Assembly: GCA_017478485.1 (NCBI GenBank)
Contig: JAFVDI010000031.1
Coordinates: forward strand, 124,001 to 188,000
Length of the DNA: 64,000 bases
Origin: Clostridiales bacterium
GTDB taxonomy: Bacteria; Bacillota; Clostridia; Saccharofermentanales; Saccharofermentanaceae
Reading direction: 5' to 3'
Shown one piece after another: positions 1 to 64,000 of this stretch. A program made the position numbers and the translations under genes. Below the pieces are notes generated by a model. It was not told the DNA's origin. It did no database searches and worked only from the letters and a program-made list of their open reading frames with translations. The first letter of the stretch is position 1; each line of letters opens with the position of its first letter.

Positions 1-178
1 CTACGGAGCTGTTACCGCTGCTGATATTTCAGACACTCTCAAGGCATCCGGTTTCGAGATCGAGAAGAAGAAGGTCGTTATCAACAACCCAATCAAGAAC
101 ACGGGAATCTTTTCTGTTCGCGTTAAGCTTCACCCCAAGGTTTCAGCTGATATTAACGTTGAAGTCGTTGTTAACTGA
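1..178 (+). CDS. rplI: 50S ribosomal protein bL9, C-terminal part (5' end outside window)
   Basis: The first 58 codons visible, read from base 2 to TGA at 176-178, match the C-terminal domain of ribosomal protein bL9: GAVTAADISD, then the FEIEKKKV segment, then the closing beta strands ending in VEVVVN. bL9 binds 23S rRNA near the L1 stalk of the large subunit. Only the end of the gene is present, so its start and promoter cannot be judged. It lies 15 bases before dnaB, the usual rplI-dnaB order in Firmicutes, and is probably co-transcribed with it. Confidence 0.9.
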   Translation, partial: YGAVTAADISDTLKASGFEIEKKKVVINNPIKNTGIFSVRVKLHPKVSADINVEVVVN

Positions 179-193
179 CCGGAGCTGATAAAG

Positions 194-1822
194 ATGAACG
201 AAGATCCCGGATACATGGATAATCTTATAGATTCGGCTGCTCCCGCGCAGGAAGACACCGTCGAGATCGAGATGGCGCTCCTGTCTCTTTGCATGCGCAA
301 GGACAAGGCCATGCTTGAGGCGGTCGAGAGCAGGCTCGTTAAGGAGGATTTTTCTGATCCCCGCAACGTACTGATCTTCGGCACCATAGTCGACATGTTC
401 CTCAGCAATTCCAGCATTGACCGTTTCACGGTTACCAATGAGCTCGAGCGCAAAGGAGAGCTGGAACATGCGGGCGGACTCCGCTATATCTATAAGGTCG
501 GAGAGACGACAGCCGTTTCATCCAGCATCCAGAGCTACATTTCAGCGATCCGGGAGAAGAGTGATAAGAGCAAGCTCTTAAAAGAGATCGATAAGGTCAG
601 GGGACTGGCCGTAAGCGGTGAGAAGAGGGCATCAGAAGTCGTTGACTATGCCATCTCATCCATTTCCGCACTTAAGACTACCGGTGAGACCAAGGGATTT
701 GAGTCACTTTCATCAGTCCTCAAGACCGTAATGGTCGAGATGGGCGAGGAACTCAAGCCCGACAGCAACAGCAAGCTCGTAAAACTGGGTTTCCCCAAGC
801 TCGACGAGATGCTTGCCGGAGGTCTTAAACCCGGTTCTCTCAATATCCTTGCCGCCAGACCTGCCATGGGTAAGACGGCTCTTGCCATCAACATGGCAGC
901 CAATGTCGCAGCCACCAATAAGCCGGTAGCGATATTTTCACTCGAAATGTCCAAACAGGAAGTCGCGAAGAGGTTCATGTCAGCTTCAATGAACAAGCCT
1001 CTGACGCAGATCCTGTATTCACATAAGATGACTAACGATGACAAGAGGGAGATCAACAATGCCGTCGTTAAGCTTTCGGATTTCCCGGTCTACATCGACG
1101 ATACATCGGATATCAATCCGGTAACCATGAAATCCAAGCTTACCGAGCTTGCAGCAAAACCTGAATCCTGCCCAGCACTTGTAGTCGTCGACTACCTGCA
1201 GCTCATGAGCCTTCCCGGCAACGGCAACAGGTCGCGTAACGAAGAGGTTACCACTATCTCAAGGCAGCTCAAGCTCCTGGCAAAAGAGTTCGGGGTGCCT
1301 ATAATTGCGCTCTCACAGCTTTCAAGAGGCGCCGCAAAGAGAGATGACCATACACCGCAGCTTTCTGATTTGAGAGACTCCGGTGCCATTGAGCAGGACG
1401 CCGATACGGTCATGTTCATCGACCGTCCTGACTACTACAAGACAAGTGATGATGCTGCTCCCAAGAACGGCGACGGAGAAGAACCCGCCAGGGAGCAGAA
1501 CAGCGATAACGACAACGTCGTAAAGGATGCTTATATCTACCTGTCCAAGAACCGTCAGGGAAGGACCGGAAGGGATAAGGTCTGCTGGATCGCAAGAAAG
1601 ACGTTGTTCTACGAATTCGACAAGAACAGACACGATCCTGATGAGGATGCAAGCCCGTACACAAGAACCCAGGATTCGGACAGCGCGGCTTCGAACTATG
1701 TCTTCGAAGAGGAGGCTCCTGTCAGCGCGCCCGACAATTATGAGGAACCGCCCATGGAACCTGTTGATGACGAGCTTTTTGCAAATCCGAACAACGATTT
1801 TGACAGTGGCTTTTTGGAATAA
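194..1822 (+). CDS. dnaB: Replicative DNA helicase DnaB
   Basis: Hexameric replication-fork helicase. The N-terminal helical domain (about residues 15-125) is followed by a RecA-like motor with Walker A RPAMGKTALAINMA near 222, SLEMS just after it, Walker B VVVDYLQLM near 328-338, and QLSRGAAKRDD, which carries the usual sensor/finger region. The 542-residue length is well above the usual 440-460. The excess is a hydrophilic D/E/N-rich insert at about 414-441, just before DAYIYLSKNRQGRTG, and an acidic tail of about 70 residues after the core. The start is ATG with GGAG about 10 bases upstream. tilS begins on the very next base after the stop, so the two are translationally coupled. Function is certain from the family; the role of the tail is unknown. 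Confidence 0.96.
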   Translation: MNEDPGYMDNLIDSAAPAQEDTVEIEMALLSLCMRKDKAMLEAVESRLVKEDFSDPRNVLIFGTIVDMFLSNSSIDRFTVTNELERKGELEHAGGLRYIYKVGETTAVSSSIQSYISAIREKSDKSKLLKEIDKVRGLAVSGEKRASEVVDYAISSISALKTTGETKGFESLSSVLKTVMVEMGEELKPDSNSKLVKLGFPKLDEMLAGGLKPGSLNILAARPAMGKTALAINMAANVAATNKPVAIFSLEMSKQEVAKRFMSASMNKPLTQILYSHKMTNDDKREINNAVVKLSDFPVYIDDTSDINPVTMKSKLTELAAKPESCPALVVVDYLQLMSLPGNGNRSRNEEVTTISRQLKLLAKEFGVPIIALSQLSRGAAKRDDHTPQLSDLRDSGAIEQDADTVMFIDRPDYYKTSDDAAPKNGDGEEPAREQNSDNDNVVKDAYIYLSKNRQGRTGRDKVCWIARKTLFYEFDKNRHDPDEDASPYTRTQDSDSAASNYVFEEEAPVSAPDNYEEPPMEPVDDELFANPNNDFDSGFLE

Positions 1823-3403
1823 ATGAAGAACGAGGCAGGGAACAGTCTGAGACACGAGCTATCCCAGAGAGTTGGGAATTTCTGCCGTGAAAAAGGACTG
1901 CTTGACTGCGATGCGGTCATCACGGGCTGTTCCGGCGGACCGGATTCAGTAGCTCTCCTGCTCCTGCTTTCTGACCTGATCAAAGAGTCCGGAAAGCCCG
2001 TAAAACTTTACGCGATACATATTAACCATAACCTGAGGCCCGGTGACTGTGACAGGGACCAGGCTCTGACGGCCAAATTCTGCGTTTCGGTAAACGTGCC
2101 GCTCAAGATCGAGAATTTCGATGTCGAAAGGTATGCCGAAGACACCAGGATGTCCGTTGAGACGGCGGGCAGGATGCTCAGATATGAAGCCTTTGATGCC
2201 TATGCCGATGAGCTCAGGGAATCCAAGGGATACAAGGAGATCAGGATCGCGGTCGCCCACCACAAGAATGACCTTGCCGAGACCATGATGATGAACCTGT
2301 TCCGTGGGGCGGGCCTTGAGGGCCTCGTCAACCCCAAAGCCAGGACAGGCAACATAATAAGGCCTTTGCTCTGCTGCACCAAGAGCGAGCTTGAGGAAAT
2401 GCTCAGGCAGGAAAACATCAGATTTGCAGTAGACAAGACCAATCTCGAACCCGAAGGAACGCGCAATGTTTGGCGCAATGTCCTTTTCCCTGAAGTTGAG
2501 AAGAGGACCGGAGTAAATGCGTCAGGCTCGCTCAACAGAACATATTCCCTTATCGAGGATGACCTCGACTATCTTGCTTCTGAGGCTGAAAAAGCCTATG
2601 AGAGCTGCCTTTTGACGATCGGAAGAGACAAGAAAATCAAGGCTGTAGACTGTGAAAAAGCCGGGAAACTTGCGCCAGCCATGAGTTCCAGGGTAATAAG
2701 GAAACTCTGGCAGGAGACTTTTGGCAACCTGACCGATTTCGAGACTGCAAATCTCAAGCTTTGCAGCGAACTGATCGGCAGGAAGAACAAGGGCGGGGAA
2801 GTGATCCTTCCGATGCCGTTTTCGCGCAAGGCTTACAGGTTCGGAAACATATTCTGCTTTTCATCTGATCCCGCCGCAAAGGACTGCGCCTCGGCCATAG
2901 CTTCTGACATGGGCCTTATTGTTGCCGGAGGACCGGTCTCGGTCAGTATTCCGGTTCCCGGAAAATTCGGGCAGGACGGAGCGATTGCCGTAAAAATTCC
3001 TAACACGGATCTCTATATTAATATATATTTATTTGAGAATAAGGGTGATTTAGAGTATAATAATTTTTCGTGGTTTTGCCCGATCGAATATGCGCAGGAC
3101 GGTAAACTCGCACTGCTCAATTCTTCGGCGGATCCGAAGTCCCGTGTATTCGGAAAAGCCGGCGCGTCCGGTTCGAAGAAGGTCACAAGGCTCTTTACGG
3201 ACCTTAAGGTTCCTGAAAGCGCCAGAGACGGCGTTCTTTATGTTGCGCGGAATGACGGAGACAGGATCTTATGGATCCCTGGCGTTGGACACGCTTCAGG
3301 TTTCACAAGTCCGCTGAGCCGCGAAAGATACGGGCAGGCTGAAGGAAAAATGACTGCAGGAATACTTAAGATTACTTTGGAGAGACGTCAAGATGGCAAT
3401 TGA
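1823..3403 (+). CDS. tilS: tRNA(Ile)-lysidine synthase TilS
   Basis: ATP-dependent ligase that converts the wobble cytidine of the CAU-anticodon tRNA(Ile) to lysidine, so that it reads AUA. The N-terminal PP-loop motif is CSGGPDSVALLLLL near residues 34-47, followed by HINHNLRPGD and the VAHHKNDLAET segment typical of TilS. The 526-residue length includes the C-terminal substrate-binding domains (substrate-tRNA recognition). Its ATG abuts the dnaB stop codon with no spacer, and its 3' end overlaps hpt by 11 bases, giving a tight tilS-hpt-ftsH arrangement that is conserved in Firmicutes. A short AT-rich patch at 3015-3070 contrasts with the GC-richer surroundings but keeps the frame open. Confidence 0.95.
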   Translation: MKNEAGNSLRHELSQRVGNFCREKGLLDCDAVITGCSGGPDSVALLLLLSDLIKESGKPVKLYAIHINHNLRPGDCDRDQALTAKFCVSVNVPLKIENFDVERYAEDTRMSVETAGRMLRYEAFDAYADELRESKGYKEIRIAVAHHKNDLAETMMMNLFRGAGLEGLVNPKARTGNIIRPLLCCTKSELEEMLRQENIRFAVDKTNLEPEGTRNVWRNVLFPEVEKRTGVNASGSLNRTYSLIEDDLDYLASEAEKAYESCLLTIGRDKKIKAVDCEKAGKLAPAMSSRVIRKLWQETFGNLTDFETANLKLCSELIGRKNKGGEVILPMPFSRKAYRFGNIFCFSSDPAAKDCASAIASDMGLIVAGGPVSVSIPVPGKFGQDGAIAVKIPNTDLYINIYLFENKGDLEYNNFSWFCPIEYAQDGKLALLNSSADPKSRVFGKAGASGSKKVTRLFTDLKVPESARDGVLYVARNDGDRILWIPGVGHASGFTSPLSRERYGQAEGKMTAGILKITLERRQDGN

Positions 3404-3917
3404 CACATCGAGGGTTCTGGTAACACACGAACAGATCGAAGAAATGCTCACAAGGCTTTCAGATCAGCTTAACCGCGACTATGAGGGCAAGCACCTTGTA
3501 GTAGTGGGAATCCTTACGGGTGCTTTCATATTCACTTCTGACCTCGTAAGACGTCTTAATATGCCTGTTACGGTTGATTTCATGCAGGTATCTAGCTATG
3601 TGGGAGAGATCTCATCAGGTGTCCTCAAAATCAAGAAGGATCTGAGTTACGATATAGCAGGCAAGGATGTCCTCATTGTTGAAGATATCGTTGATACAGG
3701 CAGAACGCTGGAGCTCCTCATGGAGCAGCTCCGGAAGAGAAATCCTGCCTCTTTGAAGGTCTGTACGGCTTTCGATAAGCCTGCAAGGAGAGTCAACAGC
3801 TTCGTGCCCGATTACAACGGGCTTACGGTTCCGGACGAGTTCATCGTAGGCTACGGCCTCGATCTCGACGGAGAATACAGGAATTTTGACGACATAAGGA
3901 TCGTTAGAAAGGTTTAG
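3393..3917 (+). CDS. hpt: Hypoxanthine-guanine phosphoribosyltransferase
   Basis: Purine salvage enzyme that joins hypoxanthine or guanine to PRPP to give IMP or GMP. The 174-residue length is normal. The PRPP-binding loop is seen as VLIVEDIVDTGRTLELL (about residues 91-107), and the N-terminal LVVVGILTGAFIFTSDLVRR and C-terminal FIVGYGLDLDGEYRN segments are family hallmarks. It overlaps the end of tilS by 11 bases and ends 7 bases before ftsH, so it is the middle gene of a tilS-hpt-ftsH operon. Confidence 0.96.
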   Translation: MAIDTSRVLVTHEQIEEMLTRLSDQLNRDYEGKHLVVVGILTGAFIFTSDLVRRLNMPVTVDFMQVSSYVGEISSGVLKIKKDLSYDIAGKDVLIVEDIVDTGRTLELLMEQLRKRNPASLKVCTAFDKPARRVNSFVPDYNGLTVPDEFIVGYGLDLDGEYRNFDDIRIVRKV

Positions 3918-3924
3918 GTTAAGA

Positions 3925-5976
3925 ATGTCTGAAAAAGGTGAAGGAAACAGAGGACCGCGTTTCGGAGGACTGTTTTTCTATCTGATCATGCTGGCTGTGC
4001 TCGTCGTATTCTCGACGATCGTTTTCGGCGGTAATTACGGAAAGAAGGAACAGGCCAAGCTGTCTGATGTACTGGGTTATATCGATAACTCGAAGAACGA
4101 GGTCGAACTCGTTGAAGTTAAGGGAACGGTAGTTACCGTCAGATACAAGAATGAACAGGGACAGCTTGCGGAGATCTCCCAGTCGATCCCTTATGAATAC
4201 GTTGATGATCTCATTGCAAAGCTCGAGACAGCAAAATCACAGGGCAAGATCAAGGATTACAATTACACTGAGCCTTTTGACTGGTCGATAATCCTTAACA
4301 TCGGAAGCCTCCTGATGGCTGCCGTCATTATCATCGTGCTCTTCATAAACATCAGCAGACAGAGCAGGGAAGGCAGCAGCGTCTTCAGCTTCGGCAACAA
4401 CCGTGCAAGAGTCTCCGATCCCAGCAAGGTCAAGGTCAAGTTCTCTGATGTTGCAGGTTCCGTAGAAGAGAAGGAAGAGCTTTCCGAGATCGTCGACTTC
4501 CTCAAGAATCCTAAGAAATACAGGGAACTCGGTGCAAAGATCCCGAAGGGCGTTCTCCTTTACGGTGCTCCCGGTACCGGTAAGACACTCCTTGCACGTG
4601 CAGTTGCAGGTGAGGCAGGTGTTAAGTTTTTCTACATCTCAGGTTCCGACTTCGTCGAGATGCTCGTAGGTGTAGGCGCTTCACGTGTAAGATCGCTTTT
4701 CGCAGATGCAAAGAGAGAAGCTCCTTCCGTAGTCTTCATCGATGAAATCGATGCTGTCGGTCGTAAGAGAGGTGCAGGCCTCGGAGGCGGACAGGACGAG
4801 CGTGAGCAGACATTGAACCAGATCCTCGTTGAGATGGATGGTTTTGACGTTAACTCCAACATTATCGTAATGGCTGCAACAAACCGTGTGGACGTTCTCG
4901 ACCCGGCACTCTTACATCCGGGAAGATTCGACCGCCGCATCATGGTCAACATGCCTGATGCCGATGAGCGTGAAGCCATTCTCAAGATCCACGCAAAGAA
5001 CAAGCCTCTTGCTAAAGATGTAAGTCTCAGGGAAGTTGCTCTTTCAACGGTCGGCTTTACAGGTGCAGACCTTGAGAATCTCCTTAATGAGGCAGCGCTA
5101 ATGACTGCGCGTCACAACAAGAAAGAGATTTCCATGCTCGAAGTCACGGACGCAATGTTCCGTGTCCAGATGGGTCCCCAGAAGAATTCCAAGAAGCTCA
5201 GTGACAAAGTCAAGAAGCTTACTTCCTACCACGAAGCAGGCCACGCAGTCGTTTTGAGGGCGACCTCCGAGTTCGAGAAAGTTGACAGGGTTACCATCAT
5301 CCCGGCAGGTCAGGCAGGCGGATACACCGCTTATAAGCCGATCGAGGATACAGATTACTATACCGAGAAGATGCTCCTTGATACCATCAAGATGAGCCTC
5401 GGCGGACGTGCTGCAGAGGAGATCTTCTTAGGTGAGGTTTCCACCGGTGCATCCTCTGACCTCAAGCACTGCAATGACATCGCCAAGAATATGATCAAGC
5501 GTTACGGCCTTTCCAAGAAGTTCCGCAACATGGTCTTCGGTGACGATAACGATGAGGTATTCCTCGGATACTCCATGGGCCAGGTCCAGAGCTATTCCGA
5601 GCAGACCGCTGCAGCCATCGATGCCGAGATCAAGGCGATAATCGATGAGTGCTATGCTGAGACCAAACGCATCCTGATCGAGAAGCAGGCAGTAGTTGAA
5701 GGTCTTGCACAGAGACTTATGAAGAAGCTCACCGTTGACGGTCCTGACTTCGAGAAGATCTATGTCAACAACGGTGATCTTTCCGCAGTATATCCCCAGG
5801 AGTACGCCACTGCAGCTGAAGCTTCCGTGTCAGCTGAGGAGAGCGCGCCTGTTGAATCGGAGGCTGAACCTCAGGCAGAAGAACCCGCCAAGGTTGAAGA
5901 AACACCTTCCTGGCCGGCAGAAGCCGCAAACCTGGATCACGATTCACAGACTCCTGACCCCGGACCGACGGATTGA
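3925..5976 (+). CDS. ftsH: ATP-dependent zinc metalloprotease FtsH
   Basis: Membrane-anchored AAA+ protease that degrades misfolded membrane proteins and selected regulators. TM1 is at about residues 14-34, an external domain follows, and TM2 is at about 115-138. The AAA module has Walker A GAPGTGKT near 213-220, Walker B FIDEIDAVG, and the second region of homology ending HPGRFDRR. The zinc-protease motif is HEAGH near 435, with the distal aspartate in GASSDLKHC. The C-terminal tail of about 70 residues is rich in A, E and P, which is longer than needed for proteolysis. Last gene of the tilS-hpt-ftsH run; a strong hairpin terminator follows at 5997. Confidence 0.97.
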   Translation: MSEKGEGNRGPRFGGLFFYLIMLAVLVVFSTIVFGGNYGKKEQAKLSDVLGYIDNSKNEVELVEVKGTVVTVRYKNEQGQLAEISQSIPYEYVDDLIAKLETAKSQGKIKDYNYTEPFDWSIILNIGSLLMAAVIIIVLFINISRQSREGSSVFSFGNNRARVSDPSKVKVKFSDVAGSVEEKEELSEIVDFLKNPKKYRELGAKIPKGVLLYGAPGTGKTLLARAVAGEAGVKFFYISGSDFVEMLVGVGASRVRSLFADAKREAPSVVFIDEIDAVGRKRGAGLGGGQDEREQTLNQILVEMDGFDVNSNIIVMAATNRVDVLDPALLHPGRFDRRIMVNMPDADEREAILKIHAKNKPLAKDVSLREVALSTVGFTGADLENLLNEAALMTARHNKKEISMLEVTDAMFRVQMGPQKNSKKLSDKVKKLTSYHEAGHAVVLRATSEFEKVDRVTIIPAGQAGGYTAYKPIEDTDYYTEKMLLDTIKMSLGGRAAEEIFLGEVSTGASSDLKHCNDIAKNMIKRYGLSKKFRNMVFGDDNDEVFLGYSMGQVQSYSEQTAAAIDAEIKAIIDECYAETKRILIEKQAVVEGLAQRLMKKLTVDGPDFEKIYVNNGDLSAVYPQEYATAAEASVSAEESAPVESEAEPQAEEPAKVEETPSWPAEAANLDHDSQTPDPGPTD

Positions 5977-5996
5977 TTTTGGAATAACAAGTATAA

Positions 5997-6035
5997 AGGC
6001 TGCTTCAGGTTTTTGAGGCAGCCTTTTTCATTTTT
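5997..6035 (+). terminator. Rho-independent terminator after ftsH
   Basis: An 11-bp stem (AGGCTGCTTCA against TGAGGCAGCCT, with one G-U pair) encloses a 6-base loop, followed by TTTTCATTTTT. It closes the dnaB-tilS-hpt-ftsH block and separates it from the AT-rich cassette. Confidence 0.9.
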
Positions 6036-6091
6036 ATGTGGATATGCCGGCATGTTCACACATTCTTTCAAAAACCTTATTTCCGTATTTG

Positions 6092-6120
6092 TTGAATTGT
6101 ATTTGATTAAGGTGTAAAAA
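6092..6120 (+). promoter_or_regulatory. Candidate sigma-A promoter for the YidC-fusion cassette
   Basis: TTGAAT at 6092-6097, a 17-base spacer, and TAAAAA at 6115-6120. The -35 is good and the -10 is weak. It lies 29 bases upstream of the start codon, after the ftsH terminator, so it is a reasonable promoter for the two-gene cassette. AT-richness makes chance matches likely. Confidence 0.45.
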
Positions 6121-6149
6121 TATTCTGAGATTGTTTTAAAAGGATAATT

Positions 6150-8882
6150 ATGAGTTTTCTATATAACCTTATCATCCAGCCGCTGATATTAATCTATGAT
6201 GTTCTGTTCTCGTTGTTTTACGAAATGCTCGAGAATCCTTTATCATCAGTTATTGCGTTAAGTATAGTAATCAATCTTCTGGTTCTTCCTTTATACAGGA
6301 AAGCCGATCTGATTCAGAAGGAACAGCATGAAAAAGTTCTGAAAATGAAGAAGTGGGTTGATCACATCAATAAGCATTTTCATGGTGATAAGCGTTTTAT
6401 GATGCTGTCTGCTTATTACAGAATAGAAGGATACAGTCCTGTCAGTACACTTAAAGAAGCAGTTCCGCTTTTACTTCAGATACCGTTTTTCATAGCTGCA
6501 TACAGATACATTTCATCCATTCCTTTGTTAGGCGGTACAGCCTGGGGACCGATAAAGGATCTTAGCTCTCCTGACAGATTAATAACTGCAGCTGGTTTAA
6601 CGATCAATGTACTTCCGATAATAATGACACTCATAAACCTGGTGTCCGGATTCATTTACTCTAAGAATTTGTTGTTAAGACAGAAAATTCAAATTTATGG
6701 ATTGGCATTGGTTTTTCTTGTGCTTTTGTATAATAGTCCGTCGGGGCTGGTTATTTACTGGATCATGAACAATATATTCTCTTTATGTAAGAATATTTAT
6801 TATCTGAAACTTCAGAAGCACAGACAATATATCAATGTCATTCTGTCATTTATGCTGGTTGTTTTTGTCATCGTTGAAATGTCATTATTTAAGATCGACA
6901 GACCGAGTGACGTTTTATTATCTGAGGTCATGATAGCATATGCCGTTGTTAACATGATAATTACGGCTATGCAGATCAAGCAAACTAAGCTGCCCCGTTC
7001 ATTAGAATGGGTGAGTTCACTGTTTGCGGAATGTGACAGGAAGACTATTATCTACAGGATTCTATTACCGGAATTATGTCTTGTGATGCTTCTTGGTTTT
7101 TATATTCCATCTAAAGTAATATCCTCTTCTCCGCTGGAATTTATCAGGTTGGCTGATGGCAGTTTTCAATCTGATCTTCTGATTTATCCTGCGGTTGTAT
7201 ATACAGGATTAATTCTTATCTGGACTACAGTCATGATTCTCTCAAGAGAGGGAAAGAAACGCCAGTTGATGATATTCGGTCTTTGGGCGGTACTTGGAGC
7301 GGCATTATTTAATCAGTTTATAACAAAAGCCGATACGGATTCATTATATTCAGATCTGACTTTTGACGTCAGCCTTAATTATTCACAATCTGTAATTGTG
7401 GTTAATGTGATATTAAGTATAGTTGCTGCTGTTATTTTGGTATTCTTTCCGATTAAAACAAAGAAGTTGTACAAGCATATTTCAGTTGTACTGTGCGCCG
7501 CTTTGTTTTCATTATTTGTGTTGAATATCGTTAAGATCAATAAAGAGTTGAAAGAATCAGAAGTTTTGAAAACTGTGACGCAATCAACTGAATCACCGCT
7601 GACACTAAGCAAAAACGGTAAAAATGTCGTGGTTTTCATGCTGGATCGTGCCGTTGGGAGTTTTGTTCCGTATATATTTGATGAAAAGCCTGAACTGAAA
7701 GAATCTTTTAAAGGTTTTGTCTATTATCCTAATACAGTATCTTTTGGCTTGAAGACCAATTATGGTGCACCTGCGCTTTTTGGCGGATACGAATATTCTC
7801 CATATGAAATGGACAAGCGTAATAATGAACTGTTAGTTGATAAGCATAATGAAGCTCTTAAAGTTATGCCTGTAATGTTTATGAAAGAAGGATACCGCGT
7901 TACAGTCTGTGATCCGCCATATGCTAACTATAAGGATATTCCGGACTTGTCAATATATGACGAGTACCCTGAGATAAATGCATACAATCTTACCGGTAAA
8001 TATACCGAAAAACTGAATCTTGAAAATGTTGAAGTAAGACAGAAGCATAATTTCATGTTATATGGTTTTTTCAGAACAGCACCGCTTTGCTTGCGCAAGA
8101 TTATTTATGATCACGGACGATATCTTTCCATGAACAGCCGTTCAAGGAGCGGATATACGACAACGATGCTTGATTCTTACAGTGTTTTATGGAATCTGAA
8201 CAGTATTACTTCTGTGTATGATTCTGAACAAGGAAGTTTCCTGATGCTGCAGAATGCTACACCTCATAATCCGACATTGCTAAATCCGCCTGATTATGCG
8301 GTTGATGGAAGCCCGGCGAATTTTTATCAGAAGTATTCTGATCTGGTCCATGAGGGCAGAGTTATGAAGATTGAGAACCAAACTCAAAGGAGTCATTACT
8401 GTATTAACGTGGCTACTTATCAGGCAGTTGCAAAGTGGCTTGATTATCTTAGAGAGGATGGTGTTTATGACAATACCAGGATCATCTTTGTTGCCGATCA
8501 TGGCTATAATCTTGAACAGTTTCCCGATATTATTCATCCTTTGGGTTTTGATGTTGAAGCCGTTAATCCGCTATTGATGGTTAAAGATTTCAATTCGAAT
8601 GGTGAATTTAAAACGGATAACACTTTCATGACTAATGCAGATGTTGCTACTTTGGCTTCTAAAGGTGTTATTAAAGAACCCAAGAATCCGTTTACAGGTG
8701 TTCCAATCAATGACAGTTTGAAACAGAATGGACCTATTATCGTTACTGATTCATTGAATTATATGGTCGCATTGAATAATGGAACCACATATGACCTTGA
8801 TGGCGGCAAGTGGTGGCTGGTTCACGACAATATATTTGATTTGAAAAACTGGTCGTTAATGGATAAGGAGGGAGCTGCATGA
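6150..8882 (+). CDS. YidC/Oxa1-like membrane domain fused to an alkaline-phosphatase-superfamily (phosphoglycerol-transferase-like) domain
   Basis: A 910-residue two-part protein. Residues 1 to about 225 resemble YidC/Oxa1 insertases: a TM segment ending VLPLYRKADLIQKEQ, a helical cytoplasmic loop, LKEAVPLLLQIPFFIAAYRY, and a TM ending in the hallmark SPSGLVIYWIMNNIFSL. Residues about 225-460 add several TM helices. From about 489 a soluble, probably extracytoplasmic domain begins with VVVFMLDRA (metal-ligand Asp), then KTNYGAP near 535 (candidate nucleophile Thr) and FVADHGYN near 782 (metal ligands Asp-His), the layout of sulfatase/LtaS-type enzymes. Aligned by eye to E. coli YidC, the conserved groove arginine (in VRGIMYPL) is Asn here (INLLVLPL), so classical insertase activity is doubtful. 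It overlaps the next gene by 4 bases. I infer a role in building or modifying a glycerophosphate-type envelope polymer. Markedly AT-rich. Confidence 0.8.
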   Translation: MSFLYNLIIQPLILIYDVLFSLFYEMLENPLSSVIALSIVINLLVLPLYRKADLIQKEQHEKVLKMKKWVDHINKHFHGDKRFMMLSAYYRIEGYSPVSTLKEAVPLLLQIPFFIAAYRYISSIPLLGGTAWGPIKDLSSPDRLITAAGLTINVLPIIMTLINLVSGFIYSKNLLLRQKIQIYGLALVFLVLLYNSPSGLVIYWIMNNIFSLCKNIYYLKLQKHRQYINVILSFMLVVFVIVEMSLFKIDRPSDVLLSEVMIAYAVVNMIITAMQIKQTKLPRSLEWVSSLFAECDRKTIIYRILLPELCLVMLLGFYIPSKVISSSPLEFIRLADGSFQSDLLIYPAVVYTGLILIWTTVMILSREGKKRQLMIFGLWAVLGAALFNQFITKADTDSLYSDLTFDVSLNYSQSVIVVNVILSIVAAVILVFFPIKTKKLYKHISVVLCAALFSLFVLNIVKINKELKESEVLKTVTQSTESPLTLSKNGKNVVVFMLDRAVGSFVPYIFDEKPELKESFKGFVYYPNTVSFGLKTNYGAPALFGGYEYSPYEMDKRNNELLVDKHNEALKVMPVMFMKEGYRVTVCDPPYANYKDIPDLSIYDEYPEINAYNLTGKYTEKLNLENVEVRQKHNFMLYGFFRTAPLCLRKIIYDHGRYLSMNSRSRSGYTTTMLDSYSVLWNLNSITSVYDSEQGSFLMLQNATPHNPTLLNPPDYAVDGSPANFYQKYSDLVHEGRVMKIENQTQRSHYCINVATYQAVAKWLDYLREDGVYDNTRIIFVADHGYNLEQFPDIIHPLGFDVEAVNPLLMVKDFNSNGEFKTDNTFMTNADVATLASKGVIKEPKNPFTGVPINDSLKQNGPIIVTDSLNYMVALNNGTTYDLDGGKWWLVHDNIFDLKNWSLMDKEGAA

Positions 8883-10105
8883 TACTTTATATTGATCCCG
8901 GTTCAGGGAGCATGCTCTTTTCCATAGCTATCGGCCTCGTATCTGTAATTTGGTTTGCGGTTCGTAAACTTTATGTGAGTTTGAAATACCGTACAGCCGG
9001 AAAAACTGATAAGAATAAAAAGGATATTGTTATTTACGGAGAAGATAAACGTTACTGGACAGCGTTTAAAGGAATCTTGGATGAATTAGAGAAGAGAAAA
9101 GTTAATGTAACATATCTTGCGGGTTCAGATGATGATCCTCTGCTTAAAGAAAAATACGAATATGTTGAATCAGAGGTAATAGGTCTTGGCAATAAGGCAT
9201 ATGCAAAGCTGAATTTCCTTAATTCGCGTATAGTCCTGGCAACTACGCCGGGATTGGATGTGTTTCAGTGGAAACGCAGCAAGGATGTGGATTTCTATGT
9301 TCATATGACGCATGCCATTGATGGCGGTACTGCTTATCAAATGTTTGGCACGCATTTTTTCGATGCTGTACTTATGTGTTCCGACATTTTTGTTCCAATT
9401 AACAGAGAACTGGAAGAAAAAAGACATTCAAAACCAAAGGAACTTATTGCTGTAGGCTGTACTTATATGGATTATCTGCTGGAAAGAAAGGAACGATTAA
9501 CTGCCAGCAGCGATCAAGAAAAAACAGATAAGATATCTGTTCTCGTTGCTCCGACTTGGGGGAGCAGCAGCATTTTGGTTAAATATGGGAGCGATTTTAT
9601 TCGTCATTTGATATCTACCGGATTTGACATTACGATCAGACCGCATCCTCAGTCATTTATCAGTGATACAGAAATTATCAACAGTTTGATGACTGAGTTT
9701 CCGGAGTCTGACATGCTTCATTGGAATAGGGATGCAGATAATTTCAGTGTTATGAAGTCTTCAGATGTACTTATTTCTGATTTTTCCGGATCCATATTTG
9801 ATTATTCGTTTGTGTTCGAAAGGCCGATACTATACACGGAGTTGACCATGGATATGTCAGAAAAGGATGAAGCATGGCTTGATGAACCTTTCTATGGTCA
9901 TGTGCTGATTCCAAAACTTGGAAAAGAACTCAAGAATGAATCATTTGGGGATTTGAAGGCTTTGATCTTGGATCTTGTAAATGATTCTGAATACCATGAT
10001 TCAATTATCTCTGCCAGAGACGAGTATTGGCAAAACAGAGGAAATGCATCAAAAACAGTTGCTGATTATCTTCTCGATAAACTTAGTGAACTAAAGAAAA
10101 CTTAG
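8879..10105 (+). CDS. CDP-glycerol:polyglycerophosphate glycerophosphotransferase-like protein (TagB/TagF family)
   Basis: A 408-residue member of the Glyphos_transf family, whose enzymes move glycerol-phosphate from CDP-glycerol onto teichoic-acid precursors. An N-terminal hydrophobic segment (about residues 8-26) may anchor it. Visible family marks are a histidine in VHMTHAIDGGTAY near 144 (the position of the catalytic His in TagF), RPHPQ near 254-258, and ISDFSGSIFDY near 299-309, equivalent to the ISDYSS-FD nucleotide-binding motif. It is shorter than polymerase TagF, closer to TagB size. Its ATG overlaps the stop of the YidC-fusion gene (ATGA), so the two are translationally coupled and likely act on one polymer. 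The precise acceptor is unknown. AT-rich like its partner. Confidence 0.85.
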   Translation: MILYIDPGSGSMLFSIAIGLVSVIWFAVRKLYVSLKYRTAGKTDKNKKDIVIYGEDKRYWTAFKGILDELEKRKVNVTYLAGSDDDPLLKEKYEYVESEVIGLGNKAYAKLNFLNSRIVLATTPGLDVFQWKRSKDVDFYVHMTHAIDGGTAYQMFGTHFFDAVLMCSDIFVPINRELEEKRHSKPKELIAVGCTYMDYLLERKERLTASSDQEKTDKISVLVAPTWGSSSILVKYGSDFIRHLISTGFDITIRPHPQSFISDTEIINSLMTEFPESDMLHWNRDADNFSVMKSSDVLISDFSGSIFDYSFVFERPILYTELTMDMSEKDEAWLDEPFYGHVLIPKLGKELKNESFGDLKALILDLVNDSEYHDSIISARDEYWQNRGNASKTVADYLLDKLSELKKT

Positions 10106-10140
10106 TCCCCAAAAACTCACTGTTATAGGATTTATCGACA

Positions 10141-10157
10141 GTGTAACAATGTTACAC
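10141..10157. promoter_or_regulatory. Palindrome upstream of the pilus promoter
   Basis: GTGTAAC and its exact reverse complement GTTACAC are separated by AAT, giving a perfect 7-bp dyad. It lies about 130 bases upstream of the pilus promoter -35 box and about 35 bases after the glycerophosphotransferase stop. No T-run follows, so it resembles a dimeric-regulator operator more than a terminator. No binding protein can be named. Confidence 0.5.
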
Positions 10158-10284
10158 AACTATTTTGCGGTTGTTTTTCGCAGTTATTATGGCAGAAAGT
10201 TTTCAAACGCCACAATCTGAAATACAGGAAGTTAACTTCTGCTTACTGTTCTCAAATTGTTTATTTAATTAACAAAAAGGTAAT

Positions 10285-10313
10285 TTGACACACTAGTTTC
10301 ACAATTCTAAAAT
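10285..10313 (+). promoter_or_regulatory. Sigma-A promoter of the type IV pilus operon
   Basis: A perfect TTGACA -35 at 10285-10290, 17-base spacer, and TAAAAT -10 at 10308-10313, 64 bases upstream of the GTG start of the first pilus gene. No terminator-like structure lies between it and that gene. The best promoter in this part of the window. Confidence 0.8.
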
Positions 10314-10376
10314 ATTAATAAGAATTAAAGACTTTTTAGGCTTTGGTTTTTAGTGGTGTTAAGGAGATTACGGTAA

Positions 10377-11918
10377 GTGGCAGCAACAAGGAACAACAAC
10401 CGTTTCAAGATCCGTAACAACGACAGGGGCATTACGCTTGTCGAGATGATCGTTGTGCTCGTAATCATGGCAATTTTGGCCGCATCAGGTATCTTTACCG
10501 GAGTTGGCTATATTAAAAGGTCGAGATTCCAAAAGAACGAAGCTAATGCAGAAATAATATACAATGCAGTTCAGACGGCTCTTCAGCAAAAAGAAAAGGC
10601 CGGAACAATTGATGGTTGGACACAAACCCTCGTTTCAACAGATCATGGTATCCCCCTTGCTAATACCGGATCGAATGAGCCACAAGATTATCCTCTTGAT
10701 ACTGCTTGGACAAAAAATGGTTTTACTAATTTTCCGGACGGAAGCAGCAAGCCGAATGATTCTGTCTTTATGCGTTATGTCCTTACTTATAATTCTGGAA
10801 ATTCCAGTACGGCCGGAACATTTCTAAAGAACCTTATTCAGCCGTATTTCTATGACGGATCAGTATTTCAGGGTACTATAACAGTAGAGTTTCTTGCCGA
10901 GAAAACACTTGACGCATATAAAAATATACATTATTCCGCGAAATGTCTTTCTGTATTTGTTAACTCTCAGGCAAAGAACGGATGGGATGGTGCTGCAGTA
11001 ATTCCTGACAGATCCTATGATGTAAGAAGAAATGCGCTTATTGGTTATTACGAGGGCTATAAGGGTAAAACGGCTGATACGGTCTATCTCCCTCAGGCCC
11101 AGCTTGTATTAAGAAGGTTTGTTGCTGAAACCGTATATGTTACGGTAACTCCTACTCCGGGCCAGGATGGGGGCGAAGGATCAGGAGAAGGTAACGGAAG
11201 CGGTACAGGGCAACAGCCAGGTGAAGGTTCCGGATCCGGTGAAGGAGCAGGTGAAGATACACAGATTACTGAAGAAAAGCATATCTGGCTTTCTTGGAAT
11301 GCAACGCTGGATAAGGCAAACATAACAGGAACAGAGGGCAATAAGATCTATTACAAATTACAGCTTCTTAAGGGAAATGCTGTTGCTAAAGAACTTATCC
11401 TGAATGAATCCTTTATGCATAAAGGCAATTATGTTGGTGATGATGATCATTCAAAGGATTTTACTGCTCTTAAGGATTTGAGTGATGGTGCTTCTTTGCA
11501 CGGGCATGCTGTTTCAGTAGAGAAATACCCGATCGAATACGGGGATTTTTCTGAAGAAATAATCATAAAGAGCATTACCATAGATGCGCAGATATTCATA
11601 AAGCCTGACGGCGATTTCAATTATGATGCTGCCAGTGCAGAAATGATAAAAGCCAACCTGCATGATATCAAGCTGAAGTTCTCATATGTTGATAACGAAT
11701 ATAACAGCGATCACTCAAAGAAACCTGCATATTACGCATTCTCTTTTGATGTTACGGATCTGCTCACGTCTGAAATTGACGGTGCAAAGATGATGATCTA
11801 TCCGAATGATTTCAACAGCGGAACGATGGAAAATATTATTAATAAAAATGCATATATTCCTTTTAAGAGCGGCTTGCGTGTAAAGATCGATCAGGAAGAA
11901 GAACCAAGTGAACCGTAA
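10377..11918 (+). CDS. Large type IV pilin-like protein with C-terminal beta domain
   Basis: Starts at GTG, with AAGGAG 10 bases upstream. After an 18-residue basic leader comes a class III prepilin site DRG|ITLVEM, with Glu at +5, and a hydrophobic helix (VVLVIMAILAASGIF). The mature protein is about 495 residues, several times the size of a major pilin. Residues about 19-250 form a pilin-like globular region. A Gly/Ser/Glu-rich linker (about residues 262-298) joins it to a C-terminal domain of about 215 residues that I do not recognise. First gene of the pilus operon. Its size suggests a minor, perhaps tip-located, pilin rather than the main fibre subunit. The linker looks flexible and surface-exposed. 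Confidence 0.8.
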   Translation: MAATRNNNRFKIRNNDRGITLVEMIVVLVIMAILAASGIFTGVGYIKRSRFQKNEANAEIIYNAVQTALQQKEKAGTIDGWTQTLVSTDHGIPLANTGSNEPQDYPLDTAWTKNGFTNFPDGSSKPNDSVFMRYVLTYNSGNSSTAGTFLKNLIQPYFYDGSVFQGTITVEFLAEKTLDAYKNIHYSAKCLSVFVNSQAKNGWDGAAVIPDRSYDVRRNALIGYYEGYKGKTADTVYLPQAQLVLRRFVAETVYVTVTPTPGQDGGEGSGEGNGSGTGQQPGEGSGSGEGAGEDTQITEEKHIWLSWNATLDKANITGTEGNKIYYKLQLLKGNAVAKELILNESFMHKGNYVGDDDHSKDFTALKDLSDGASLHGHAVSVEKYPIEYGDFSEEIIIKSITIDAQIFIKPDGDFNYDAASAEMIKANLHDIKLKFSYVDNEYNSDHSKKPAYYAFSFDVTDLLTSEIDGAKMMIYPNDFNSGTMENIINKNAYIPFKSGLRVKIDQEEEPSEP

Positions 11919-12005
11919 TGAGTGTGTCAAGGAACAGATGAATTTTTTATGATAATATAAAAAGAATTATACAAGTGTTACTTAAAAAGGTGTTTGGAGG
12001 ATGTT

Positions 12006-12518
12006 TTGGCTAACACTACAGTAAAAAACATAGAGGGCAGTGAAGGCACCGTTTTTTACAGGCGTCGTATTGGTGATTGGATCAGACGTTATATCATTGA
12101 ACTGGTGTTTATATTCCTTGTTGTGGGATGCGTTATCACAACCACTGTTATTACTGCGGGTGCCAGAAGAGTTTTCCGCGAAGCCAAGGATGTCAGGATG
12201 GCTTTGAAGTTTGTCGGCACATCATATTACGGAGCAAACACAAGTATTTATGACTCAACAAAGGCCAATGGCCTTGCTGACGGGGCTGCTCAGGATATTG
12301 CTGATGTTTCCACCCGTAAAGGCGAGGTTTTCCTGTATGCCTGGGATGAAAAAGAATGCGTGCCCTTAATGTTTGAGTACAGAAAGGGTTTATATACTGT
12401 TACTTATATCTCTGACAGATATGAGAACAAAGGCGGTGAAGGCAGCAGTGCCAATCAGATGATGGGACACTGGGATGTTACGTATTCATTTAAGATATTG
12501 AATTACGATTCTGAATAA
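12006..12518 (+). CDS. Single-pass membrane protein of unknown function in the pilus operon
   Basis: About 170 residues: a short N-terminal cytoplasmic part ending in the basic YRRRIGDWIRRYI, one TM helix (about residues 31-53), then an extracytoplasmic domain of about 115 residues rich in beta-prone sequence. I chose TTG at 12006 because GGAGG at 11996-12000 sits five bases upstream; a TTG at 11994 would overlap that ribosome site. No prepilin motif is visible (no G-[FI]-TLVE). It lies between the first pilin gene and pilC, so a role in pilus assembly or anchoring is likely but unproven. It has no recognised homolog by eye. Confidence 0.75.
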   Translation: MANTTVKNIEGSEGTVFYRRRIGDWIRRYIIELVFIFLVVGCVITTTVITAGARRVFREAKDVRMALKFVGTSYYGANTSIYDSTKANGLADGAAQDIADVSTRKGEVFLYAWDEKECVPLMFEYRKGLYTVTYISDRYENKGGEGSSANQMMGHWDVTYSFKILNYDSE

Positions 12519-12537
12519 TAGTAGAGAGGAATAACAT

Positions 12538-13734
12538 ATGCCGGAATTTAAATATCGGGCACAGGATCAAAACGGCAAGATAATTAAAGGACGTACTGAT
12601 GCGCCCGATAGTTCTGCGCTTCATAAGCGTTTCCATGATGAGGGCCTGACACTTATAGACGCGACACCTGTAGTAAGAAGAGTTGCGTTAAAGCCATTAA
12701 AGAAATCACAGCTTGCTGATTTTGCCAGACAGCTTGGAACACTTACTAAAGCCGGCGTTAGTCTTGTCAGGACGCTTGAGATCATTGCTCACGATGAGTC
12801 TATAGGCACTTATGAAAGAGATATTTACCTTAAGCTCCGTGACAGGATCATTCAAGGTATACCTTTGTCAACTGCCATGGAAGAACTCGATCCGGCATTT
12901 CCGTCTCTCTTCGTATTTATGATGAAGGCTACGGAACAAACGGGTAACATTGATGATACCGCGCTTAGGTTAGCTAAGCACTATACAGAAGAAAACGAGC
13001 TTGAGCAGCAGGTTAAGAGTTCACTGACATATCCTAAGATCCTGGCAGTTCTCATAGTTCTTGTAGTTGCAGTCATTTTCGGATATGTATTACCTCAGTT
13101 TGAAGAACTGTTTGCCGAGATGCCGTCATTGCCGCTCCCTACTAGGATCCTTATGGCAATATCTGATTTCGTGGCTACAAAATGGTACATAATCATAATT
13201 GTTGCAGCTTTGGTCGTTATCTTTGGAAAGATAATAATTCAGCTTCCCGCTGTTCGCTATCAGATAGATAAGATTAAGACGAAAGGCAAATGGGGAAAGC
13301 TTACAAAGGTTATTTATTCCGCCAGATTTGCCAGGACGTTAAGTTCGCTCTATGAGGGCGGTATCCCAATCTACAATTGTGTTGAGGTTGCCAAGAGCAC
13401 CATAGGAAATGCATATGTTGAAGCTCAGTTTGATGAAGTGCTCAAGAGAGTATCCGGAGGCGCGTCTGTTTCTGATTCACTGAGGGATGTAAAGGGTTTT
13501 GTTCAAAAACTTCCTTCATCGATCAAGGTTGGCGAGGAGACAGGTCAGTTAGGTCCTATGCTCGCATCCGTTGCGGATGATCTGGATTTTTATTCCAGAC
13601 AGGCGCTTGTAAAACTTACATCATATATCGAGCCGGTCATGATCATTATCATGGCAATAATCGTTGGCTTTGTAATGATAGCGGTAATCAAGCCGATCTA
13701 TGACTCTTATTCGACAATAAGTGCAGGTGTATAA
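12538..13734 (+). CDS. pilC: Type IV pilus inner-membrane platform protein PilC (GspF family)
   Basis: A 398-residue GspF/PilC family protein that forms the membrane platform on which the assembly ATPase acts. The N-terminal FKYRAQDQNGKIIKGR segment is typical. Two tandem T2SSF domains each end in hydrophobic helices (about residues 168-188, 215-237 and 367-390). LADFARQLGTLTKAGVSLVRTLEII and its echo ARFARTLSSLYEGGIPIYNCVEVA are the paired domain starts. RBS GAGAGGA precedes the ATG. In the order pilC-pilMN-pilO-pilB the operon matches a Gram-positive T4P assembly core. Confidence 0.93.
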   Translation: MPEFKYRAQDQNGKIIKGRTDAPDSSALHKRFHDEGLTLIDATPVVRRVALKPLKKSQLADFARQLGTLTKAGVSLVRTLEIIAHDESIGTYERDIYLKLRDRIIQGIPLSTAMEELDPAFPSLFVFMMKATEQTGNIDDTALRLAKHYTEENELEQQVKSSLTYPKILAVLIVLVVAVIFGYVLPQFEELFAEMPSLPLPTRILMAISDFVATKWYIIIIVAALVVIFGKIIIQLPAVRYQIDKIKTKGKWGKLTKVIYSARFARTLSSLYEGGIPIYNCVEVAKSTIGNAYVEAQFDEVLKRVSGGASVSDSLRDVKGFVQKLPSSIKVGEETGQLGPMLASVADDLDFYSRQALVKLTSYIEPVMIIIMAIIVGFVMIAVIKPIYDSYSTISAGV

Positions 13735-13751
13735 GAAAGGTAAGAAAGCAT

Positions 13752-15245
13752 ATGTCTGTAACAGTATTTTTATCTAATACGAACATTCAGATAGTAGACG
13801 GTTCCGGCACAAATGGCGGTGCCAAAGTTAAGCGCTTGGTATCTGTCAGTGTACCGAACGGTGCCGTGCTTAATGGTGTTGTAATGGATGAGACCGCACT
13901 GGTCCTTGCCATCAAGGAGTGCTGGAAGCTCAATAAGCTTCCAAAGAGCAATGTTACGCTGATCCTGAACAGCCCTCAGCTCCGTGCCAACATTATCAAT
14001 ATGCCTCTCTTGCCTGACAAGAAGACAAATGAGTTCGTTCAGCGTGAATCAAAGGATGCCAGATTTGAGAAATCTATTTCAGCATGGTATCTGGTTGAAA
14101 AGGATGCCAAGGCGAAGACACAGAAGGTAATCTCAGAGACTGCTGATGCAAAGTTTATCAATACTTATGTTGATATATTCAATAGAGCCGGTATAAGACT
14201 TCTTGATATACATGACGGTGTAACGCTTGCGATCAATCTCCTTAAGGGTGCTACACGCAATAAAACGGTAGTTTACATGATCCTTGACGGTACATCGCTG
14301 GTTACTATCTTTTTCTCGAAGGGCCAGTATTTCTATCATTCGACAAAGAGAGTATTTAACCAGCCCGGTTCTTCGGACTTTGCCAAGGAAATATTTGGTG
14401 CTATCTCTGAGATCCGCCAGTTTGCTTCTGCCCAGAAATTGGATGATGCGATCGAAGAAATTCAGTTTGCAGGGTTAGGTGAACAGCAGGTTGTCAGGCT
14501 CTCTGACGATATGAGTGATATAGACAGCAATATCAAACTGTCAGCTGTCGTATGTCCGAGTTATGTTAAATTTAAGGAAAACTCGAAGCAGTTCCCGTAT
14601 TTTGTATATCCTATTGCCGGCATTTCCAAGATAAGCAATGTCAGGGTCGACATAATGACGGCCAATAGAAAGGCGGAGGACAAGTTCGTCAGGAGAAGGA
14701 AGGCATTAAGATGGATCCTTCCTGCAGGCGGGTTCCTTCTTATGCTTGTTCTTACTTATGCAGCACTTTTGACCGTTAATTATTTGAAACAAAGCAGGTT
14801 GAAGGAACTCAATAGAGAGAACAGCGTTCCGGCTATTCTCGAGAATGTTAACAGATACGAGAAGATCTCCAATGTCATTACCGAAGTCGGAGCAAGACAG
14901 GGCGGTTTAAACATATTGCATCAGTACCTTGATTCATATCCGATCCCCGATTATGAGGTAAACAAGATCATCAGTACCGCTGCGAATAAATACGGAGTAA
15001 CGGTCATATTTAATTCTTATAATGCCGTGAACGGAGTTTTCAGCATAACGGCACAATCTGAAGAGGTTGAAAAGATCAATCAGTTTATTGCTGAACTTAT
15101 GACGATGGATACATTTGAGAAAGTTGACTACACCGGTTATAACGCTATTAAGGTTAAAAACGGTGAAAGCGGATGGCAGATCAATGTAGTCTGCTCACTG
15201 TCTGCACGCAAGACAGAATCTGATAAAGCGGAGGCAGGTGCTTGA
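13752..15245 (+). CDS. PilM-PilN fusion-like pilus assembly protein
   Basis: A 497-residue protein in two halves. Residues 1 to about 320 have the layout of the actin-like cytoplasmic PilM (VFLSNTNIQIVDGSG near the start, a VVYMILDGTSLVTIFF strand pair near 173-190). A single TM helix at about 323-345 is followed by an external domain of about 150 residues with coiled-coil-like and ferredoxin-like character (PilN-like). This resembles GspL of type II secretion, where the same fusion occurs. It is preceded by pilC and followed at once by pilO. I infer that the protein links the cytoplasmic ATPase to the alignment complex. The PilM half is diverged and was assigned partly from position in the operon. 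Confidence 0.75.
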   Translation: MSVTVFLSNTNIQIVDGSGTNGGAKVKRLVSVSVPNGAVLNGVVMDETALVLAIKECWKLNKLPKSNVTLILNSPQLRANIINMPLLPDKKTNEFVQRESKDARFEKSISAWYLVEKDAKAKTQKVISETADAKFINTYVDIFNRAGIRLLDIHDGVTLAINLLKGATRNKTVVYMILDGTSLVTIFFSKGQYFYHSTKRVFNQPGSSDFAKEIFGAISEIRQFASAQKLDDAIEEIQFAGLGEQQVVRLSDDMSDIDSNIKLSAVVCPSYVKFKENSKQFPYFVYPIAGISKISNVRVDIMTANRKAEDKFVRRRKALRWILPAGGFLLMLVLTYAALLTVNYLKQSRLKELNRENSVPAILENVNRYEKISNVITEVGARQGGLNILHQYLDSYPIPDYEVNKIISTAANKYGVTVIFNSYNAVNGVFSITAQSEEVEKINQFIAELMTMDTFEKVDYTGYNAIKVKNGESGWQINVVCSLSARKTESDKAEAGA

Positions 15246-15247
15246 TT

Positions 15248-16036
15248 ATGAAATTTGATGCTTCTCTTAAACCCAAGGATATAAGAACTATCGGGATTGT
15301 AGTATATATAGCAATAGTTGCACTTTTTTCATGGTACATGATAAGACCTGCCGCCATGAAAACAATTGAATTGGATGACAAGATCAAGACGGCACAGGCT
15401 ACCAAACAGGAATATAAAATGAAATCTCTTCAGCTTGGAACCGCTGAGGTCCTTTACAATAAGGCTGTTACAGACATAACTGCTTCGACCAAAGATTTCT
15501 ACGACGTTATGGACAATTCCAAGATTGAAAAGATGGGAACATCATATATTCTCGGATATGGTCTTACACCTGTCGATTTCAAAGTTGATATCAGAGACGG
15601 GTCTTTTGTAAATGAATCTCCTTATACATTTGCAAAGATCAATAAAACAAAGGCTCCTGTAGAGGCTCCTGCTATTGATAAAACAACGAACATAAAAGAC
15701 AAGACTGCCATGACTGCTCTTGATGTTAAATCTCTTCAGGCTTTTTATACCCAGGCAGTAAACGGAGTAACCTCAACAGAGCCGTCTGAGGTCCAGTGTG
15801 CAAAGATTACGATCGTGGTTCAAGGTCCGCAGGATAAATGCCAGACTCTGATCAATAACATTACCAAGAAGCCTGCTATCAGAGTTACAAGCTTTTCCTG
15901 GAGTGATGCAAAGGAAATTTGGGTTGAAGATGACAAGGGCAACAAGACTCTTATGAATCCTGATTATAAGGAATTAAAGATGGATCTTCATTTCTATATG
16001 ACCGAGAAACCGAATTTCGATAATAACGAGGCATAA
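15248..16036 (+). CDS. PilO-like pilus assembly protein
   Basis: A 262-residue bitopic protein: TM helix at about residues 17-36, then a coiled-coil-prone stretch and an external domain, the size and shape of PilO. I start at ATG 15248, two bases after the stop of the previous gene; a TTG at 15242 would overlap that stop. Sequence identity to known PilO proteins is not obvious by eye, so the name rests on topology and on the order pilC, pilMN, this gene, pilB. PilO normally forms a dimeric scaffold with PilN. Confidence 0.65.
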   Translation: MKFDASLKPKDIRTIGIVVYIAIVALFSWYMIRPAAMKTIELDDKIKTAQATKQEYKMKSLQLGTAEVLYNKAVTDITASTKDFYDVMDNSKIEKMGTSYILGYGLTPVDFKVDIRDGSFVNESPYTFAKINKTKAPVEAPAIDKTTNIKDKTAMTALDVKSLQAFYTQAVNGVTSTEPSEVQCAKITIVVQGPQDKCQTLINNITKKPAIRVTSFSWSDAKEIWVEDDKGNKTLMNPDYKELKMDLHFYMTEKPNFDNNEA

Positions 16037-16039
16037 TCT

Positions 16040-17734
16040 ATGGATAACAATTCACAGGCCAGTAAGATCAGAATAGGCGATCTGCTCGTATCAGCAGGTT
16101 ATATTACTGAAACTCAGCTTAAGGAAGCTCTTACTATCCAGAAAGAGTCGCAGGGTAAGCGTGTAGGCGAGGTTCTTCAGGAGCTTGGATATGCAACTGA
16201 AAAACAGATCCTGACTGCTCTTGCCGACAGACTTGGTACTGTACTGATCGATATCTCAACATATAAGATCGATGTTGATGCGGTAAAACTTATACCTAAG
16301 CAGATGGCTGAACAGTACATCATGCTTCCTGTGGCTAACAGCGAAGGTCAGATCATCCTCGCCGTTAACGATCCTCTTAACCTCTATGCTATCGAAGATA
16401 TCAGGCAGACGATCGGTATGCCTGTTGATACTGTTCTTGCAGAACTGGAACCGCTGAAGAGTGCTATCGAATATCATTACGCAGAGATCAAGGCAAAGGC
16501 GGCTGCCGAGAATGCAAACATCAATGCTACCGGTATGGATGTTGACGAGCTCGTTATCGATACCAGCGCGGGTGCCGATGATGCTCCTATCATCAACCTT
16601 GTTAACTCGCTCTTGGATAAGGCATTTTCGGATAACGCTTCAGATATTCACATCGAACCTTTTGAACGTAATGTCATGGTCAGGATGCGTATCGATGGCA
16701 CCCTTCTTGATTACATTACATTGCAGAAGAACGTTCAGGATTCACTTGTTGCCAGAATCAAGATCATGGGCGAGATGGATATCGCAGAGCGCCGTATCCC
16801 TCAGGACGGCCACTTCAGGGTAAGGATCCAGGGACAGATCGTCAACGTCCGTGTTAACGTTATTCCTACCGTATTCGGTGAGAAGGTCGTTATGCGTCTT
16901 ATCATGTCGGTAGTTGAGATCGACCATAATGAGACATTCGGTATGGCTCAGGATGCATTTGAGAAGTTCTCTGAGATGCTCAAGATGCCTAACGGACTTA
17001 TCTATATCACGGGTCCTACGGGTTCAGGTAAGTCAACAACGCTTTATAACGCTTTGGCTTCATTGTCACATAAGCAGGTCAACATTAGTACGATCGAGGA
17101 TCCTGTCGAGAAGAACTTACCGAGACTTAATCAGGTTCAGGTACATCCGCAGGCAGGTCTTACCTTTGAGATCGGTCTAAGAGCTCTCATGCGTCAGGAC
17201 CCTGATATCATCATGGTAGGTGAAACGCGTGACGCTGAGACCGCTACAATAGCCATCAGAGCCGCCATAACGGGCCACCTCGTTCTTTCAACACTTCATA
17301 CCAATGACGCAGCCTCAACGGTTGTAAGACTCATTGACATGGGTTCTGAGCCGTATCTGTTGTCATCTGCACTTGCAGGCGTAGTTGCGCAGCGACTTGT
17401 GCGTAAGGTATGCCCTCATTGCGGCAAGATCGAGCGCCTTACGGATGCTCAGATCGAGTTTGTCGGACATGACATACCTACTGCCAAGAAGGCTGTGGGA
17501 TGTGTTCATTGTCATGGAGCAGGTTATCTTGGCCGTACTGCAATTCATGAAGTACTGGTCGTTGATAAGGAACTCCGTAAGATGGTCGCTGCCAATGCTA
17601 CGGCAGAGGAAATGAAGAAGTACGCCATAGCAAACCAGGGGATGGTAACACTCAAGCAGGCATGTATAAAGCTTGTTGAGCAGGGTATTACCACTATGGA
17701 AGAGCTTGAGCGTGTCGCATATTATGACGACTGA
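16040..17734 (+). CDS. pilB: Type IV pilus assembly ATPase PilB (GspE family)
   Basis: A 564-residue secretion ATPase that powers pilin polymerisation. The N-terminal MshEN-like domain (IGDLLVSAGYITETQLKEAL) is repeated once. The motor has Walker A GPTGSGKSTTLY near 324-335, an Asp box, Walker B (IIMVGETRDAETA) and a His box (HLVLSTLHTNDA). Zinc-binding cysteines CPHC and CVHC near 459 and 488 mark it as GspE/PilB rather than PilT. It overlaps the next gene by 11 bases. No PilT-type retraction ATPase occurs in the window. Start is ATG at 16040, 4 bases after pilO ends. Confidence 0.95.
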   Translation: MDNNSQASKIRIGDLLVSAGYITETQLKEALTIQKESQGKRVGEVLQELGYATEKQILTALADRLGTVLIDISTYKIDVDAVKLIPKQMAEQYIMLPVANSEGQIILAVNDPLNLYAIEDIRQTIGMPVDTVLAELEPLKSAIEYHYAEIKAKAAAENANINATGMDVDELVIDTSAGADDAPIINLVNSLLDKAFSDNASDIHIEPFERNVMVRMRIDGTLLDYITLQKNVQDSLVARIKIMGEMDIAERRIPQDGHFRVRIQGQIVNVRVNVIPTVFGEKVVMRLIMSVVEIDHNETFGMAQDAFEKFSEMLKMPNGLIYITGPTGSGKSTTLYNALASLSHKQVNISTIEDPVEKNLPRLNQVQVHPQAGLTFEIGLRALMRQDPDIIMVGETRDAETATIAIRAAITGHLVLSTLHTNDAASTVVRLIDMGSEPYLLSSALAGVVAQRLVRKVCPHCGKIERLTDAQIEFVGHDIPTAKKAVGCVHCHGAGYLGRTAIHEVLVVDKELRKMVAANATAEEMKKYAIANQGMVTLKQACIKLVEQGITTMEELERVAYYDD

Positions 17735-18314
17735 TAAGAAGCAGACAAATAAGTTTATTAAAGACATGGGAGCGGTTTTCACTCCCGTGTTTTATATTTT
17801 CAGTGTTGTATCTGTAGCTTCAGCCATAATCGTATGCGGTTTTGAATGGTTAACAATACTGATAGCTTTGTTTCTTATATTTTTAACCGGATGCGCTGCC
17901 TCAGATATCAATAAGGGGATAGTCCCAGATCTCTTATGTATATTAATAGCAGTGGTTGGTGTCATAAGCTTCTTTACAGAGCCGGTCAGCCTACAGAGCA
18001 TCATAAGCCACATTTGCGGTGCGCTGGTGCTTTCTGTGCCCATGCTGATAGCTGCATTGCTGGTAAAAGGCGGTTTTGGAGGCGGTGATATCAAGATGAT
18101 GGCTGCAGCAGGCCTGTTTCTAGGGCTTGACAGGACCATAATAGCCGGAATAATAGCCTTTTTAATAGCCGGAATATATGGTGTTTATATTCTGTTAACA
18201 AAAAAGAAGGGTAGCAGGGAAAATATCAAATTAGCGCCATATTTGGCTCTCGGATGTGCATTTTCAGCACTTTTTGGGGCTGTTTTTATGGAGATCCTGA
18301 GGCTGAAAATGTAG
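17724..18314 (+). CDS. Prepilin peptidase-like A24 protein without methyltransferase domain
   Basis: A 196-residue polytopic membrane protein (about six TM helices) of the A24 aspartyl prepilin-peptidase family. Both catalytic aspartates are present: in ASDINKGIVPDLL (about residue 60) and in the GxGD motif GGFGGGDIKMM (about 117). The N-terminal cytoplasmic domain with CxxC pairs, which carries N-methylation in bifunctional PilD, is absent. Start is ATG 17724, inside the end of pilB (11-base overlap, so coupled). It ends about 200 bases before pilA. A second, longer A24 gene lies at the far end of the locus with the opposite pattern of losses. Confidence 0.88.
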   Translation: MTTDKKQTNKFIKDMGAVFTPVFYIFSVVSVASAIIVCGFEWLTILIALFLIFLTGCAASDINKGIVPDLLCILIAVVGVISFFTEPVSLQSIISHICGALVLSVPMLIAALLVKGGFGGGDIKMMAAAGLFLGLDRTIIAGIIAFLIAGIYGVYILLTKKKGSRENIKLAPYLALGCAFSALFGAVFMEILRLKM

Positions 18315-18405
18315 CGTTTCCGTTTACAGACCGTTTGCAAATAAGGGGTTTTGCGGTTTCGGGTTAATAATATGTTACCCAACAATGAATTGTGGCGAAA
18401 ATGTG

Positions 18406-18434
18406 TTGAAGTTCGATTTTGGATGGGTTATAGT
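18406..18434 (+). promoter_or_regulatory. Sigma-A promoter of the major pilin gene
   Basis: TTGAAG at 18406-18411, 17-base spacer, TATAGT at 18429-18434, 80 bases upstream of the pilin ATG. The inverted pentamers GATGG and CCATC flank the -10 region, which could be a regulator contact or chance. A separate promoter here would let the main pilin be made in excess of the assembly proteins. Confidence 0.7.
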
Positions 18435-18514
18435 AAGACCATCAAGCAAGTCAAGCGAATTTGACAAAAATACAAACTCACTCAAGGGTGATACAAAACA
18501 AGGAGGTCACGGAA

Positions 18515-18940
18515 ATGAAAAAGACAGTTAAAACATCAAAGAAGGGTTTCACATTAGTTGAGCTCATCGTAGTTCTCGTTATCCTCGCAGTTCTCGCAGC
18601 AATGCTCGTTCCTGCACTCGTCGGATACGTAGACAAGGCAAAGAAGGAAAAGGAATATCAGACAGCAGCTACAGTTTATGGTGCAGCACAGGCAACAATT
18701 ACAGAAATGTATGGTAGAAACAAGATTTCCAAGGGCAGCACACTTTCACTGGGAACTTCAACTTGGGGCCCTCAGGTAATCAAACTCGCAGGTGTTGATT
18801 CAAAGGCAGTTACAGCTTTCTCATTCACTTATGGTGATAACTTCATCATTTCAGGTGGAACTGTTACGATCAGCAATCACGTTTACACACTTACAATTGA
18901 TACTGCAAACGGTGCACCTAGCTGGTCAGGTGAGACTTAA
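18515..18940 (+). CDS. pilA: Major type IV pilin
   Basis: A 141-residue prepilin: leader of 10 residues (MKKTVKTSKK), cleavage site G|FTLVELIVVLVILAVLAAM with Glu at +5, then a short globular domain with no cysteines. This is the size and shape of a major pilin. The ATG at 18515 has a perfect AGGAGG 8-13 bases upstream, stronger than at neighbouring genes, and the gene has its own promoter and a downstream hairpin, all consistent with high expression. Codons favour GTT/CTC/GCA, also typical of a highly expressed gene. Confidence 0.93.
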   Translation: MKKTVKTSKKGFTLVELIVVLVILAVLAAMLVPALVGYVDKAKKEKEYQTAATVYGAAQATITEMYGRNKISKGSTLSLGTSTWGPQVIKLAGVDSKAVTAFSFTYGDNFIISGGTVTISNHVYTLTIDTANGAPSWSGET

Positions 18941-18976
18941 TAGTAAGATTGTAAAAAATCTAACATAACTTAACAC

Positions 18977-19004
18977 TGCGCCGGGTTCGAATGAGCCCGG
19001 CGCA
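18977..19004 (+). terminator. Strong hairpin after the pilin gene, poor T-run
   Basis: TGCGCCGGGTTC pairs with GAGCCCGGCGCA (12 bp, one G-U) around a GAAT loop. The following bases are TTCATAAAAAG, a weak terminator tail. It may act as a leaky terminator or as an mRNA 3'-end stabiliser that keeps pilin mRNA in excess over the minor pilin genes downstream. Confidence 0.7.
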
Positions 19005-19060
19005 TTCATAAAAAGAATCAAATACATTTTTCCCATATTTATTACTTCTTTAATGGGGTG

Positions 19061-19066
19061 TATAAT
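19061..19066 (+). promoter_or_regulatory. Candidate -10 box ahead of the minor pilin genes
   Basis: TATAAT at 19061-19066, 38 bases upstream of the ATG of the first minor pilin. No convincing -35 lies 16-18 bases upstream (TTTATT at best). It could supply the minor pilin genes independently of the major pilin. Confidence 0.4.
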
Positions 19067-19103
19067 TAAAACATGATCCGCAAGAGTTTATGAAGGTATT
19101 CTT

Positions 19104-19538
19104 ATGAAACGGATAAGACGCGAAAACTTGATAAAAAGGACAGCCTCGGTATTAGGGAACAATAAGGGCGCCAGTATGGTGCTTGTTACTATTCTTGCGA
19201 TAGTAGTCCTTACGGCGGTCGTTATCTTAAGAGTAACCACTACAACTTTCATGGCTTCTTCAAACAGGCAGCTTAATCAGGATCAGGCTTATGAACTGGC
19301 AGCCAGCCTTGGCGCCTCCATAGATAAGCTTATTGAGGAAGGCAAATATTCTATAGCTGATGCTCCTGTGGGTAATCCAATCTATGACCAGAGTAATTTC
19401 CCGGATCTTCCGGATGCTTCCGTAAAAGCAGAAGTAAGTAACATTATGGATGGAACCGAAGTTATCGGAAAACGACTGACAGTAACCGGAAAAGTCGGAA
19501 AATCCAGTTATGTATATACGAAGGAGTACCGCGTATGA
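19104..19538 (+). CDS. PilX-like minor pilin / pilus-associated membrane protein
   Basis: 144 residues: a basic N-terminus of about 20 residues, then NNKG|ASMVLVTILAIVVLTAVVI, a prepilin-like junction and hydrophobic helix, followed by an extracytoplasmic domain of about 95 residues. Unlike a classical pilin it has no Glu at +5, a feature shared with PilX/GspK-type minor subunits that cap or prime fibres. ATG at 19104 has GAAGG upstream. It overlaps the next gene by 4 bases (ATGA), and three consecutive minor pilin genes are coupled this way. The PilX assignment is by analogy only. Confidence 0.7.
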   Translation: MKRIRRENLIKRTASVLGNNKGASMVLVTILAIVVLTAVVILRVTTTTFMASSNRQLNQDQAYELAASLGASIDKLIEEGKYSIADAPVGNPIYDQSNFPDLPDASVKAEVSNIMDGTEVIGKRLTVTGKVGKSSYVYTKEYRV

Positions 19539-19912
19539 GGATCATAGCAAAGACTAAAGCGGTACTTATGGCAAATAAAGCCGAGTCAATAGTTGAAGTT
19601 ATAGTTGCATTCGTGGTTATAACGATCGTTATGGCTATGTTTGCCCAAGGTATGAATTATGTAACTTCAGCAGAAAAATATGCCATTGAGAATACAAAAG
19701 ATAATGATACGGCCATGTTAAGACTGCAGAGAACGGTTACTGGAGTTGCTGATGAGGCTGATAGTGATGAAATATCTTCTGCGGAAAAGCTCAAGCTTCA
19801 GGACAAGCCGAATATGCTTAAACTTACGGAATATAAGATACAGTGCGGCGGCGGTCCTTCCAATGTTTTTAACTACTATGTTTTCGATGCGAATCTGGAG
19901 ACTGAACCATGA
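19535..19912 (+). CDS. PilV-like minor pilin
   Basis: 125 residues. A leader of about 15 residues ends ANKA|ESIVEVIVAFVVITIVMAM, a PilV-like helix (compare the VEVLVA pattern). The residue before the predicted cut is Ala rather than the usual Gly, so processing would be by a tolerant peptidase or absent. The mature part is short and acidic, with one cysteine (CGGGPSN). GGAG precedes the ATG; both ends share ATGA overlaps with neighbours. Likely part of the priming complex with the genes on either side. Confidence 0.72.
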   Translation: MRIIAKTKAVLMANKAESIVEVIVAFVVITIVMAMFAQGMNYVTSAEKYAIENTKDNDTAMLRLQRTVTGVADEADSDEISSAEKLKLQDKPNMLKLTEYKIQCGGGPSNVFNYYVFDANLETEP

Positions 19913-22746
19913 GAAAAGATAGTTTAAAAATGTATATCCGTACCAAGAAGGGTGTAACGCTGGTTGAACTCGTTGTTTCGATGACACTGGTTGCCCTTTT
20001 TGCTGTTGTATGTGTAAGTCTCATCAATCCTATTGAGAGGATCTATCAGCATACCGTGAAGCTTTCGCATGCACAGCTGATCGCTGATACTGTTGTTGAT
20101 TCGATACGTAAAGAGTGTGATGACGTTGATAACAGTGACGAAAGTTCTGTCTGGATAACAACAAAGTCCGGCAATAATGCTTCTAATCTGATTAACAAGG
20201 TGGATCCGAAGAGTGAAGGTCCCATCTTGATAATGCGTAAGAATGGAAATTATTGTGAGGCTATCTTTTCTTGTTATGAAATTACTGAAGATAATCTTCA
20301 TGACGTAAGTGATACAAAGATGACCGGTTCTACATACGGTCACGCTGCAAGCAGTCTGCTTGCAGATTCCAATAGCCATAATCGAAATAGCGGATATGTT
20401 CATTTCGGTTATTACCAGGCTAAAGATAACAATAACGGTGTAACTCCTTACAAAGCTTACGATTATACAAATCCTCTTACCGCTTCAACATATGAAGGCT
20501 ACACCGTGTCACTCAGTTTTAAGGGGATAGGGTATAAGACAGATGCAAACGGTGTGAAACATCCGACATACGTCGAATTAGCCGTCAGTGTTTATGATGG
20601 TGATTATAAAGACGGTGAAAGCAAGCGTATCTATACGCGCAGCACGGTAATCAGTTTTTCTCCCAACGGATCAGGTAAGGGAACTCACGGCGGCGGAGGA
20701 TATACGCCTTCCACAAAGAAAGATATTGATGTAAGAGTAAGATGGGTTGACGAAGGCGGAAATGCTATTGCTTGGCCGGATGATGTGCCAAGCATAGATA
20801 TAACTTTCAATGGATCAAGTCCTGCCCGAAAGTATACTTTGTCTAAAGGTTATAGCAGATTTGTGTTTGCCAATGTTGTTGTGTCCGGATCACCGACACT
20901 GACATGCACTAATGTCCCTGAATATACTTATACCTATAAAGGAAATGTAAACAACGGCTATGTTGTTACTTATAAACATGAGAATGTAAAGACTGTTAAG
21001 CTCATTTGCGGCGAAGAATTTGTTAAAAAGATCGATCAAAACAATGTAACAGGTGTTGTTTTCGGCAAAAAATCCGAATGGATACCTAAGATGGCTGAGT
21101 TTAGGGCGAGTGGTGCTACGGTTAGCGGACCGACTAATGTAGCCATTCCTTATGGTGCTGCTTACAACAGCATGGCTACCAAAGATGATTATGTGCTTTA
21201 CAAGGTAAGTCAGAATGGCAGATTGACTGTTTATGTACTTAGCAATAATGGCAGTTTCGTCCTTAATGACAGCTGCAAGAAAATGTTTATTAATTGCAAG
21301 AAATTGGATTCCATCACTGGATTTACCGGACCTGAACCTGTCAGCTCGGTTTTCAGTAATGAACTTACGACAAATATGCAATCTATGTTTGAAGGATGTG
21401 TGAAAATAACATCATTCAAATTGGCAGGCCTTGTTTCTTCAAAGGTTACGAATACTTCCGCGATGTTTTATAACTGCACGGGAGCAGTTACTGCTGATCT
21501 TTCCGAATGGAATACATCCGGTGTTACGACCATGGAGAATATGTTCAGGAACTGTGAGAAACTGAATATGCATTCGGAAAACTGGAATTGGAACACTTCC
21601 AAAGTCACTAATTTTTCATACATGTTCAGTAATTGCGATACCAATCCTGATTCAACATACACGATTGATATCAGCAGCTTTAAGTTTAATCAATCTCAAG
21701 ATATAACCATGACTCATATGTTCGAAAAAAGCGGTGTAACCACGGTTAAATTCCCAGCTGCATCCAATTCCGCAAAAACAGTTACGAACATTGAGTACAT
21801 GTTCAATTCATGTACCAACCTTACAGAAATTGAAAATTTCGTTATTGCCAGAGACTCGGCAGATGATTTATCAGGGTTGTCTCTTATACAGTATGACTTT
21901 AGTGGAGTAACTAAAGCGAACAATCTGTTTGCTAACTGTACAAGTCTCAAGAATATAGGACTATCGATTAATTTGTCTAAATTAAATGAAATCAAAGATA
22001 TGTTTACTAACTGTACCGGTCTTAGGAATTTAAGATTGTGTGTTGATCTGTCCTCGGTAACATATGTTAAGGAATTAATTCATAATCTTCCTGTCCTTGA
22101 AAGTGCTGATCTCAGTCAATCCAATTTTGCGAGTTTGACGAAATTCGATAACTTCTTCCATACATGCAATGGTCTTAAGACTGTAAAGATGAATGATCTT
22201 GTGCTTTCATCTTTTACCGGTGTATCAACAACAATGTTTGAAGATGTTTATCATCTGACTCATCTGGAAATGCAGAGAGCTGACTTTAGTAATGTTGAAG
22301 ACACCAAGTTTATTACCAGAGACTCACTTGAGTATTTGGATCTGTCCGGAGCTAAGTTTAGCAACAAGACAAGTTGTGAAAACATGTTCAAAATCATCAG
22401 TGGTGAAGCCGGCAAGGTTAAGCAATTGCAAACTATTATTATGAAAGATACTGAATTGCCTAAATGCACTTCATATAAGAATATGTTCAAGAATTGTCAT
22501 AAACTTACAACTGTTAATTTCAAACCGGTTAATTCATCTCCGGTTGATTGTACAGGTATGTTCTCTACTTGTGAGTCATTAACGAGTATTGATCTTTCTG
22601 CTTGGAATAAGACTAAAGTCACCAACATATCGTATATGTTCCAGAATTGTACCGGATTTACCAACTTTAGTTTTACCGATCTGGCTTTGAAACATGCACT
22701 GATGCTTCGTATTTGTTTAGCGGATGTACCAGTCTGTCTACAGTAA
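19909..22746 (+). CDS. Giant pilin-like adhesin with DUF285/BspA-type repeats, N-terminal part (frame broken at about 22689)
   Basis: Starts with a prepilin signal, TKKG|VTLVELVVSMTLVALFAVV (Glu at +5), so it enters the pilus as a PilW-like minor subunit. A pilin globular region (about 40-250) is followed by a Gly-rich joint, a Cna-B-like beta domain (VRVRWVDEGGNAIAWPDDVP, about 275-360), then from about 450 a long run of DUF285/BspA-type repeats with the pattern MF-NC--L--DLS-WNTS-VTNMS. The frame ends with an out-of-frame tail after about residue 926. The repeats resume one frame over at 22689-22713 and continue to 23717. The simplest cause is loss of one G in TTGGAAA (the paralogous repeat near 22840 reads GCTTTGGAA). 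The intact product would be about 1,269 residues. Confidence 0.85.
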   Translation: MRKDSLKMYIRTKKGVTLVELVVSMTLVALFAVVCVSLINPIERIYQHTVKLSHAQLIADTVVDSIRKECDDVDNSDESSVWITTKSGNNASNLINKVDPKSEGPILIMRKNGNYCEAIFSCYEITEDNLHDVSDTKMTGSTYGHAASSLLADSNSHNRNSGYVHFGYYQAKDNNNGVTPYKAYDYTNPLTASTYEGYTVSLSFKGIGYKTDANGVKHPTYVELAVSVYDGDYKDGESKRIYTRSTVISFSPNGSGKGTHGGGGYTPSTKKDIDVRVRWVDEGGNAIAWPDDVPSIDITFNGSSPARKYTLSKGYSRFVFANVVVSGSPTLTCTNVPEYTYTYKGNVNNGYVVTYKHENVKTVKLICGEEFVKKIDQNNVTGVVFGKKSEWIPKMAEFRASGATVSGPTNVAIPYGAAYNSMATKDDYVLYKVSQNGRLTVYVLSNNGSFVLNDSCKKMFINCKKLDSITGFTGPEPVSSVFSNELTTNMQSMFEGCVKITSFKLAGLVSSKVTNTSAMFYNCTGAVTADLSEWNTSGVTTMENMFRNCEKLNMHSENWNWNTSKVTNFSYMFSNCDTNPDSTYTIDISSFKFNQSQDITMTHMFEKSGVTTVKFPAASNSAKTVTNIEYMFNSCTNLTEIENFVIARDSADDLSGLSLIQYDFSGVTKANNLFANCTSLKNIGLSINLSKLNEIKDMFTNCTGLRNLRLCVDLSSVTYVKELIHNLPVLESADLSQSNFASLTKFDNFFHTCNGLKTVKMNDLVLSSFTGVSTTMFEDVYHLTHLEMQRADFSNVEDTKFITRDSLEYLDLSGAKFSNKTSCENMFKIISGEAGKVKQLQTIIMKDTELPKCTSYKNMFKNCHKLTTVNFKPVNSSPVDCTGMFSTCESLTSIDLSAWNKTKVTNISYMFQNCTGFTNFSFTDLALKHALMLRICLADVPVCLQ

Positions 22747-23717
22747 ATATGTTAGGATTTACTGCACCCGAACTTGCAACTTGTGAGGGCATGTTCCAGG
22801 ATTGCACCGGACTTACAAGCTGCTCATTAAAGCAAGTTGCTTTGGAATCTTTAACTAATATTTCAAAAATGTTTTCAGGCTGCACAGGCCTTACGACGGT
22901 TGATATGTCTGAAGCTAAGTTGCCTTTATGTGAATCATTCAATATGCTTTTCGCTAATTGCAAGTCGCTTAATTCCGTTGATTTGAGAGAACTTAGAACG
23001 CCAAAACTTATGACTTGCGAAAGTATGTTCCAGAATTGCTATAGTTTGAATATTGCAGAAGGGAATACGAGTGGATGGGATACTTCAAGTGTTACCAATG
23101 TCAGCAATATGTTCTACAATGCTTGCTATAAAGGAGAATCCGGTTATGAGAATCTTCCTGATGCTGTGATAGATATCTCAGGTCTGAAATTTACTAACAT
23201 CAATAATTTTAGCCAAATGTTCTGGAATTTTAAAGATTCTTATAAGCCGGAGAAAGATGTTCTGAAAAAGATAATACTGCCTTCGGGTGAAGATGCAGTG
23301 GTTAATGCTAATGAAGTAACCACTTATCGTATGTTCAATTGCAGGGAACACCTTACGGAAATTAAACATCTTGAAGATTTCTGTATATTAGGAACCATGT
23401 CTGATGCCCGTTCAACTTTTGCCAGGACTGGTTTAAGCGTAATGAATATAAGTAAATTCGACTTTGATAAGATTACTAAGAATGCAAATTGGTTGTTTAA
23501 TGATAACAAAAATCTCACGAAGATCATTGTTAATCCGGCTTGCAATTATAATGCGTTTTCAGGCAGATTCTCTGGCGTAGAATTGTTTTCCGGCTGTTCT
23601 ACGAATCTTGTCGGTCAGGCTGGAACGCATTGGGTTAATAACAAAGATCACACTATGGGAAAATATGCACGTATTGACGGTGAGCAAAATAAGGAAGGTT
23701 ATTTCTCTGTTGCATAA
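22713..23717 (+). CDS. Continuation of the DUF285-repeat pilin-like adhesin after a frameshift
   Basis: Encodes the remaining 334 residues of the repeat protein begun at 19909. Repeats such as MFSGCTSLSTVNM and MFQNCYSLN continue without a gap in pattern, and the frame can be read back to 22689 as ETCTDASYLFSGCTSL. The TTG at 22713 is not preceded by a ribosome site, so independent translation is unlikely. The C-terminus (about the last 60 residues) leaves the repeat pattern and ends GYFSVA, with no sortase or lysine-rich anchor, consistent with a protein held by its N-terminal pilin helix. Either a sequencing error or a real inactivating or phase-variable mutation. Confidence 0.75.
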   Translation: MFSGCTSLSTVNMLGFTAPELATCEGMFQDCTGLTSCSLKQVALESLTNISKMFSGCTGLTTVDMSEAKLPLCESFNMLFANCKSLNSVDLRELRTPKLMTCESMFQNCYSLNIAEGNTSGWDTSSVTNVSNMFYNACYKGESGYENLPDAVIDISGLKFTNINNFSQMFWNFKDSYKPEKDVLKKIILPSGEDAVVNANEVTTYRMFNCREHLTEIKHLEDFCILGTMSDARSTFARTGLSVMNISKFDFDKITKNANWLFNDNKNLTKIIVNPACNYNAFSGRFSGVELFSGCSTNLVGQAGTHWVNNKDHTMGKYARIDGEQNKEGYFSVA

Positions 23718-23739
23718 TAATATCGAAGGAGCCTATTAA

Positions 23740-24537
23740 TTGAATTTTACTTTTTCTTATCCGCTGTATGACATGCTTTTTATAGGCATATATCTAATTG
23801 TTTTGTCTTTTATCTTCGGTGCAGTATTTGCAAGTTTTATTACCTGTACGGCGTGGCGCGTAGTGCGGGGAGAAGACTGGAAGATGGGTCACAGCCACTG
23901 CGACACTTGCGGTCACGAATTGTCTACGACTGATCTTTTTCCGATTGTTTCCTACGTGGCATTGAAGGGAAAGTGCCGTTACTGCGGTTCTAAGGTTCCG
24001 CCGAGAGACCTGATATTCGAGATATTGCTTGGTCTGCTTTTCGCTGGTACTTTGGCGCTTCATGGCTTTGTTGATGCTGCTGTTGTAGCTGCTTTGACTT
24101 TGGAAGTGCTCCTGCTTGGCCTTTCTCTGGCAGACTGGGATTCTGGTGTAATTCCCGACGGTTTTCTTGCAGCTATCCTGGTCGTATGGATAATGACCGT
24201 TGGTTTCAGGCCTGATGTGCAGAAGTTTGCCATTGAAGGCGTAATTGCTTCCGCTTGTGTCGGCTTGCTCATGGCAGTTGGTACCGCTATAGTCGGCAAG
24301 ATCATAAGGTCCAAGGTTAGTTACGGAACAACCAAACTTGCTATGTGCCTGATGCTGTTCCTGGGCTTCAAAGGATCGGTTGTCGCCGTCATAGTTGGTG
24401 TTGTGTTAGGAGTTGCTTTCGCGCTGGTCTGCAAGTCCAAGAAGAGGAAGGTGTCTCTGGCTCCTGCTATTTCGCTTGCTGTAATAGCTGCGTTGATCTT
24501 CAAGGATGTTTTGGCAATGATAGCTCCTGCTGTTTGA
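23740..24537 (+). CDS. PilD-like prepilin peptidase with degenerate second active-site motif
   Basis: 265 residues, start TTG with GAAGGA about 10 bases upstream. The N-terminal cytoplasmic domain has the two CxxC pairs of bifunctional PilD (CDTCGHEL and CRYCGSKV), which bind zinc and accompany N-methylation. About seven TM helices follow. The first catalytic aspartate is present in LADWDSGVIPDG (about residue 132). The second motif, normally GxGDxK, reads SYGTTKLAMCLMLFLG, with Thr where the aspartate should be. Peptidase activity is therefore doubtful, while methyltransferase activity may remain. The partner at 17724 has both aspartates but lacks this N-terminal domain. Confidence 0.85.
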   Translation: MNFTFSYPLYDMLFIGIYLIVLSFIFGAVFASFITCTAWRVVRGEDWKMGHSHCDTCGHELSTTDLFPIVSYVALKGKCRYCGSKVPPRDLIFEILLGLLFAGTLALHGFVDAAVVAALTLEVLLLGLSLADWDSGVIPDGFLAAILVVWIMTVGFRPDVQKFAIEGVIASACVGLLMAVGTAIVGKIIRSKVSYGTTKLAMCLMLFLGFKGSVVAVIVGVVLGVAFALVCKSKKRKVSLAPAISLAVIAALIFKDVLAMIAPAV

Positions 24538-24576
24538 ACTATTATTCTTTGTTTATCGAATTCTTAATCTGGAATA

Positions 24577-26922
24577 ATGAAGAAAGAGCTGTCTATATCT
24601 AATAATAAGAAAAAGAATCTGTTCTGTGTTTTAATGGCAATTCTGATAATTGCTTTATATATACTTGTTGATGGGTTTGGGATAATCAGTACAGGATATA
24701 ATTTCATTAAATCGGGCGGCGTCGGAGATTACAGCACTGATTTGTTTGGGTCTTCACAGAATTACGCATCTTCGGATGCTGTTATGAATGATTCTGTCAT
24801 TACTGTTATGGTGGATTTGTATGTAGCTCGATTGGTTATTTTGGTGCTTATGCTCTTTCCGATTGTCTTTGTGACATTGAGATATATGATTAACTTCAAG
24901 CATAGTGATGACACTGGCTTGAAATCGCTTGTACCGTATTTGAGAGTATTATTTGGACTCATTTTTTTCTATTATGCTCTTTCGATCAAAACAGCATTTT
25001 TGCATGAGCAGTTTACCAACTTTTATTCTTTTGGAAACTGGGTAAGCTTTTTCAGGATCATATTGGCTTTCATTATCCTGGGAGCTTTTGTTGTGGATTG
25101 GCCGTCTCTGATCAAGTCGCTTAAGAGTTTTCCGTCATCACATCCGGTTATTTACAAAGCTGTATTCGTTTTAGCAATATCGCTTTGTTCATGCATGCTT
25201 GTTGAGTTCCAGATAGCTTCCAAGATGAATATGGCGCAATACCTGTTGTTGTACAACATTCTTTACTGGCTGATTCTTCAAGCGTTCGTTGATGTCATCA
25301 CAAGAAGTGTCAAGACCGGTGCCTTCGTCAGTCTGGGATTATCTTTTCTGATCGGACTGGTTAACGATGTTGTCTATCAGTTCAGGGGAAACTATGTAAT
25401 GTATGGTGACCTTACGGTGGTAAGGACCGCGATGGAAGTCGCAGGCAAATATACATATAAGCTAAACAAATGGTTTTGGATATCTGTTTCCATGCTAATC
25501 ATTGCAGTTGCATTAACTATAGTTTTGAAGTTTCCCAAACATGACAGACCGGGAGTTAAGGAGATCTTGATCCGTGCAGGAACAGCGGTCTTGCTTGTTG
25601 GAGCCGTCATATTTACTTTCAACAACGGAATGCTGTACAGACATGTTTTCGGAGTAGGGTGGGACTATAACAAAAATGTTGCTGTAACAGGATATCTGCC
25701 GTATTTTCTGAGCAATATGAATTCCATTCAGAAGGTTACTCTTGACGGGTACAGTGCCGAGCAGGCTGATGCGGCGCTTGGGAAGATGTCTGACACTAAT
25801 GCATCTTATAAGTCGCCTAACATAATAATCATTCAAAACGAAGCTTTTTCCGATCTTTCCGTGGCATATGACATCAAGACTAATCAGGACTATATGCCGT
25901 TTATACACAGTCTGACCGAGAATACCCGCAAGGGGTATCTCAACATGTCAATAACCGGTGGACCGACTGCAAATACCGAGTTTGAGATCTTATTAAGATC
26001 ATCACTGCAATTTCTGCCTTATGGTTCTGTGCCTTATACCCAGTACGTTAATGCAGATCTGCCTTCCGTTCCGATGGTGCTTAAGAATCAGCCGAATCCG
26101 TATCACACGGTCGCTTATCACCCTTACTATACTTCAGGATACAGGCGTGCCGAAGTGTACAGCCATTTCGGTTTTGATGAGACCGTTTTCGAGGATGAAT
26201 TCAAGACGAAGCGCCCAAGTGAAGAAGTACTGCGTGATTATCTGACTGATGCGGCTGATTACAGGACCGTTAAGGCAATGTATGAGGACTGGCGCAAAAA
26301 GTCAGATTCACCCTGGTTCTGCTTTAATGTAACCATTCAGAACCATGGCGGATATACTCAGAAGTTCACGCCGTCCGAAACTGATAAAGTGTATGTTACG
26401 AATTTCGCTGCAACTGATTCCATAAACGGATACCTTTCATTGATCAAGCTCAGTGACAATGCTTTCAAAGAACTTGTCGAATACTTCTCCAAGTGTAAGG
26501 AGCCGACGATAATCGCGATGTACGGCGATCACCAGCCGTCTTTTGACGATGATGCGAATGAAGTTCTCAAAGATCATTCTAAAGGCTCTGTTTACAACTA
26601 TTACGTGCCTTATGTCATCTGGGCTAACTTTGATATTCAGGAAGAGGATACGACAGGCAGGCTGAACACTTTATCTACCAACTATTTTGCGAGTACCGTG
26701 TTTAATGTTGCAGGCATAAAGCTTACTGACTATGACAGGTATCTTCTTGATCTCCATGAACGCATACCGGCGCTGACTGCGCTCGGAGCCTGGGACAAGG
26801 AAGGCAGTCATTATACGTCACCAAAGACATCACCTTATGCTGATAGTATTGCCACGCTTGAGATGATCCAGTATAACCTGATCTTCGATGACGCCAAGAG
26901 ATTAAGAAAGCGGTTCGAGTGA
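24577..26922 (+). CDS. LTA synthase-like membrane phosphoglycerol transferase
   Basis: 781 residues: about seven TM helices in residues 15-350, then an extracytoplasmic alkaline-phosphatase-type domain. Its marks are NIIIIQNEAF near 415 (metal-ligand Glu), GGPTANTEFEIL near 462 (the GKTSDSE-like motif with the nucleophile Thr), HHPYY-like HPYYTSGYRR, and MYGDHQPSF near 648 (Asp-His metal ligands). LtaS-type enzymes polymerise glycerophosphate from phosphatidylglycerol; related ones transfer phosphoglycerol to glycans. The membrane part is larger than the five helices of LtaS. It lies 39 bases after the pilD-like gene but its function is unrelated. ATG start has only a weak GGAA ribosome site. 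Confidence 0.88.
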   Translation: MKKELSISNNKKKNLFCVLMAILIIALYILVDGFGIISTGYNFIKSGGVGDYSTDLFGSSQNYASSDAVMNDSVITVMVDLYVARLVILVLMLFPIVFVTLRYMINFKHSDDTGLKSLVPYLRVLFGLIFFYYALSIKTAFLHEQFTNFYSFGNWVSFFRIILAFIILGAFVVDWPSLIKSLKSFPSSHPVIYKAVFVLAISLCSCMLVEFQIASKMNMAQYLLLYNILYWLILQAFVDVITRSVKTGAFVSLGLSFLIGLVNDVVYQFRGNYVMYGDLTVVRTAMEVAGKYTYKLNKWFWISVSMLIIAVALTIVLKFPKHDRPGVKEILIRAGTAVLLVGAVIFTFNNGMLYRHVFGVGWDYNKNVAVTGYLPYFLSNMNSIQKVTLDGYSAEQADAALGKMSDTNASYKSPNIIIIQNEAFSDLSVAYDIKTNQDYMPFIHSLTENTRKGYLNMSITGGPTANTEFEILLRSSLQFLPYGSVPYTQYVNADLPSVPMVLKNQPNPYHTVAYHPYYTSGYRRAEVYSHFGFDETVFEDEFKTKRPSEEVLRDYLTDAADYRTVKAMYEDWRKKSDSPWFCFNVTIQNHGGYTQKFTPSETDKVYVTNFAATDSINGYLSLIKLSDNAFKELVEYFSKCKEPTIIAMYGDHQPSFDDDANEVLKDHSKGSVYNYYVPYVIWANFDIQEEDTTGRLNTLSTNYFASTVFNVAGIKLTDYDRYLLDLHERIPALTALGAWDKEGSHYTSPKTSPYADSIATLEMIQYNLIFDDAKRLRKRFE

Positions 26923-26935
26923 TCCGGACGGCAGG

Positions 26936-26990
26936 AGTCAAACGGTTATTGTAACTGATGTTTGACTTATTTGCAGGCGTCCTATATAAT
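26936..26990 (+). promoter_or_regulatory. rpsU promoter overlapped by a dyad
   Basis: TTGACT at 26962-26967, 17-base spacer and consensus TATAAT at 26985-26990 lie 40 bases upstream of rpsU. An 8-bp perfect inverted repeat, AGTCAAAC at 26936-26943 and GTTTGACT at 26960-26967, has its right arm covering the whole -35 box, with a nested GTTA-TTG-TAAC. A protein bound to the dyad would occlude the -35. It could alternatively be the end-of-transcript hairpin of the preceding gene, but no T-run follows. Confidence 0.8.
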
Positions 26991-27029
26991 TACCTAGTTT
27001 GAAATCCACGCACGAGAGGGGGGATAAAG

Positions 27030-27203
27030 ATGTCTGAGATTAGAGTTAAGGAGAATGAGTCCCTTGACAGTGCGCTTCGCAGGTTCAAGCGTTCTTGCGC
27101 TAAGTCCGGCGTTCTCGCTGAGGTTCGTAAGAGAGAGCACTACGAGAAGCCTTCAGTAAAGAGAAAGAAGAAGTCTGAAGCAGCTCGTAAGAGAAAGCAT
27201 TGA
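27030..27203 (+). CDS. rpsU: 30S ribosomal protein bS21
   Basis: 57 residues, starting [20 protein letters not shown] and ending in the lysine/arginine-rich tail typical of bS21 ([14 protein letters not shown]). It belongs to the small subunit platform and affects initiation. ATG at 27030 has GAGAGGGGGG 7-16 bases upstream. It has its own consensus promoter and a terminator, so it is monocistronic here; the usual yqeY partner is absent. Confidence 0.96.
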
Positions 27204-27216
27204 TAAGACATTAATG

Positions 27217-27240
27217 AGGCCGCCTTCGAGGCGGCCTTTT
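27217..27240. terminator. Bidirectional terminator between rpsU and the histidine kinase
   Basis: AGGCCGCC pairs with GGCGGCCT around TTCGA, followed by TTTTAAT on the plus strand. On the other strand the hairpin follows the end of the kinase gene (stop at 27263) and is followed by a short T-run from TTAATG, so it can serve both converging genes. Confidence 0.85.
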
Positions 27241-27262
27241 AATATCCGTACAGAACCGTTTG

Positions 27263-29947
27263 TCAGGAACTGCGCTGTCTTGATCTGCTGATATGTTCTC
27301 TGAGGGTGCTGAAGAGAGCATCAGGCTGGATCGGCTTGCTGAGGTGGGCATTGAGACCTGCCTGAAGGCTCTTTTGAACATCTTCGTCAAATGCATTCGC
27401 CGTAAGAGCTATTACCGGAATATTTCCGGAATCTTTCTTCTCAGAAGCTCTGATCGCTTTCGTAGCCTCAAGACCGTCCATCTCAGGCATTCTCATATCC
27501 ATCAGGACAGCATCGTAGTATCCGGCCTCATGTTCGTTAAACAGTTCGACTGCACGTTTGCCGTTCTCGGCATAGTCAACTTCGATATTCTTGCTGTTTA
27601 ATAACATGGTAATGATCTCGGCATTGATCGGAACGTCTTCGGCAAGGAGCACCCTGCATCCATCAAGCATAACGGGTGACGATATGTGGGACGCATCGCG
27701 CATCTTTCTTGTCATGGCACTCTTGAATTCATCCAGTACATTTGACGCAAACAACGGTTTTGCCAGAAAACTGTCTACGCCGGCCTTTATTGCCTCGTCG
27801 AAGATATCATCCCACTTATAAGCGGTGAGTATGATTATCGCTGATTGGGTACCTGTGATCTCCCTGATCCTTCGTGTCGTCTCGACACCGTCCATTCCGG
27901 GCATCTGCCAGTCGATGAGAATAAGGTTATAAGGTTCCTGACGTGCTTGACGCAATGTAACAAGTTCTATTGCTTTCTCTCCGGAAGTGACGGATTCTGA
28001 CCTGATACCGGCCTTTTCGAGTACGAGCCGTGCGTGTTCGCAGGCAACAGGATCGTCATCGACTATCAGGACTTTTATCTCGCCCGGTCTGACATCGTAA
28101 ACACATGTTTCGCCTGTAATATTTGAGTTGTCCAGTGTCAGCGTGACGGTAAAGGTCGAGCCGTTGCCTTTGGTGCTCTCGACTTCGATTTCACCGTTCA
28201 TCATATCCACGATATTCTTTGTGATAGCCAGGCCGAGACCGGAACTGCCGTACTTGTTGGTAGCTGAGTTATCTTCCTGGGTAAAGGGTTCAAAAATAGT
28301 CGGAAGAAAGCTTTCACTAATTCCTATACCATTATCTCTTATCGTAAACTGCAGCGTTGTCTTGCCGTCAAACTGGGCTTTCTTAATGACACCGAGTTCG
28401 ACCTTTCCGCCTTTTGGCGTGAACTTTACGGCATTTCCGAGGATGTTGATCAGGACCTGCCGTATCTTCATATTGTCACCCATATAGCAGTCATCCAGAT
28501 CCGGGCTGACATGACACTGGTATTCGATCCCCTTATCCAGGCACTGTCCTGATATCATGGTGTTTATTGTCTCGAGAAGCTTAGAGAAGGAGAACTCTTC
28601 GCTCTTGACAGTCATCCTTCCGGACTCGATCCTTGACATATCGAGGATGTCGTTGATCAAGCCTAAGAGATGTTCTGCAGAATCTCCGATCTTGCGGAGG
28701 TATTCTTTGGTCTTCTCGGGTGTCTCAGGATCGTTTAGTGCTATATTATCCAGTCCTATGATCGCATTCATCGGTGTTCTTATCTCATGAGACATGTTGG
28801 AAAGGAATGCGGATTTTGCCTTGCTCGCTCCTTCGGCAACGTTCAGAGCGTCTGAAAGGACTTCGGATTGGTGCTCGAGTTGTTTCTGGAGCATGTTGCT
28901 CTTGTCGAGTTCCTCCTGTTTGCCGCGGACTTCGGCTTTGGCTGTCTCGGTTTCCAGCTCGAGCTTGGTACTTCTTCTTGTCTCCAACAGGATAAGTATA
29001 AACATGGCAGCCATAGCGACAGTAGTAATCGCAGATTGAATGATACCTCTGGCTATCATACTGTCGGAGATCTGGTTTATGTTGTCCGAGATAACACGCT
29101 CTCTGACGAGATATGTCAGGTTCCAGTCAGTAGATGCTACGGGGACATAACAGAGGGTCTCTGCGGTCCCTTTGTATGTGAATGAGACTACACCGCGTCT
29201 GCCGTTATTGAATTCTTCCGCGAAAGCTTCATAGGAATAACCGTTATCGAAATCAGCATTCTTCATGACTTCCATGAGGTTCTCATCGGGAGCGCTGCTC
29301 CCGAGGACATTCTCGGTAAGTGATATGCCTCCGCGGGTATAGATGTTGCAGAAGGTGGTGTTTACATCACCTGATTCCATCGACACGCCGGAGAGCATTT
29401 CCTTCATGTCGATCTCCATGAAACATACAGTAAAGTGCCTGCCGTTGAACATAAGATCTACCGGGACCGCGATGACGACCTTTTTTTCGCGTGTATGGAT
29501 GTTGAAGATGGATATCTCAGGCTGTTTGATATTCACGTAATCGAAATCATATTCATCGATATTGTCGCGGATCCCGAGCGAGGTATATATCTTGCCTTCA
29601 GAATCGACAAACGCGAATTTATCGAGCGTGTAAAGCTTCTTCATTCGGGCCTGATATGCCTGCAGATGTTCAAGATCGCTCAGGTCTTGCTCAGTCATAA
29701 GGCTGACCGCGACACGGAGATCGCGGATCTTGTTCTGAAGATTGTTCCCGACGACCTGCTCGCGTCTTCCGGCAAGTTCGTCAAGATACAGGAGGCTTAC
29801 CGAATGAGCTGCTTTCTCATTATCGATATGTGCACTCTGGACGATCCAGATCGTTCCAATGACTATTATCAATGCAGTTATAAAACTGCCGATGATCGCT
29901 ATCCGAGCGGTCTTGTTCTTTGGCGTGGCTTTGTCCGTATTGCCCAT
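27263..29947 (-). CDS. Hybrid sensor histidine kinase with two receiver domains
   Basis: 894 residues. TM1 at about 16-36, a periplasmic-type dCache-like sensor of about 265 residues, TM2 at about 305-325, a coiled-coil linker (about 330-375), then the kinase core: H-box MSHEIRTPMNAI (His near 386), N-box QVLINILGNAVKF, G1 DNGIGIS, and G2 GSSGLGLAITK. Two receivers follow, with phospho-acceptor Asp in ILIDWQMPGMDG (near 678) and VLMDMRMPEMDG (near 813), and Lys in FLAKPL and LSKPIQ. No HPt domain and no partner regulator gene adjoin. Start ATG, with a good minus-strand promoter at 29987-30015. The signal sensed is unknown. Confidence 0.93.
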   Translation of the reverse strand: MGNTDKATPKNKTARIAIIGSFITALIIVIGTIWIVQSAHIDNEKAAHSVSLLYLDELAGRREQVVGNNLQNKIRDLRVAVSLMTEQDLSDLEHLQAYQARMKKLYTLDKFAFVDSEGKIYTSLGIRDNIDEYDFDYVNIKQPEISIFNIHTREKKVVIAVPVDLMFNGRHFTVCFMEIDMKEMLSGVSMESGDVNTTFCNIYTRGGISLTENVLGSSAPDENLMEVMKNADFDNGYSYEAFAEEFNNGRRGVVSFTYKGTAETLCYVPVASTDWNLTYLVRERVISDNINQISDSMIARGIIQSAITTVAMAAMFILILLETRRSTKLELETETAKAEVRGKQEELDKSNMLQKQLEHQSEVLSDALNVAEGASKAKSAFLSNMSHEIRTPMNAIIGLDNIALNDPETPEKTKEYLRKIGDSAEHLLGLINDILDMSRIESGRMTVKSEEFSFSKLLETINTMISGQCLDKGIEYQCHVSPDLDDCYMGDNMKIRQVLINILGNAVKFTPKGGKVELGVIKKAQFDGKTTLQFTIRDNGIGISESFLPTIFEPFTQEDNSATNKYGSSGLGLAITKNIVDMMNGEIEVESTKGNGSTFTVTLTLDNSNITGETCVYDVRPGEIKVLIVDDDPVACEHARLVLEKAGIRSESVTSGEKAIELVTLRQARQEPYNLILIDWQMPGMDGVETTRRIREITGTQSAIIILTAYKWDDIFDEAIKAGVDSFLAKPLFASNVLDEFKSAMTRKMRDASHISSPVMLDGCRVLLAEDVPINAEIITMLLNSKNIEVDYAENGKRAVELFNEHEAGYYDAVLMDMRMPEMDGLEATKAIRASEKKDSGNIPVIALTANAFDEDVQKSLQAGLNAHLSKPIQPDALFSTLREHISRSRQRSS

Positions 29948-29986
29948 TTACAGGTACCCCTGAGGAGAAATTAATAAATATTGATA

Positions 29987-30015
29987 ATTTTATTATCTCT
30001 GCCGTGATAAATCAA
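29987..30015 (-). promoter_or_regulatory. Promoter of the hybrid histidine kinase
   Basis: On the minus strand TTGATT (plus-strand 30010-30015) is followed by a 17-base spacer and TAAAAT (plus-strand 29987-29992), 40 bases upstream of the kinase ATG. Divergent from the recJ promoter in the same intergenic region. Confidence 0.65.
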
Positions 30016-30064
30016 CGCGGGACGGCTTTTGACGGGCAAAGCACCGGTCAGAAAAGTTTTAGTT

Positions 30065-30093
30065 TTGTAAACAGTGTCACATTCAGCTATAAT
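30065..30093 (+). promoter_or_regulatory. Promoter of recJ-rel
   Basis: TTGTAA at 30065-30070, 17-base spacer, TATAAT at 30088-30093, 33 bases upstream of recJ. Exact -10 and optimal spacing. Confidence 0.75.
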
Positions 30094-30125
30094 AAAATCA
30101 ATAAAGATAAAGTTGAGAATAGTTT

Positions 30126-32273
30126 ATGTTACTGACCGGTAAGAATTGGCGCTTATCGGCTTCGCAAGCGGTTGCGGATGCTGATGAGCTCCTTGATATT
30201 TTGCTTGATAACCGAGGGATAACCGAAGGCCAATCCGTAGAACGGTTTCTATCCGATAATGACGGTTCATGGCACGATCCATTCCTTTATAAAGACATGC
30301 GCAAAGCTGTCGATATCATCAATGACACGATCGACATTAAGGGAAGGGTGCTCGTTTACGGTGACTATGACTGTGACGGTGTCACTGCGACTTCCATACT
30401 CGTAAGGTATTTCAGGAGTCATAATGTCGATGTGCAGTATATCGTCCCGCACAGGGCTGAACACGGTTACGGACTGACTGAGAAGATCATGGACAAGGTC
30501 ATTGAAGAGCAGCCCGGTCTGGTCATTACAGTCGACTGCGGCGTCACCAATCTCGATACTGTTTCCGAGCTCAAAGAGCGCGGGATCAAGGTCATTGTTA
30601 CCGACCACCACAATGTTAAGGATGAGCTGCCGGATGCGGACTGCGTTATCTGCGCAAAGCGTCCGGACAACACATATCCTTTTACCGAACTTTGCGGAGC
30701 CGGCGTTGCTCTCAAGGTGGTCGAGGCTTTAGGCAAGGACGGCAGACACGGGGTCAACAATAATCTGTGGCGTCAGACTATAGAACTTGCGGGACTTGCG
30801 ACTATCGCAGACCTGGTATCCGTTACCGATGAGAACAGGACGATAATCAAGAGGGCTTTCAAGAGCATGCAGAACCCCTCAAATGTCGGTGTAAAGGTCA
30901 TGAACGAGATGCTCCTCACTCCGGGCAAGTCGCTCGACGAGACCTTTATCTCATTTAATGTGGTTCCAAGGATAAATGCTGCGGGAAGGCTCTACGATTC
31001 TTCCGATGCGCTCAAGCTCTTCCTTGAGAACAATCCTTCCGAGGCAAGGCGTGCCGCTCAGGATCTTACGCGTGAGAATGATGAACGCAAGGAGATAGAG
31101 GCAAAGGTCTTTGAAGAGGCGAGGGCACAGCTCGAGAACCCGGACAGGCCCGAGAAATGGAGTCTTACCAATACGTGCGGACCTGTTGTCGTATATGGCA
31201 GGAACTGGCATCAGGGCGTTTTGGGCATCGTTGCAGGCAAGCTTGCGCAGTTCTACGGAAGATCTGCTCTTGTTTTTACTGATGATGCGACCGAACCCGG
31301 CTGCGCAAAGGGATCCGGAAGGGCTTTCGGCGAATTCGATCTTTTCAAGTGCCTTGAGGGAATATCCGATAAGCTGGTAAATTTCGGAGGACATAAGAAG
31401 GCAGCGGGCATGCTCGTCCGTAAGGAAGGCATGGGCGCTTTTATGGAGGCGCTGGAAGCCGAAGCGGTCAAGCTGGGTGAATCCGGCAGCAGCGACGGCG
31501 AAGACCTTGATAATTCGATTGAGGCGGACTGCGAGCTCCTGCCTTCCGCAGTTAATTTCGATTCTTACGATGAGATGTGCAAATTAAGGCCTTTCGGTAT
31601 CGGCAACGTCAAGCCGGTATTTGTTACGAGAGGTCTTGTCATCAGGGAGATCGGCACCATGAGCGAAGGCGCGCACTTAAGGCTCGAACTTACCGACAAT
31701 GCCGGAAAGACCACACTCTCCGCCGTTGGCTTCGGCATGGGCAGTTACTTTAATCTCCTGAGATCTGGGGACATTGTCGATATCTGCTACACGATGAACG
31801 AATATACATACAGGGGTGAGACGACACTTTCGCTGCACCTTTGCGACATAATGACCGATGCCGGCAAAGGATTCATGTGGCAGAAGGCGGATATTGCCGA
31901 GAAGCTTTATTCAAGCGGACTTGAGCCTTCGCAGATCTCGAAGATGGCTCACGGCGAGGACATCATACCTCAGATGGTACCGACTGCACAGCATTTTGCC
32001 GAGTGCTACAGGATCATAGACAAGTTTGCCGGAAATTCGCTTTCGACTGTTGACTGCGTGCTTCTTGCAAAGCTCATCAACAACAACTCGGATACTTTCA
32101 TTACACCGTTCCAGACTAAGAGATGCCTTGAGGTTTTCGCTGACTGCGGACTTATCAGGCTTCGTGAGATCACTCCAACCAGATTGTGTTTTAATATCAC
32201 TTCCGGCGGAAAAAGAGTAAAATTGAGTGATTCAGAGGTATACAGGAAGGTGACCAATGTCGGCCAAAAATAA
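30126..32273 (+). CDS. recJ: Single-stranded-DNA-specific exonuclease RecJ
   Basis: 715 residues; 5'-3' exonuclease on single-stranded DNA used in recombination and repair. DHH-family motifs are VLVYGDYDCDGVTATSIL (near 75-92), the GLVITVDCGVTN region and TDHHN near 159; the DHHA1 domain carries GVLGIVAGKLAQFYGRS and FGGHKKAAGM. The C-terminal part, longer than in E. coli RecJ (about 577), has an OB-fold and an extra alpha-helical domain, as in other Firmicutes. Its last 17 bases overlap the start of rel, so the two are translationally coupled. Confidence 0.94.
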   Translation: MLLTGKNWRLSASQAVADADELLDILLDNRGITEGQSVERFLSDNDGSWHDPFLYKDMRKAVDIINDTIDIKGRVLVYGDYDCDGVTATSILVRYFRSHNVDVQYIVPHRAEHGYGLTEKIMDKVIEEQPGLVITVDCGVTNLDTVSELKERGIKVIVTDHHNVKDELPDADCVICAKRPDNTYPFTELCGAGVALKVVEALGKDGRHGVNNNLWRQTIELAGLATIADLVSVTDENRTIIKRAFKSMQNPSNVGVKVMNEMLLTPGKSLDETFISFNVVPRINAAGRLYDSSDALKLFLENNPSEARRAAQDLTRENDERKEIEAKVFEEARAQLENPDRPEKWSLTNTCGPVVVYGRNWHQGVLGIVAGKLAQFYGRSALVFTDDATEPGCAKGSGRAFGEFDLFKCLEGISDKLVNFGGHKKAAGMLVRKEGMGAFMEALEAEAVKLGESGSSDGEDLDNSIEADCELLPSAVNFDSYDEMCKLRPFGIGNVKPVFVTRGLVIREIGTMSEGAHLRLELTDNAGKTTLSAVGFGMGSYFNLLRSGDIVDICYTMNEYTYRGETTLSLHLCDIMTDAGKGFMWQKADIAEKLYSSGLEPSQISKMAHGEDIIPQMVPTAQHFAECYRIIDKFAGNSLSTVDCVLLAKLINNNSDTFITPFQTKRCLEVFADCGLIRLREITPTRLCFNITSGGKRVKLSDSEVYRKVTNVGQK

Positions 32274-34878
32274 CAAAGACGAACTGAATGCCTTAGACAG
32301 GGCAGCTGCTGAGGAAGAAGCAAAGGAGCGCGAGTTCCTCCAAAACGATGAGCTTATTCCCGAGATCCCTGACGATTATGAGGACAGTTTTGTCGATATC
32401 CTGAATTCGTACGATGCTTATGCGCATGCGGCCAATCTTGATGACGAGATCATCGAGAAGGATAACGTCATGCTCAGGAAAGCATTTGTTTTCGCATTCA
32501 AGGCCCACAGGAACCAGAAGCGCAAGAACGGCGTTCTGTATATCATTCATCCTCTCGCGGTCGCAGGCATCCTCGTAGACCTCAAGGTTGACGCCAATAC
32601 ACTCGCGGCGGCACTTCTGCATGACACGATCGAAGATACCGCTGCTGATTTTGACATGGTTTCCGGGAAGTTCGGCGAGTCGGTCGCAAACCTCGTCGAT
32701 GGCGTTACAAAACTCAACCTGAAGCTCGACAACGTCACTTACAACTCAAAGGCAGACATCCAGGCGGAGAACGTCCGCAAGATGCTCCTTGCCATGACTG
32801 ACGACATCAGGGTCATATTCATCAAGCTCGCAGACCGTCTTCATAACATGAGGACATTGAAGTTCCAGACACCTGCAAAACAGATAGAGAAGGCCCAGGA
32901 AACTCTGGACATCTATGTTCCTTTTGCGGGAAGGTTCGGTATCTACAGGATCAAATGGGAGCTCGAGGACCTTTGTCTTAAGTATCTGCATCCCGAAGAG
33001 TTCAACGAGCTCGTAAAGCTCGTCAGAGGCAATCGTGCGCAGCGTGAGGACTTCATGGAGCAGGTGGTCTCAGAGATCAGATCCAAGCTCGAGGAGAACG
33101 GCATCACGCATTACGACATTGAAGGCCGTCCGAAGCATTTTTACAGCATTTATAAGAAGATGCATGACAAGGGCAAGACGATCGATGAGATCTATGACCT
33201 TTTCGCATGCAGGATCATAGTTGATGAGGTCATCGAGTGCTACCAGGTGCTCGGCATCATTCACGAGATGTATCAGCACGTTCCCGGCCGCTTCAAGGAT
33301 TACATCGCGATGCCCAAGGAGAACAAGTACCAGTCCATCCACACGACTGTCGTAAGCCACAACGGCACTCCTTTTGAAGTTCAGATCAGGACTTTTGCGA
33401 TGCACCAGATCGCGGAATACGGTATCGCTGCTCACTGGCATTACAAGGAAGCCGGAGACTCCAAGGAGTTCAAGGCTGACAGATATGACCGCAAGATCGA
33501 TGAGATGAGACAGATCATCGACTCGCAGAGCGAGCTTGCCGATTCAGGCGAGTTCCTCGAGTCGCTCAAGATGAACATCGCACCTGACGAGATTTTCGTC
33601 TATACGCCGAAGCATGAGGTAATAAAGCTGCCTCAGGGTTCATGCCCGATCGATTTTGCTTATTCGATCCACAGCGGCATCGGAAACCACATGCACGGAG
33701 CAAAGGTCAACGGAAGGATCGTGCCTTTGTCATATGTCCTCAAGAATGGCGATATCGTTGAGATCCAGAGCTCAGCAAAGCTCGTTAAAGGCCCGTCACG
33801 AGACTGGGTCAAGATCGTCAGGACCGCTACCGCCAAATCCAAGATCAACGCATGGTTCAAGAAGGAAGCAAGGGGAGAGAACATTACGACCGGTAAGGAA
33901 CTCCTCGGCAACGAGATCTCCAGGAACGGATTCACGCCCGAAAAGCTCCTCATGCACAAGGCGATCGAGGCTATCCTAAAGCGCAATAATTTCTCCAGCC
34001 TTGACGATATGTATGCCGCGATCGGTTACGGCAGCATCAGCGTAAACAAGGTATTCTCGCGTCTCCGCGACGACTATATCAGGAACTGCTCGGAAGAGGA
34101 GAGGAGCGAGCTCGGCTACCGTATCACGGCGGATGGAAACGTCGTCTACAGCCCCATGGATCTGCCTCTTGAACTCGGTAAGTTCGACCAGTCCAGGACA
34201 GGAAAAGGCAAGGGAAAGACTGCCACGCCCGAGACGACAAAACAGGTTGCATCCTACGATGTCACCAAGCTCGGCGTGATCAACACAGACCCTCATCAGA
34301 CGGCATCTGCCGCTGCCATCAGGGCGGGCGTCAAGCCTGAGGATCTTTCTGAACAGATCAAGTCTTCAAAGACCGGTACGGGGAATGCTTCCAGACGCGC
34401 GCACAGCAGCGATGAAGTAATCGTTGACGGCATAGAGGCGATCGCTACGCACATCTCCAAGTGCTGCCATCCGGTATTCGGCGACGAGATCATCGGATTC
34501 ATCACGCGCGAAAAGGGCGTCGGCATCCATAAGATGAGCTGCAAGAACATCCAGAACATCATTTCGAGGAAGGCGGATTCGATAAAAGACGAGGAGCGTT
34601 ACCAGAGACTCGTTACGGTTCACTGGCTCTCAAAGGCGAAGTTCTCCAGCTATGACGTTCAGCTGATAGTTGAGGCGACAGACCGCTCCAGACTGCTTCT
34701 CGACGTGCTCGATAAGATCAATGAAGAGAAGATTAACATTGTTAAACTCAATACCGTAGTAGACGGAAACAACGCCAGGATATACGTTACGGTCAATATT
34801 TCGGGCAAAGAGCAGCTCGACCGTACCGTCGCGAGGATCGAGACGGTCAAGGACGTCACAGGCGTCATCAGGAACTGA
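32257..34878 (+). CDS. rel: Bifunctional (p)ppGpp synthetase/hydrolase (Rel)
   Basis: Makes and degrades the alarmone (p)ppGpp. At 873 residues it is longer than the usual 730-770. Order: an acidic N-terminal extension (about 55 residues); the hydrolase HD domain with ALLHDTIEDT near 119 and LADRLHNMRTL; the synthetase with YSIYKKMHDK, RFKDYIAMPKENKYQSIHT (near 345) and EVQIRT. RFKD is the signature of bifunctional enzymes. A TGS domain (about 445-505) is followed by a helical region, then a variable, K/G/T-rich insert (about 645-720), the conserved CC in SKCCHPVFGD near 735, and a C-terminal ACT domain. Start overlaps the end of recJ by 17 bases. The long insert before the zinc-finger region is unusual. 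Confidence 0.94.
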   Translation: MSAKNNKDELNALDRAAAEEEAKEREFLQNDELIPEIPDDYEDSFVDILNSYDAYAHAANLDDEIIEKDNVMLRKAFVFAFKAHRNQKRKNGVLYIIHPLAVAGILVDLKVDANTLAAALLHDTIEDTAADFDMVSGKFGESVANLVDGVTKLNLKLDNVTYNSKADIQAENVRKMLLAMTDDIRVIFIKLADRLHNMRTLKFQTPAKQIEKAQETLDIYVPFAGRFGIYRIKWELEDLCLKYLHPEEFNELVKLVRGNRAQREDFMEQVVSEIRSKLEENGITHYDIEGRPKHFYSIYKKMHDKGKTIDEIYDLFACRIIVDEVIECYQVLGIIHEMYQHVPGRFKDYIAMPKENKYQSIHTTVVSHNGTPFEVQIRTFAMHQIAEYGIAAHWHYKEAGDSKEFKADRYDRKIDEMRQIIDSQSELADSGEFLESLKMNIAPDEIFVYTPKHEVIKLPQGSCPIDFAYSIHSGIGNHMHGAKVNGRIVPLSYVLKNGDIVEIQSSAKLVKGPSRDWVKIVRTATAKSKINAWFKKEARGENITTGKELLGNEISRNGFTPEKLLMHKAIEAILKRNNFSSLDDMYAAIGYGSISVNKVFSRLRDDYIRNCSEEERSELGYRITADGNVVYSPMDLPLELGKFDQSRTGKGKGKTATPETTKQVASYDVTKLGVINTDPHQTASAAAIRAGVKPEDLSEQIKSSKTGTGNASRRAHSSDEVIVDGIEAIATHISKCCHPVFGDEIIGFITREKGVGIHKMSCKNIQNIISRKADSIKDEERYQRLVTVHWLSKAKFSSYDVQLIVEATDRSRLLLDVLDKINEEKINIVKLNTVVDGNNARIYVTVNISGKEQLDRTVARIETVKDVTGVIRN

Positions 34879-34892
34879 TCTTTAAGAGTTTT

Positions 34893-36785
34893 TCAGGTAT
34901 CTCCGTAGTAGCGCTCGTAGTAATCGGTGTCTATCCTGCTGATGTTGCAGAGGATCATTGGCTTTCTTCCGATCTTTGAGCTTATGAAATTCTTCAGGTG
35001 CTCCCTGAATGCGCGTTTTTCGGTAAATGCTTCGATACTGCCTTCGCGGCGGCCGGACTGGGAAAGAAGCGATTCGCACTTTTCCGCTATCTGGGCGTGG
35101 ATGACATCTTTGTTGTCCGCGCTGTCCAAAAGACCGATCGAATTGACGGAAGGAGGGCAGATGAGGTCGCCGCTTACCGAATCGATGGTAAGCGCGATGC
35201 TGACAACGCCGTCTTCACTTAGATGGATCCTGTCGTTAAGGACTTTGTCGTTGTAATCCATTGTGTTGGAACCGTCTATAAGGACAGGAGAAGCGGTAAC
35301 GTGATCGATGATCTTGGCCTCGTAGGGATTAAGCGAAAGGATGTCGCCGTTTCCGAGGATAAAGATATTGTCCTCCTCGGTTCCGAGGTTCATGGCCATC
35401 TCCTTGTGCAGGCACAGCATTCTGTATTCACCGTGAACAGGGATGAAGAAATGCGGCTTGATCAGGGTGTGGAGCATCATAAGTTCATCCCTGTATGCGT
35501 GGCCCGAAACGTGAACGTCTGCGAGAGACTGGTAGATAACGTGCGCGCCCTTCTTGTAAAGTTCGTTGATAACGCGGTAGATCGGCTTTTCGTTGCCGGG
35601 GATAGGGTCGGCGGATATGATGATCGTATCGCCTTTCTGGATGTCTACCGAACGGTGAGAGTCAAAAGCCATTCTCGTCAGGGCGCTCATGGGCTCTGCC
35701 TGGCTTCCCGTCGTGAGGATGACGATCTTGTCATCGGGGTAGTTATCTATCGATTCAATGTTGATGAGCGTGTCAGGTTTGATGTCGATGTATCCCAGTG
35801 AGTTTGCGAGGGTAAAGACCTGAACCATGCTGCGTCCCGAAAGACATACGTGCCTTCCGTATTTCTCGGCGGCAGATATGATCTGCTGCATCCTGTGGAC
35901 ATGGGATGAGAAAGTGGCGACTATGATGCGTCCCTCGGCTTTCCTGAAATAGTGCGAAAAGGCCTCGCCGACGTGCTTTTCTGAAGAGGAGAAGCCGTCT
36001 ATCTCAACGTTCGTAGATTCACACATGAAGAGCAGAACGCCTTCCTTGCCTAGTTCGCCGAATCTCTGCAGATCGATGGTTTTGCCGTTTATCGGCGTGA
36101 AATCGATCTTGAAGTCGCCCGAATGAACGACGATGCCGACAGGAGTCCTGATGGCGAGGGCATAGGAGTCAGCGATGCTGTGGTTTACCCTGATGAATTC
36201 GATGTCGAAATTATTTCCCAGCCTTATGTGGTCACCGTTCCTGCAGGTCGTGAGCTTGATGCCGTCCATAGGAACGTTCTTGTCCTGGAGCTTTAAGCGC
36301 ACGAGTTCGATCGTCATGGTGCCGCCGTATATGGGGCAGTGGAATTCGCGCAGGAAATAGGGAAGAGAGCCGATGTGGTCCTCATGTCCGTGAGTGAGCA
36401 CGATTCCCCTGAGCTTGCTCTGGTTGCGCCTTATATATGTGAAATCAGGAATGACGCAGTCTACGCCCGGCATGTTCTCGTCGGGGAAGCTCATTCCGAC
36501 ATCGACTATTACGATGTCATTTCCATATTCAAAAGCAGTCATGTTCTTGCCGATCTCGCCGAGACCGCCAAGAGGTATTATCTTCAGATCTTTACCGGGT
36601 ACATAGTCCTGATGCCTGACTCTTTGAGCCTTTTTGGCTTTTTCAGTTTTTTTCTCGCCAGCCTTGCTCTTCTGTGGCTTCTGAGGCTTTTGAGGCTTTT
36701 GAGCTTTCTTGGGATCTATCTTAAAACTGCGTGTCTTGTTTGCTTTCTGTTTTGAATTACCTTTACCTTTGTTTTCGGATTGCAT
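34893..36785 (-). CDS. rnj: Ribonuclease J
   Basis: 630 residues; a metallo-beta-lactamase-fold exo/endoribonuclease central to mRNA decay in Gram-positives. Metal ligands are in LTHGHEDHIGSLP near 131-143, with later ligands in HSGDFKID and in the SGHAYRDELM segment. The beta-CASP and C-terminal domains are present. An N-terminal extension of about 65 residues is very basic and repetitive (KPQKPQKPQK near residues 27-40) and precedes the conserved LKIIPLGGLGEIGKNM; most RNase J proteins lack it. The gene follows the 3D-domain gene by 9 bases on the minus strand, and converges with rel, 14 bases apart. Confidence 0.94.
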   Translation of the reverse strand: MQSENKGKGNSKQKANKTRSFKIDPKKAQKPQKPQKPQKSKAGEKKTEKAKKAQRVRHQDYVPGKDLKIIPLGGLGEIGKNMTAFEYGNDIVIVDVGMSFPDENMPGVDCVIPDFTYIRRNQSKLRGIVLTHGHEDHIGSLPYFLREFHCPIYGGTMTIELVRLKLQDKNVPMDGIKLTTCRNGDHIRLGNNFDIEFIRVNHSIADSYALAIRTPVGIVVHSGDFKIDFTPINGKTIDLQRFGELGKEGVLLFMCESTNVEIDGFSSSEKHVGEAFSHYFRKAEGRIIVATFSSHVHRMQQIISAAEKYGRHVCLSGRSMVQVFTLANSLGYIDIKPDTLINIESIDNYPDDKIVILTTGSQAEPMSALTRMAFDSHRSVDIQKGDTIIISADPIPGNEKPIYRVINELYKKGAHVIYQSLADVHVSGHAYRDELMMLHTLIKPHFFIPVHGEYRMLCLHKEMAMNLGTEEDNIFILGNGDILSLNPYEAKIIDHVTASPVLIDGSNTMDYNDKVLNDRIHLSEDGVVSIALTIDSVSGDLICPPSVNSIGLLDSADNKDVIHAQIAEKCESLLSQSGRREGSIEAFTEKRAFREHLKNFISSKIGRKPMILCNISRIDTDYYERYYGDT

Positions 36786-36794
36786 ATTCCCCTC

Positions 36795-37859
36795 TTACTG
36801 CTTGTAGACCTTACGATAGCATGTGTTATGGCCCTTCGCGGAATCAACATAGATATCGATCCAGTTACCCGTGAATCTTCCCGTGTCTTCAACCTTGTAA
36901 AGTCCGTCGCCGCCAAGAGGATCGTTCTCGATGTAGATCCAGGAGTTCTTGGGGAAGACTTTCCAGTCTGCAGCGCATGTGCGTCCCTGCTTGCACTTGG
37001 TGCCGGTAGCAGTGGTGGTGCTGTAGAAAGTGCTTCCGTCCTTCCTCTTGTAGAGAACAGGTCCGTAGAAAGTGATCTTGCACTTAACGCCGTTTACGGT
37101 CTTGACCGTGGTCTTCGTTGCTATCTTAGGTGTTGGTTTCTTTGTTGTTGTTTTAGGTTTTGAAGTAGGCTTCTTTGTCGGAGCCTTGGTCGGTCTCGGT
37201 AAAGACAGAGTGGTAAGAGACTGCTTAACATAGTTGCCGTCTGCTGTCTTGTACCAGCCGTTGGATGTCTTTGCGACAACGGTGATGGCCTGATTGACTC
37301 TGACTTTTCTGACGGCCTTGTAATTGGTTCCCGGGCCTGTTCTGATATTGACTGTCGTCCTTGCATAGACTGTCTTCTTGTATGCAGACTGGGTAACGGC
37401 CTTTTTGGATGCCTGCGTAGCCTGTGTCATTGATGTCGTAGGCTCAGCAGACTCTGTGGTTGTCTCGGAAGTGTCAGTTGTCTCTTCTTCGGTTTCGGAA
37501 GATGTCTCTTCGGTTTCCGTAGTCGTTGTTGTTTCTTCTTCTGTCTCTTCGGGATCTTCAGTCTCGCTTATGGTGGGATCTGTCTGTCCCAGTTTCTCCG
37601 CAGAATCACCGGATGAAGCGACAGGGTTCTTAATGTTATAGGTATCTCTGTCGGGAGCGAGCTCGGCGGGGATGACATCGTAGACATCGACCATGTCGCC
37701 CGAATCAACTCTGAGTGCCTGAACATCAGAGTAGTTAAGAATAGTATTGACCGCAATGGCAGAAGCAGCGCATAAAGCACTGACTACGAGAACGCAAACT
37801 GCGTTTACGATCTTCTGTTTTGTCAGACGGTAAGCCGTCGTGATTCCCAGTATTTTCAA
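36795..37859 (-). CDS. Secreted/membrane-anchored SH3 and 3D domain protein
   Basis: 354 residues. TM or uncleaved signal at about 17-37, then an E/T/S-rich stalk (about 90-150), a bacterial SH3 domain with VNIRTGPGTNYKAVRKV (about 169-215), a P/T/K-rich linker (about 215-245), and a C-terminal 3D (double-psi beta-barrel) domain with VEDTGRFTGNWIDIYVDS near 325-342 containing the three aspartates. 3D domains occur in lytic transglycosylase/resuscitation-type cell-wall proteins. Start is TTG (minus strand) with GGAGG six bases upstream. It is the first gene of a 3D-rnj transcript. The wall substrate is unknown. Confidence 0.85.
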   Translation of the reverse strand: MKILGITTAYRLTKQKIVNAVCVLVVSALCAASAIAVNTILNYSDVQALRVDSGDMVDVYDVIPAELAPDRDTYNIKNPVASSGDSAEKLGQTDPTISETEDPEETEEETTTTTETEETSSETEEETTDTSETTTESAEPTTSMTQATQASKKAVTQSAYKKTVYARTTVNIRTGPGTNYKAVRKVRVNQAITVVAKTSNGWYKTADGNYVKQSLTTLSLPRPTKAPTKKPTSKPKTTTKKPTPKIATKTTVKTVNGVKCKITFYGPVLYKRKDGSTFYSTTTATGTKCKQGRTCAADWKVFPKNSWIYIENDPLGGDGLYKVEDTGRFTGNWIDIYVDSAKGHNTCYRKVYKQ

Positions 37860-37921
37860 TATATTCCTCCATGATCCGCAGATGACTGCAGACTGCTTTA
37901 AAAAAGCATAATACCTACATT

Positions 37922-37930
37922 ATTATACCA
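37922..37930 (-). promoter_or_regulatory. Extended -10 promoter of the 3D-rnj operon
   Basis: On the minus strand TGGTATAAT (plus-strand 37922-37930), an exact TGnTATAAT extended -10. No good -35 is seen. It lies about 63 bases upstream of the TTG start. The same form occurs at hpf (47836-47844) and, as TGTTATAAT, at feoAB (54491-54499). Confidence 0.6.
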
Positions 37931-37999
37931 CAACCGAAAATTGTTGCATTTCTGGGGCATTTCACATTGCGAAAACGTCTGTTTTCAAGGCTTTCCGGA

Positions 38000-38788
38000 C
38001 TACTTGAAATATCCGTTTATCAGGCTGTCGATCAGTCTGACATCGAGCGGAGCTGATGCCGATTCAAATGAAAACGTCAGTCTGTCGCCTTGTATGATAC
38101 CTGCCTGATTGTATGCATTGACCCGGCTCACCATTTCATCAGCATAAGCCGGATCGTCCATCATTCCGCAGTGCTCGTGATAAATAACCTTTCCGTCGCT
38201 TACCCTGAGCATTGAAAAATCAGGATGTATCACCATGTTTCCGACTTTCAGCGGACACTCGTACCTGTAAGGGATCCCATTTGCATAAAGCCTGTCCGCT
38301 ATGATCATTTCGGATTTGGATCTGACGCGTTCTCCGCGCATGGTGATGAAGACCGGCGCGCCTTTCTTGAACGGCTTTCTGGTATAAGGCGCATCCATCC
38401 ATTTGCGGGCATCTTTCTCATTGCCGGGGATTACCGGTACCGCGTGCTTTTTCCGCTCGTCGGGGAGTTTGTCGAAAACTTCTTCCGGCAACTCATCAGG
38501 ATAGAGCTTCATCATCTTTTCGAGCGCCGCAAGCTCGCGCCTGGCTGACTTAAGGACTGATTTCAGATAGCTTTTCTGGACCAGGGCTTTGATCAGGGCG
38601 TCATCTTTTTGGGTGAGGTATATTTCTTTGCATCCATCGTTTCCGTGATAGTAATATGTTCTGCCGCCGATCTTTCTGATAATGATCCTGCCTTCAGGCA
38701 TCTGCAAAAGCTTGTCTTCAACATTCCGGACAGTCTGCAGTATCAGGTCATACCGCTCTTTCAATGTATCTCTTACACATTTGCCCAT
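38000..38788 (-). CDS. PD-(D/E)XK nuclease-like protein
   Basis: 262 residues. The N-terminal half (about 1-110) is charged and helical. The C-terminal half resembles a PD-(D/E)XK nuclease fold: VRSKSEMIIADRLYANGI (about 155-172), HPDFSML (Asp, about 189) and KVIYHEHCGMMDD (Glu, about 203). The lysine of the (D/E)XK motif is replaced by His, which occurs in some families. ATG start has AGGAGG six bases upstream. It stands alone between the 3D-rnj operon and the repeat-rich intergenic stretch. Its function is unknown; homing, anti-phage or mobile-element roles are possible but unsupported by neighbours. Confidence 0.65.
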   Translation of the reverse strand: MGKCVRDTLKERYDLILQTVRNVEDKLLQMPEGRIIIRKIGGRTYYYHGNDGCKEIYLTQKDDALIKALVQKSYLKSVLKSARRELAALEKMMKLYPDELPEEVFDKLPDERKKHAVPVIPGNEKDARKWMDAPYTRKPFKKGAPVFITMRGERVRSKSEMIIADRLYANGIPYRYECPLKVGNMVIHPDFSMLRVSDGKVIYHEHCGMMDDPAYADEMVSRVNAYNQAGIIQGDRLTFSFESASAPLDVRLIDSLINGYFK

Positions 38789-38900
38789 GTTTTGCCTCCT
38801 GTCTTTTCTGCATTATATGGGCATGCTTGAGATAAGGGAATGAAAATCGTCCAATGTGTCGAAAAATGAGACTTTTGACACAGATGAGCGGGCGGGTCCC

Positions 38901-39024
38901 CGATGGATTAGCTTTGTTGCTAATGGTTGGGCAGGCTCCCGATGGATTGGCTTTGTCGCTGATGGTTGGGCAGGCTCCCGATGGATTGGCTTTGTCGCTG
39001 ATGGTTGGGCAGGCTCCCGATGGA
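38901..39024. repeat. 39-bp tandem repeat, three full copies
   Basis: Copies begin at 38901, 38940 and 38979, with a partial copy (CGATGGA) at 39018-39024. Copies two and three are identical; copy one differs at a few positions (for example TTAGCTTTGTTGCTAATGG for TTGGCTTTGTCGCTGATGG). The unit ends GGGCAGGCTCC, and a degenerate GGGCGGGTCC precedes the array. Units directly abut without spacers, so this is not CRISPR. Confidence 0.95.
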
Positions 39025-39057
39025 CCGACTTATAAAAAACTGCTCGAAAAATGCGAA

Positions 39058-39091
39058 AAAATTATAAGAAATGGGCGATTCTTATAATTTT
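39058..39091. repeat. Perfect 13-bp inverted repeat
   Basis: AAAATTATAAGAA at 39058-39070 and its exact reverse complement at 39079-39091, around ATGGGCGA. A-rich on the left, T-rich on the right, so it may act as a bidirectional terminator, or be an inverted end of a small element. Confidence 0.85.
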
Positions 39092-39134
39092 CGGCGAAAA
39101 AAAGGGCACTTTTTTATAAGTCACAAGGGACGAA

Positions 39135-39222
39135 GGAGGGCATTGCCGATAGCTGACAAAGGATGCGGGCGGGGCACTCCTGACAGTAGCAGAGAGGGCA
39201 TTTTCGATGTCTGGCAAGGGAT
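39135..39222. repeat. Two degenerate 30-base direct repeats, 58-base period
   Basis: 39135-39164 and 39193-39222 agree at about 23 of 30 positions; both include GAGGGCATT, CGAT, CTG, CAA and GGAT. They are separated by a 28-base G/C-rich spacer. Possibly the remains of an old tandem duplication. Confidence 0.6.
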
Positions 39223-39337
39223 TGAGTGGAGAGTCTGCCGGTGTGCCCTAACGCAAAATCGATTTTTAGTAAAGCGTTTGCCGTTATTTGTCAATTGATT
39301 GTCACATCGTTGCAAGGTATGAAACATTTCCACTCGC

Positions 39338-39343
39338 TATAAT
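39338..39343 (+). promoter_or_regulatory. Candidate -10 box for the small membrane protein and proS
   Basis: TATAAT at 39338-39343, 40 bases upstream of the small gene. The best -35-like word, TTGCAA at 39310, is 22 bases away, which is too far, so the promoter is uncertain. Confidence 0.35.
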
Positions 39344-39382
39344 CTAATCACATCAGGCAGGGAGGAGGAGCTGTTCGGGAAC

Positions 39383-39547
39383 ATGTCGCTTGGCAGGGTA
39401 AGACAACCTATTCGCAGAGCTGAATACGGTACAACAGAGCATGATGTCGAGAAGCGCAGAGCTAAGATCTACATCATATGTGCACTGATACTTCTGGTTT
39501 GCGGGATTCTCGACGTTCTCTTCATTGTGGGGATCTTAGGTCTCTGA
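39383..39547 (+). CDS. Small single-pass membrane protein (54 residues)
   Basis: ATG at 39383 to TGA at 39547. N-terminal half is basic and soluble (MSLGRVRQPIRRAEY, then HDVEKRRAK); the C-terminal half is one TM helix, IYIICALILLVCGILDVLF. GGAGGAGGAG lies at 39361-39370, 12 bases before the ATG, slightly far; an in-frame CTG at 39371 is closer. A hairpin with a good T-run follows at 39562. I do not recognise the family. The good hydrophobic helix, positive-inside charge and dedicated terminator suggest a real gene. Confidence 0.6.
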   Translation: MSLGRVRQPIRRAEYGTTEHDVEKRRAKIYIICALILLVCGILDVLFIVGILGL

Positions 39548-39561
39548 CGGCAATCAAACCG

Positions 39562-39593
39562 CGGGCGCTCAAAAGGCGCCTGTTTTTGTTTTT
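39562..39593 (+). terminator. Terminator after the small membrane protein
   Basis: CGGGCGC pairs with GCGCCTG (7 bp, one G-U) around TCAAAAG, followed by TTTTTGTTTTT. It precedes proS by 80 bases, and may be an attenuator for proS; no T-box features are seen. Confidence 0.75.
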
Positions 39594-39673
39594 CGGGCTC
39601 TTTTCAAATTGCAAAAAGGCCCCTGCTCGTATATACTTACTCCCGAATATTTTATTATTTAGGGAGTAATTCG

Positions 39674-41368
39674 ATGAAAGTTTCAGAAATGTTCATGGCA
39701 ACCCAGCGTGAGATCCCGGCAGATGCCGAGATACCTTCGCATCAGCTGATGCTCAGAGCAGGCCTTATCCGCAAGGCTGCTTCGGGAATCTATTCATTCA
39801 TGCCTCTCGGATACCGCGCCTACAGAAAGGTTGAGGCAGTCATCCGTGAAGAAATGGACAGGGCGGGCGCTCAGGAGCTTATAATGCCAGCGCTTTTGCC
39901 GGCTGAAGCTTATCAGGGCTCGGGAAGATGGGAGAAGTTCGGCCCCGAGATGTTCAGACTTACTGACCGCGGCGGAAGATCTTTCTGCCTCGGCCCTACG
40001 CATGAGGAGCCTTTTACCGAGGCTGTCAGAGATACCATCAGATCTTACAAGCAGCTTCCCGTAATTCTTTATCAGATCCAGCACAAGTACAGGGACGAGA
40101 AGCGCCCGAGATTCGGCGTTATCAGGGCAAGGGAGTTCGTCATGAAGGATGCTTATTCCTTTGACGTTGACGAGGCTGGCCTTGATGTCTCTTACCAGAA
40201 GATGTATGTCGCTTACAGAAGGATCTTCGACAGATTCGGACTTGATTACACGATCGTTGACGCTGATTCAGGCGCAATGGGCGGTTCCGGTTCTCAGGAG
40301 TTTATGGTAAAGAGCGAAGTCGGCGAGGACGCGATCTGCTTCTGCGATGAGTGCGGCTATGCAGCAAACGAGGAGAAGGCAGGCTGGACAAGAGGTGCGG
40401 CAGATACTGCTGACATGCTCGAGATCGAAAAGATCCACACGCCTGACGTTAAGACCATCGAAGAGCTCTGCGGTTACCTTAACTGCGGACCTGACGCTTT
40501 CGTAAAGACCATCCTTTACAACATCGACGGCAAGTTCGTTGCCGCTATGTGCAGAGGAGACAGGGATATCAACGAGACAAAGCTCGGCAACCTTTACGAT
40601 GCAACCGAGATGGAGCTCGCAGCTTTTGCCGACGTTGAAGCCATCACCGGCGCAAAGGTCGGTTTTGCAGGCCCTGTAGGTCTTAAGCAGAAGATCGACA
40701 TCGTTGTCGATCCCGAGGTTGCCGGAATGAAGAACTTCGTTGTCGGCGCATGCGAGACAGATTATCACTTCAAGAACGTTAACATCGGCAGGGATTTCGA
40801 GGCTGATAACGTTGCAGACATCACCAACGCAAAAGAGGGCGATATCTGCCCGAAGTGCGGCAAGGGCAAGCTCGGAATGGCAAGAGGCGTTGAGGTAGGA
40901 CACATCTTCAAACTCGGAACCAAGTATTCCAAGGCCCTTGACTGCATCTACCTCGACAAGGACGGCAAGGAGCACAACATGGTAATGGGATGCTACGGCA
41001 TCGGCGTTTCCAGAGTCCTCGCTGCCATCATCGAGCAGTTCCACGATGACGACGGAATCATCTGGCCTTCTATCGTTGCACCGTATAAGGTCATGGTCAT
41101 CCCTACGAAGACGAATGACGAGGCCATCATGGGTCTTGCTGAGAAGATCTACGAGGATCTTAATGCCAAGGGTGTCGACGTCATTATCGATGACAGAAAC
41201 GAGAGACCCGGTGTCAAGTTCAAGGACTGCGATCTCATCGGTGTACCGCTCAGGATCACGGTCGGCAGAAGAGCTGCTGAAGGTATTGTCGAAGTTAAGG
41301 CAAGAAGCGGCTCCGATGCTGCAGAGATGACGGCTGACGAGGCTGTTGCTGAGGCTCTCAAGATCTGA
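39674..41368 (+). CDS. proS: Prolyl-tRNA synthetase (bacterial type)
   Basis: Class II synthetase charging tRNA(Pro). The 564-residue length and the insertion between motifs 2 and 3 (about residues 225-380, the editing INS domain) identify the bacterial form. Seen are [18 protein letters not shown], the [10 protein letters not shown] segment, motif 2 [21 protein letters not shown], and motif 3 near [20 protein letters not shown] contains a [13 protein letters not shown] and CPKCGKG pair. GGGAG precedes the ATG. Its TGA overlaps the ATG of the next gene (TGATG), giving tight translational coupling. Confidence 0.96.
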
Positions 41369-42891
41369 TGACGGGATTTCTCCGGCGTGTAAGCGCGGCC
41401 CTTCTGAGTGCTGTCATGACAGTGTGCTTAACGGGTCCGTGCCCGTTGGTTCTCGCTGACAAAAAGAAATTCAAGCCTGAAAGCGCTTCATTTTCTTCTT
41501 ATGAGCTTGTCACATACGAGGGCGAGCCCATAAAGCTCGGCGTTGACGGCACGAGTTTTACCGTCAGCACCGATGCGACAAGCAATTTCGAGCTTGTGCT
41601 CTGCAAGGCTGATAAAGGCAATGTTGTCAGGCGTTTCAGGAGGGAGACAGGAACGTTTTCCGTTGACCTCGACGGTTACATGACCAAGAATGTCCTTTAT
41701 TACGTTGCGGTGAGCTATCAGCTCGGATCCACGGTGTATACCCAGGACGACAACTACATCTTTCTGGGTGACGACGGCAAAGTTCATTTCTACAAGTCTC
41801 CGACTTATGATTTCAATGTTGAAAGATGCTCTGAACTGAGGGATGACGAGGTCTCGCTGAAAGAGTGCCTTCAGCCTCAGAATGACATTGAGTGTGATGA
41901 CCCGATAATCATCGAATATTCCAAGACGATCTGCGACGATGCCGTGACGGACTGGGAAAAGGTGTATCAGATCTACACCTACATCACGGGTGCGATGGCA
42001 TATGATAATTCACAGACCGACAAGAGCAACAAGATGGTCTATCAGGACGGATCCATCTGCCTGCTGCGCCGCGGGATCGCAGTGTGCGAGGGCTTTGGAA
42101 ACGTTTTTACCGCTCTGTGCAGGGCGCAGGGGATCCCCGCTACCGTTGAATTCGGAGTGGGCCTTGCCAATTATGAGGAAATGATGGCTTCCAACCTTTC
42201 GGAGGATGAGACTCCGGACCATGCATGGGCGGCAGTTTACGTCGGAGGAAAATGGCGTTTTGTCGATCCTTCATATGATTCAGGCAACGCTTATGAGGGC
42301 AAGTCGTGGGACAACGGCAAGATAGTTGAGGGAACGCCTTCGTATAACTACTATCTGCTGCCGCTGGAGTCATTTTCTTACGTTCACAAGATCTGCGATG
42401 CCGATACGGTTCACGGCTATGAAAGGTCCGGAAGCTGCGGCGAAAACGCGACATTTACGATCACGCGCGACGGCACGCTCACGATCTACGGAAGCGGTAC
42501 GATACAGATGCCTTATGGCGTAAACGGCTTTTCGAGGATCGTTTTCGCGCCGGGTTCCAAGATCACATGCATCGGCAGGAAGTGTTTTTTCGACTGCGAT
42601 CTCATCACTCAGGTCATAATTCCCGATACGGTGACGGAGATAGGGCAGGAGGCATTTAACAGCTGTGAGGACCTGGAATACGTATATCTGCCCGAGGGCC
42701 TGCAGAAGATAGGCCAGGAGGCCTTCGACGTATGTGATGAGCTTGCGTATGTCAGGATCCCGGATTCGCTCAAACGACTTGGAAGCTGGGCTTTTGATGA
42801 CTGCCCGCGGCTTTATATCAGCCTTCCTTCAAAATGGAAAGGCTACGATGCCAAGTATGATGTCAAACCGATGCACACGGAATACAGGTAA
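41368..42891 (+). CDS. Secreted transglutaminase-like protein with BspA-type LRRs
   Basis: 507 residues. A signal peptide (about 1-30, ending VLADKKK) is followed by an N-terminal domain of about 150 residues, a transglutaminase-like core with Cys in VCEGFGNVFTALC (near 239), His in DHAWAAVYV (near 284) and Asp in VDPSYDS (near 299), and three LRR_5 repeats (about 400-490) of the pattern VTEIGQEAFNSCEDLEYVYLP. The lysine-rich C-terminal domain of its paralogs is absent. It is translationally coupled to proS, an odd pairing of a surface enzyme with a synthetase. Such proteins may act as peptidases or cross-linkers. Confidence 0.85.
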   Translation: MTGFLRRVSAALLSAVMTVCLTGPCPLVLADKKKFKPESASFSSYELVTYEGEPIKLGVDGTSFTVSTDATSNFELVLCKADKGNVVRRFRRETGTFSVDLDGYMTKNVLYYVAVSYQLGSTVYTQDDNYIFLGDDGKVHFYKSPTYDFNVERCSELRDDEVSLKECLQPQNDIECDDPIIIEYSKTICDDAVTDWEKVYQIYTYITGAMAYDNSQTDKSNKMVYQDGSICLLRRGIAVCEGFGNVFTALCRAQGIPATVEFGVGLANYEEMMASNLSEDETPDHAWAAVYVGGKWRFVDPSYDSGNAYEGKSWDNGKIVEGTPSYNYYLLPLESFSYVHKICDADTVHGYERSGSCGENATFTITRDGTLTIYGSGTIQMPYGVNGFSRIVFAPGSKITCIGRKCFFDCDLITQVIIPDTVTEIGQEAFNSCEDLEYVYLPEGLQKIGQEAFDVCDELAYVRIPDSLKRLGSWAFDDCPRLYISLPSKWKGYDAKYDVKPMHTEYR

Positions 42892-42900
42892 ATACCTGCT

Positions 42901-43662
42901 TTACACCTTGTCCGGATTTCCGTTCATCCAGCTCTGATGGTAATTCTTGCGCCTGTATTCTTCAGGTGTCATGCCGGTGGTCTTCTTGAAGACCTGGATG
43001 AAGTGGGACTGCGATGAGAAACCCAGATAATTTGCGACAGTCAGGGAAGATTCGTCAAGATGGCGGAGCATGTTGCAGGCGACATTGATCTTCTGATCCC
43101 TGATGTAGCGGCTTAACGTGATGCCCATTTCCTGCTTGAAGAGCTTGGAAAGGTAGCTCGAATTGAGCGACAGCGAATCAGCGATGGATTCCACCGTGAG
43201 ATTGTCCTGGATATGGGAACGTATATAGTCGATCGCAATGACGATGTGACGTGAAACGACCTTGCTCTTGGTGAGCTCGTTCATCTTGCGGCAGTAGTGA
43301 CGGAGAAGGTCCATCTGAAGCTGTCTGACTTCTTCGCCTGTGGTCGCGCTGTCGATTAGTTCAATGTAGATGTCACTTAAGGTGTAAGCGACTGAGATCT
43401 CCATGCCCTGCTCGATGCAGAAGCGGCTTACGAGCGCCGCGAGGATAACGGCATGGTATTTGCGGTCCTGGACCGGGTCATTGCTGAGCCTGCCTAAGAC
43501 CTGGCCTGCGCCGAAATTCTTAAGGCGTTCTTCAAGTGCTCTTGAATTGCCGCTGGAGACTATCTCGTAAAAATTTATCTCACGGCTGTAACTTTCGAGG
43601 CGTCCTTCGGCGTTTCCCTCATCCATAAGCCTTCTGGCCAGTTCTTTTTCAATATTGATCAT
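42901..43662 (-). CDS. AraC-family transcriptional regulator
   Basis: 253 residues. C-terminal double HTH domain (about 150-250): HIQDNLTVESIADSLSLNS, YLSKLFKQEMGITLSRYIRDQKI and ANYLGFSSQSHFIQVFKK followed by GMTPEEYRRKNY. The N-terminal 145 residues are helical and lack a visible cupin, so the effector is unknown. It converges with the preceding gene (10 bases) and is divergent from the acetyltransferase gene, a plausible target. ATG with GGAGG 11 bases upstream. Confidence 0.9.
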   Translation of the reverse strand: MINIEKELARRLMDEGNAEGRLESYSREINFYEIVSSGNSRALEERLKNFGAGQVLGRLSNDPVQDRKYHAVILAALVSRFCIEQGMEISVAYTLSDIYIELIDSATTGEEVRQLQMDLLRHYCRKMNELTKSKVVSRHIVIAIDYIRSHIQDNLTVESIADSLSLNSSYLSKLFKQEMGITLSRYIRDQKINVACNMLRHLDESSLTVANYLGFSSQSHFIQVFKKTTGMTPEEYRRKNYHQSWMNGNPDKV

Positions 43663-43785
43663 ATTAATCTATTCCTCCGCGGCAGGCGGTTTTTAGCAAT
43701 TTTCGTACATTCCACATAAATTTTATATTTTTTGCCGAAACATGTAAAGTTCACCGTTTGTTCTTGAAAATCGGCATACCGCTTA

Positions 43786-43814
43786 TTGAGTTATTTTTCG
43801 AAAAGATATAGAAT
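43786..43814 (+). promoter_or_regulatory. Candidate promoter of the acetyltransferase-peptidase-hydrolase operon
   Basis: TTGAGT at 43786-43791, 17-base spacer, TAGAAT at 43809-43814, 30 bases before the ATG at 43844. Divergent from the AraC gene. Confidence 0.5.
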
Positions 43815-43843
43815 TTTTCCTAGAAAGAGGGGAAGCTAACCGA

Positions 43844-44500
43844 ATGACAGATGAACTCAAAGACATCATATATTCTGATCTGTTCCGTTATACGGGAAAT
43901 GCCAGACGCTATAAGAATATCTATGCCTGCTATCTTCAGGAGAGAAGATCCAGCCCTGAGTTCAGCTACATCAGCGTCATGCGCCGTACCCGTTATTATT
44001 ACGACCAGATCCAGAAGTATGACGGGTTCCGCAGAAAGATCGCTCAGGTTAAGTTCGCCGTTAACAATTACAGGCTCGACAGACTGAGCCGTAAGTATCA
44101 TTTCCAGATCCCTTATGACACGAATATCGGCAAGGGTTTTTATCTTGCACATTTCGGCCGTGTCATCATCCATCCGAAGAGCGTCATCGGCCACAACGTC
44201 AATGTTTCGACGGGTGTTGTCATCGGTACCCAGTTCAGAGGAAAGAGGAAGGGATCACCCCACATCGGCAATTACGTCTGGATCGGCGCAAATGCAGTCA
44301 TAGTCGGCAATATCAATATCGGAAACAACGTCCTCATAGCACCCGGTGCGTATGTCAACTTCGACGTACCCGACGGTTCTATCGTAATCGGTAATCCGGG
44401 TCTCATCAGACGTTCACCCGGCGCTACGCTCAATTACATCAACAATACGATACTGTTCGACGAGTATAATGTTCGTTCGGATGGTGTCAAGCAATGGTAA
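43844..44500 (+). CDS. Serine acetyltransferase-like hexapeptide-repeat acyltransferase
   Basis: 218 residues. The C-terminal half is a left-handed beta-helix of hexapeptide repeats: HPKSVIGHNVNVSTGVVIG, a loop with RKGSPHIG, then IGNYVWIGANAVIVGNINIG and IGNNVLIAPGAYVN. This matches the CysE/LbH acyltransferase family (active-site His in HFGRVIIHP). The N-terminal part is a helical domain of about 85 residues, shorter than in CysE, so the substrate may be a sugar or polysaccharide precursor rather than serine. No cysteine-synthase gene adjoins. It overlaps the next gene by 7 bases. Confidence 0.75.
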   Translation: MTDELKDIIYSDLFRYTGNARRYKNIYACYLQERRSSPEFSYISVMRRTRYYYDQIQKYDGFRRKIAQVKFAVNNYRLDRLSRKYHFQIPYDTNIGKGFYLAHFGRVIIHPKSVIGHNVNVSTGVVIGTQFRGKRKGSPHIGNYVWIGANAVIVGNINIGNNVLIAPGAYVNFDVPDGSIVIGNPGLIRRSPGATLNYINNTILFDEYNVRSDGVKQW

Positions 44501-45738
44501 CGGGTCCGGATTTCTTCGCGAACAACAGAGAGAGATTTCTGGATAAGCTGCCCGATAACACAGCGGCTTTCCTTTTCTCGGGCGAGGAAAAGAAGATGTG
44601 CGCGGACAGTTCGTACAGATTTCTTCCCGACCGCAATTTTTTCTATCTGACAGGCCTCGAAAAGCCCGATCTCATGCTCCTTCTGATGAAGAAAGAAGGG
44701 GTTTCCACCGTTTTGATCTTTGCTCCGGTACATGACAGCATGAAGGAGCGCTGGACCGGCAAGAGAATGGACTTTTCGGAGATCGCGTGTATTTCAGGGC
44801 TGGACATCGCATCAGTCCGCGACAGGGAAACTTTCACTGACGGCGTCTTCAAACTCGCGTCTGACAACACTCTGCGTTTTGCGGTAGACGGAAGCTCCGT
44901 GATGGAGGGGCCGCGTTCGTTTGCGGACAGATGCCGCAAGCAGGGCAGAGAGCCTCTGGATATTTCAAATATCCTTATTGAGATGAGACTTGTTAAGTCT
45001 GAAGAGGAGATCAGTTCGATAACTGAGGCTGCGCGCGTGACCGAGGAAGCTCTCGCGGAGATGAAGAAACTCATCAAGCCGGGCGTTTCCGAGTATGAGC
45101 TCTATGCAAAGCTCGAATATGAGATGGCTAAGCGCAGCAGCATGCTGTTTGCATTCGAGACGATAGTCTCATGCGGAAAGAACGCTTTCTATCTGCATCA
45201 CAGTGACCCCGAGAGATCAGGTGACGGGATCGCGGCGGAAGGTTCATTCGTTCAGGTCGACGTCGGTGCGAGGGTCAACGGATACTGCGCTGACATATCC
45301 CGCGTTTATTTTGTCGGGCGTCCGGGATCAGACGGTGACAGACGCGTAAAACTCCTCGGACTGATCCGTGAACTGAGGAAGGCTGCCTTCTCTTTTATCG
45401 CTCCCGGAAAGACTTTTGCGGAGCTTAATTCACAAATGTATGACATCGCAGGCAAATGGCTTGCGGAGCAGGGTTTAATCAATGATAATTTCAGCAAGGA
45501 CGATGTTACTTCCTATTACTGGCACAACACTTCGCATTTCTTGGGGCTCGACGTTCATGACGTCGGTTCGCGCGACAGCGTTTTCGCCTGCGGAAACTGC
45601 CTTGCTGTTGAACCCGGTGTGTACATTCCCGAATGGGGGATCGGTTTCAGGATAGAAGACGACGTCGTTCTGACTACGGACGGCTGCCGGCTTTTGAGCT
45701 CCGGAGCTGACGACCTGGAGGGAATTATTGCAGATTGA
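44494..45738 (+). CDS. pepP: Xaa-Pro aminopeptidase (M24B)
   Basis: 414 residues. N-terminal AMP_N domain with FLFSGEEKKM and SSYRFLPDRNFFYLTGLEKPD-like sequence; M24 catalytic domain with metal ligands in VQVDVGARVNGYCADISR (two Asp), HNTSHFLGLDVHDVG (His), and VEPGVYIPEWGIGFRIEDDV (two Glu). It removes N-terminal residues preceding proline. ATG overlaps the previous gene by 7 bases and its end overlaps the next by 11, so all three form an operon. Confidence 0.93.
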   Translation: MVTGPDFFANNRERFLDKLPDNTAAFLFSGEEKKMCADSSYRFLPDRNFFYLTGLEKPDLMLLLMKKEGVSTVLIFAPVHDSMKERWTGKRMDFSEIACISGLDIASVRDRETFTDGVFKLASDNTLRFAVDGSSVMEGPRSFADRCRKQGREPLDISNILIEMRLVKSEEEISSITEAARVTEEALAEMKKLIKPGVSEYELYAKLEYEMAKRSSMLFAFETIVSCGKNAFYLHHSDPERSGDGIAAEGSFVQVDVGARVNGYCADISRVYFVGRPGSDGDRRVKLLGLIRELRKAAFSFIAPGKTFAELNSQMYDIAGKWLAEQGLINDNFSKDDVTSYYWHNTSHFLGLDVHDVGSRDSVFACGNCLAVEPGVYIPEWGIGFRIEDDVVLTTDGCRLLSSGADDLEGIIAD

Positions 45739-46756
45739 TCCTGCAACTGTATATCTGGCGATAAATCCGGGAGGACTTGTCGTCTTACTCGCCGTTCTGG
45801 TACTGCTCCTTGCGGCGTCTGGTGCGTTTGCGTATTTTCTTGTTTACTGCGAACGTCTTTTTAAGCGCGTTTATTCACGTCCAAAGCCTCTTCCGCAGAT
45901 CGACAGGGCGCCTACTAAGATCGACAGGACAACGATAACCGGCAGGGGCCGCAACTGGTTCTATTCATTCAGAAGAGAATGGATAAACGTAAGAACGGGT
46001 TCTTTTGACGGAACCAAGCTTTCTGCATATTACAGGCCTTCAACCGAGCCCGGATGCCCTAATATCGTCATCATGCTTCACGGATATGACGAGGAGCCGA
46101 CGCAGTGCGCTGCATACGCAAAACTCATGATGAAGAAGATCAAGTGCCACGTTCTGATAACTCACCTGAGAGGTCACGGCATGAGCGGCGGAAAGAGCTT
46201 TACATGGGGACTTCGCGAGAGTGTCGACCTTGAATGCTGGTTTGAATTCGCGAGAAGAAGAGTGGGTCCTCACTGCAGGATATATCTGTTCGGACGCGGA
46301 GTCGGAGCAACAGCAGCTCTCCTTGCCGCACAGCAGAAAGGATTCTGCCCTGAAGTGTGCGGGATCATTGCAGATTCTCCGATGGATACGCTTCCTTCGT
46401 ATCTTCGCAACGTTCTTGACCGCGATAAGTTCATCAGCACTGAAGCGGCTCTTTACAGGCTCAAGATGCTGACCAAAGCAAGGTTCGGTTTTGACATGAA
46501 CGTCTGTGACTGCGCAGTTCACGCAGGAAGGATAAGGGTCCCGGTACTTCTTTTCGAGGGCGGCGAGGACGATGAGACACTGCCACGCGGTGTAAGTGAC
46601 ATCTACGATAATCTCCGCTGCCGCAAGCGTATGGTAGTAATAAATGACGCGAAGCATCTCCAGTGTTATGAGAACGCTCAGGCCCTTTATGAGCGCGAAA
46701 TTCAGAAGTTTATAGAATCCTGCATTTCAAGGCTTGCCAAACTCGGGCGCTTGTAG
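45728..46756 (+). CDS. Membrane-anchored alpha/beta-hydrolase-like protein lacking the nucleophile serine
   Basis: 342 residues. TTG start with GGAGGGAA just upstream. A TM helix (about 15-38) is followed by an alpha/beta-hydrolase fold: VIMLHGYDEE (oxyanion, about 115), LRGHGMSGG, and the nucleophile elbow, which reads LFGRGVGATAALL where GxSxG is expected (Gly replaces Ser near 196). The acid (GGEDDETLP) and His (NDAKHLQ) remain. It could be a degenerate or non-catalytic relative of BEM46-type hydrolases. Its 11-base overlap with pepP couples the two. A promoter for thiT sits within its 3' end. Confidence 0.8.
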   Translation: MQIDPATVYLAINPGGLVVLLAVLVLLLAASGAFAYFLVYCERLFKRVYSRPKPLPQIDRAPTKIDRTTITGRGRNWFYSFRREWINVRTGSFDGTKLSAYYRPSTEPGCPNIVIMLHGYDEEPTQCAAYAKLMMKKIKCHVLITHLRGHGMSGGKSFTWGLRESVDLECWFEFARRRVGPHCRIYLFGRGVGATAALLAAQQKGFCPEVCGIIADSPMDTLPSYLRNVLDRDKFISTEAALYRLKMLTKARFGFDMNVCDCAVHAGRIRVPVLLFEGGEDDETLPRGVSDIYDNLRCRKRMVVINDAKHLQCYENAQALYEREIQKFIESCISRLAKLGRL

Positions 46757-46762
46757 TATAGT
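46734..46762 (+). promoter_or_regulatory. Promoter of the thiT transcript
   Basis: TTGCCA at 46734-46739, 17-base spacer, TATAGT at 46757-46762, lying at the end of the preceding coding region and just upstream of the TPP riboswitch. Confidence 0.75.
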
Positions 46763-46780
46763 TGCTCGCGAATCGGAAAT

Positions 46781-46878
46781 AACGGGGAGCTTGGGCGCGG
46801 TCATTTGCCGCGGATCTGGCTGAGAGGGCAGTAATCGCCGACCCGCTGAACCTGACGGATAATGCCGGCGTAGGGAAC
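46781..46878 (+). ncRNA. TPP (THI-box) riboswitch
   Basis: The conserved THI-box elements appear in order: GGGGAGC, CTGAGAGG (46818-46826), ACCC followed by GAACCTGA (46847-46855), and GGATAATGCCGGCGTAGGGAA (46857-46877, quoted here in part). The 70 bases after the aptamer contain CCTCC (46899-46903), which can pair with GGAGG (46936-46940), the ribosome site of thiT, followed at once by seven T. Thus the platform could sequester the ribosome site, terminate transcription, or both. Thiamine pyrophosphate binding would repress thiT. Confidence 0.93.
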
Positions 46879-46947
46879 AATTCTATTAGTATGGATTTCC
46901 TCCGAAGGAATAATGACGCAGGTCGGTTTCCGGATGGAGGTTTTTTT

Positions 46948-47775
46948 ATGACAGCAAAGAACATTTCAAAAACGAGGATGCTCACGGAAGCTGCGATAAT
47001 GCTCGCTCTTGCGACCGTTTTATCTTTCGTTAAGATCCTTGAACTTCCTTATGGCGGTTCGGTAACCGTGGCATGCATGCTCCCGATCATCGTCATCGCG
47101 TACAGGCACGGTGTCAGATACGGTCTGCTCGTAGCTTTTGTTTTCGGTGTTATCCAGCAGATAATCGGATTAAAGACACTGTCTTATGTAACGACATGGC
47201 AGTCTGTCGTGGCAGTCATCGCACTTGACTACATTGTCGCTTTCACTGTTATCGGTCTTGGCGGAGTTTTCAGAAAAGTATCCAATCAGGCATATGGACT
47301 CCTGCTCGGAACCTATCTTGTCTGCGCTTTGAGATTCATCTGCCACGTTATCTCGGGTGCAACTGTCTGGGCAGGTCTTTCAATTCCGACCGAAGCGGCA
47401 CTCATCTATTCCATCGGATACAACGCAACTTACATGCTCCCTGAGACCATCGTTACAGGTGCAGCTGCTTACTACATCGGCAGCGTACTCGATTTCAGAG
47501 GTGACAGCATTACCAACATCAAGAAGGATGACAGGGCAGGTATTACCGTACTTAACTGGATCTCCGGACTTATCGTTGTAGTCGCTATCATTTTCGATGC
47601 AGTCAACATCTTTATGCATCTGCAGAATGCCGAAACAGGCGATTTTGATGCTACAGGTTTTGCAAGCGTAAACTGGAAGCTGATCGCAATAGTTACAGTT
47701 TCTGCCGTAGTAATTCCCGCAGTTCTTCTTATAATCTCCAAGCTTACAAAGAAGCCTGCTGCCAAAGCAGCGTGA
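46948..47775 (+). CDS. thiT: ECF-type thiamine transporter substrate-binding component ThiT
   Basis: 275 residues, about six TM helices; the S-component of an energy-coupling-factor transporter that imports thiamine together with a shared ECF module encoded elsewhere. The N-terminal MLTEAAIMLALATVLSFVKI and the tryptophan-rich stretches YVTTWQSVVAV and ATVWAGLS match ThiT. Start is ATG 46948 (GGAGG seven bases upstream). An in-frame ATG at 46891 lies inside the riboswitch expression platform and is rejected. The TPP riboswitch upstream agrees with the function. The C-terminus extends past the usual end, with an extra pair of helices (about 210-265). Confidence 0.9.
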   Translation: MTAKNISKTRMLTEAAIMLALATVLSFVKILELPYGGSVTVACMLPIIVIAYRHGVRYGLLVAFVFGVIQQIIGLKTLSYVTTWQSVVAVIALDYIVAFTVIGLGGVFRKVSNQAYGLLLGTYLVCALRFICHVISGATVWAGLSIPTEAALIYSIGYNATYMLPETIVTGAAAYYIGSVLDFRGDSITNIKKDDRAGITVLNWISGLIVVVAIIFDAVNIFMHLQNAETGDFDATGFASVNWKLIAIVTVSAVVIPAVLLIISKLTKKPAAKAA

Positions 47776-47835
47776 TCTCAGTTTGCGGTTGTTTTGAAAG
47801 ATTAACCGTAATTTAATACAATTCATTCACCCTCT

Positions 47836-47844
47836 TGGTATAAT
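47836..47844 (+). promoter_or_regulatory. Extended -10 promoter of hpf
   Basis: TGGTATAAT at 47836-47844, an exact TGnTATAAT, 52 bases before the hpf ATG. No good -35 at the expected distance. Confidence 0.65.
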
Positions 47845-47896
47845 GATTAAAAGGTCAAAACCTTTTGCACACTTCAAAACGGAAGGGAGTGATTCT

Positions 47897-48439
47897 ATGA
47901 AGATCACAACACAGGGCAACGGAATCAAGATCGGACCCAGGCTCGAGGACAAGATCGCCTCAAAGATGGCAAAGTTCGACAAGTATTTCGGTGACGAAGG
48001 AACCCTTAATGTACGCATCAGACCTGAGGGCGCAAAGATGGTAATCGAGATCACCATGAAGCTCGACGGAAAGATCTACAGAGCCGAGGCACGCGATGAA
48101 GACATTCTGACTGGTGTCGACAAGACAGTAGACAAGCTCGAATCCCAGATCAGAAGGCAGAAGACAAAGTTCCTTAAGAAAAAGAAGGATTATCCCGGAA
48201 TCGTCAATTATCTTGAAGATGACGGCGGCGCGGATTTCGATTTCGAAGACGAACAGGATGAGAAGATCACCAAGCGCAAGCAGTTCGCTCTCCGCCCGAT
48301 GACAACCGAGGATGCAATTCTGCAGCTTGAAATGCTCGGCCACGATTTCTATGTATATCTCGACAGCGATACCAATTCGGTATGCGTAATCTATAAGAGG
48401 AACGACGGCGGATACGGATTGCTCGAGCCGGAATACTGA
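47897..48439 (+). CDS. hpf: Ribosome hibernation promoting factor, long form
   Basis: 180 residues. N-terminal S30AE domain (about 1-95; MKITTQGNGIKIGPRLEDKI) binds the 30S decoding region; the C-terminal domain (about 125-180; FALRPMTTEDAILQLEMLGH and YKRNDGGYGLLEPEY) dimerises 70S into 100S particles, as in Gram-positives. I start at ATG 47897 because GGAAGGGAG lies seven bases upstream; an in-frame ATG at 47843 overlaps the -10 box. A terminator follows at 48457. Confidence 0.95.
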   Translation: MKITTQGNGIKIGPRLEDKIASKMAKFDKYFGDEGTLNVRIRPEGAKMVIEITMKLDGKIYRAEARDEDILTGVDKTVDKLESQIRRQKTKFLKKKKDYPGIVNYLEDDGGADFDFEDEQDEKITKRKQFALRPMTTEDAILQLEMLGHDFYVYLDSDTNSVCVIYKRNDGGYGLLEPEY

Positions 48440-48456
48440 GTTATTGATCTATTACG

Positions 48457-48484
48457 GGGGTCGCCTTGAGCGGCCCCTTTTTTA
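48457..48484 (+). terminator. Terminator after hpf
   Basis: GGGGTCGC pairs with GCGGCCCC (8 bp, one G-U) around CTTGA, followed by a run of seven T. Confidence 0.9.
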
Positions 48485-48505
48485 TTGCCGTGATCCATCC
48501 TGACC

Positions 48506-48533
48506 TTGAATATGGATAGTAATCCCTTATAAT
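48506..48533 (+). promoter_or_regulatory. Promoter of the large surface protein
   Basis: TTGAAT at 48506-48511, 16-base spacer, TATAAT at 48528-48533, 70 bases before the ATG. TCAGGAGG, just before the gene, is its ribosome site. Confidence 0.65.
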
Positions 48534-48602
48534 TATTTTTATATAAGACAACTGAATATTTTCGAAGAGACAACCTTTTACAGCAATGTCAGGAGGCACA
48601 CT

Positions 48603-51209
48603 ATGAAACTTAAGCGTTTAGTGGCAATTTTTCTCGTTATGACAATGACGATCGGAGCTGCTCCTTCTCTTGTGTTTGCCGATGAGAATGATGGAACTCC
48701 TAATGAAACCAAGGTTGTTGAGAGTTCTGAACCCGAAGAGAAAAAACCGGTTAAACCTGCGGAAACAAAACCCGCAGAGACTAAGCCTGCTGAAACAACA
48801 GTAAAGGAAACAGAAAAGCAGGCTGAGACAAGTGCGGCGGAAACTACCAAGCCTGAAACAACAGAGCCGGCAAGCACTTCTGAAACTGAAAAAGAAACAC
48901 CCGAAACAACAGAGCCTTCTGAACCAAGAGAAAACGCTCCTGCTGAAACTAATGTTGAAAAAACCGCTAAGGCAGCAAAGGGCGATGAAACCGAACCTGA
49001 TGATAAGGAAGACGGCAGACAGGAAGTAAATATCACAGGTAAATCCGAGTCGTACACTTATGTGCCCTCCGGTAAGTCTGACAATGAAGAACTGTTCAGA
49101 AAATATATCGAAAGAAAAATCTCTGTTTCAAAGAGCAATACTAAGAACAGTGCAAAGAGAACTGCAAAAGCTGCGTTAAGCGGAAACGGATTAACCGGCA
49201 ATGACAAGAAAGCATATGATGCATTAAAGGCTCAAATCATTTCGGTAGCAGAAGGAACCCGTTCCTCTACAATATTAACGGTCTCCATTTCTGACTTGGG
49301 ACTGCAAGATGGTACTGTTTACACAGCTGAACAGTTTGGCGTTCAGTCGCTTGTCCAAGACGGACATATAATCGATGAATTTAAAACGATTCTTGATGCA
49401 GCGATAGAAGTTGATTGGAATAAGGTTATTGATGCTCTTTTGGCAGATTGCCCTTATGAATTGTATTGGTATAAGAAGAATGATTCTACGCAAGTTTCAG
49501 GAATAGCTTTCCATTGTTCCGGCTATTCTGATAGAATTACTGTAACCTGGATTCCTAAAGAGTTTGAGATTTACTTCCCCGTAGCGGCACCTTATTCTGC
49601 CGGCGATTATCAGACTGATCCGACTGAGGTCATCAGAGCGAATAAAGCGATCAGCAATGCAGCTGCGGTCGTATCGTCAGCGAAGAATAAATCAGATTAC
49701 GAAAAGCTCGTCTTCTATATCGATGAGATCTGCAAGCGCGTATCTTACGACAAGGCTGCTGCACAAAGCGGAAATGAATCAACTTCGGATCCGTGGCAGC
49801 TGATATCCGTATTTGATAATGACAGTAATACGAATGTCGTATGTGAAGGCTATTCCAAATCATTTAAATATCTGTGCGATCTAACTGCGTTCGAGAAGGA
49901 CATCTCGTGCATCCTGGTTGTCGGAACCTTGAAAGCTCCTTCTGTTACCGGACCTCACATGTGGAATCTTGTAACCATGGACGACGGTAAGAACTATCTT
50001 GTTGATGTCACACACTGTGATGCCGGTTCCGGCGGTGATCCTACTATGATGTTCCTGAGAGGTTATTCAAGCGGTGATGTCAGCAGCGGTTATACCTGTT
50101 ATTTAGGATCTTCACCTTTCTTGTATATTTATGATGATAGTAATCATGCATTTACACCTGAACAGCTTACTATCAGCAATAAGGACTATAAGGTTGGAGG
50201 AACGGTCGTTGATTCCGGAACCTGCGGTACGAACCTGACATGGAAGCTGAATGACAGTGGCGTCTTAACTATTTCCGGTACGGGAGCAATGACAGACTGG
50301 ACAACTCCTGATAATCTGCCGTGGAAAAACTACAGATACGATATCATAAAAACAGTCATATCTGATGGTGTAACAACGATTGGAGACCGTGCTTTTTGCG
50401 GCCTGCAAAATGTCAGGAGTGTCGAGATTTCTGAAAGTGTGAAGTCTATCGGTTATGGGGCATTTCAGAATTGCGCGATAACAAGTATTAAATTGCCCGG
50501 CAGTATAACTGCCATTAAGGGTGAAGCTTTTTACAGCTGCGGACAACTTAAGAGTCTCACTATTCCGGAAAGCGTTGAGTCGATCGGTGAAAGGGCTTTT
50601 GCTTTATGCGTTAGTCTTGAAACAGTTGTGATCCCTGAAAAGGTAACTTCGCTCGGAGCCGGTGCTTTTTCCGACTGCAGCGGACTTGTTTCAGTAATTC
50701 TGAACCGTCAAGCTTATTCTGAAAGTGCCTTCCCGGGAATCCCGACTAGTAAACTGCATTATTACTACAAAGTCACTTACACAAGCGCATCACACGGTAC
50801 AGTGTCAGGAAAAACCTCGACATACGCTTCAGACATCGTTGATCTTACGATCGAGCCTGCACCCGGTTATGAGCTTGTAAAATTAACATGGAGTACTGAG
50901 ACAGGTACGCCTGTTGAAATGAAACCCGGCACAGACGGCAAATACGTTATGCCTGATTCGAATGATGATATTTTCATTTCTGCTGTTTTCAGGTTTGGGA
51001 CAGGGTATGTATTATCCGGAAAGAGCGTTTTCAGGTCAAGTGCTTCTGATGCTGTTGTAAAAATCACTGCTAATGCGGAAGGAACGTATTATTACGTCGT
51101 AGATTCCAGAAGCCAAGCTCCTTCTGCAGCCGATATCAAAGCGGCAGGTTCGGAGTTCATGGCAGCGGATCTGCTTTTGGAACTACCAGCATCAGCATTA
51201 CAGGCATGA
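48603..51209 (+). CDS. Large secreted transglutaminase/LRR surface protein, N-terminal part (frame broken at about 51167)
   Basis: Signal peptide (about 1-26, MKLKRLVAIFLVMTMTIG... ending VFA), then an E/T/P/K-rich stalk (about 27-140), a linker, a transglutaminase-like domain with Cys in VVCEGYSKSF (near 412), His in HMWNLVTMDD (near 450) and Asp in VDVTHCDAG (near 466), then BspA-type LRR_5 repeats (about 590-715) of the pattern SIGERAFALCVSLETVVIP, and a beta domain (about 725-805). The frame runs into an out-of-frame tail after about residue 855. Deletion of one G in GCGGGATCT explains it: read one frame over from 51167, the sequence continues GSAFGTTSISITGMSSGIQ. The whole protein would be about 1,868 residues. 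Confidence 0.85.
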   Translation: MKLKRLVAIFLVMTMTIGAAPSLVFADENDGTPNETKVVESSEPEEKKPVKPAETKPAETKPAETTVKETEKQAETSAAETTKPETTEPASTSETEKETPETTEPSEPRENAPAETNVEKTAKAAKGDETEPDDKEDGRQEVNITGKSESYTYVPSGKSDNEELFRKYIERKISVSKSNTKNSAKRTAKAALSGNGLTGNDKKAYDALKAQIISVAEGTRSSTILTVSISDLGLQDGTVYTAEQFGVQSLVQDGHIIDEFKTILDAAIEVDWNKVIDALLADCPYELYWYKKNDSTQVSGIAFHCSGYSDRITVTWIPKEFEIYFPVAAPYSAGDYQTDPTEVIRANKAISNAAAVVSSAKNKSDYEKLVFYIDEICKRVSYDKAAAQSGNESTSDPWQLISVFDNDSNTNVVCEGYSKSFKYLCDLTAFEKDISCILVVGTLKAPSVTGPHMWNLVTMDDGKNYLVDVTHCDAGSGGDPTMMFLRGYSSGDVSSGYTCYLGSSPFLYIYDDSNHAFTPEQLTISNKDYKVGGTVVDSGTCGTNLTWKLNDSGVLTISGTGAMTDWTTPDNLPWKNYRYDIIKTVISDGVTTIGDRAFCGLQNVRSVEISESVKSIGYGAFQNCAITSIKLPGSITAIKGEAFYSCGQLKSLTIPESVESIGERAFALCVSLETVVIPEKVTSLGAGAFSDCSGLVSVILNRQAYSESAFPGIPTSKLHYYYKVTYTSASHGTVSGKTSTYASDIVDLTIEPAPGYELVKLTWSTETGTPVEMKPGTDGKYVMPDSNDDIFISAVFRFGTGYVLSGKSVFRSSASDAVVKITANAEGTYYYVVDSRSQAPSAADIKAAGSEFMAADLLLELPASALQA

Positions 51210-54200
51210 GCTCAGGTATACAGTATTGCCATATAGCTCTGTTTGACGGTGATGACAGCAGTAACGTCCTTACTTTCGAGATGCCTTATGATCTGTATTA
51301 CTTCGAAGATTTTGAGTCATATCCTCTCAATAAATACATTTCCGGCGGTGCGCTTTCTCCGATCAGTCAGGTCCATAACGGTACAGGCAATTCAGATCAG
51401 AAAGTAACGAAGAGCATTACAAGCGGAAAGATGCTGAGTTTGAGCAGTTCGAGCGGCTGGGCATCTGACCAGATAGTTGATCTTAGCGGATTGTTACCGT
51501 CAACCGGTAGATACGTTTTTGAAGGAGACGTTGCAGCGACGAGATCATCGACTGAAACAAGCGATTGGCTTCTCAGGTTTTCCTTTACTAACAGATCATA
51601 TTCAAATGAAGCGGGTATCCTCTTCCAGAATAGAGGTTTCGTAGATGCCGATAGTGAATCTGTCATGATCAAAGAAGGTTTCACGAAAGACACGTGGTAC
51701 CATATCAAGATCGAAGTCTTCCCGGGAATCGGCAAGTACTGTGTTTACATTAACGGCGAGAAGTCCCGTAGCTTTGATCTGCCTTCAGGAGCTGTATGTT
51801 TGGGAATTACAGCAGGACACGGATATACAGCATATTACGACAATCTGGACTTTTATGCCGATCCGGATTATGCACCGGAGATTAAGACCTGGGCTGATCT
51901 CCAGACGGCACTGAATCTGGGCGGAACTGTCAAGCTTACGCAGGATATCACCGCGGGCACAGGCGATGGACCTCTTGTAGTTACCGGTACCGTTAAATTG
52001 GATCTTAACGGATATGTTATCGACAGGAATCTTAAGACTGCAACTTCAAACGGCGGAGTTATCTTCGTTGATGACAACGGCAACCTTACGATAAATGACA
52101 GCAGACCTGATGCAACGCATTCACCGGCCATCAAGTATAAAGATCTGACAACCGGCAATGATGTGGTCGTTAAGGGAGGAATCATCACGGGAGGCTATGC
52201 CCAAGGGTATGCCGGCGGAATACGTTTCTATTATTCCTCCGGTACTATGAACGGCGGCACTATTGTCGGCAACAAAGCTACGAATGACAACGATTTTGAA
52301 AATGCCGGCGGCGTTCTGCTGTATTGTTCGGATTTCACCATTAACGGCGGAACTATATGCGGTAACGAAGCGGTATTCAACGGTGGTAAAACTAATAATA
52401 TCGCAGCCGGAGTTTCGATTACTAACTTACAGGGTCGTCCCTGCAATCTGAATGTTAACAGCGGAACTATTACCTCAAATTATACGAACACCACGGAAGC
52501 TTGCTGTGTTGGCGGTATATATAATCATGCAAGTAGTATCAGTGTTTCCGGGAAAGCATATATATACGGAAATATGAAGAACGGAAAAGATAACAATGTA
52601 TGTGCAGAGAATAACTATAACGACTTATACAGTGCACGTGTAGTCCGCTTATCGGGCAAGCTGACCGATGGAGCCCGTATAGGCGTTACCACATGGAGGA
52701 TCCCGCCTTATTGGTATGGTCCTGATACTTTTACATACGGATTCAGCACGCATAATCCGGGAGAGAATCCTTCCAAGTATTTCAGTCTTGATGATGAAAC
52801 GGCGATAATGGTTTATGACGATGCGACCGAAGCCAAAGTAGCTTTGAAGTTTACGCTGACCATTACGACAGACGGAAACGGAACAGTAACTCTTGATCCG
52901 GCCGATACTGACATTTACTATGGTCTCTATCCGACTCTTTCGGTCACACCAAAAACAGGGTATGTGTTCAAGGAATGGCAGGTGATTTCCGGCAAGGCAA
53001 CGATCGATAAGGATAACAAGATCTTTGTGGATGCTGAAGATCCGAACAATCCTGTTACCGATATTCAGATCAAGGCTGTTTTTGAGCGGAAGAAGCACAA
53101 CGTTACATTCGTTGACGGAGCGAAAACGCTGAGTACTGTTGCCGTAGTTGACGGCGAAAAGGTCACTAGGCCTTCTGATCCCGTGAAGGATGGCTTCAGG
53201 TTCCTCGGCTGGTATTCAGATCCTGAATTTGATCACCCGTTTGTTTTTGATACGGCAATCGGTAAAGAAACTACGATCTATGCAAGCTTTGTTCAGGAGT
53301 TCACGGTAAAGGTAACGAACGGAACTGCCGGCATGGATAAGGCAATTGCAGGCGAGACGGTTACGGTCAAAGCGGACGCCGCACCTTCAGGATATGTTTT
53401 CGACAAATGGACCAATGTTACGGCAACCGTTTCGTTTGCTGATGCAACAGCGACAGAGACGTCATTTGATATGCCGGCAGGGAATGTTGAAGTAAAGGCA
53501 ACATACAAGATCGTTTCCGGAAACTGCGGTGAAAGTGGCGATAATGTGACTTGGAAGATCGATTACACGACAGGCACGCTGACCATTTCCGGTACGGGCA
53601 ACATGAACAACTGGGCAGATACAGATTCAGTTCCGTGGTATCCGGTCAAAGAGAGCATAAAGTCAGTAGTGATCTCTGATGGAGTAACTTCAATTGGTGA
53701 CAGCGCTTTTAACGGATATTCCGGAATTACAGGTATCACGATACCCGGTACAGTAACTTCGATTGGTAATTTGGCATTTTCAGGATGCACAAGCCTTGCA
53801 GAAGTATCCTATGCCGGTACTAGAGAACAATGGAACAACATCAGTTTAGGTTCAGGTAACGATTCTTTGGCAAATGCCACCATGCAGTTTGCTAAATCTG
53901 ATAATACGTTGTCAGTCAGGGGCAAGACGGCAAAGGTAAAGTACTCGAAGCTGAGGAGAAAGAAGCAGACATTGACTGTTGGCAAGGTAATTACTTTCAC
54001 CAACAGGGGACAGGGGACTCTGACATATGTCAAGGTTTCCGGCAGTAAGAAGATCTCTATCAGCAAGACTACCGGAAAGGTCACGATCAAAAAGAAAGGT
54101 CTTAAGAAGAGAAAGACCTACAGCGTCAAGGTCAGAGTCATGGCTTCAGGTAATGAGAACTACAAAGCATCTTCCTGGAAGACCATAACTTTCAAGATCA

Positions 54201-54211
54201 AGGTTAAGTAA
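51206..54211 (+). CDS. Continuation of the large surface protein after a frameshift
   Basis: Encodes the C-terminal two-thirds. Order: end of a beta domain (about 1-28), a LamG-like domain with YYFEDFESYP (about 30-220), a right-handed beta-helix-like stretch (about 225-450, with NGGTIVGNKA and NGGTICGNEA), Listeria-Bacteroides-type repeats (about 550-770; FLGWYSDPEFDHPF), a short LRR block (about 780-890), and a C-terminal lysine-rich domain (about 893-1001; VRGKTAKVKYSKLRRKKQ ... KTGKVTIKKKGLKK). The latter is shared with the protein at 61277. The ATG at 51206 has no ribosome site and overlaps the previous frame's stop, so this half is not a separate gene. Confidence 0.75.
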   Translation: MSSGIQYCHIALFDGDDSSNVLTFEMPYDLYYFEDFESYPLNKYISGGALSPISQVHNGTGNSDQKVTKSITSGKMLSLSSSSGWASDQIVDLSGLLPSTGRYVFEGDVAATRSSTETSDWLLRFSFTNRSYSNEAGILFQNRGFVDADSESVMIKEGFTKDTWYHIKIEVFPGIGKYCVYINGEKSRSFDLPSGAVCLGITAGHGYTAYYDNLDFYADPDYAPEIKTWADLQTALNLGGTVKLTQDITAGTGDGPLVVTGTVKLDLNGYVIDRNLKTATSNGGVIFVDDNGNLTINDSRPDATHSPAIKYKDLTTGNDVVVKGGIITGGYAQGYAGGIRFYYSSGTMNGGTIVGNKATNDNDFENAGGVLLYCSDFTINGGTICGNEAVFNGGKTNNIAAGVSITNLQGRPCNLNVNSGTITSNYTNTTEACCVGGIYNHASSISVSGKAYIYGNMKNGKDNNVCAENNYNDLYSARVVRLSGKLTDGARIGVTTWRIPPYWYGPDTFTYGFSTHNPGENPSKYFSLDDETAIMVYDDATEAKVALKFTLTITTDGNGTVTLDPADTDIYYGLYPTLSVTPKTGYVFKEWQVISGKATIDKDNKIFVDAEDPNNPVTDIQIKAVFERKKHNVTFVDGAKTLSTVAVVDGEKVTRPSDPVKDGFRFLGWYSDPEFDHPFVFDTAIGKETTIYASFVQEFTVKVTNGTAGMDKAIAGETVTVKADAAPSGYVFDKWTNVTATVSFADATATETSFDMPAGNVEVKATYKIVSGNCGESGDNVTWKIDYTTGTLTISGTGNMNNWADTDSVPWYPVKESIKSVVISDGVTSIGDSAFNGYSGITGITIPGTVTSIGNLAFSGCTSLAEVSYAGTREQWNNISLGSGNDSLANATMQFAKSDNTLSVRGKTAKVKYSKLRRKKQTLTVGKVITFTNRGQGTLTYVKVSGSKKISISKTTGKVTIKKKGLKKRKTYSVKVRVMASGNENYKASSWKTITFKIKVK

Positions 54212-54239
54212 TTGATCTCACGCTTTAATCGCTTTATCA

Positions 54240-54263
54240 CGGGGCTGCAGTTAAGCGGCCCCG
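54240..54263 (+). terminator. Terminator after the large surface protein
   Basis: CGGGGCTGC pairs with GCGGCCCCG (9 bp, one G-U) around AGTTAA, followed by TTATTAT, a weak tail. Confidence 0.75.
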
Positions 54264-54304
54264 TTATTATGCACGCTGATATGTGCCCGCTGTTCTATGC
54301 ACGC

Positions 54305-54424
54305 CAGTAGCTGAAAGGGTATCTGTTTTGGCGGGTTTGGATACCTTTTCGGTTACTGACGGGCAAAAAGGGGCCTCAGTAGCTGAAAGGGTATCTGTTT
54401 TGGCGGGTTTGGATACCTTTTCGG
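54305..54424. repeat. Two identical 48-base hairpin repeats upstream of feoAB
   Basis: Identical 48-base copies at 54305-54352 and 54377-54424 (72-base period). Each holds an 11-bp dyad, GAAAGGGTATC against GATACCTTTTC (one G-U), around a 16-base loop containing TGGCGGG. No terminator tail follows. They lie in the 314-base gap between the surface protein and feoAB. Other than these, the terminator and the feo promoter, nothing is seen in the gap. They may be regulatory or a small palindromic repeat family. Confidence 0.9.
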
Positions 54425-54490
54425 GTACCGGAATAAAAAACAACGAAAACACTTTTTGTCGGTCTTTATCAGTTCTTCTGTTTATTATTT

Positions 54491-54499
54491 TGTTATAAT
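54491..54499 (+). promoter_or_regulatory. Extended -10 promoter of feoAB
   Basis: TGTTATAAT at 54491-54499, an exact TGnTATAAT, 26 bases before the ATG. No clear -35 and no recognisable Fur or DtxR/IdeR operator by eye. Confidence 0.65.
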
Positions 54500-54525
54500 G
54501 ATTGGCAAATAAAAAGAGGGCAGTT

Positions 54526-56892
54526 ATGACACTTAAAGATTTGACACCCGGCATGTCGGCCGTTATAGAAAAAGTCGGAGGGGAAGGCGCTTTAAGGCAG
54601 CATTTCCTTGACATGGGCGTTATCCCGGGCGAAGAGATCACACTCATCAAATTCGCGCCGATGGGCGATCCGATGGAACTCATGATCCACGGGTATGAGC
54701 TTACTTTGAGGCTCGAGGATGCCGCACAGATCGAAATATCGGACGTGCATAAGAAAGAGCAGAAAGCCCCGGCGCCTCAGGCAAAAAAAGAATCGAAATC
54801 CAAGGAACATCAGCACCCGAGGATCGGTGAGGTCTATGCGGGACATGATTACGCTGAAGAGCATTCGGCGGGACCCGTCAACACGGGGAAACTTGTTTTC
54901 GCGCTCGTCGGAAACCAGAACTGCGGAAAGACGACGCTCTTCAACCAGCTGACCGGAGCTAACCAGCATGTCGGCAATTTCCCGGGTGTTACGGTTGAGC
55001 GCAAGAGCGGTGCCATAAGGAATCACGCAAATACGGAAGTCGTGGATCTTCCCGGCATATATTCGCTGTCTCCATACACAAGCGAGGAGATCGTTTCGAG
55101 ACAGTTTATCCTCGAGGAAAAGCCTACTGCGATAATCAACATAATCGATGCGACGAACATAGAGCGCAACCTGTATCTGACGCTTCAACTCATGGGTTTG
55201 GGCATCCCGATGGTACTTGCCGTCAACATGATGGATGAGCTCCGAGGAAACGGCGGTTCCGTCAGGATCAACGAAATGGAGGAACTCCTTCAGATCCCGG
55301 TCGTTCCGATCTCCGCTGCGAAGAACGAAGGTATCGACGAGCTCGTACACCACGCGATCCATGTCGCTGCATATAATGAGAAGCCCGGCAGGGTGGATTT
55401 CTGCGACAGCAGCGCGGGCGGCGGTGCCGTTCACAGGGCGATCCACGGCGTAATGCATCTTATCGAGGATCACTGCGAGAGGTCTGATATTCCCGTAAGG
55501 TTTGCGGCGAGCAAGCTCATAGAAGGCGACCCGCTCGTCGAAAAGGCTTTGGACCTTGATGACAACGAGCTTGATATGCTCGGACACATTGTTGACCAGA
55601 TGGAGAAGGAAAGAGGCCTTGACCGTGCCGCGGCCATTGCTGACATGCGTTTCGGCTTCATCAGCAAGTTCTGCGAAGAGACCGTGGTCAAGCCGCATGA
55701 GAGTAAGGAACACGAGCGTTCCAGAAAGATAGACAGGATACTCACCGGCAGGTTTACGGCTATTCCGCTGTTCATAGTTATCATGGGAAGCGTGTTCCTT
55801 CTTACGTTCAATGTCATCGGATCCTTCCTGCAGGACCTTCTCGAAAACGGTATAGGATATGTTACTGACAAGCTCGACGGGATCCTTACAGCGGCAAACG
55901 TTTCCGCGCCCGTTCATTCGCTCGTTATAGATGCGATATTCAACGGCGTAGGAACCGTCGTATCCTTTGTTCCGATCATCGTTGTAATGTTCTTCTTTCT
56001 GTCGATACTTGAAGACAGCGGCTACATGGCGCGCGTCGCATTCGTCATGGATAAGCTCCTGCGTAAGATCGGTCTGTCGGGCCGAAGCATCGTTCCGCTC
56101 CTTATCGGCTTCGGATGCTCGGTCCCCGCTGCGATGTCCACAAGGACGCTTCCTTCAACGAGAGACCGCCGCATGACGACGCTACTGATACCGTTCATGA
56201 GCTGCTCTGCGAAGACTCCGATCTATGCGTTCATTTGCGCGGCATTCTTCCCGAAGTATGCGGGACTCGTTATGACCGGTCTTTATTTCCTCGGAATAGC
56301 GATAGCCATTCTCGTGGCATTCGTATCAAAGAATACGGTCTTTAAGGGCGAAGCCGTTCCTTTCGTAATGGAACTTCCCAACTACAGGATGCCCGGGATA
56401 AAGAATGTTGCAAGGCTGATGTGGGACAAGGCAAAAGACTTCCTTTCCAGGGCCTTTACTGTCATCTTCATCGGAACGATCATCGTGTGGTTCCTTAAGA
56501 CTTTTGATTTCAGGTTCAACATGGTAACTGATTCCGGTGAGAGCATCCTTGCGTGCATCGCGGGTGTATTGGCCCCTGTTTTCGCGCCTGTGGGGCTTGG
56601 CGACTGGAGGATAGTTACTTCTCTCATTGCGGGATTCCTTGCGAAGGAAAGCATCGTATCGATGCTCTCCGTGCTCTACGGCAGCATCGAAAACCTGACC
56701 GCAGCTCTATCGATGGTTGATGCTTTTGCGCTCCTGGTATTCTGCCTGCTCTACACTCCGTGCGTTGCGGCTGTTGCTGCAGTTAAGCGTGAACGCGGAT
56801 GGAAATTCGCACTCGCAACGGTGGTCTTCCAGTGCGTTATTGCCTGGCTTGCGGCGTTCCTGATCCATCTGATAGGCATGCTCTTTATCTGA
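54526..56892 (+). CDS. feoB: FeoA-FeoB fusion ferrous iron transporter
   Basis: 788 residues. FeoA-like SH3 domain (about 1-75; LTPGMSAVIEKVGGEGALRQ), a charged linker, then the FeoB G-domain: G1 GNQNCGKTTLFNQ, G2 GVTVERKSG, G3 DLPGIYSLSP, G4 NMMDE, and G5 ISAAKNEG. A helical GDI-like domain is followed by the membrane channel with two Gate motifs and about ten TM helices. It imports Fe(II) under anaerobic conditions. Start ATG 54526, with AGAGGG six bases upstream (an in-frame TTG at 54502 would overlap the promoter). The fusion removes the need for a separate feoA. Followed by the GDPD gene in 15 bases. Confidence 0.95.
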   Translation: MTLKDLTPGMSAVIEKVGGEGALRQHFLDMGVIPGEEITLIKFAPMGDPMELMIHGYELTLRLEDAAQIEISDVHKKEQKAPAPQAKKESKSKEHQHPRIGEVYAGHDYAEEHSAGPVNTGKLVFALVGNQNCGKTTLFNQLTGANQHVGNFPGVTVERKSGAIRNHANTEVVDLPGIYSLSPYTSEEIVSRQFILEEKPTAIINIIDATNIERNLYLTLQLMGLGIPMVLAVNMMDELRGNGGSVRINEMEELLQIPVVPISAAKNEGIDELVHHAIHVAAYNEKPGRVDFCDSSAGGGAVHRAIHGVMHLIEDHCERSDIPVRFAASKLIEGDPLVEKALDLDDNELDMLGHIVDQMEKERGLDRAAAIADMRFGFISKFCEETVVKPHESKEHERSRKIDRILTGRFTAIPLFIVIMGSVFLLTFNVIGSFLQDLLENGIGYVTDKLDGILTAANVSAPVHSLVIDAIFNGVGTVVSFVPIIVVMFFFLSILEDSGYMARVAFVMDKLLRKIGLSGRSIVPLLIGFGCSVPAAMSTRTLPSTRDRRMTTLLIPFMSCSAKTPIYAFICAAFFPKYAGLVMTGLYFLGIAIAILVAFVSKNTVFKGEAVPFVMELPNYRMPGIKNVARLMWDKAKDFLSRAFTVIFIGTIIVWFLKTFDFRFNMVTDSGESILACIAGVLAPVFAPVGLGDWRIVTSLIAGFLAKESIVSMLSVLYGSIENLTAALSMVDAFALLVFCLLYTPCVAAVAAVKRERGWKFALATVVFQCVIAWLAAFLIHLIGMLFI

Positions 56893-56907
56893 GAACGGGG
56901 ATCTTAA

Positions 56908-58851
56908 ATGCCGAAGACGGATAAGAAAACTGAAGAAACGGAGTTTACGGGATTTCTTGCGAAGATCCCTAATCTGGCGCGTTATGCGATCCTCGGCAGG
57001 AACAAGGCGGTTCATTTTTTCACAGGATTCGGTCAATTTCTTAAGGAAGTATTGAGCCTGTTCAAGCGTGATTACATTGAAGGAACGATATTCATCCTTT
57101 TCTGCACGATCTTTACGGCGGTCTTTACGTCCGTGCTAAAAGGGATACTCATCCGCGCGATGATGAAAGTAAATGGCGTTACATACATTGCGCCGATCAA
57201 TCTCAGGCAGGTTTTGCTTAATCCGGTATCGATCATAATGATGATAATTTTCGCGGTCATCGTAACACTCATGTCGCTGTTCGAGATCGCGGGACTCCTT
57301 CACACTTTCTCGGTCGGAAGAACGGGCAGGGAGACCAATCTCACATGTATGTTCAAAGCGGGCTTCAGAGCCTGCAAAAAGGCGCTTCATCCCAGAAACT
57401 GGCTTCTTATATTTTTCATCCTGATACTGTTCCCTCTGACGAAGCTCCTGCCGCTGTCGAGTTCTACGTTTAAACTGATCGTTCCCGGCTTCATCAGCCA
57501 GACGATCGATTACACGAGCGGTCTGAATGTTTTATATAACATCGTTTATTTCGCGCTCGTTGTCTTCCTGACGGTATACATATTCTCGATAAACAGTTTT
57601 GTGCTTCAGAAAGAGTCGCTCTTTAAGAGCTGCAGGAGATCGAGAAAGCTCGAAAAGGGCCACTTTTTCGAGACGCTGTTCTCAATGCTCCTGCTGACTG
57701 TAATACTTAATTTCGTGATCAATTCCGTATCTTCGATAGTCGTCATGAATTTCAAGGAATTCATGTCATGGCTCAAGGGCAACACGAGCATCATCGACAA
57801 AACGGAGACCGTCGGAACCAATACATACGTGCTCAGGCAGATCCTGAAGAGCCTCATCTCGCCGGCTATCAATAATGCTGCGCTGACGGTCCTTTTCTAC
57901 CGTTATGTCAGCGAAAAGAGCGAGCTCTACACTTTGTCCGCTGATTTCATAAAGGTCAAGGAGTATTCGTTTAAGCGTTCGGCGCTGACGGTCGCGGGCG
58001 TTATCGCTGTTTCGCTGGCGATCCTCGGCGTTTTCACTATCAGATACTCATATATCTTCGAAGAAGTGCAAAGGCCTCTGGTATGCGCGCACAGGGGAGA
58101 TAACGTAAACGCTCCTGAGAACACGATGCCCGCATTCGAGCTTGCCGCGAGCGAAAACCTTCCATGGATAGAACTCGATGTCCACCAGACTTCTGACGGC
58201 GTGATCATATGCAATCACGATTCAACGCTCAAGAGAGTAACGGGAATTAATTATGCGATCCATGACCGTACTTTTGCAGAGCTTTCGAGCTGTGAATTCG
58301 GCAAATGGATGCCGGGCGGATATAAGCATGTCGTGGTTCCGAAGCTTGAAGAGGTCCTGAAATTCTCGAAAGAAAACAATTTGAATGTACAGGTTGAGCT
58401 TAAAGGACATCCGCTCGATAAAAACTTCGAAGAGAATGTTCTCAAGGTCATCAACGAAACAGGCATGCATGACAACGTCATGATCATCGCTCAGGATGCC
58501 AGAAGGCTTCAGCGCATCATGGAACTCGATCCCACGATCACAAAGGGATACTGCATGGCTGTTGCAATAGGTGATCTGAACGATATTCCTTATACAGACA
58601 ATATCACGATCGAGGAGTCTTATGTCACTCCCGAACTGGTACGCAAAATGCATGAGAAGGGCGTAAAGGTCTTCTGCTGGACGGTCGATAAGGACGATAC
58701 TGTTCAGTATCTCGTAAGCTGCGGTGTTGACGTCATAGGTACTGACAACCCGCTCCTCGTAACTGCGGCACTTGATAAAGCGGATTATTCCGGCGGCATT
58801 TCGAGGGCATTTCATATCGTCATGCACATGATCGCGAAGATGGATAAATAA
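56908..58851 (+). CDS. Membrane-bound glycerophosphodiester phosphodiesterase
   Basis: 647 residues. The N-terminal half is a polytopic membrane region (about eight helices, residues 50-385; a YhfK/GlpQ-associated domain). The C-terminal half is a GDPD TIM-barrel with VCAHRGDNVNAPENTMPAF (catalytic His-Arg and Glu near 395-405), IELDVHQTSDGVIICNHD (metal-binding Glu/Asp and His near 421-438) and VEL near 496. It hydrolyses glycerophosphodiesters to glycerol-3-phosphate and an alcohol, releasing material from teichoic-acid turnover or phospholipids. It follows feoAB by 15 bases and precedes the sigma-factor gene by 4, so all may be in one transcript. Confidence 0.92.
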   Translation: MPKTDKKTEETEFTGFLAKIPNLARYAILGRNKAVHFFTGFGQFLKEVLSLFKRDYIEGTIFILFCTIFTAVFTSVLKGILIRAMMKVNGVTYIAPINLRQVLLNPVSIIMMIIFAVIVTLMSLFEIAGLLHTFSVGRTGRETNLTCMFKAGFRACKKALHPRNWLLIFFILILFPLTKLLPLSSSTFKLIVPGFISQTIDYTSGLNVLYNIVYFALVVFLTVYIFSINSFVLQKESLFKSCRRSRKLEKGHFFETLFSMLLLTVILNFVINSVSSIVVMNFKEFMSWLKGNTSIIDKTETVGTNTYVLRQILKSLISPAINNAALTVLFYRYVSEKSELYTLSADFIKVKEYSFKRSALTVAGVIAVSLAILGVFTIRYSYIFEEVQRPLVCAHRGDNVNAPENTMPAFELAASENLPWIELDVHQTSDGVIICNHDSTLKRVTGINYAIHDRTFAELSSCEFGKWMPGGYKHVVVPKLEEVLKFSKENNLNVQVELKGHPLDKNFEENVLKVINETGMHDNVMIIAQDARRLQRIMELDPTITKGYCMAVAIGDLNDIPYTDNITIEESYVTPELVRKMHEKGVKVFCWTVDKDDTVQYLVSCGVDVIGTDNPLLVTAALDKADYSGGISRAFHIVMHMIAKMDK

Positions 58852-58855
58852 GGTT

Positions 58856-59416
58856 ATGGACGAAAAAGACGAAATAATCTATCTGCGCTATATTGAAAAG
58901 GAAGAAGACAAGGATCTTGAGACGCTTCTTGCAAGACACAGGGACGGGCTTTTCATTTTCCTCATGGGATTCGTTAAGAACGAGGAGGATGCAGAGGATC
59001 TCCTGATGGATACTTTTGCAAAACTTGCTGTAGATAAACCGTACTTTGATCCTGAACGCACAGGGAGTTTCAAGAGCTGGCTCTATGCGATAGGGCGAAA
59101 TAACGCGCTGATGCATTTGAGGAAACACAAATATCAGGCGGTCCCGTTGGATGAGGATATAGTCTCGGAGGAAGAGACGCCTGAATCCGAACTTTTGAAA
59201 AGCGAGAGGAACCGGAAGCTCTATCAGGCTTTAAGGACACTGAAACCGGAATACCGGCAGGCGCTTTCGCTGCTGTATCTTGAAGGCCTGACTCATGATG
59301 AGATAGCGACATCGATGGGGATGAGAAAGAAACAGATATATCATCTTGTTGACAGGGGAAGGGAATCACTTAAGAAAGTTTTGGAAAGGATGGGGATCAG
59401 CGATGCGCAGTATTGA
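58856..59416 (+). CDS. ECF-type RNA polymerase sigma factor
   Basis: 186 residues. Region 2 (about 20-80; LFIFLMGFVKNEEDAEDLLMDTF, then SWLYAIGRNNALMHLRKHK) and region 4 (about 120-180; LRTLKPEYRQALSLLYLEGLTH, then DEIATSMGMRKKQIYHLVDRG) are clear, with no region 3 or 1.1. Such factors respond to envelope signals and are usually held by an anti-sigma factor encoded next to them. The next gene encodes a small two-TM protein, and a PrsW-like protease lies two genes on. It overlaps the next gene by 14 bases. Confidence 0.9.
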   Translation: MDEKDEIIYLRYIEKEEDKDLETLLARHRDGLFIFLMGFVKNEEDAEDLLMDTFAKLAVDKPYFDPERTGSFKSWLYAIGRNNALMHLRKHKYQAVPLDEDIVSEEETPESELLKSERNRKLYQALRTLKPEYRQALSLLYLEGLTHDEIATSMGMRKKQIYHLVDRGRESLKKVLERMGISDAQY

Positions 59417-59726
59417 AGACCAGATGAATGAGATCAGGCGCCGTAAGGATATCTATAACCAGGCAAAGAGCCTGCGCAATAAAACGATCGGTGAATGCAC
59501 GGTCGGCATTGTCTGCCTCGCACTTATGATCTCCGGAGCGGTAATCCTGCCCGGGCTCGACTTTTCAGGCGATCATGCGCAGATAGTGCAGTACGGCAGC
59601 GCAATAAAGTCACTGCCCGTCATAGGATACATTCTTATTGCGATACTTGCCTTTATCATGGGAGTCGCAATGACCATGGCATGCATACATTGGAAAGAAC
59701 ATAAGAAAAAAGAGCAGGAGATCTGA
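59403..59726 (+). CDS. Small two-TM membrane protein, candidate anti-sigma factor
   Basis: 107 residues. A charged N-terminal cytoplasmic part (MRSIEDQMNEIRRRKDIYNQ), TM1 (about 33-53), a short external loop (about 54-72), TM2 (about 74-96) and a basic tail. It lacks the zinc anti-sigma H-CxxC motif. ATG at 59403 overlaps the sigma gene by 14 bases. A paralog of the same length, at 62902, shares the pattern M-SIE-QM-EI-RRK--Y and the spacing of the helices. Position next to an ECF sigma factor and a PrsW-like protease makes it a candidate anti-sigma factor, but there is no direct evidence. Confidence 0.7.
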   Translation: MRSIEDQMNEIRRRKDIYNQAKSLRNKTIGECTVGIVCLALMISGAVILPGLDFSGDHAQIVQYGSAIKSLPVIGYILIAILAFIMGVAMTMACIHWKEHKKKEQEI

Positions 59727-59728
59727 AT

Positions 59729-60514
59729 TTGGAACTTTTTTCCTTTATATCATACATAGTTCAGATGGCGGTGCTCGCCGTATTCATGTTCCTGTCGATC
59801 CGTTTGCTCCTGAAGCATACGGGTTCATTGACTGCCGTTTTTCTCTCTTTCATTTTCTCATTGTGGTTTTTGGCAGACATTTACTGGCTGGTCTACGATA
59901 TCCTGAGACCGGATGTCCGCATGCCCTTTGCCGCCAATGAGATCGGAGAAGCGGGAATGCTCCTCATGATCGCCGCATTGATCAATTCCGCTGTCCCGAA
60001 CGGAAGCCGCGCGGCAATAAAAGAGCTTGTCTGCACAGTGATCTTCGCAGTCTTTAATGTCGTTCTGTGGATAGCATGGTCAGGAGAATGGATCCAGGAC
60101 ATCATTACCGGTTTGGTTTTGTTGTGGCTGTTATCTTCAGCAGTCTGCTCACTTAAAGTGGTACATGCTCTCACGAAAGCGGAATGGATATCCTTCGGCA
60201 TTTACTGCGCGGTTCTCCTCGCCGGTCAGGGCCTTACATTCCTTTTTGAGGATCCTGTCAAAACGCGTATCGACATTGGATGTTATGTCCTTATCTCTCT
60301 CGGCATCCTGTACTGGCTTGTAAAACTTTTCATGTCATATAAACGGGATCATTCCGCAAAGAAACTGATGGCGCTCGCCGTAACGAATCTGGCCTGGATC
60401 ATAGTGTCTCTTTTCATGAGTTCGGGAGTGATATACACCGTATACTATAATATCGAGACTCTCAGTGTTGCTCTGATGTATATTGCAGCTGAAAAGGTGG
60501 TGAAAGAGTCATGA
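59729..60514 (+). CDS. Polytopic membrane protein of unknown function
   Basis: 261 residues, about seven TM helices spread evenly; almost no soluble domain. TTG start with AGGAG about 12 bases upstream; it overlaps the next gene by 4 bases. I see no catalytic motif. The layout recalls 7-TM sensor domains, so it may sense the envelope state and feed the cassette of sigma factor, small two-TM protein and PrsW-like protease around it. Confidence 0.75.
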   Translation: MELFSFISYIVQMAVLAVFMFLSIRLLLKHTGSLTAVFLSFIFSLWFLADIYWLVYDILRPDVRMPFAANEIGEAGMLLMIAALINSAVPNGSRAAIKELVCTVIFAVFNVVLWIAWSGEWIQDIITGLVLLWLLSSAVCSLKVVHALTKAEWISFGIYCAVLLAGQGLTFLFEDPVKTRIDIGCYVLISLGILYWLVKLFMSYKRDHSAKKLMALAVTNLAWIIVSLFMSSGVIYTVYYNIETLSVALMYIAAEKVVKES

Positions 60515-61140
60515 TCTACTCCGAAAACATCTTTGTCTGCATGATCGTTCCAATAGTCGTCACGCTTGTTTTCGCAAAGGGAAGTGCCCGCCGTCTTGAA
60601 CTGAATTTCATCATCGGAATGACAGCATGCCTTCTCGGAGCTTATATCAGCGGATTCTTTAATGCTGTATCCGGTTTGGGAGTTGAGGACACGGCGATCT
60701 TTGTCTCTCCGGTTGTTGAAGAAGCAATGAAGTTCCTGCCGCTCTTCTTCTATTTCTATATGTTCGAACCGGATGACGACAGCATTTTCCTCGCCGCGGT
60801 CGGCATAGGTGCAGGTTTTGCTTCTTTTGAGAACGTCTGCTATATGGTGTCTTCTGGCGCGGAAAGCCTCAGTTTTCTTCTGATCAGGGCCCTTGCGGTA
60901 GGTGTCATGCATATCGTGAGCGTATATGCTTCGGTATTCGGTCTTGTCATTGCGCGCAGACTCAAGGCAATGAGGATCTCAAGCACCGTAGGTGCGCTGG
61001 CTTTGAGCATGCTCTTCCACGGTACTTATAATCTTCTGGTTTCGTCACCCGGAATAACTTCTTACATCGGATTTGCCGTCCCGCTTCTCACTGCAGTAGC
61101 TATGCTCTTTGCTTTGAGGCGCCTTAAACAGGGTAACTGA
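60511..61140 (+). CDS. PrsW-like intramembrane metalloprotease
   Basis: 209 residues, about six TM helices. PrsW-family motifs are VVEEAMKFLPLFF (EExxK, near 69-75), GFASFENVCYM (FxxxEN, near 106), AVGVMHIVSVYAS (His near 133) and LFHGTYN (His near 171). In Bacillus subtilis PrsW makes the first cut in anti-sigma RsiW, releasing SigW. Here it is in the same run as an ECF sigma factor and a small membrane protein, supporting an analogous role. It is last in that run, and a separate transcript for the LRR protein follows. Substrate not established. Confidence 0.88.
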   Translation: MIYSENIFVCMIVPIVVTLVFAKGSARRLELNFIIGMTACLLGAYISGFFNAVSGLGVEDTAIFVSPVVEEAMKFLPLFFYFYMFEPDDDSIFLAAVGIGAGFASFENVCYMVSSGAESLSFLLIRALAVGVMHIVSVYASVFGLVIARRLKAMRISSTVGALALSMLFHGTYNLLVSSPGITSYIGFAVPLLTAVAMLFALRRLKQGN

Positions 61141-61213
61141 TCTCTTTACTTACCGTACCTGTTTTCCTCCCATCTTTGATTTTTTCGTTTTTTTGAAAAT
61201 CGGGTGGGTAAAT

Positions 61214-61242
61214 TGAAACTTTACTGCATTTTATATGGTGTA
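61214..61242 (+). promoter_or_regulatory. Candidate ECF-type promoter of the LRR surface protein
   Basis: TGAAAC at 61214-61219 recalls the -35 of SigW-type promoters; the best -10-like word is GGTGTA at 61237-61242, after a 17-base spacer, a poor match to CGTA. No good sigma-A promoter is seen in this 136-base gap (TTGAAA at 61213 lacks a -10). Tentative. GGAGG precedes the ATG at 61277. Confidence 0.35.
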
Positions 61243-61276
61243 AGCACAATTTACAGGGGAAACAGGAGGATTATCC

Positions 61277-62875
61277 ATGAAATCGAAACGCTTAGTATCA
61301 ATGCTGGTCGCGGCCGCTATGGTTGCAGGCTCAATGCCGCTTACTGTATTTGCAGGAAGGCTTGATTACGAGCATGAGGAAACAGAAGTTCCGCAGATTA
61401 CAGAAACGGAAGAAGAGAAGGAAACTTCAAAGCCGGCTGTAAAAGAAACCAAGCCTTCTGAGAAGGAAACAGAGCCCGAGGTTAAGGAAACGAAGCCTGA
61501 AGTGAAGGAGACTGAGCCTGCTGAAACAGAGCCTGAAGAAACAAAGGAAACCGAACCTCAGGAAACCAAGGAAACAGAAGAGACAAAGGAACCTGAGGCT
61601 TCATTACCCGATGAGACAGAGCCTTCTGAGCCTTCTGTTCCTGCCGGTTCAGCAGGTGCAGCCGAAGAGAAGCTTCCGGAACAGACTGCCAAAGCTTCAA
61701 AGAAGAACGCCAATTCCGGCTCTTTGGGCAAGAGCGTAACCTGGAGTTTTGATGACTCAACAGGAATCATTACCATCAGCGGAACCGGCGCCATTCCGAA
61801 GTATTGTTATTTAGATCAGAAATACCCGGCCTGGTCCGGTTTTACGGACGATATAAAGGAAGTAGTGATCAAGAAAGGTATTACTTCTATCGGCAATGAC
61901 GCTTTTAGAAGATGTTCAAATCTTACAACCGTCACTTTCCCTGAAGGACTGAAGACGATAGGTGAATATGCATTTAACAGCTGCTCTTCGATAAAGGAAA
62001 TTACTGTTCCTGACAGTGTTACTTCCATTGGGACCGGTGCTTTTTCAAGTTGTACCAGCCTTAAGAAAGCGGTGATACTCGGAAAGATAAGTGCGATTGA
62101 GACTTTTGTTTTCAACGGCTGTGATAATCTTGAAAATGTTACGATTCCGTATGGTCCGACAACAATTGGCGGATGGGCATTTTTAGACTGCTACAGTCTT
62201 AAGGACTTTACTATCCCTGCAAGTGTAAAGAGTATTAGCTGGGCTGCATTCGGAAACTGCACTTCGCTTAAGAGCGTAACGGTTCCGGGCAGTGTAAAAC
62301 TTGTAGGTATAAGTGCCTTTGGCGGTTGTACCTCTTTGGAAACAGTAACGCTTGAATACGGTGTTCAGGAGATCGACAACTGTGCATTTGAAGACTGTAC
62401 TAATCTTAAAGCTTTATCGATCCCCAACAGCGTAACCACAATCGGAGGCATGGTTGTAGAAAACTGCCCCAAGATCGAAAATCTCAGCATTCCCGAGGAT
62501 ATGTTTGATGATCTGGGCTACGAGGAGTCTTATTTTGCCCCCGGCGGGATACATTTCCTGAAGCTTGAAGATAATACAATGGGCCTCAAGGGCAAGACTG
62601 CCAAGGTCAAGTATAAGAAACTGAAGAAGAAAGCCAGAACGGTAAGTGTTTCAAAGGTCATCAAGTTCTGTCCCAAGGCCAAGGGAACTCTGGTCTATAA
62701 AAAGACATACGGCAATAAGAAGATTTCCGTTAACAGCAAGACCGGAACGGTGACACTGAAGAAAAAGATGAAGAGAGGAACATACACCGTAAAGGTCAAA
62801 GTAAGGTCTTTGGGTTCCGAAACAGTAAAGAAGACCGGATGGAAGACCGTTAAGTTCAAGATCAGGGTTAAGTGA
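61277..62875 (+). CDS. Secreted BspA-type LRR surface protein
   Basis: 532 residues. Signal peptide (about 1-28, ending TVFAG), an E/T/K/P-rich stalk (about 32-125), a beta-rich introduction WSFDDSTGIITISGTG (about 155-170), LRR_5 repeats (about 195-400; pattern GLKTIGEYAFNSCSSIKEIT), and a C-terminal lysine-rich domain (about 430-532; LKGKTAKVKYKKLKKKAR ... KTGTVTLKKKMKR) homologous to the end of the large protein at 51206. No LPXTG. The lysine-rich domain may bind anionic wall polymer. It lies right after the sigma/PrsW cassette, a possible target, and is followed by a paralog of the small two-TM protein. Confidence 0.88.
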   Translation: MKSKRLVSMLVAAAMVAGSMPLTVFAGRLDYEHEETEVPQITETEEEKETSKPAVKETKPSEKETEPEVKETKPEVKETEPAETEPEETKETEPQETKETEETKEPEASLPDETEPSEPSVPAGSAGAAEEKLPEQTAKASKKNANSGSLGKSVTWSFDDSTGIITISGTGAIPKYCYLDQKYPAWSGFTDDIKEVVIKKGITSIGNDAFRRCSNLTTVTFPEGLKTIGEYAFNSCSSIKEITVPDSVTSIGTGAFSSCTSLKKAVILGKISAIETFVFNGCDNLENVTIPYGPTTIGGWAFLDCYSLKDFTIPASVKSISWAAFGNCTSLKSVTVPGSVKLVGISAFGGCTSLETVTLEYGVQEIDNCAFEDCTNLKALSIPNSVTTIGGMVVENCPKIENLSIPEDMFDDLGYEESYFAPGGIHFLKLEDNTMGLKGKTAKVKYKKLKKKARTVSVSKVIKFCPKAKGTLVYKKTYGNKKISVNSKTGTVTLKKKMKRGTYTVKVKVRSLGSETVKKTGWKTVKFKIRVK

Positions 62876-62901
62876 TCTGATGATCCGAACAGGAGAGACG
62901 G

Positions 62902-63225
62902 ATGAAGAGCATTGAAGAACAGATGAAAGAGATCTCACGGCGCAAAACGCGTTATGAGCGTGTCCGGAAGAACCGGGCTCTTGCCATAGCATGTGCCTGC
63001 CTTCTCATGTCTCTTATTGCTGTAATCTCGATCGCACCCGGCATTGAGGTGATCTATAAACAAAGCAAAATAACTGTGCTGGGTTCGACGATCCTGGATG
63101 CGAAAACCGGCGGCTATGTACTTGCCGCTCTTATCGGATTTACTTTGGGCATGCTGACAACTTTGATCTGCAGGCAGTACCGTGAGAACAGATCAGACAG
63201 CAATTCCGATCCTAAAGATGAGTGA
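62902..63225 (+). CDS. Small two-TM membrane protein, paralog of the one at 59403
   Basis: 107 residues, the same length as the paralog. N-terminal MKSIEEQMKEISRRKTRY, TM1 (about 26-46), an external loop of about 25 residues, TM2 (about 70-90; GGYVLAALIGFTLGMLTTLIC) and a polar acidic tail in place of the basic one. AGGAGA precedes the ATG. It is 26 bases after the LRR gene, so likely co-transcribed with it. A strong terminator follows at 63252. Confidence 0.75.
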   Translation: MKSIEEQMKEISRRKTRYERVRKNRALAIACACLLMSLIAVISIAPGIEVIYKQSKITVLGSTILDAKTGGYVLAALIGFTLGMLTTLICRQYRENRSDSNSDPKDE

Positions 63226-63251
63226 CCCGATATTTTTCACCCTGACATGGG

Positions 63252-63290
63252 GGCTGTCTCATTTATTTGAGACAGCCTCTTTTTCGTTTT
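63252..63290 (+). terminator. Terminator after the small two-TM paralog
   Basis: GGCTGTCTCA pairs exactly with TGAGACAGCC (10 bp) around TTTATT, followed by TCTTTTTCGTTTT. It ends the LRR-paralog transcript. Confidence 0.92.
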
Positions 63291-63379
63291 GGGCATTTTA
63301 GGGGTAAAAGTTTGCGAAATGCCATTTTTTCGCGCGTTGTGATAAAATAATGTTGATAAAATGAGGGAGTATTTGAATT

Positions 63380-64000
63380 ATGAAAGACAGAAATAAGAAT
63401 ATCCAGATACTTGAAGAAACCCTCGCTATTTGCAGCAGGGGGTACTATGGCGTAAACGGCAACCGGGCCGATTGCAAACTTTCCAAACTGCAGATGCCTC
63501 AGGCTGAAGTAATACTCCCTGAGGATGATATACCTTCTCTCGAGCAGTTCGCGAGAGGTTTTACCACCGAATACAGATGTGAGTACGGTGACTCGTTCGG
63601 AGCTGCCAGAAAGCTTGCCGATGAGGGCAAGGAATGCATCCTGGTCCTCAACTTTGCGAATGCCAGCCATCCGGGCGGAGGAGTCAGAAACGGTGCAACG
63701 GCTCAGGAAGAAGACCTCTGCCGTAAGAGTTCGCTTCTTTTCTCGCTTGAGAGCATGCAGGCAAGAAGATTCTATAACTACAACTGGAAGCAGATGACCA
63801 ATCTCGGTACAAATGCCGTTATCATCACGCCCCGTGTTGAGATAATCAGAGGTGACGATGACGAACTTCTCGAAGAGAGCGTTGTTGTAGCCGTCATGAC
63901 ATGTGCTGCCCCTAATATCAGAGACGGTCTTGCCGATCTGACTCAGGAGCAGTATGAAGACCTTGTTTATTACAGGATCATGAGAATGCTCCTCGTTGCA
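63380..64000 (+). CDS. PARG-like macrodomain protein (TIGR02452-like), 3' end outside window
   Basis: 207 codons are visible from ATG 63380 (GGGAG nine bases upstream) to the window edge. The core reads LVLNFANASHPGGGVRNGATAQEEDL; the spacing GGG(6)QEE (Gly 99-101, Glu 110-111) is the signature of bacterial poly(ADP-ribose) glycohydrolase, which removes ADP-ribose polymers or units from targets. Later segments (TNAVIITPRVEIIRGDD, TCAAPN) also fit this family. It is incomplete at the 3' end, so neither its full length nor its neighbours can be judged. Confidence 0.85.
   Translation, partial: MKDRNKNIQILEETLAICSRGYYGVNGNRADCKLSKLQMPQAEVILPEDDIPSLEQFARGFTTEYRCEYGDSFGAARKLADEGKECILVLNFANASHPGGGVRNGATAQEEDLCRKSSLLFSLESMQARRFYNYNWKQMTNLGTNAVIITPRVEIIRGDDDELLEESVVVAVMTCAAPNIRDGLADLTQEQYEDLVYYRIMRMLLVA

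Follow-up and report, generated by a model that had tools for sequence, protein, structure and literature searches.

The 64,000-nucleotide stretch of Clostridiales bacterium DNA analysed here (the window) contains a gene in which a YidC-like membrane domain is fused, through additional membrane helices, to a catalytic domain of the alkaline phosphatase (AP) superfamily (Table 1). The next gene encodes a TagF-like enzyme, and the fusion would be the membrane half of a three-part system for surface modification. The fused LtaS-like enzyme probably decorates the cell surface with phosphate-linked groups, and its domain composition suggests that the YidC fold has been reused for passing lipid-linked material across the membrane.

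Table 1. Features of the window discussed in the text; the last row gives loci from other genomic stretches.
Feature	Position	Strand	Evidence or remark
YidC-AP fusion gene	6150..8882	+	Open frame; 910 aa plus stop codon
YidC-like domain, residues 1-226	6150..6827	+	PF02096, residues 33-218; AlphaFold2 helices
Asn42 codon, site of the basic groove residue of true YidC	6273..6275	+	Alignment of 70 fused sequences
Optional membrane-helix pair, residues 226-277	6825..6980	+	Alignment gap; AlphaFold2 helices 198-246, 252-277
Five-helix membrane module, residues 297-469	7038..7556	+	AlphaFold2 model
AP-superfamily catalytic domain, residues 485-910	7602..8879	+	Pfam Sulfatase; fold matches
Asp499, predicted metal ligand (FMLDRA)	7644..7646	+	Invariant, 70/70
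Thr536, predicted nucleophile (KTNYGAP)	7755..7757	+	Invariant, 70/70
His706, predicted active-site residue	8265..8267	+	Invariant, 70/70
Asp783-His784, predicted metal ligands (VADHGYN)	8496..8501	+	Invariant, 70/70; aligned with DHG of solved AP enzymes
TagF-like gene, 408 aa, N-terminal membrane anchor	8879..10105	+	PF04464, 34 bits (cut-off 22.1)
YidC-TagF examples	L182 8042-10096; L186 6841-8763; L212 6982-8904; others		Often near a separate AP gene

The first-pass annotation had described a single 910-residue frame joining a YidC-type domain, extra membrane helices and an AP domain, and the frame is indeed open over exactly the tabulated interval. An AlphaFold2 model of the protein, built on an alignment of 70 sequences (mean pLDDT 89.9, pTM 0.84), begins with an amphipathic helix followed by five YidC membrane helices with a cytoplasmic hairpin, which together make up residues 1-226; seven further membrane helices lead to the AP domain. 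The concern that the N-terminal half might match no YidC profile can be set aside, as Pfam PF02096 (60KD_IMP) matches it at 80.7 bits (E 1.5e-22), above the gathering cut-off. The score against TIGR03592 is 80.9 bits, slightly below the cut-off of 84.3. Profile comparison of each half had been proposed; a profile of 70 fusion relatives recovers solved YidC structures at E 1e-10, in line with the expectation for the first half, while the match to LtaS expected for the second is weaker. As the AP domain fills the fold-search ranking for the whole model, the assignment of the YidC half rests on sequence profiles rather than on fold search.

The insertase fold is intact in both the sequence and the model, with the cytoplasmic hairpin and the Pro-Ser-Gly...Tyr-Trp...Asn motif retained. 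Nevertheless, the fused domains differ from the YidC/Oxa1/Alb3 insertases, with which they share these features, in being joined to an enzyme and in lacking the basic residue of the groove. At this site Asn is found in 63 of the 70 fused domains, Ser in 5, Thr in 1, Gln in 1 and a basic residue in none, whereas Lys or Arg is present in 16 of the 17 stand-alone YidC proteins whose first membrane helix is represented, and the host's own YidC has Arg. Other positions, for example S38, T160, N163, Y194, N207 and K214, are fixed otherwise than in true YidC. In a tree built from 30 fused domains and 31 stand-alone ones, two badly extracted rows among the latter having very long branches, all 30 fused domains fall on one side of a single branch (support 92/83; 95% of bootstraps). 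Judged from their sequences, the fused domains are a distinct YidC subfamily. The absence of a basic residue from the groove is a sign of divergence from the insertases, and says nothing of what took the place of their function.

The TagF-like gene shares 4 bases with the end of the fusion gene. Its product belongs, like the TagF, TarL and Cps3D polymerases, to the CDP-glycerol glycerophosphotransferase superfamily (Cps3D match, E 7e-7), and conserved catalytic-type histidines, H145 and H256, are invariant in 26 TagF-like sequences. Unlike those polymerases, the proteins found with the fusions are short and single-domain with an N-terminal membrane anchor, or are fused directly to YidC. Recurrence beside teichoic-type genes had been predicted, and among 128 fusions read with their surroundings, some of them the same genome entered through two collections, a TagF-like gene directly adjoins 86 on the same strand, in either order and mostly at a spacing of -4 to +15 nucleotides. 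At about one third of fusions, including the orthologue in genome G009 described below, there is no adjacent TagF-like gene. Beyond the pair itself the neighbouring genes vary, which suggests that the two genes make up a self-contained cassette. One TagF-like partner (L088, 10705-12870) carries an additional C-terminal part of about 300 aa, with one membrane helix and Ig-like-looking sequence.

Searching the window's family with a YidC profile brought to light a second type of long frame, in which YidC is fused to a TagF-like domain (Pfam 60KD_IMP, 87-120 bits; Glyphos_transf, 29-59 bits). The distribution of this type is patchy: it is present in 6 of the 81 genomes of that family and in approximately 16 of 298 genomes of another family, and was not found in 328 evenly drawn genomes of the phylum. 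By a raw count of proximity, in which ‘near’ means inside the fetched stretch, up to 16 kb, 14 of 22 YidC-TagF loci have near them a separate gene for membrane helices and an AP domain, several of these being directly adjacent. These stand-alone AP proteins show homology to the C-terminal part of the fusion in the window (BLASTP E 3e-10, residues 327-834). In L182, a UppP (BacA) gene lies just downstream of the YidC-TagF gene. The same three parts are therefore found in two arrangements, YidC-AP with TagF or YidC-TagF with AP, the second independent of the first. That different pairs of the same parts have been fused is strong evidence for joint action in one process, and the YidC, TagF-like and AP parts are probably one system.

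The placement of the domains relative to the membrane can be considered from the model, from which all helix counts are taken. Between the YidC part and the AP domain there are seven extra helices in the long forms and five in short fusions and paralogues (~870 aa), which in alignment lack the helix pair near residues 226-277. Both numbers are odd; thus, given the usual topology of YidC, with its cytoplasmic end, the AP domain would be extracellular in long and short forms alike. The five-helix module common to both (helices 297-326, 342-364, 369-390, 413-436 and 438-469) scores at noise level against the solved membrane domains of PbgA, MCR-1 and EptA (Z 3.8-5.2), and a fold search with the module alone found no convincing structural relative. 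A TagF-like domain fused to YidC is attached at its cytoplasmic end, and an odd number of extra helices precedes a fused AP domain; this is what one would expect of a TagF-like enzyme acting inside the cell and an AP enzyme acting outside.

It is tentatively proposed that the three parts form a headgroup relay, a reading to which we give a little less than an even chance. In the cytoplasm, the TagF-like enzyme would transfer a phosphate- or phosphonate-linked headgroup from a CDP or CMP carrier to a membrane lipid or lipid-linked glycan. The YidC-like domain, by its hydrophilic groove, would then provide a passage for the lipid headgroup through the bilayer, and outside the cell the AP domain, with Thr536 as nucleophile and D499, D783 and H784 as metal ligands, would take the group and pass it to a surface glycan or polymer. 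Several paralogues in one genome may handle different headgroups. This is the account best supported by the observed domains, conserved residues, gene linkage, two permutations and distinct YidC subfamily; its topology, reaction, donor, acceptor and transport are what we infer. The crossing through the groove is the least certain step. It leans on a report of lipid scrambling, both in vitro and in simulation, by YidC, Oxa1, Get1 and further insertases by way of this same groove (PMC10491306). The first-pass suggestion that the YidC fold had been recruited for a polymer or lipid-linked substrate gains strength from the YidC-TagF fusions, whilst transport or transfer as such is something we infer.

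The YidC domain might instead be a built-in insertase or chaperone, assisting the protein's own helices and AP domain, or co-produced proteins, and taking no part in the chemistry. This alternative is on balance unlikely. In its favour are the intact fold, hairpin and C-terminal motif, and the Lys at the groove position in all 22 YidC domains of the YidC-TagF type. It is less easily reconciled with the loss of the basic residue in all 70 AP-fused domains, or with the ordinary YidC that fusion-bearing genomes also retain. Moreover, the YidC-TagF proteins carry a cytoplasmic enzyme and no translocated domain, such that self-insertion is hard to invoke, and LtaS/EptA-type enzymes are not known to need a dedicated insertase.

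It is also rather unlikely that the YidC domain is a mere scaffold, docking the TagF-like and AP enzymes at the membrane while another protein flips the lipid. The two permutations and the operon linkage do speak of association and not of transport. However, among distant fusion members the YidC domain is the most conserved of all parts, at about 50% identity as against 20-25% for the middle helices, and has invariant polar residues within its membrane helices, T160, N163 and N207 among them, which together suggest more than anchoring.

In the AP half, Pfam Sulfatase (PF00884) matches residues 492-790 at 28 bits (E 1.8e-6), above the gathering cut-off, and the motifs singled out in the first-pass annotation are present and conserved, bearing out an AP-superfamily domain with transferase-type catalytic residues. 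The fold matches include choline sulfatase (Z 20.9), LtaP (20.4), PbgA (19.9) and LtaS (19.2), and many hydrolases reach equal scores; as the structural matches span the whole superfamily, fold alone leaves the reaction undecided. The nucleophile site reads T-N-x-x-P with an invariant Thr, and the C/S-x-P-x-R motif of formylglycine sulfatases and phosphonate monoester hydrolases is absent, which rules out a formylglycine sulfatase. In this respect the predicted active site matches the LtaS/EptA class and not the sulfatases, and the AP half looks like a transferase. As in LtaS/LtaP and EptA/MCR, membrane helices precede an AP domain, here predicted to be extracellular, with a predicted Thr nucleophile and Asp/His ligands; the fusion differs in its added N-terminal YidC domain and in its low sequence identity to these enzymes (10-15%). 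The first metal ligand is Asp in the fusion and Glu in LtaS and EptA.

A hydrolase, either a phosphodiesterase or an enzyme cleaving lipid headgroups for phosphorus salvage, is an improbable alternative for this domain. Members of the superfamily switch readily between hydrolysis and transfer, and phosphonate monoester hydrolases are among the best profile matches. Nevertheless, the linked genes are biosynthetic (TagF-like, PEP mutase, cytidylyltransferases), the neighbours that could be recognised show no link to uptake or C-P lyase genes, and the formylglycine motif is missing at the nucleophile.

The neighbouring genes offer clues to the chemical group concerned. Adjoining some fusions are genes for PEP mutase-cytidylyltransferase, phosphonopyruvate decarboxylase and AEP transaminase, each above its NCBIfam equivalog cut-off; at some loci an iron alcohol dehydrogenase is found instead. 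A nucleotidyltransferase fused to a CobD-like decarboxylase, which could make a CDP-amino-alcohol, also occurs near fusions. In the window's family a PEP mutase is present in 62 of the 67 genomes that have a fusion and in 4 of the 14 that have none. Of 64 PEP mutase genes, 25 are no more than 10 kb away from a listed fusion, a figure that in one genus is 16 of 17; all of these counts are inflated by shared ancestry. The link is seen with two PEP mutase architectures and in at least two bacterial classes. On another contig of the window's genome (L040), a PEP mutase gene comes immediately after four clustered fusions. The stretch concerned (2692-19501, G000:C37) holds a TagF-like gene, the four YidC-AP fusions, a nucleotidyltransferase-CobD-like fusion, a nucleotidyltransferase/cytidylyltransferase/PEP mutase gene and a gene that clusters with iron alcohol dehydrogenases; it is a candidate headgroup-decoration locus.

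The first-pass annotation had spoken of a phosphoglycerol-transferase-type domain. That phosphoglycerol is the group transferred is not established; phosphonates and CDP-activated amino-alcohol phosphates are also suggested by the neighbours. Since phosphonate genes are absent beside the window's own pair, glycerol phosphate or some other CDP-linked group may be what this pair handles. The same PEP mutase-cytidylyltransferase fusions that stand beside many YidC-AP genes are known from the Pnt pathways of phosphonate tailoring with PntC-type nucleotidyltransferases (PMC6697681). The published survey of these pathways calls the later steps enigmatic, leaving the transfer reactions open, and makes no mention of YidC or of enzymes of the sulfatase type (PMC6697681).

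Relatives of the fusion are encoded in at least 565 places in public genomes, as scanned with one genome per species, so that the expected recurrence across Clostridia is borne out in several families. The hosts include Lachnospiraceae, Butyrivibrio, Oscillospiraceae/Ruminococcaceae, Saccharofermentans and the Negativicute Schwartzia succinivorans, mainly in rumen and gut genomes. That the fusion is an assembly chimera or a gene-calling artefact is scarcely credible: metagenome assemblies supply most members, yet the recurrences include the isolates Schwartzia succinivorans DSM 10502, Butyrivibrio sp. INlla21 and Ruminococcaceae bacterium AB4001, and a 65% identical fusion occupies the same chromosomal position in genome G009, with FtsH and TilS upstream and pilus genes downstream, which together rule out a chimera and any restriction to a single assembly.

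Distribution of the YidC-AP fusion is wide but patchy. It is found in 67 of the 81 genomes of the window's GTDB family (two of five genera), in 16 of 298 genomes of another family of the same class and in 3 of 299 in an even sample of the phylum, where a profile of the fused-type AP domain retrieved fused frames only. Seven fusions accompany a single ordinary YidC in the window's genome. Spread on plasmids was considered and dropped, as a tblastn search of plasmids returned ordinary YidC hits alone. In L095 (14984-18737) the fusion is seemingly split into overlapping YidC and AP frames, through a frameshift, an assembly error or a genuine split; short rumen-metagenome contigs labelled Treponema or actinobacterium (L077, L080, L090) that carry fusions are probably misbinned or mislabelled.

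Directly downstream of the window's pair (10377-20000), the sequence reads as an operon resembling those for type IV pili or type II secretion, with prepilin-like proteins and a putative inner-membrane platform (12538-13734), assembly ATPase (16040-17734) and prepilin peptidase (17673-18314). A 945-aa protein (19909-22746) with a prepilin-like N-terminus followed by leucine-rich-like surface repeats is possibly a pilin-anchored surface protein.

The original observation was thus correct and even understated, as the fusion belongs to a large family and is one half of a two-way modular system. No description of a YidC-AP or YidC-TagF fusion was found in the open-access literature, a body from which subscription papers and preprints are mostly absent. 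Taken as enzymes, the parts are variants of kinds already known; what appears new is the use of YidC in a system of this sort. It is possible, if somewhat doubtful, that these genes represent an undescribed system of envelope assembly, in which YidC-type translocators of lipids or lipid-linked headgroups are fused to an outer (YidC-AP) or an inner (YidC-TagF) transferase, and to which the missing final steps in decorating gut Clostridia with phosphonate and phosphoglycerol would belong.

The established role of YidC is that of a protein insertase, and reports of lipid scrambling by insertases in vitro have prompted the question of whether any member of the family does so as its proper function. 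A large natural family in which YidC-type domains are joined, in two orders, to enzymes that transfer lipid or glycan headgroups allows that question to be put to a direct test. The phosphonate genes linked to them also make the fusions candidates for the final steps that place 2-aminoethylphosphonate and related groups on bacterial surfaces, with relevance to the phosphorus chemistry of the rumen and gut.
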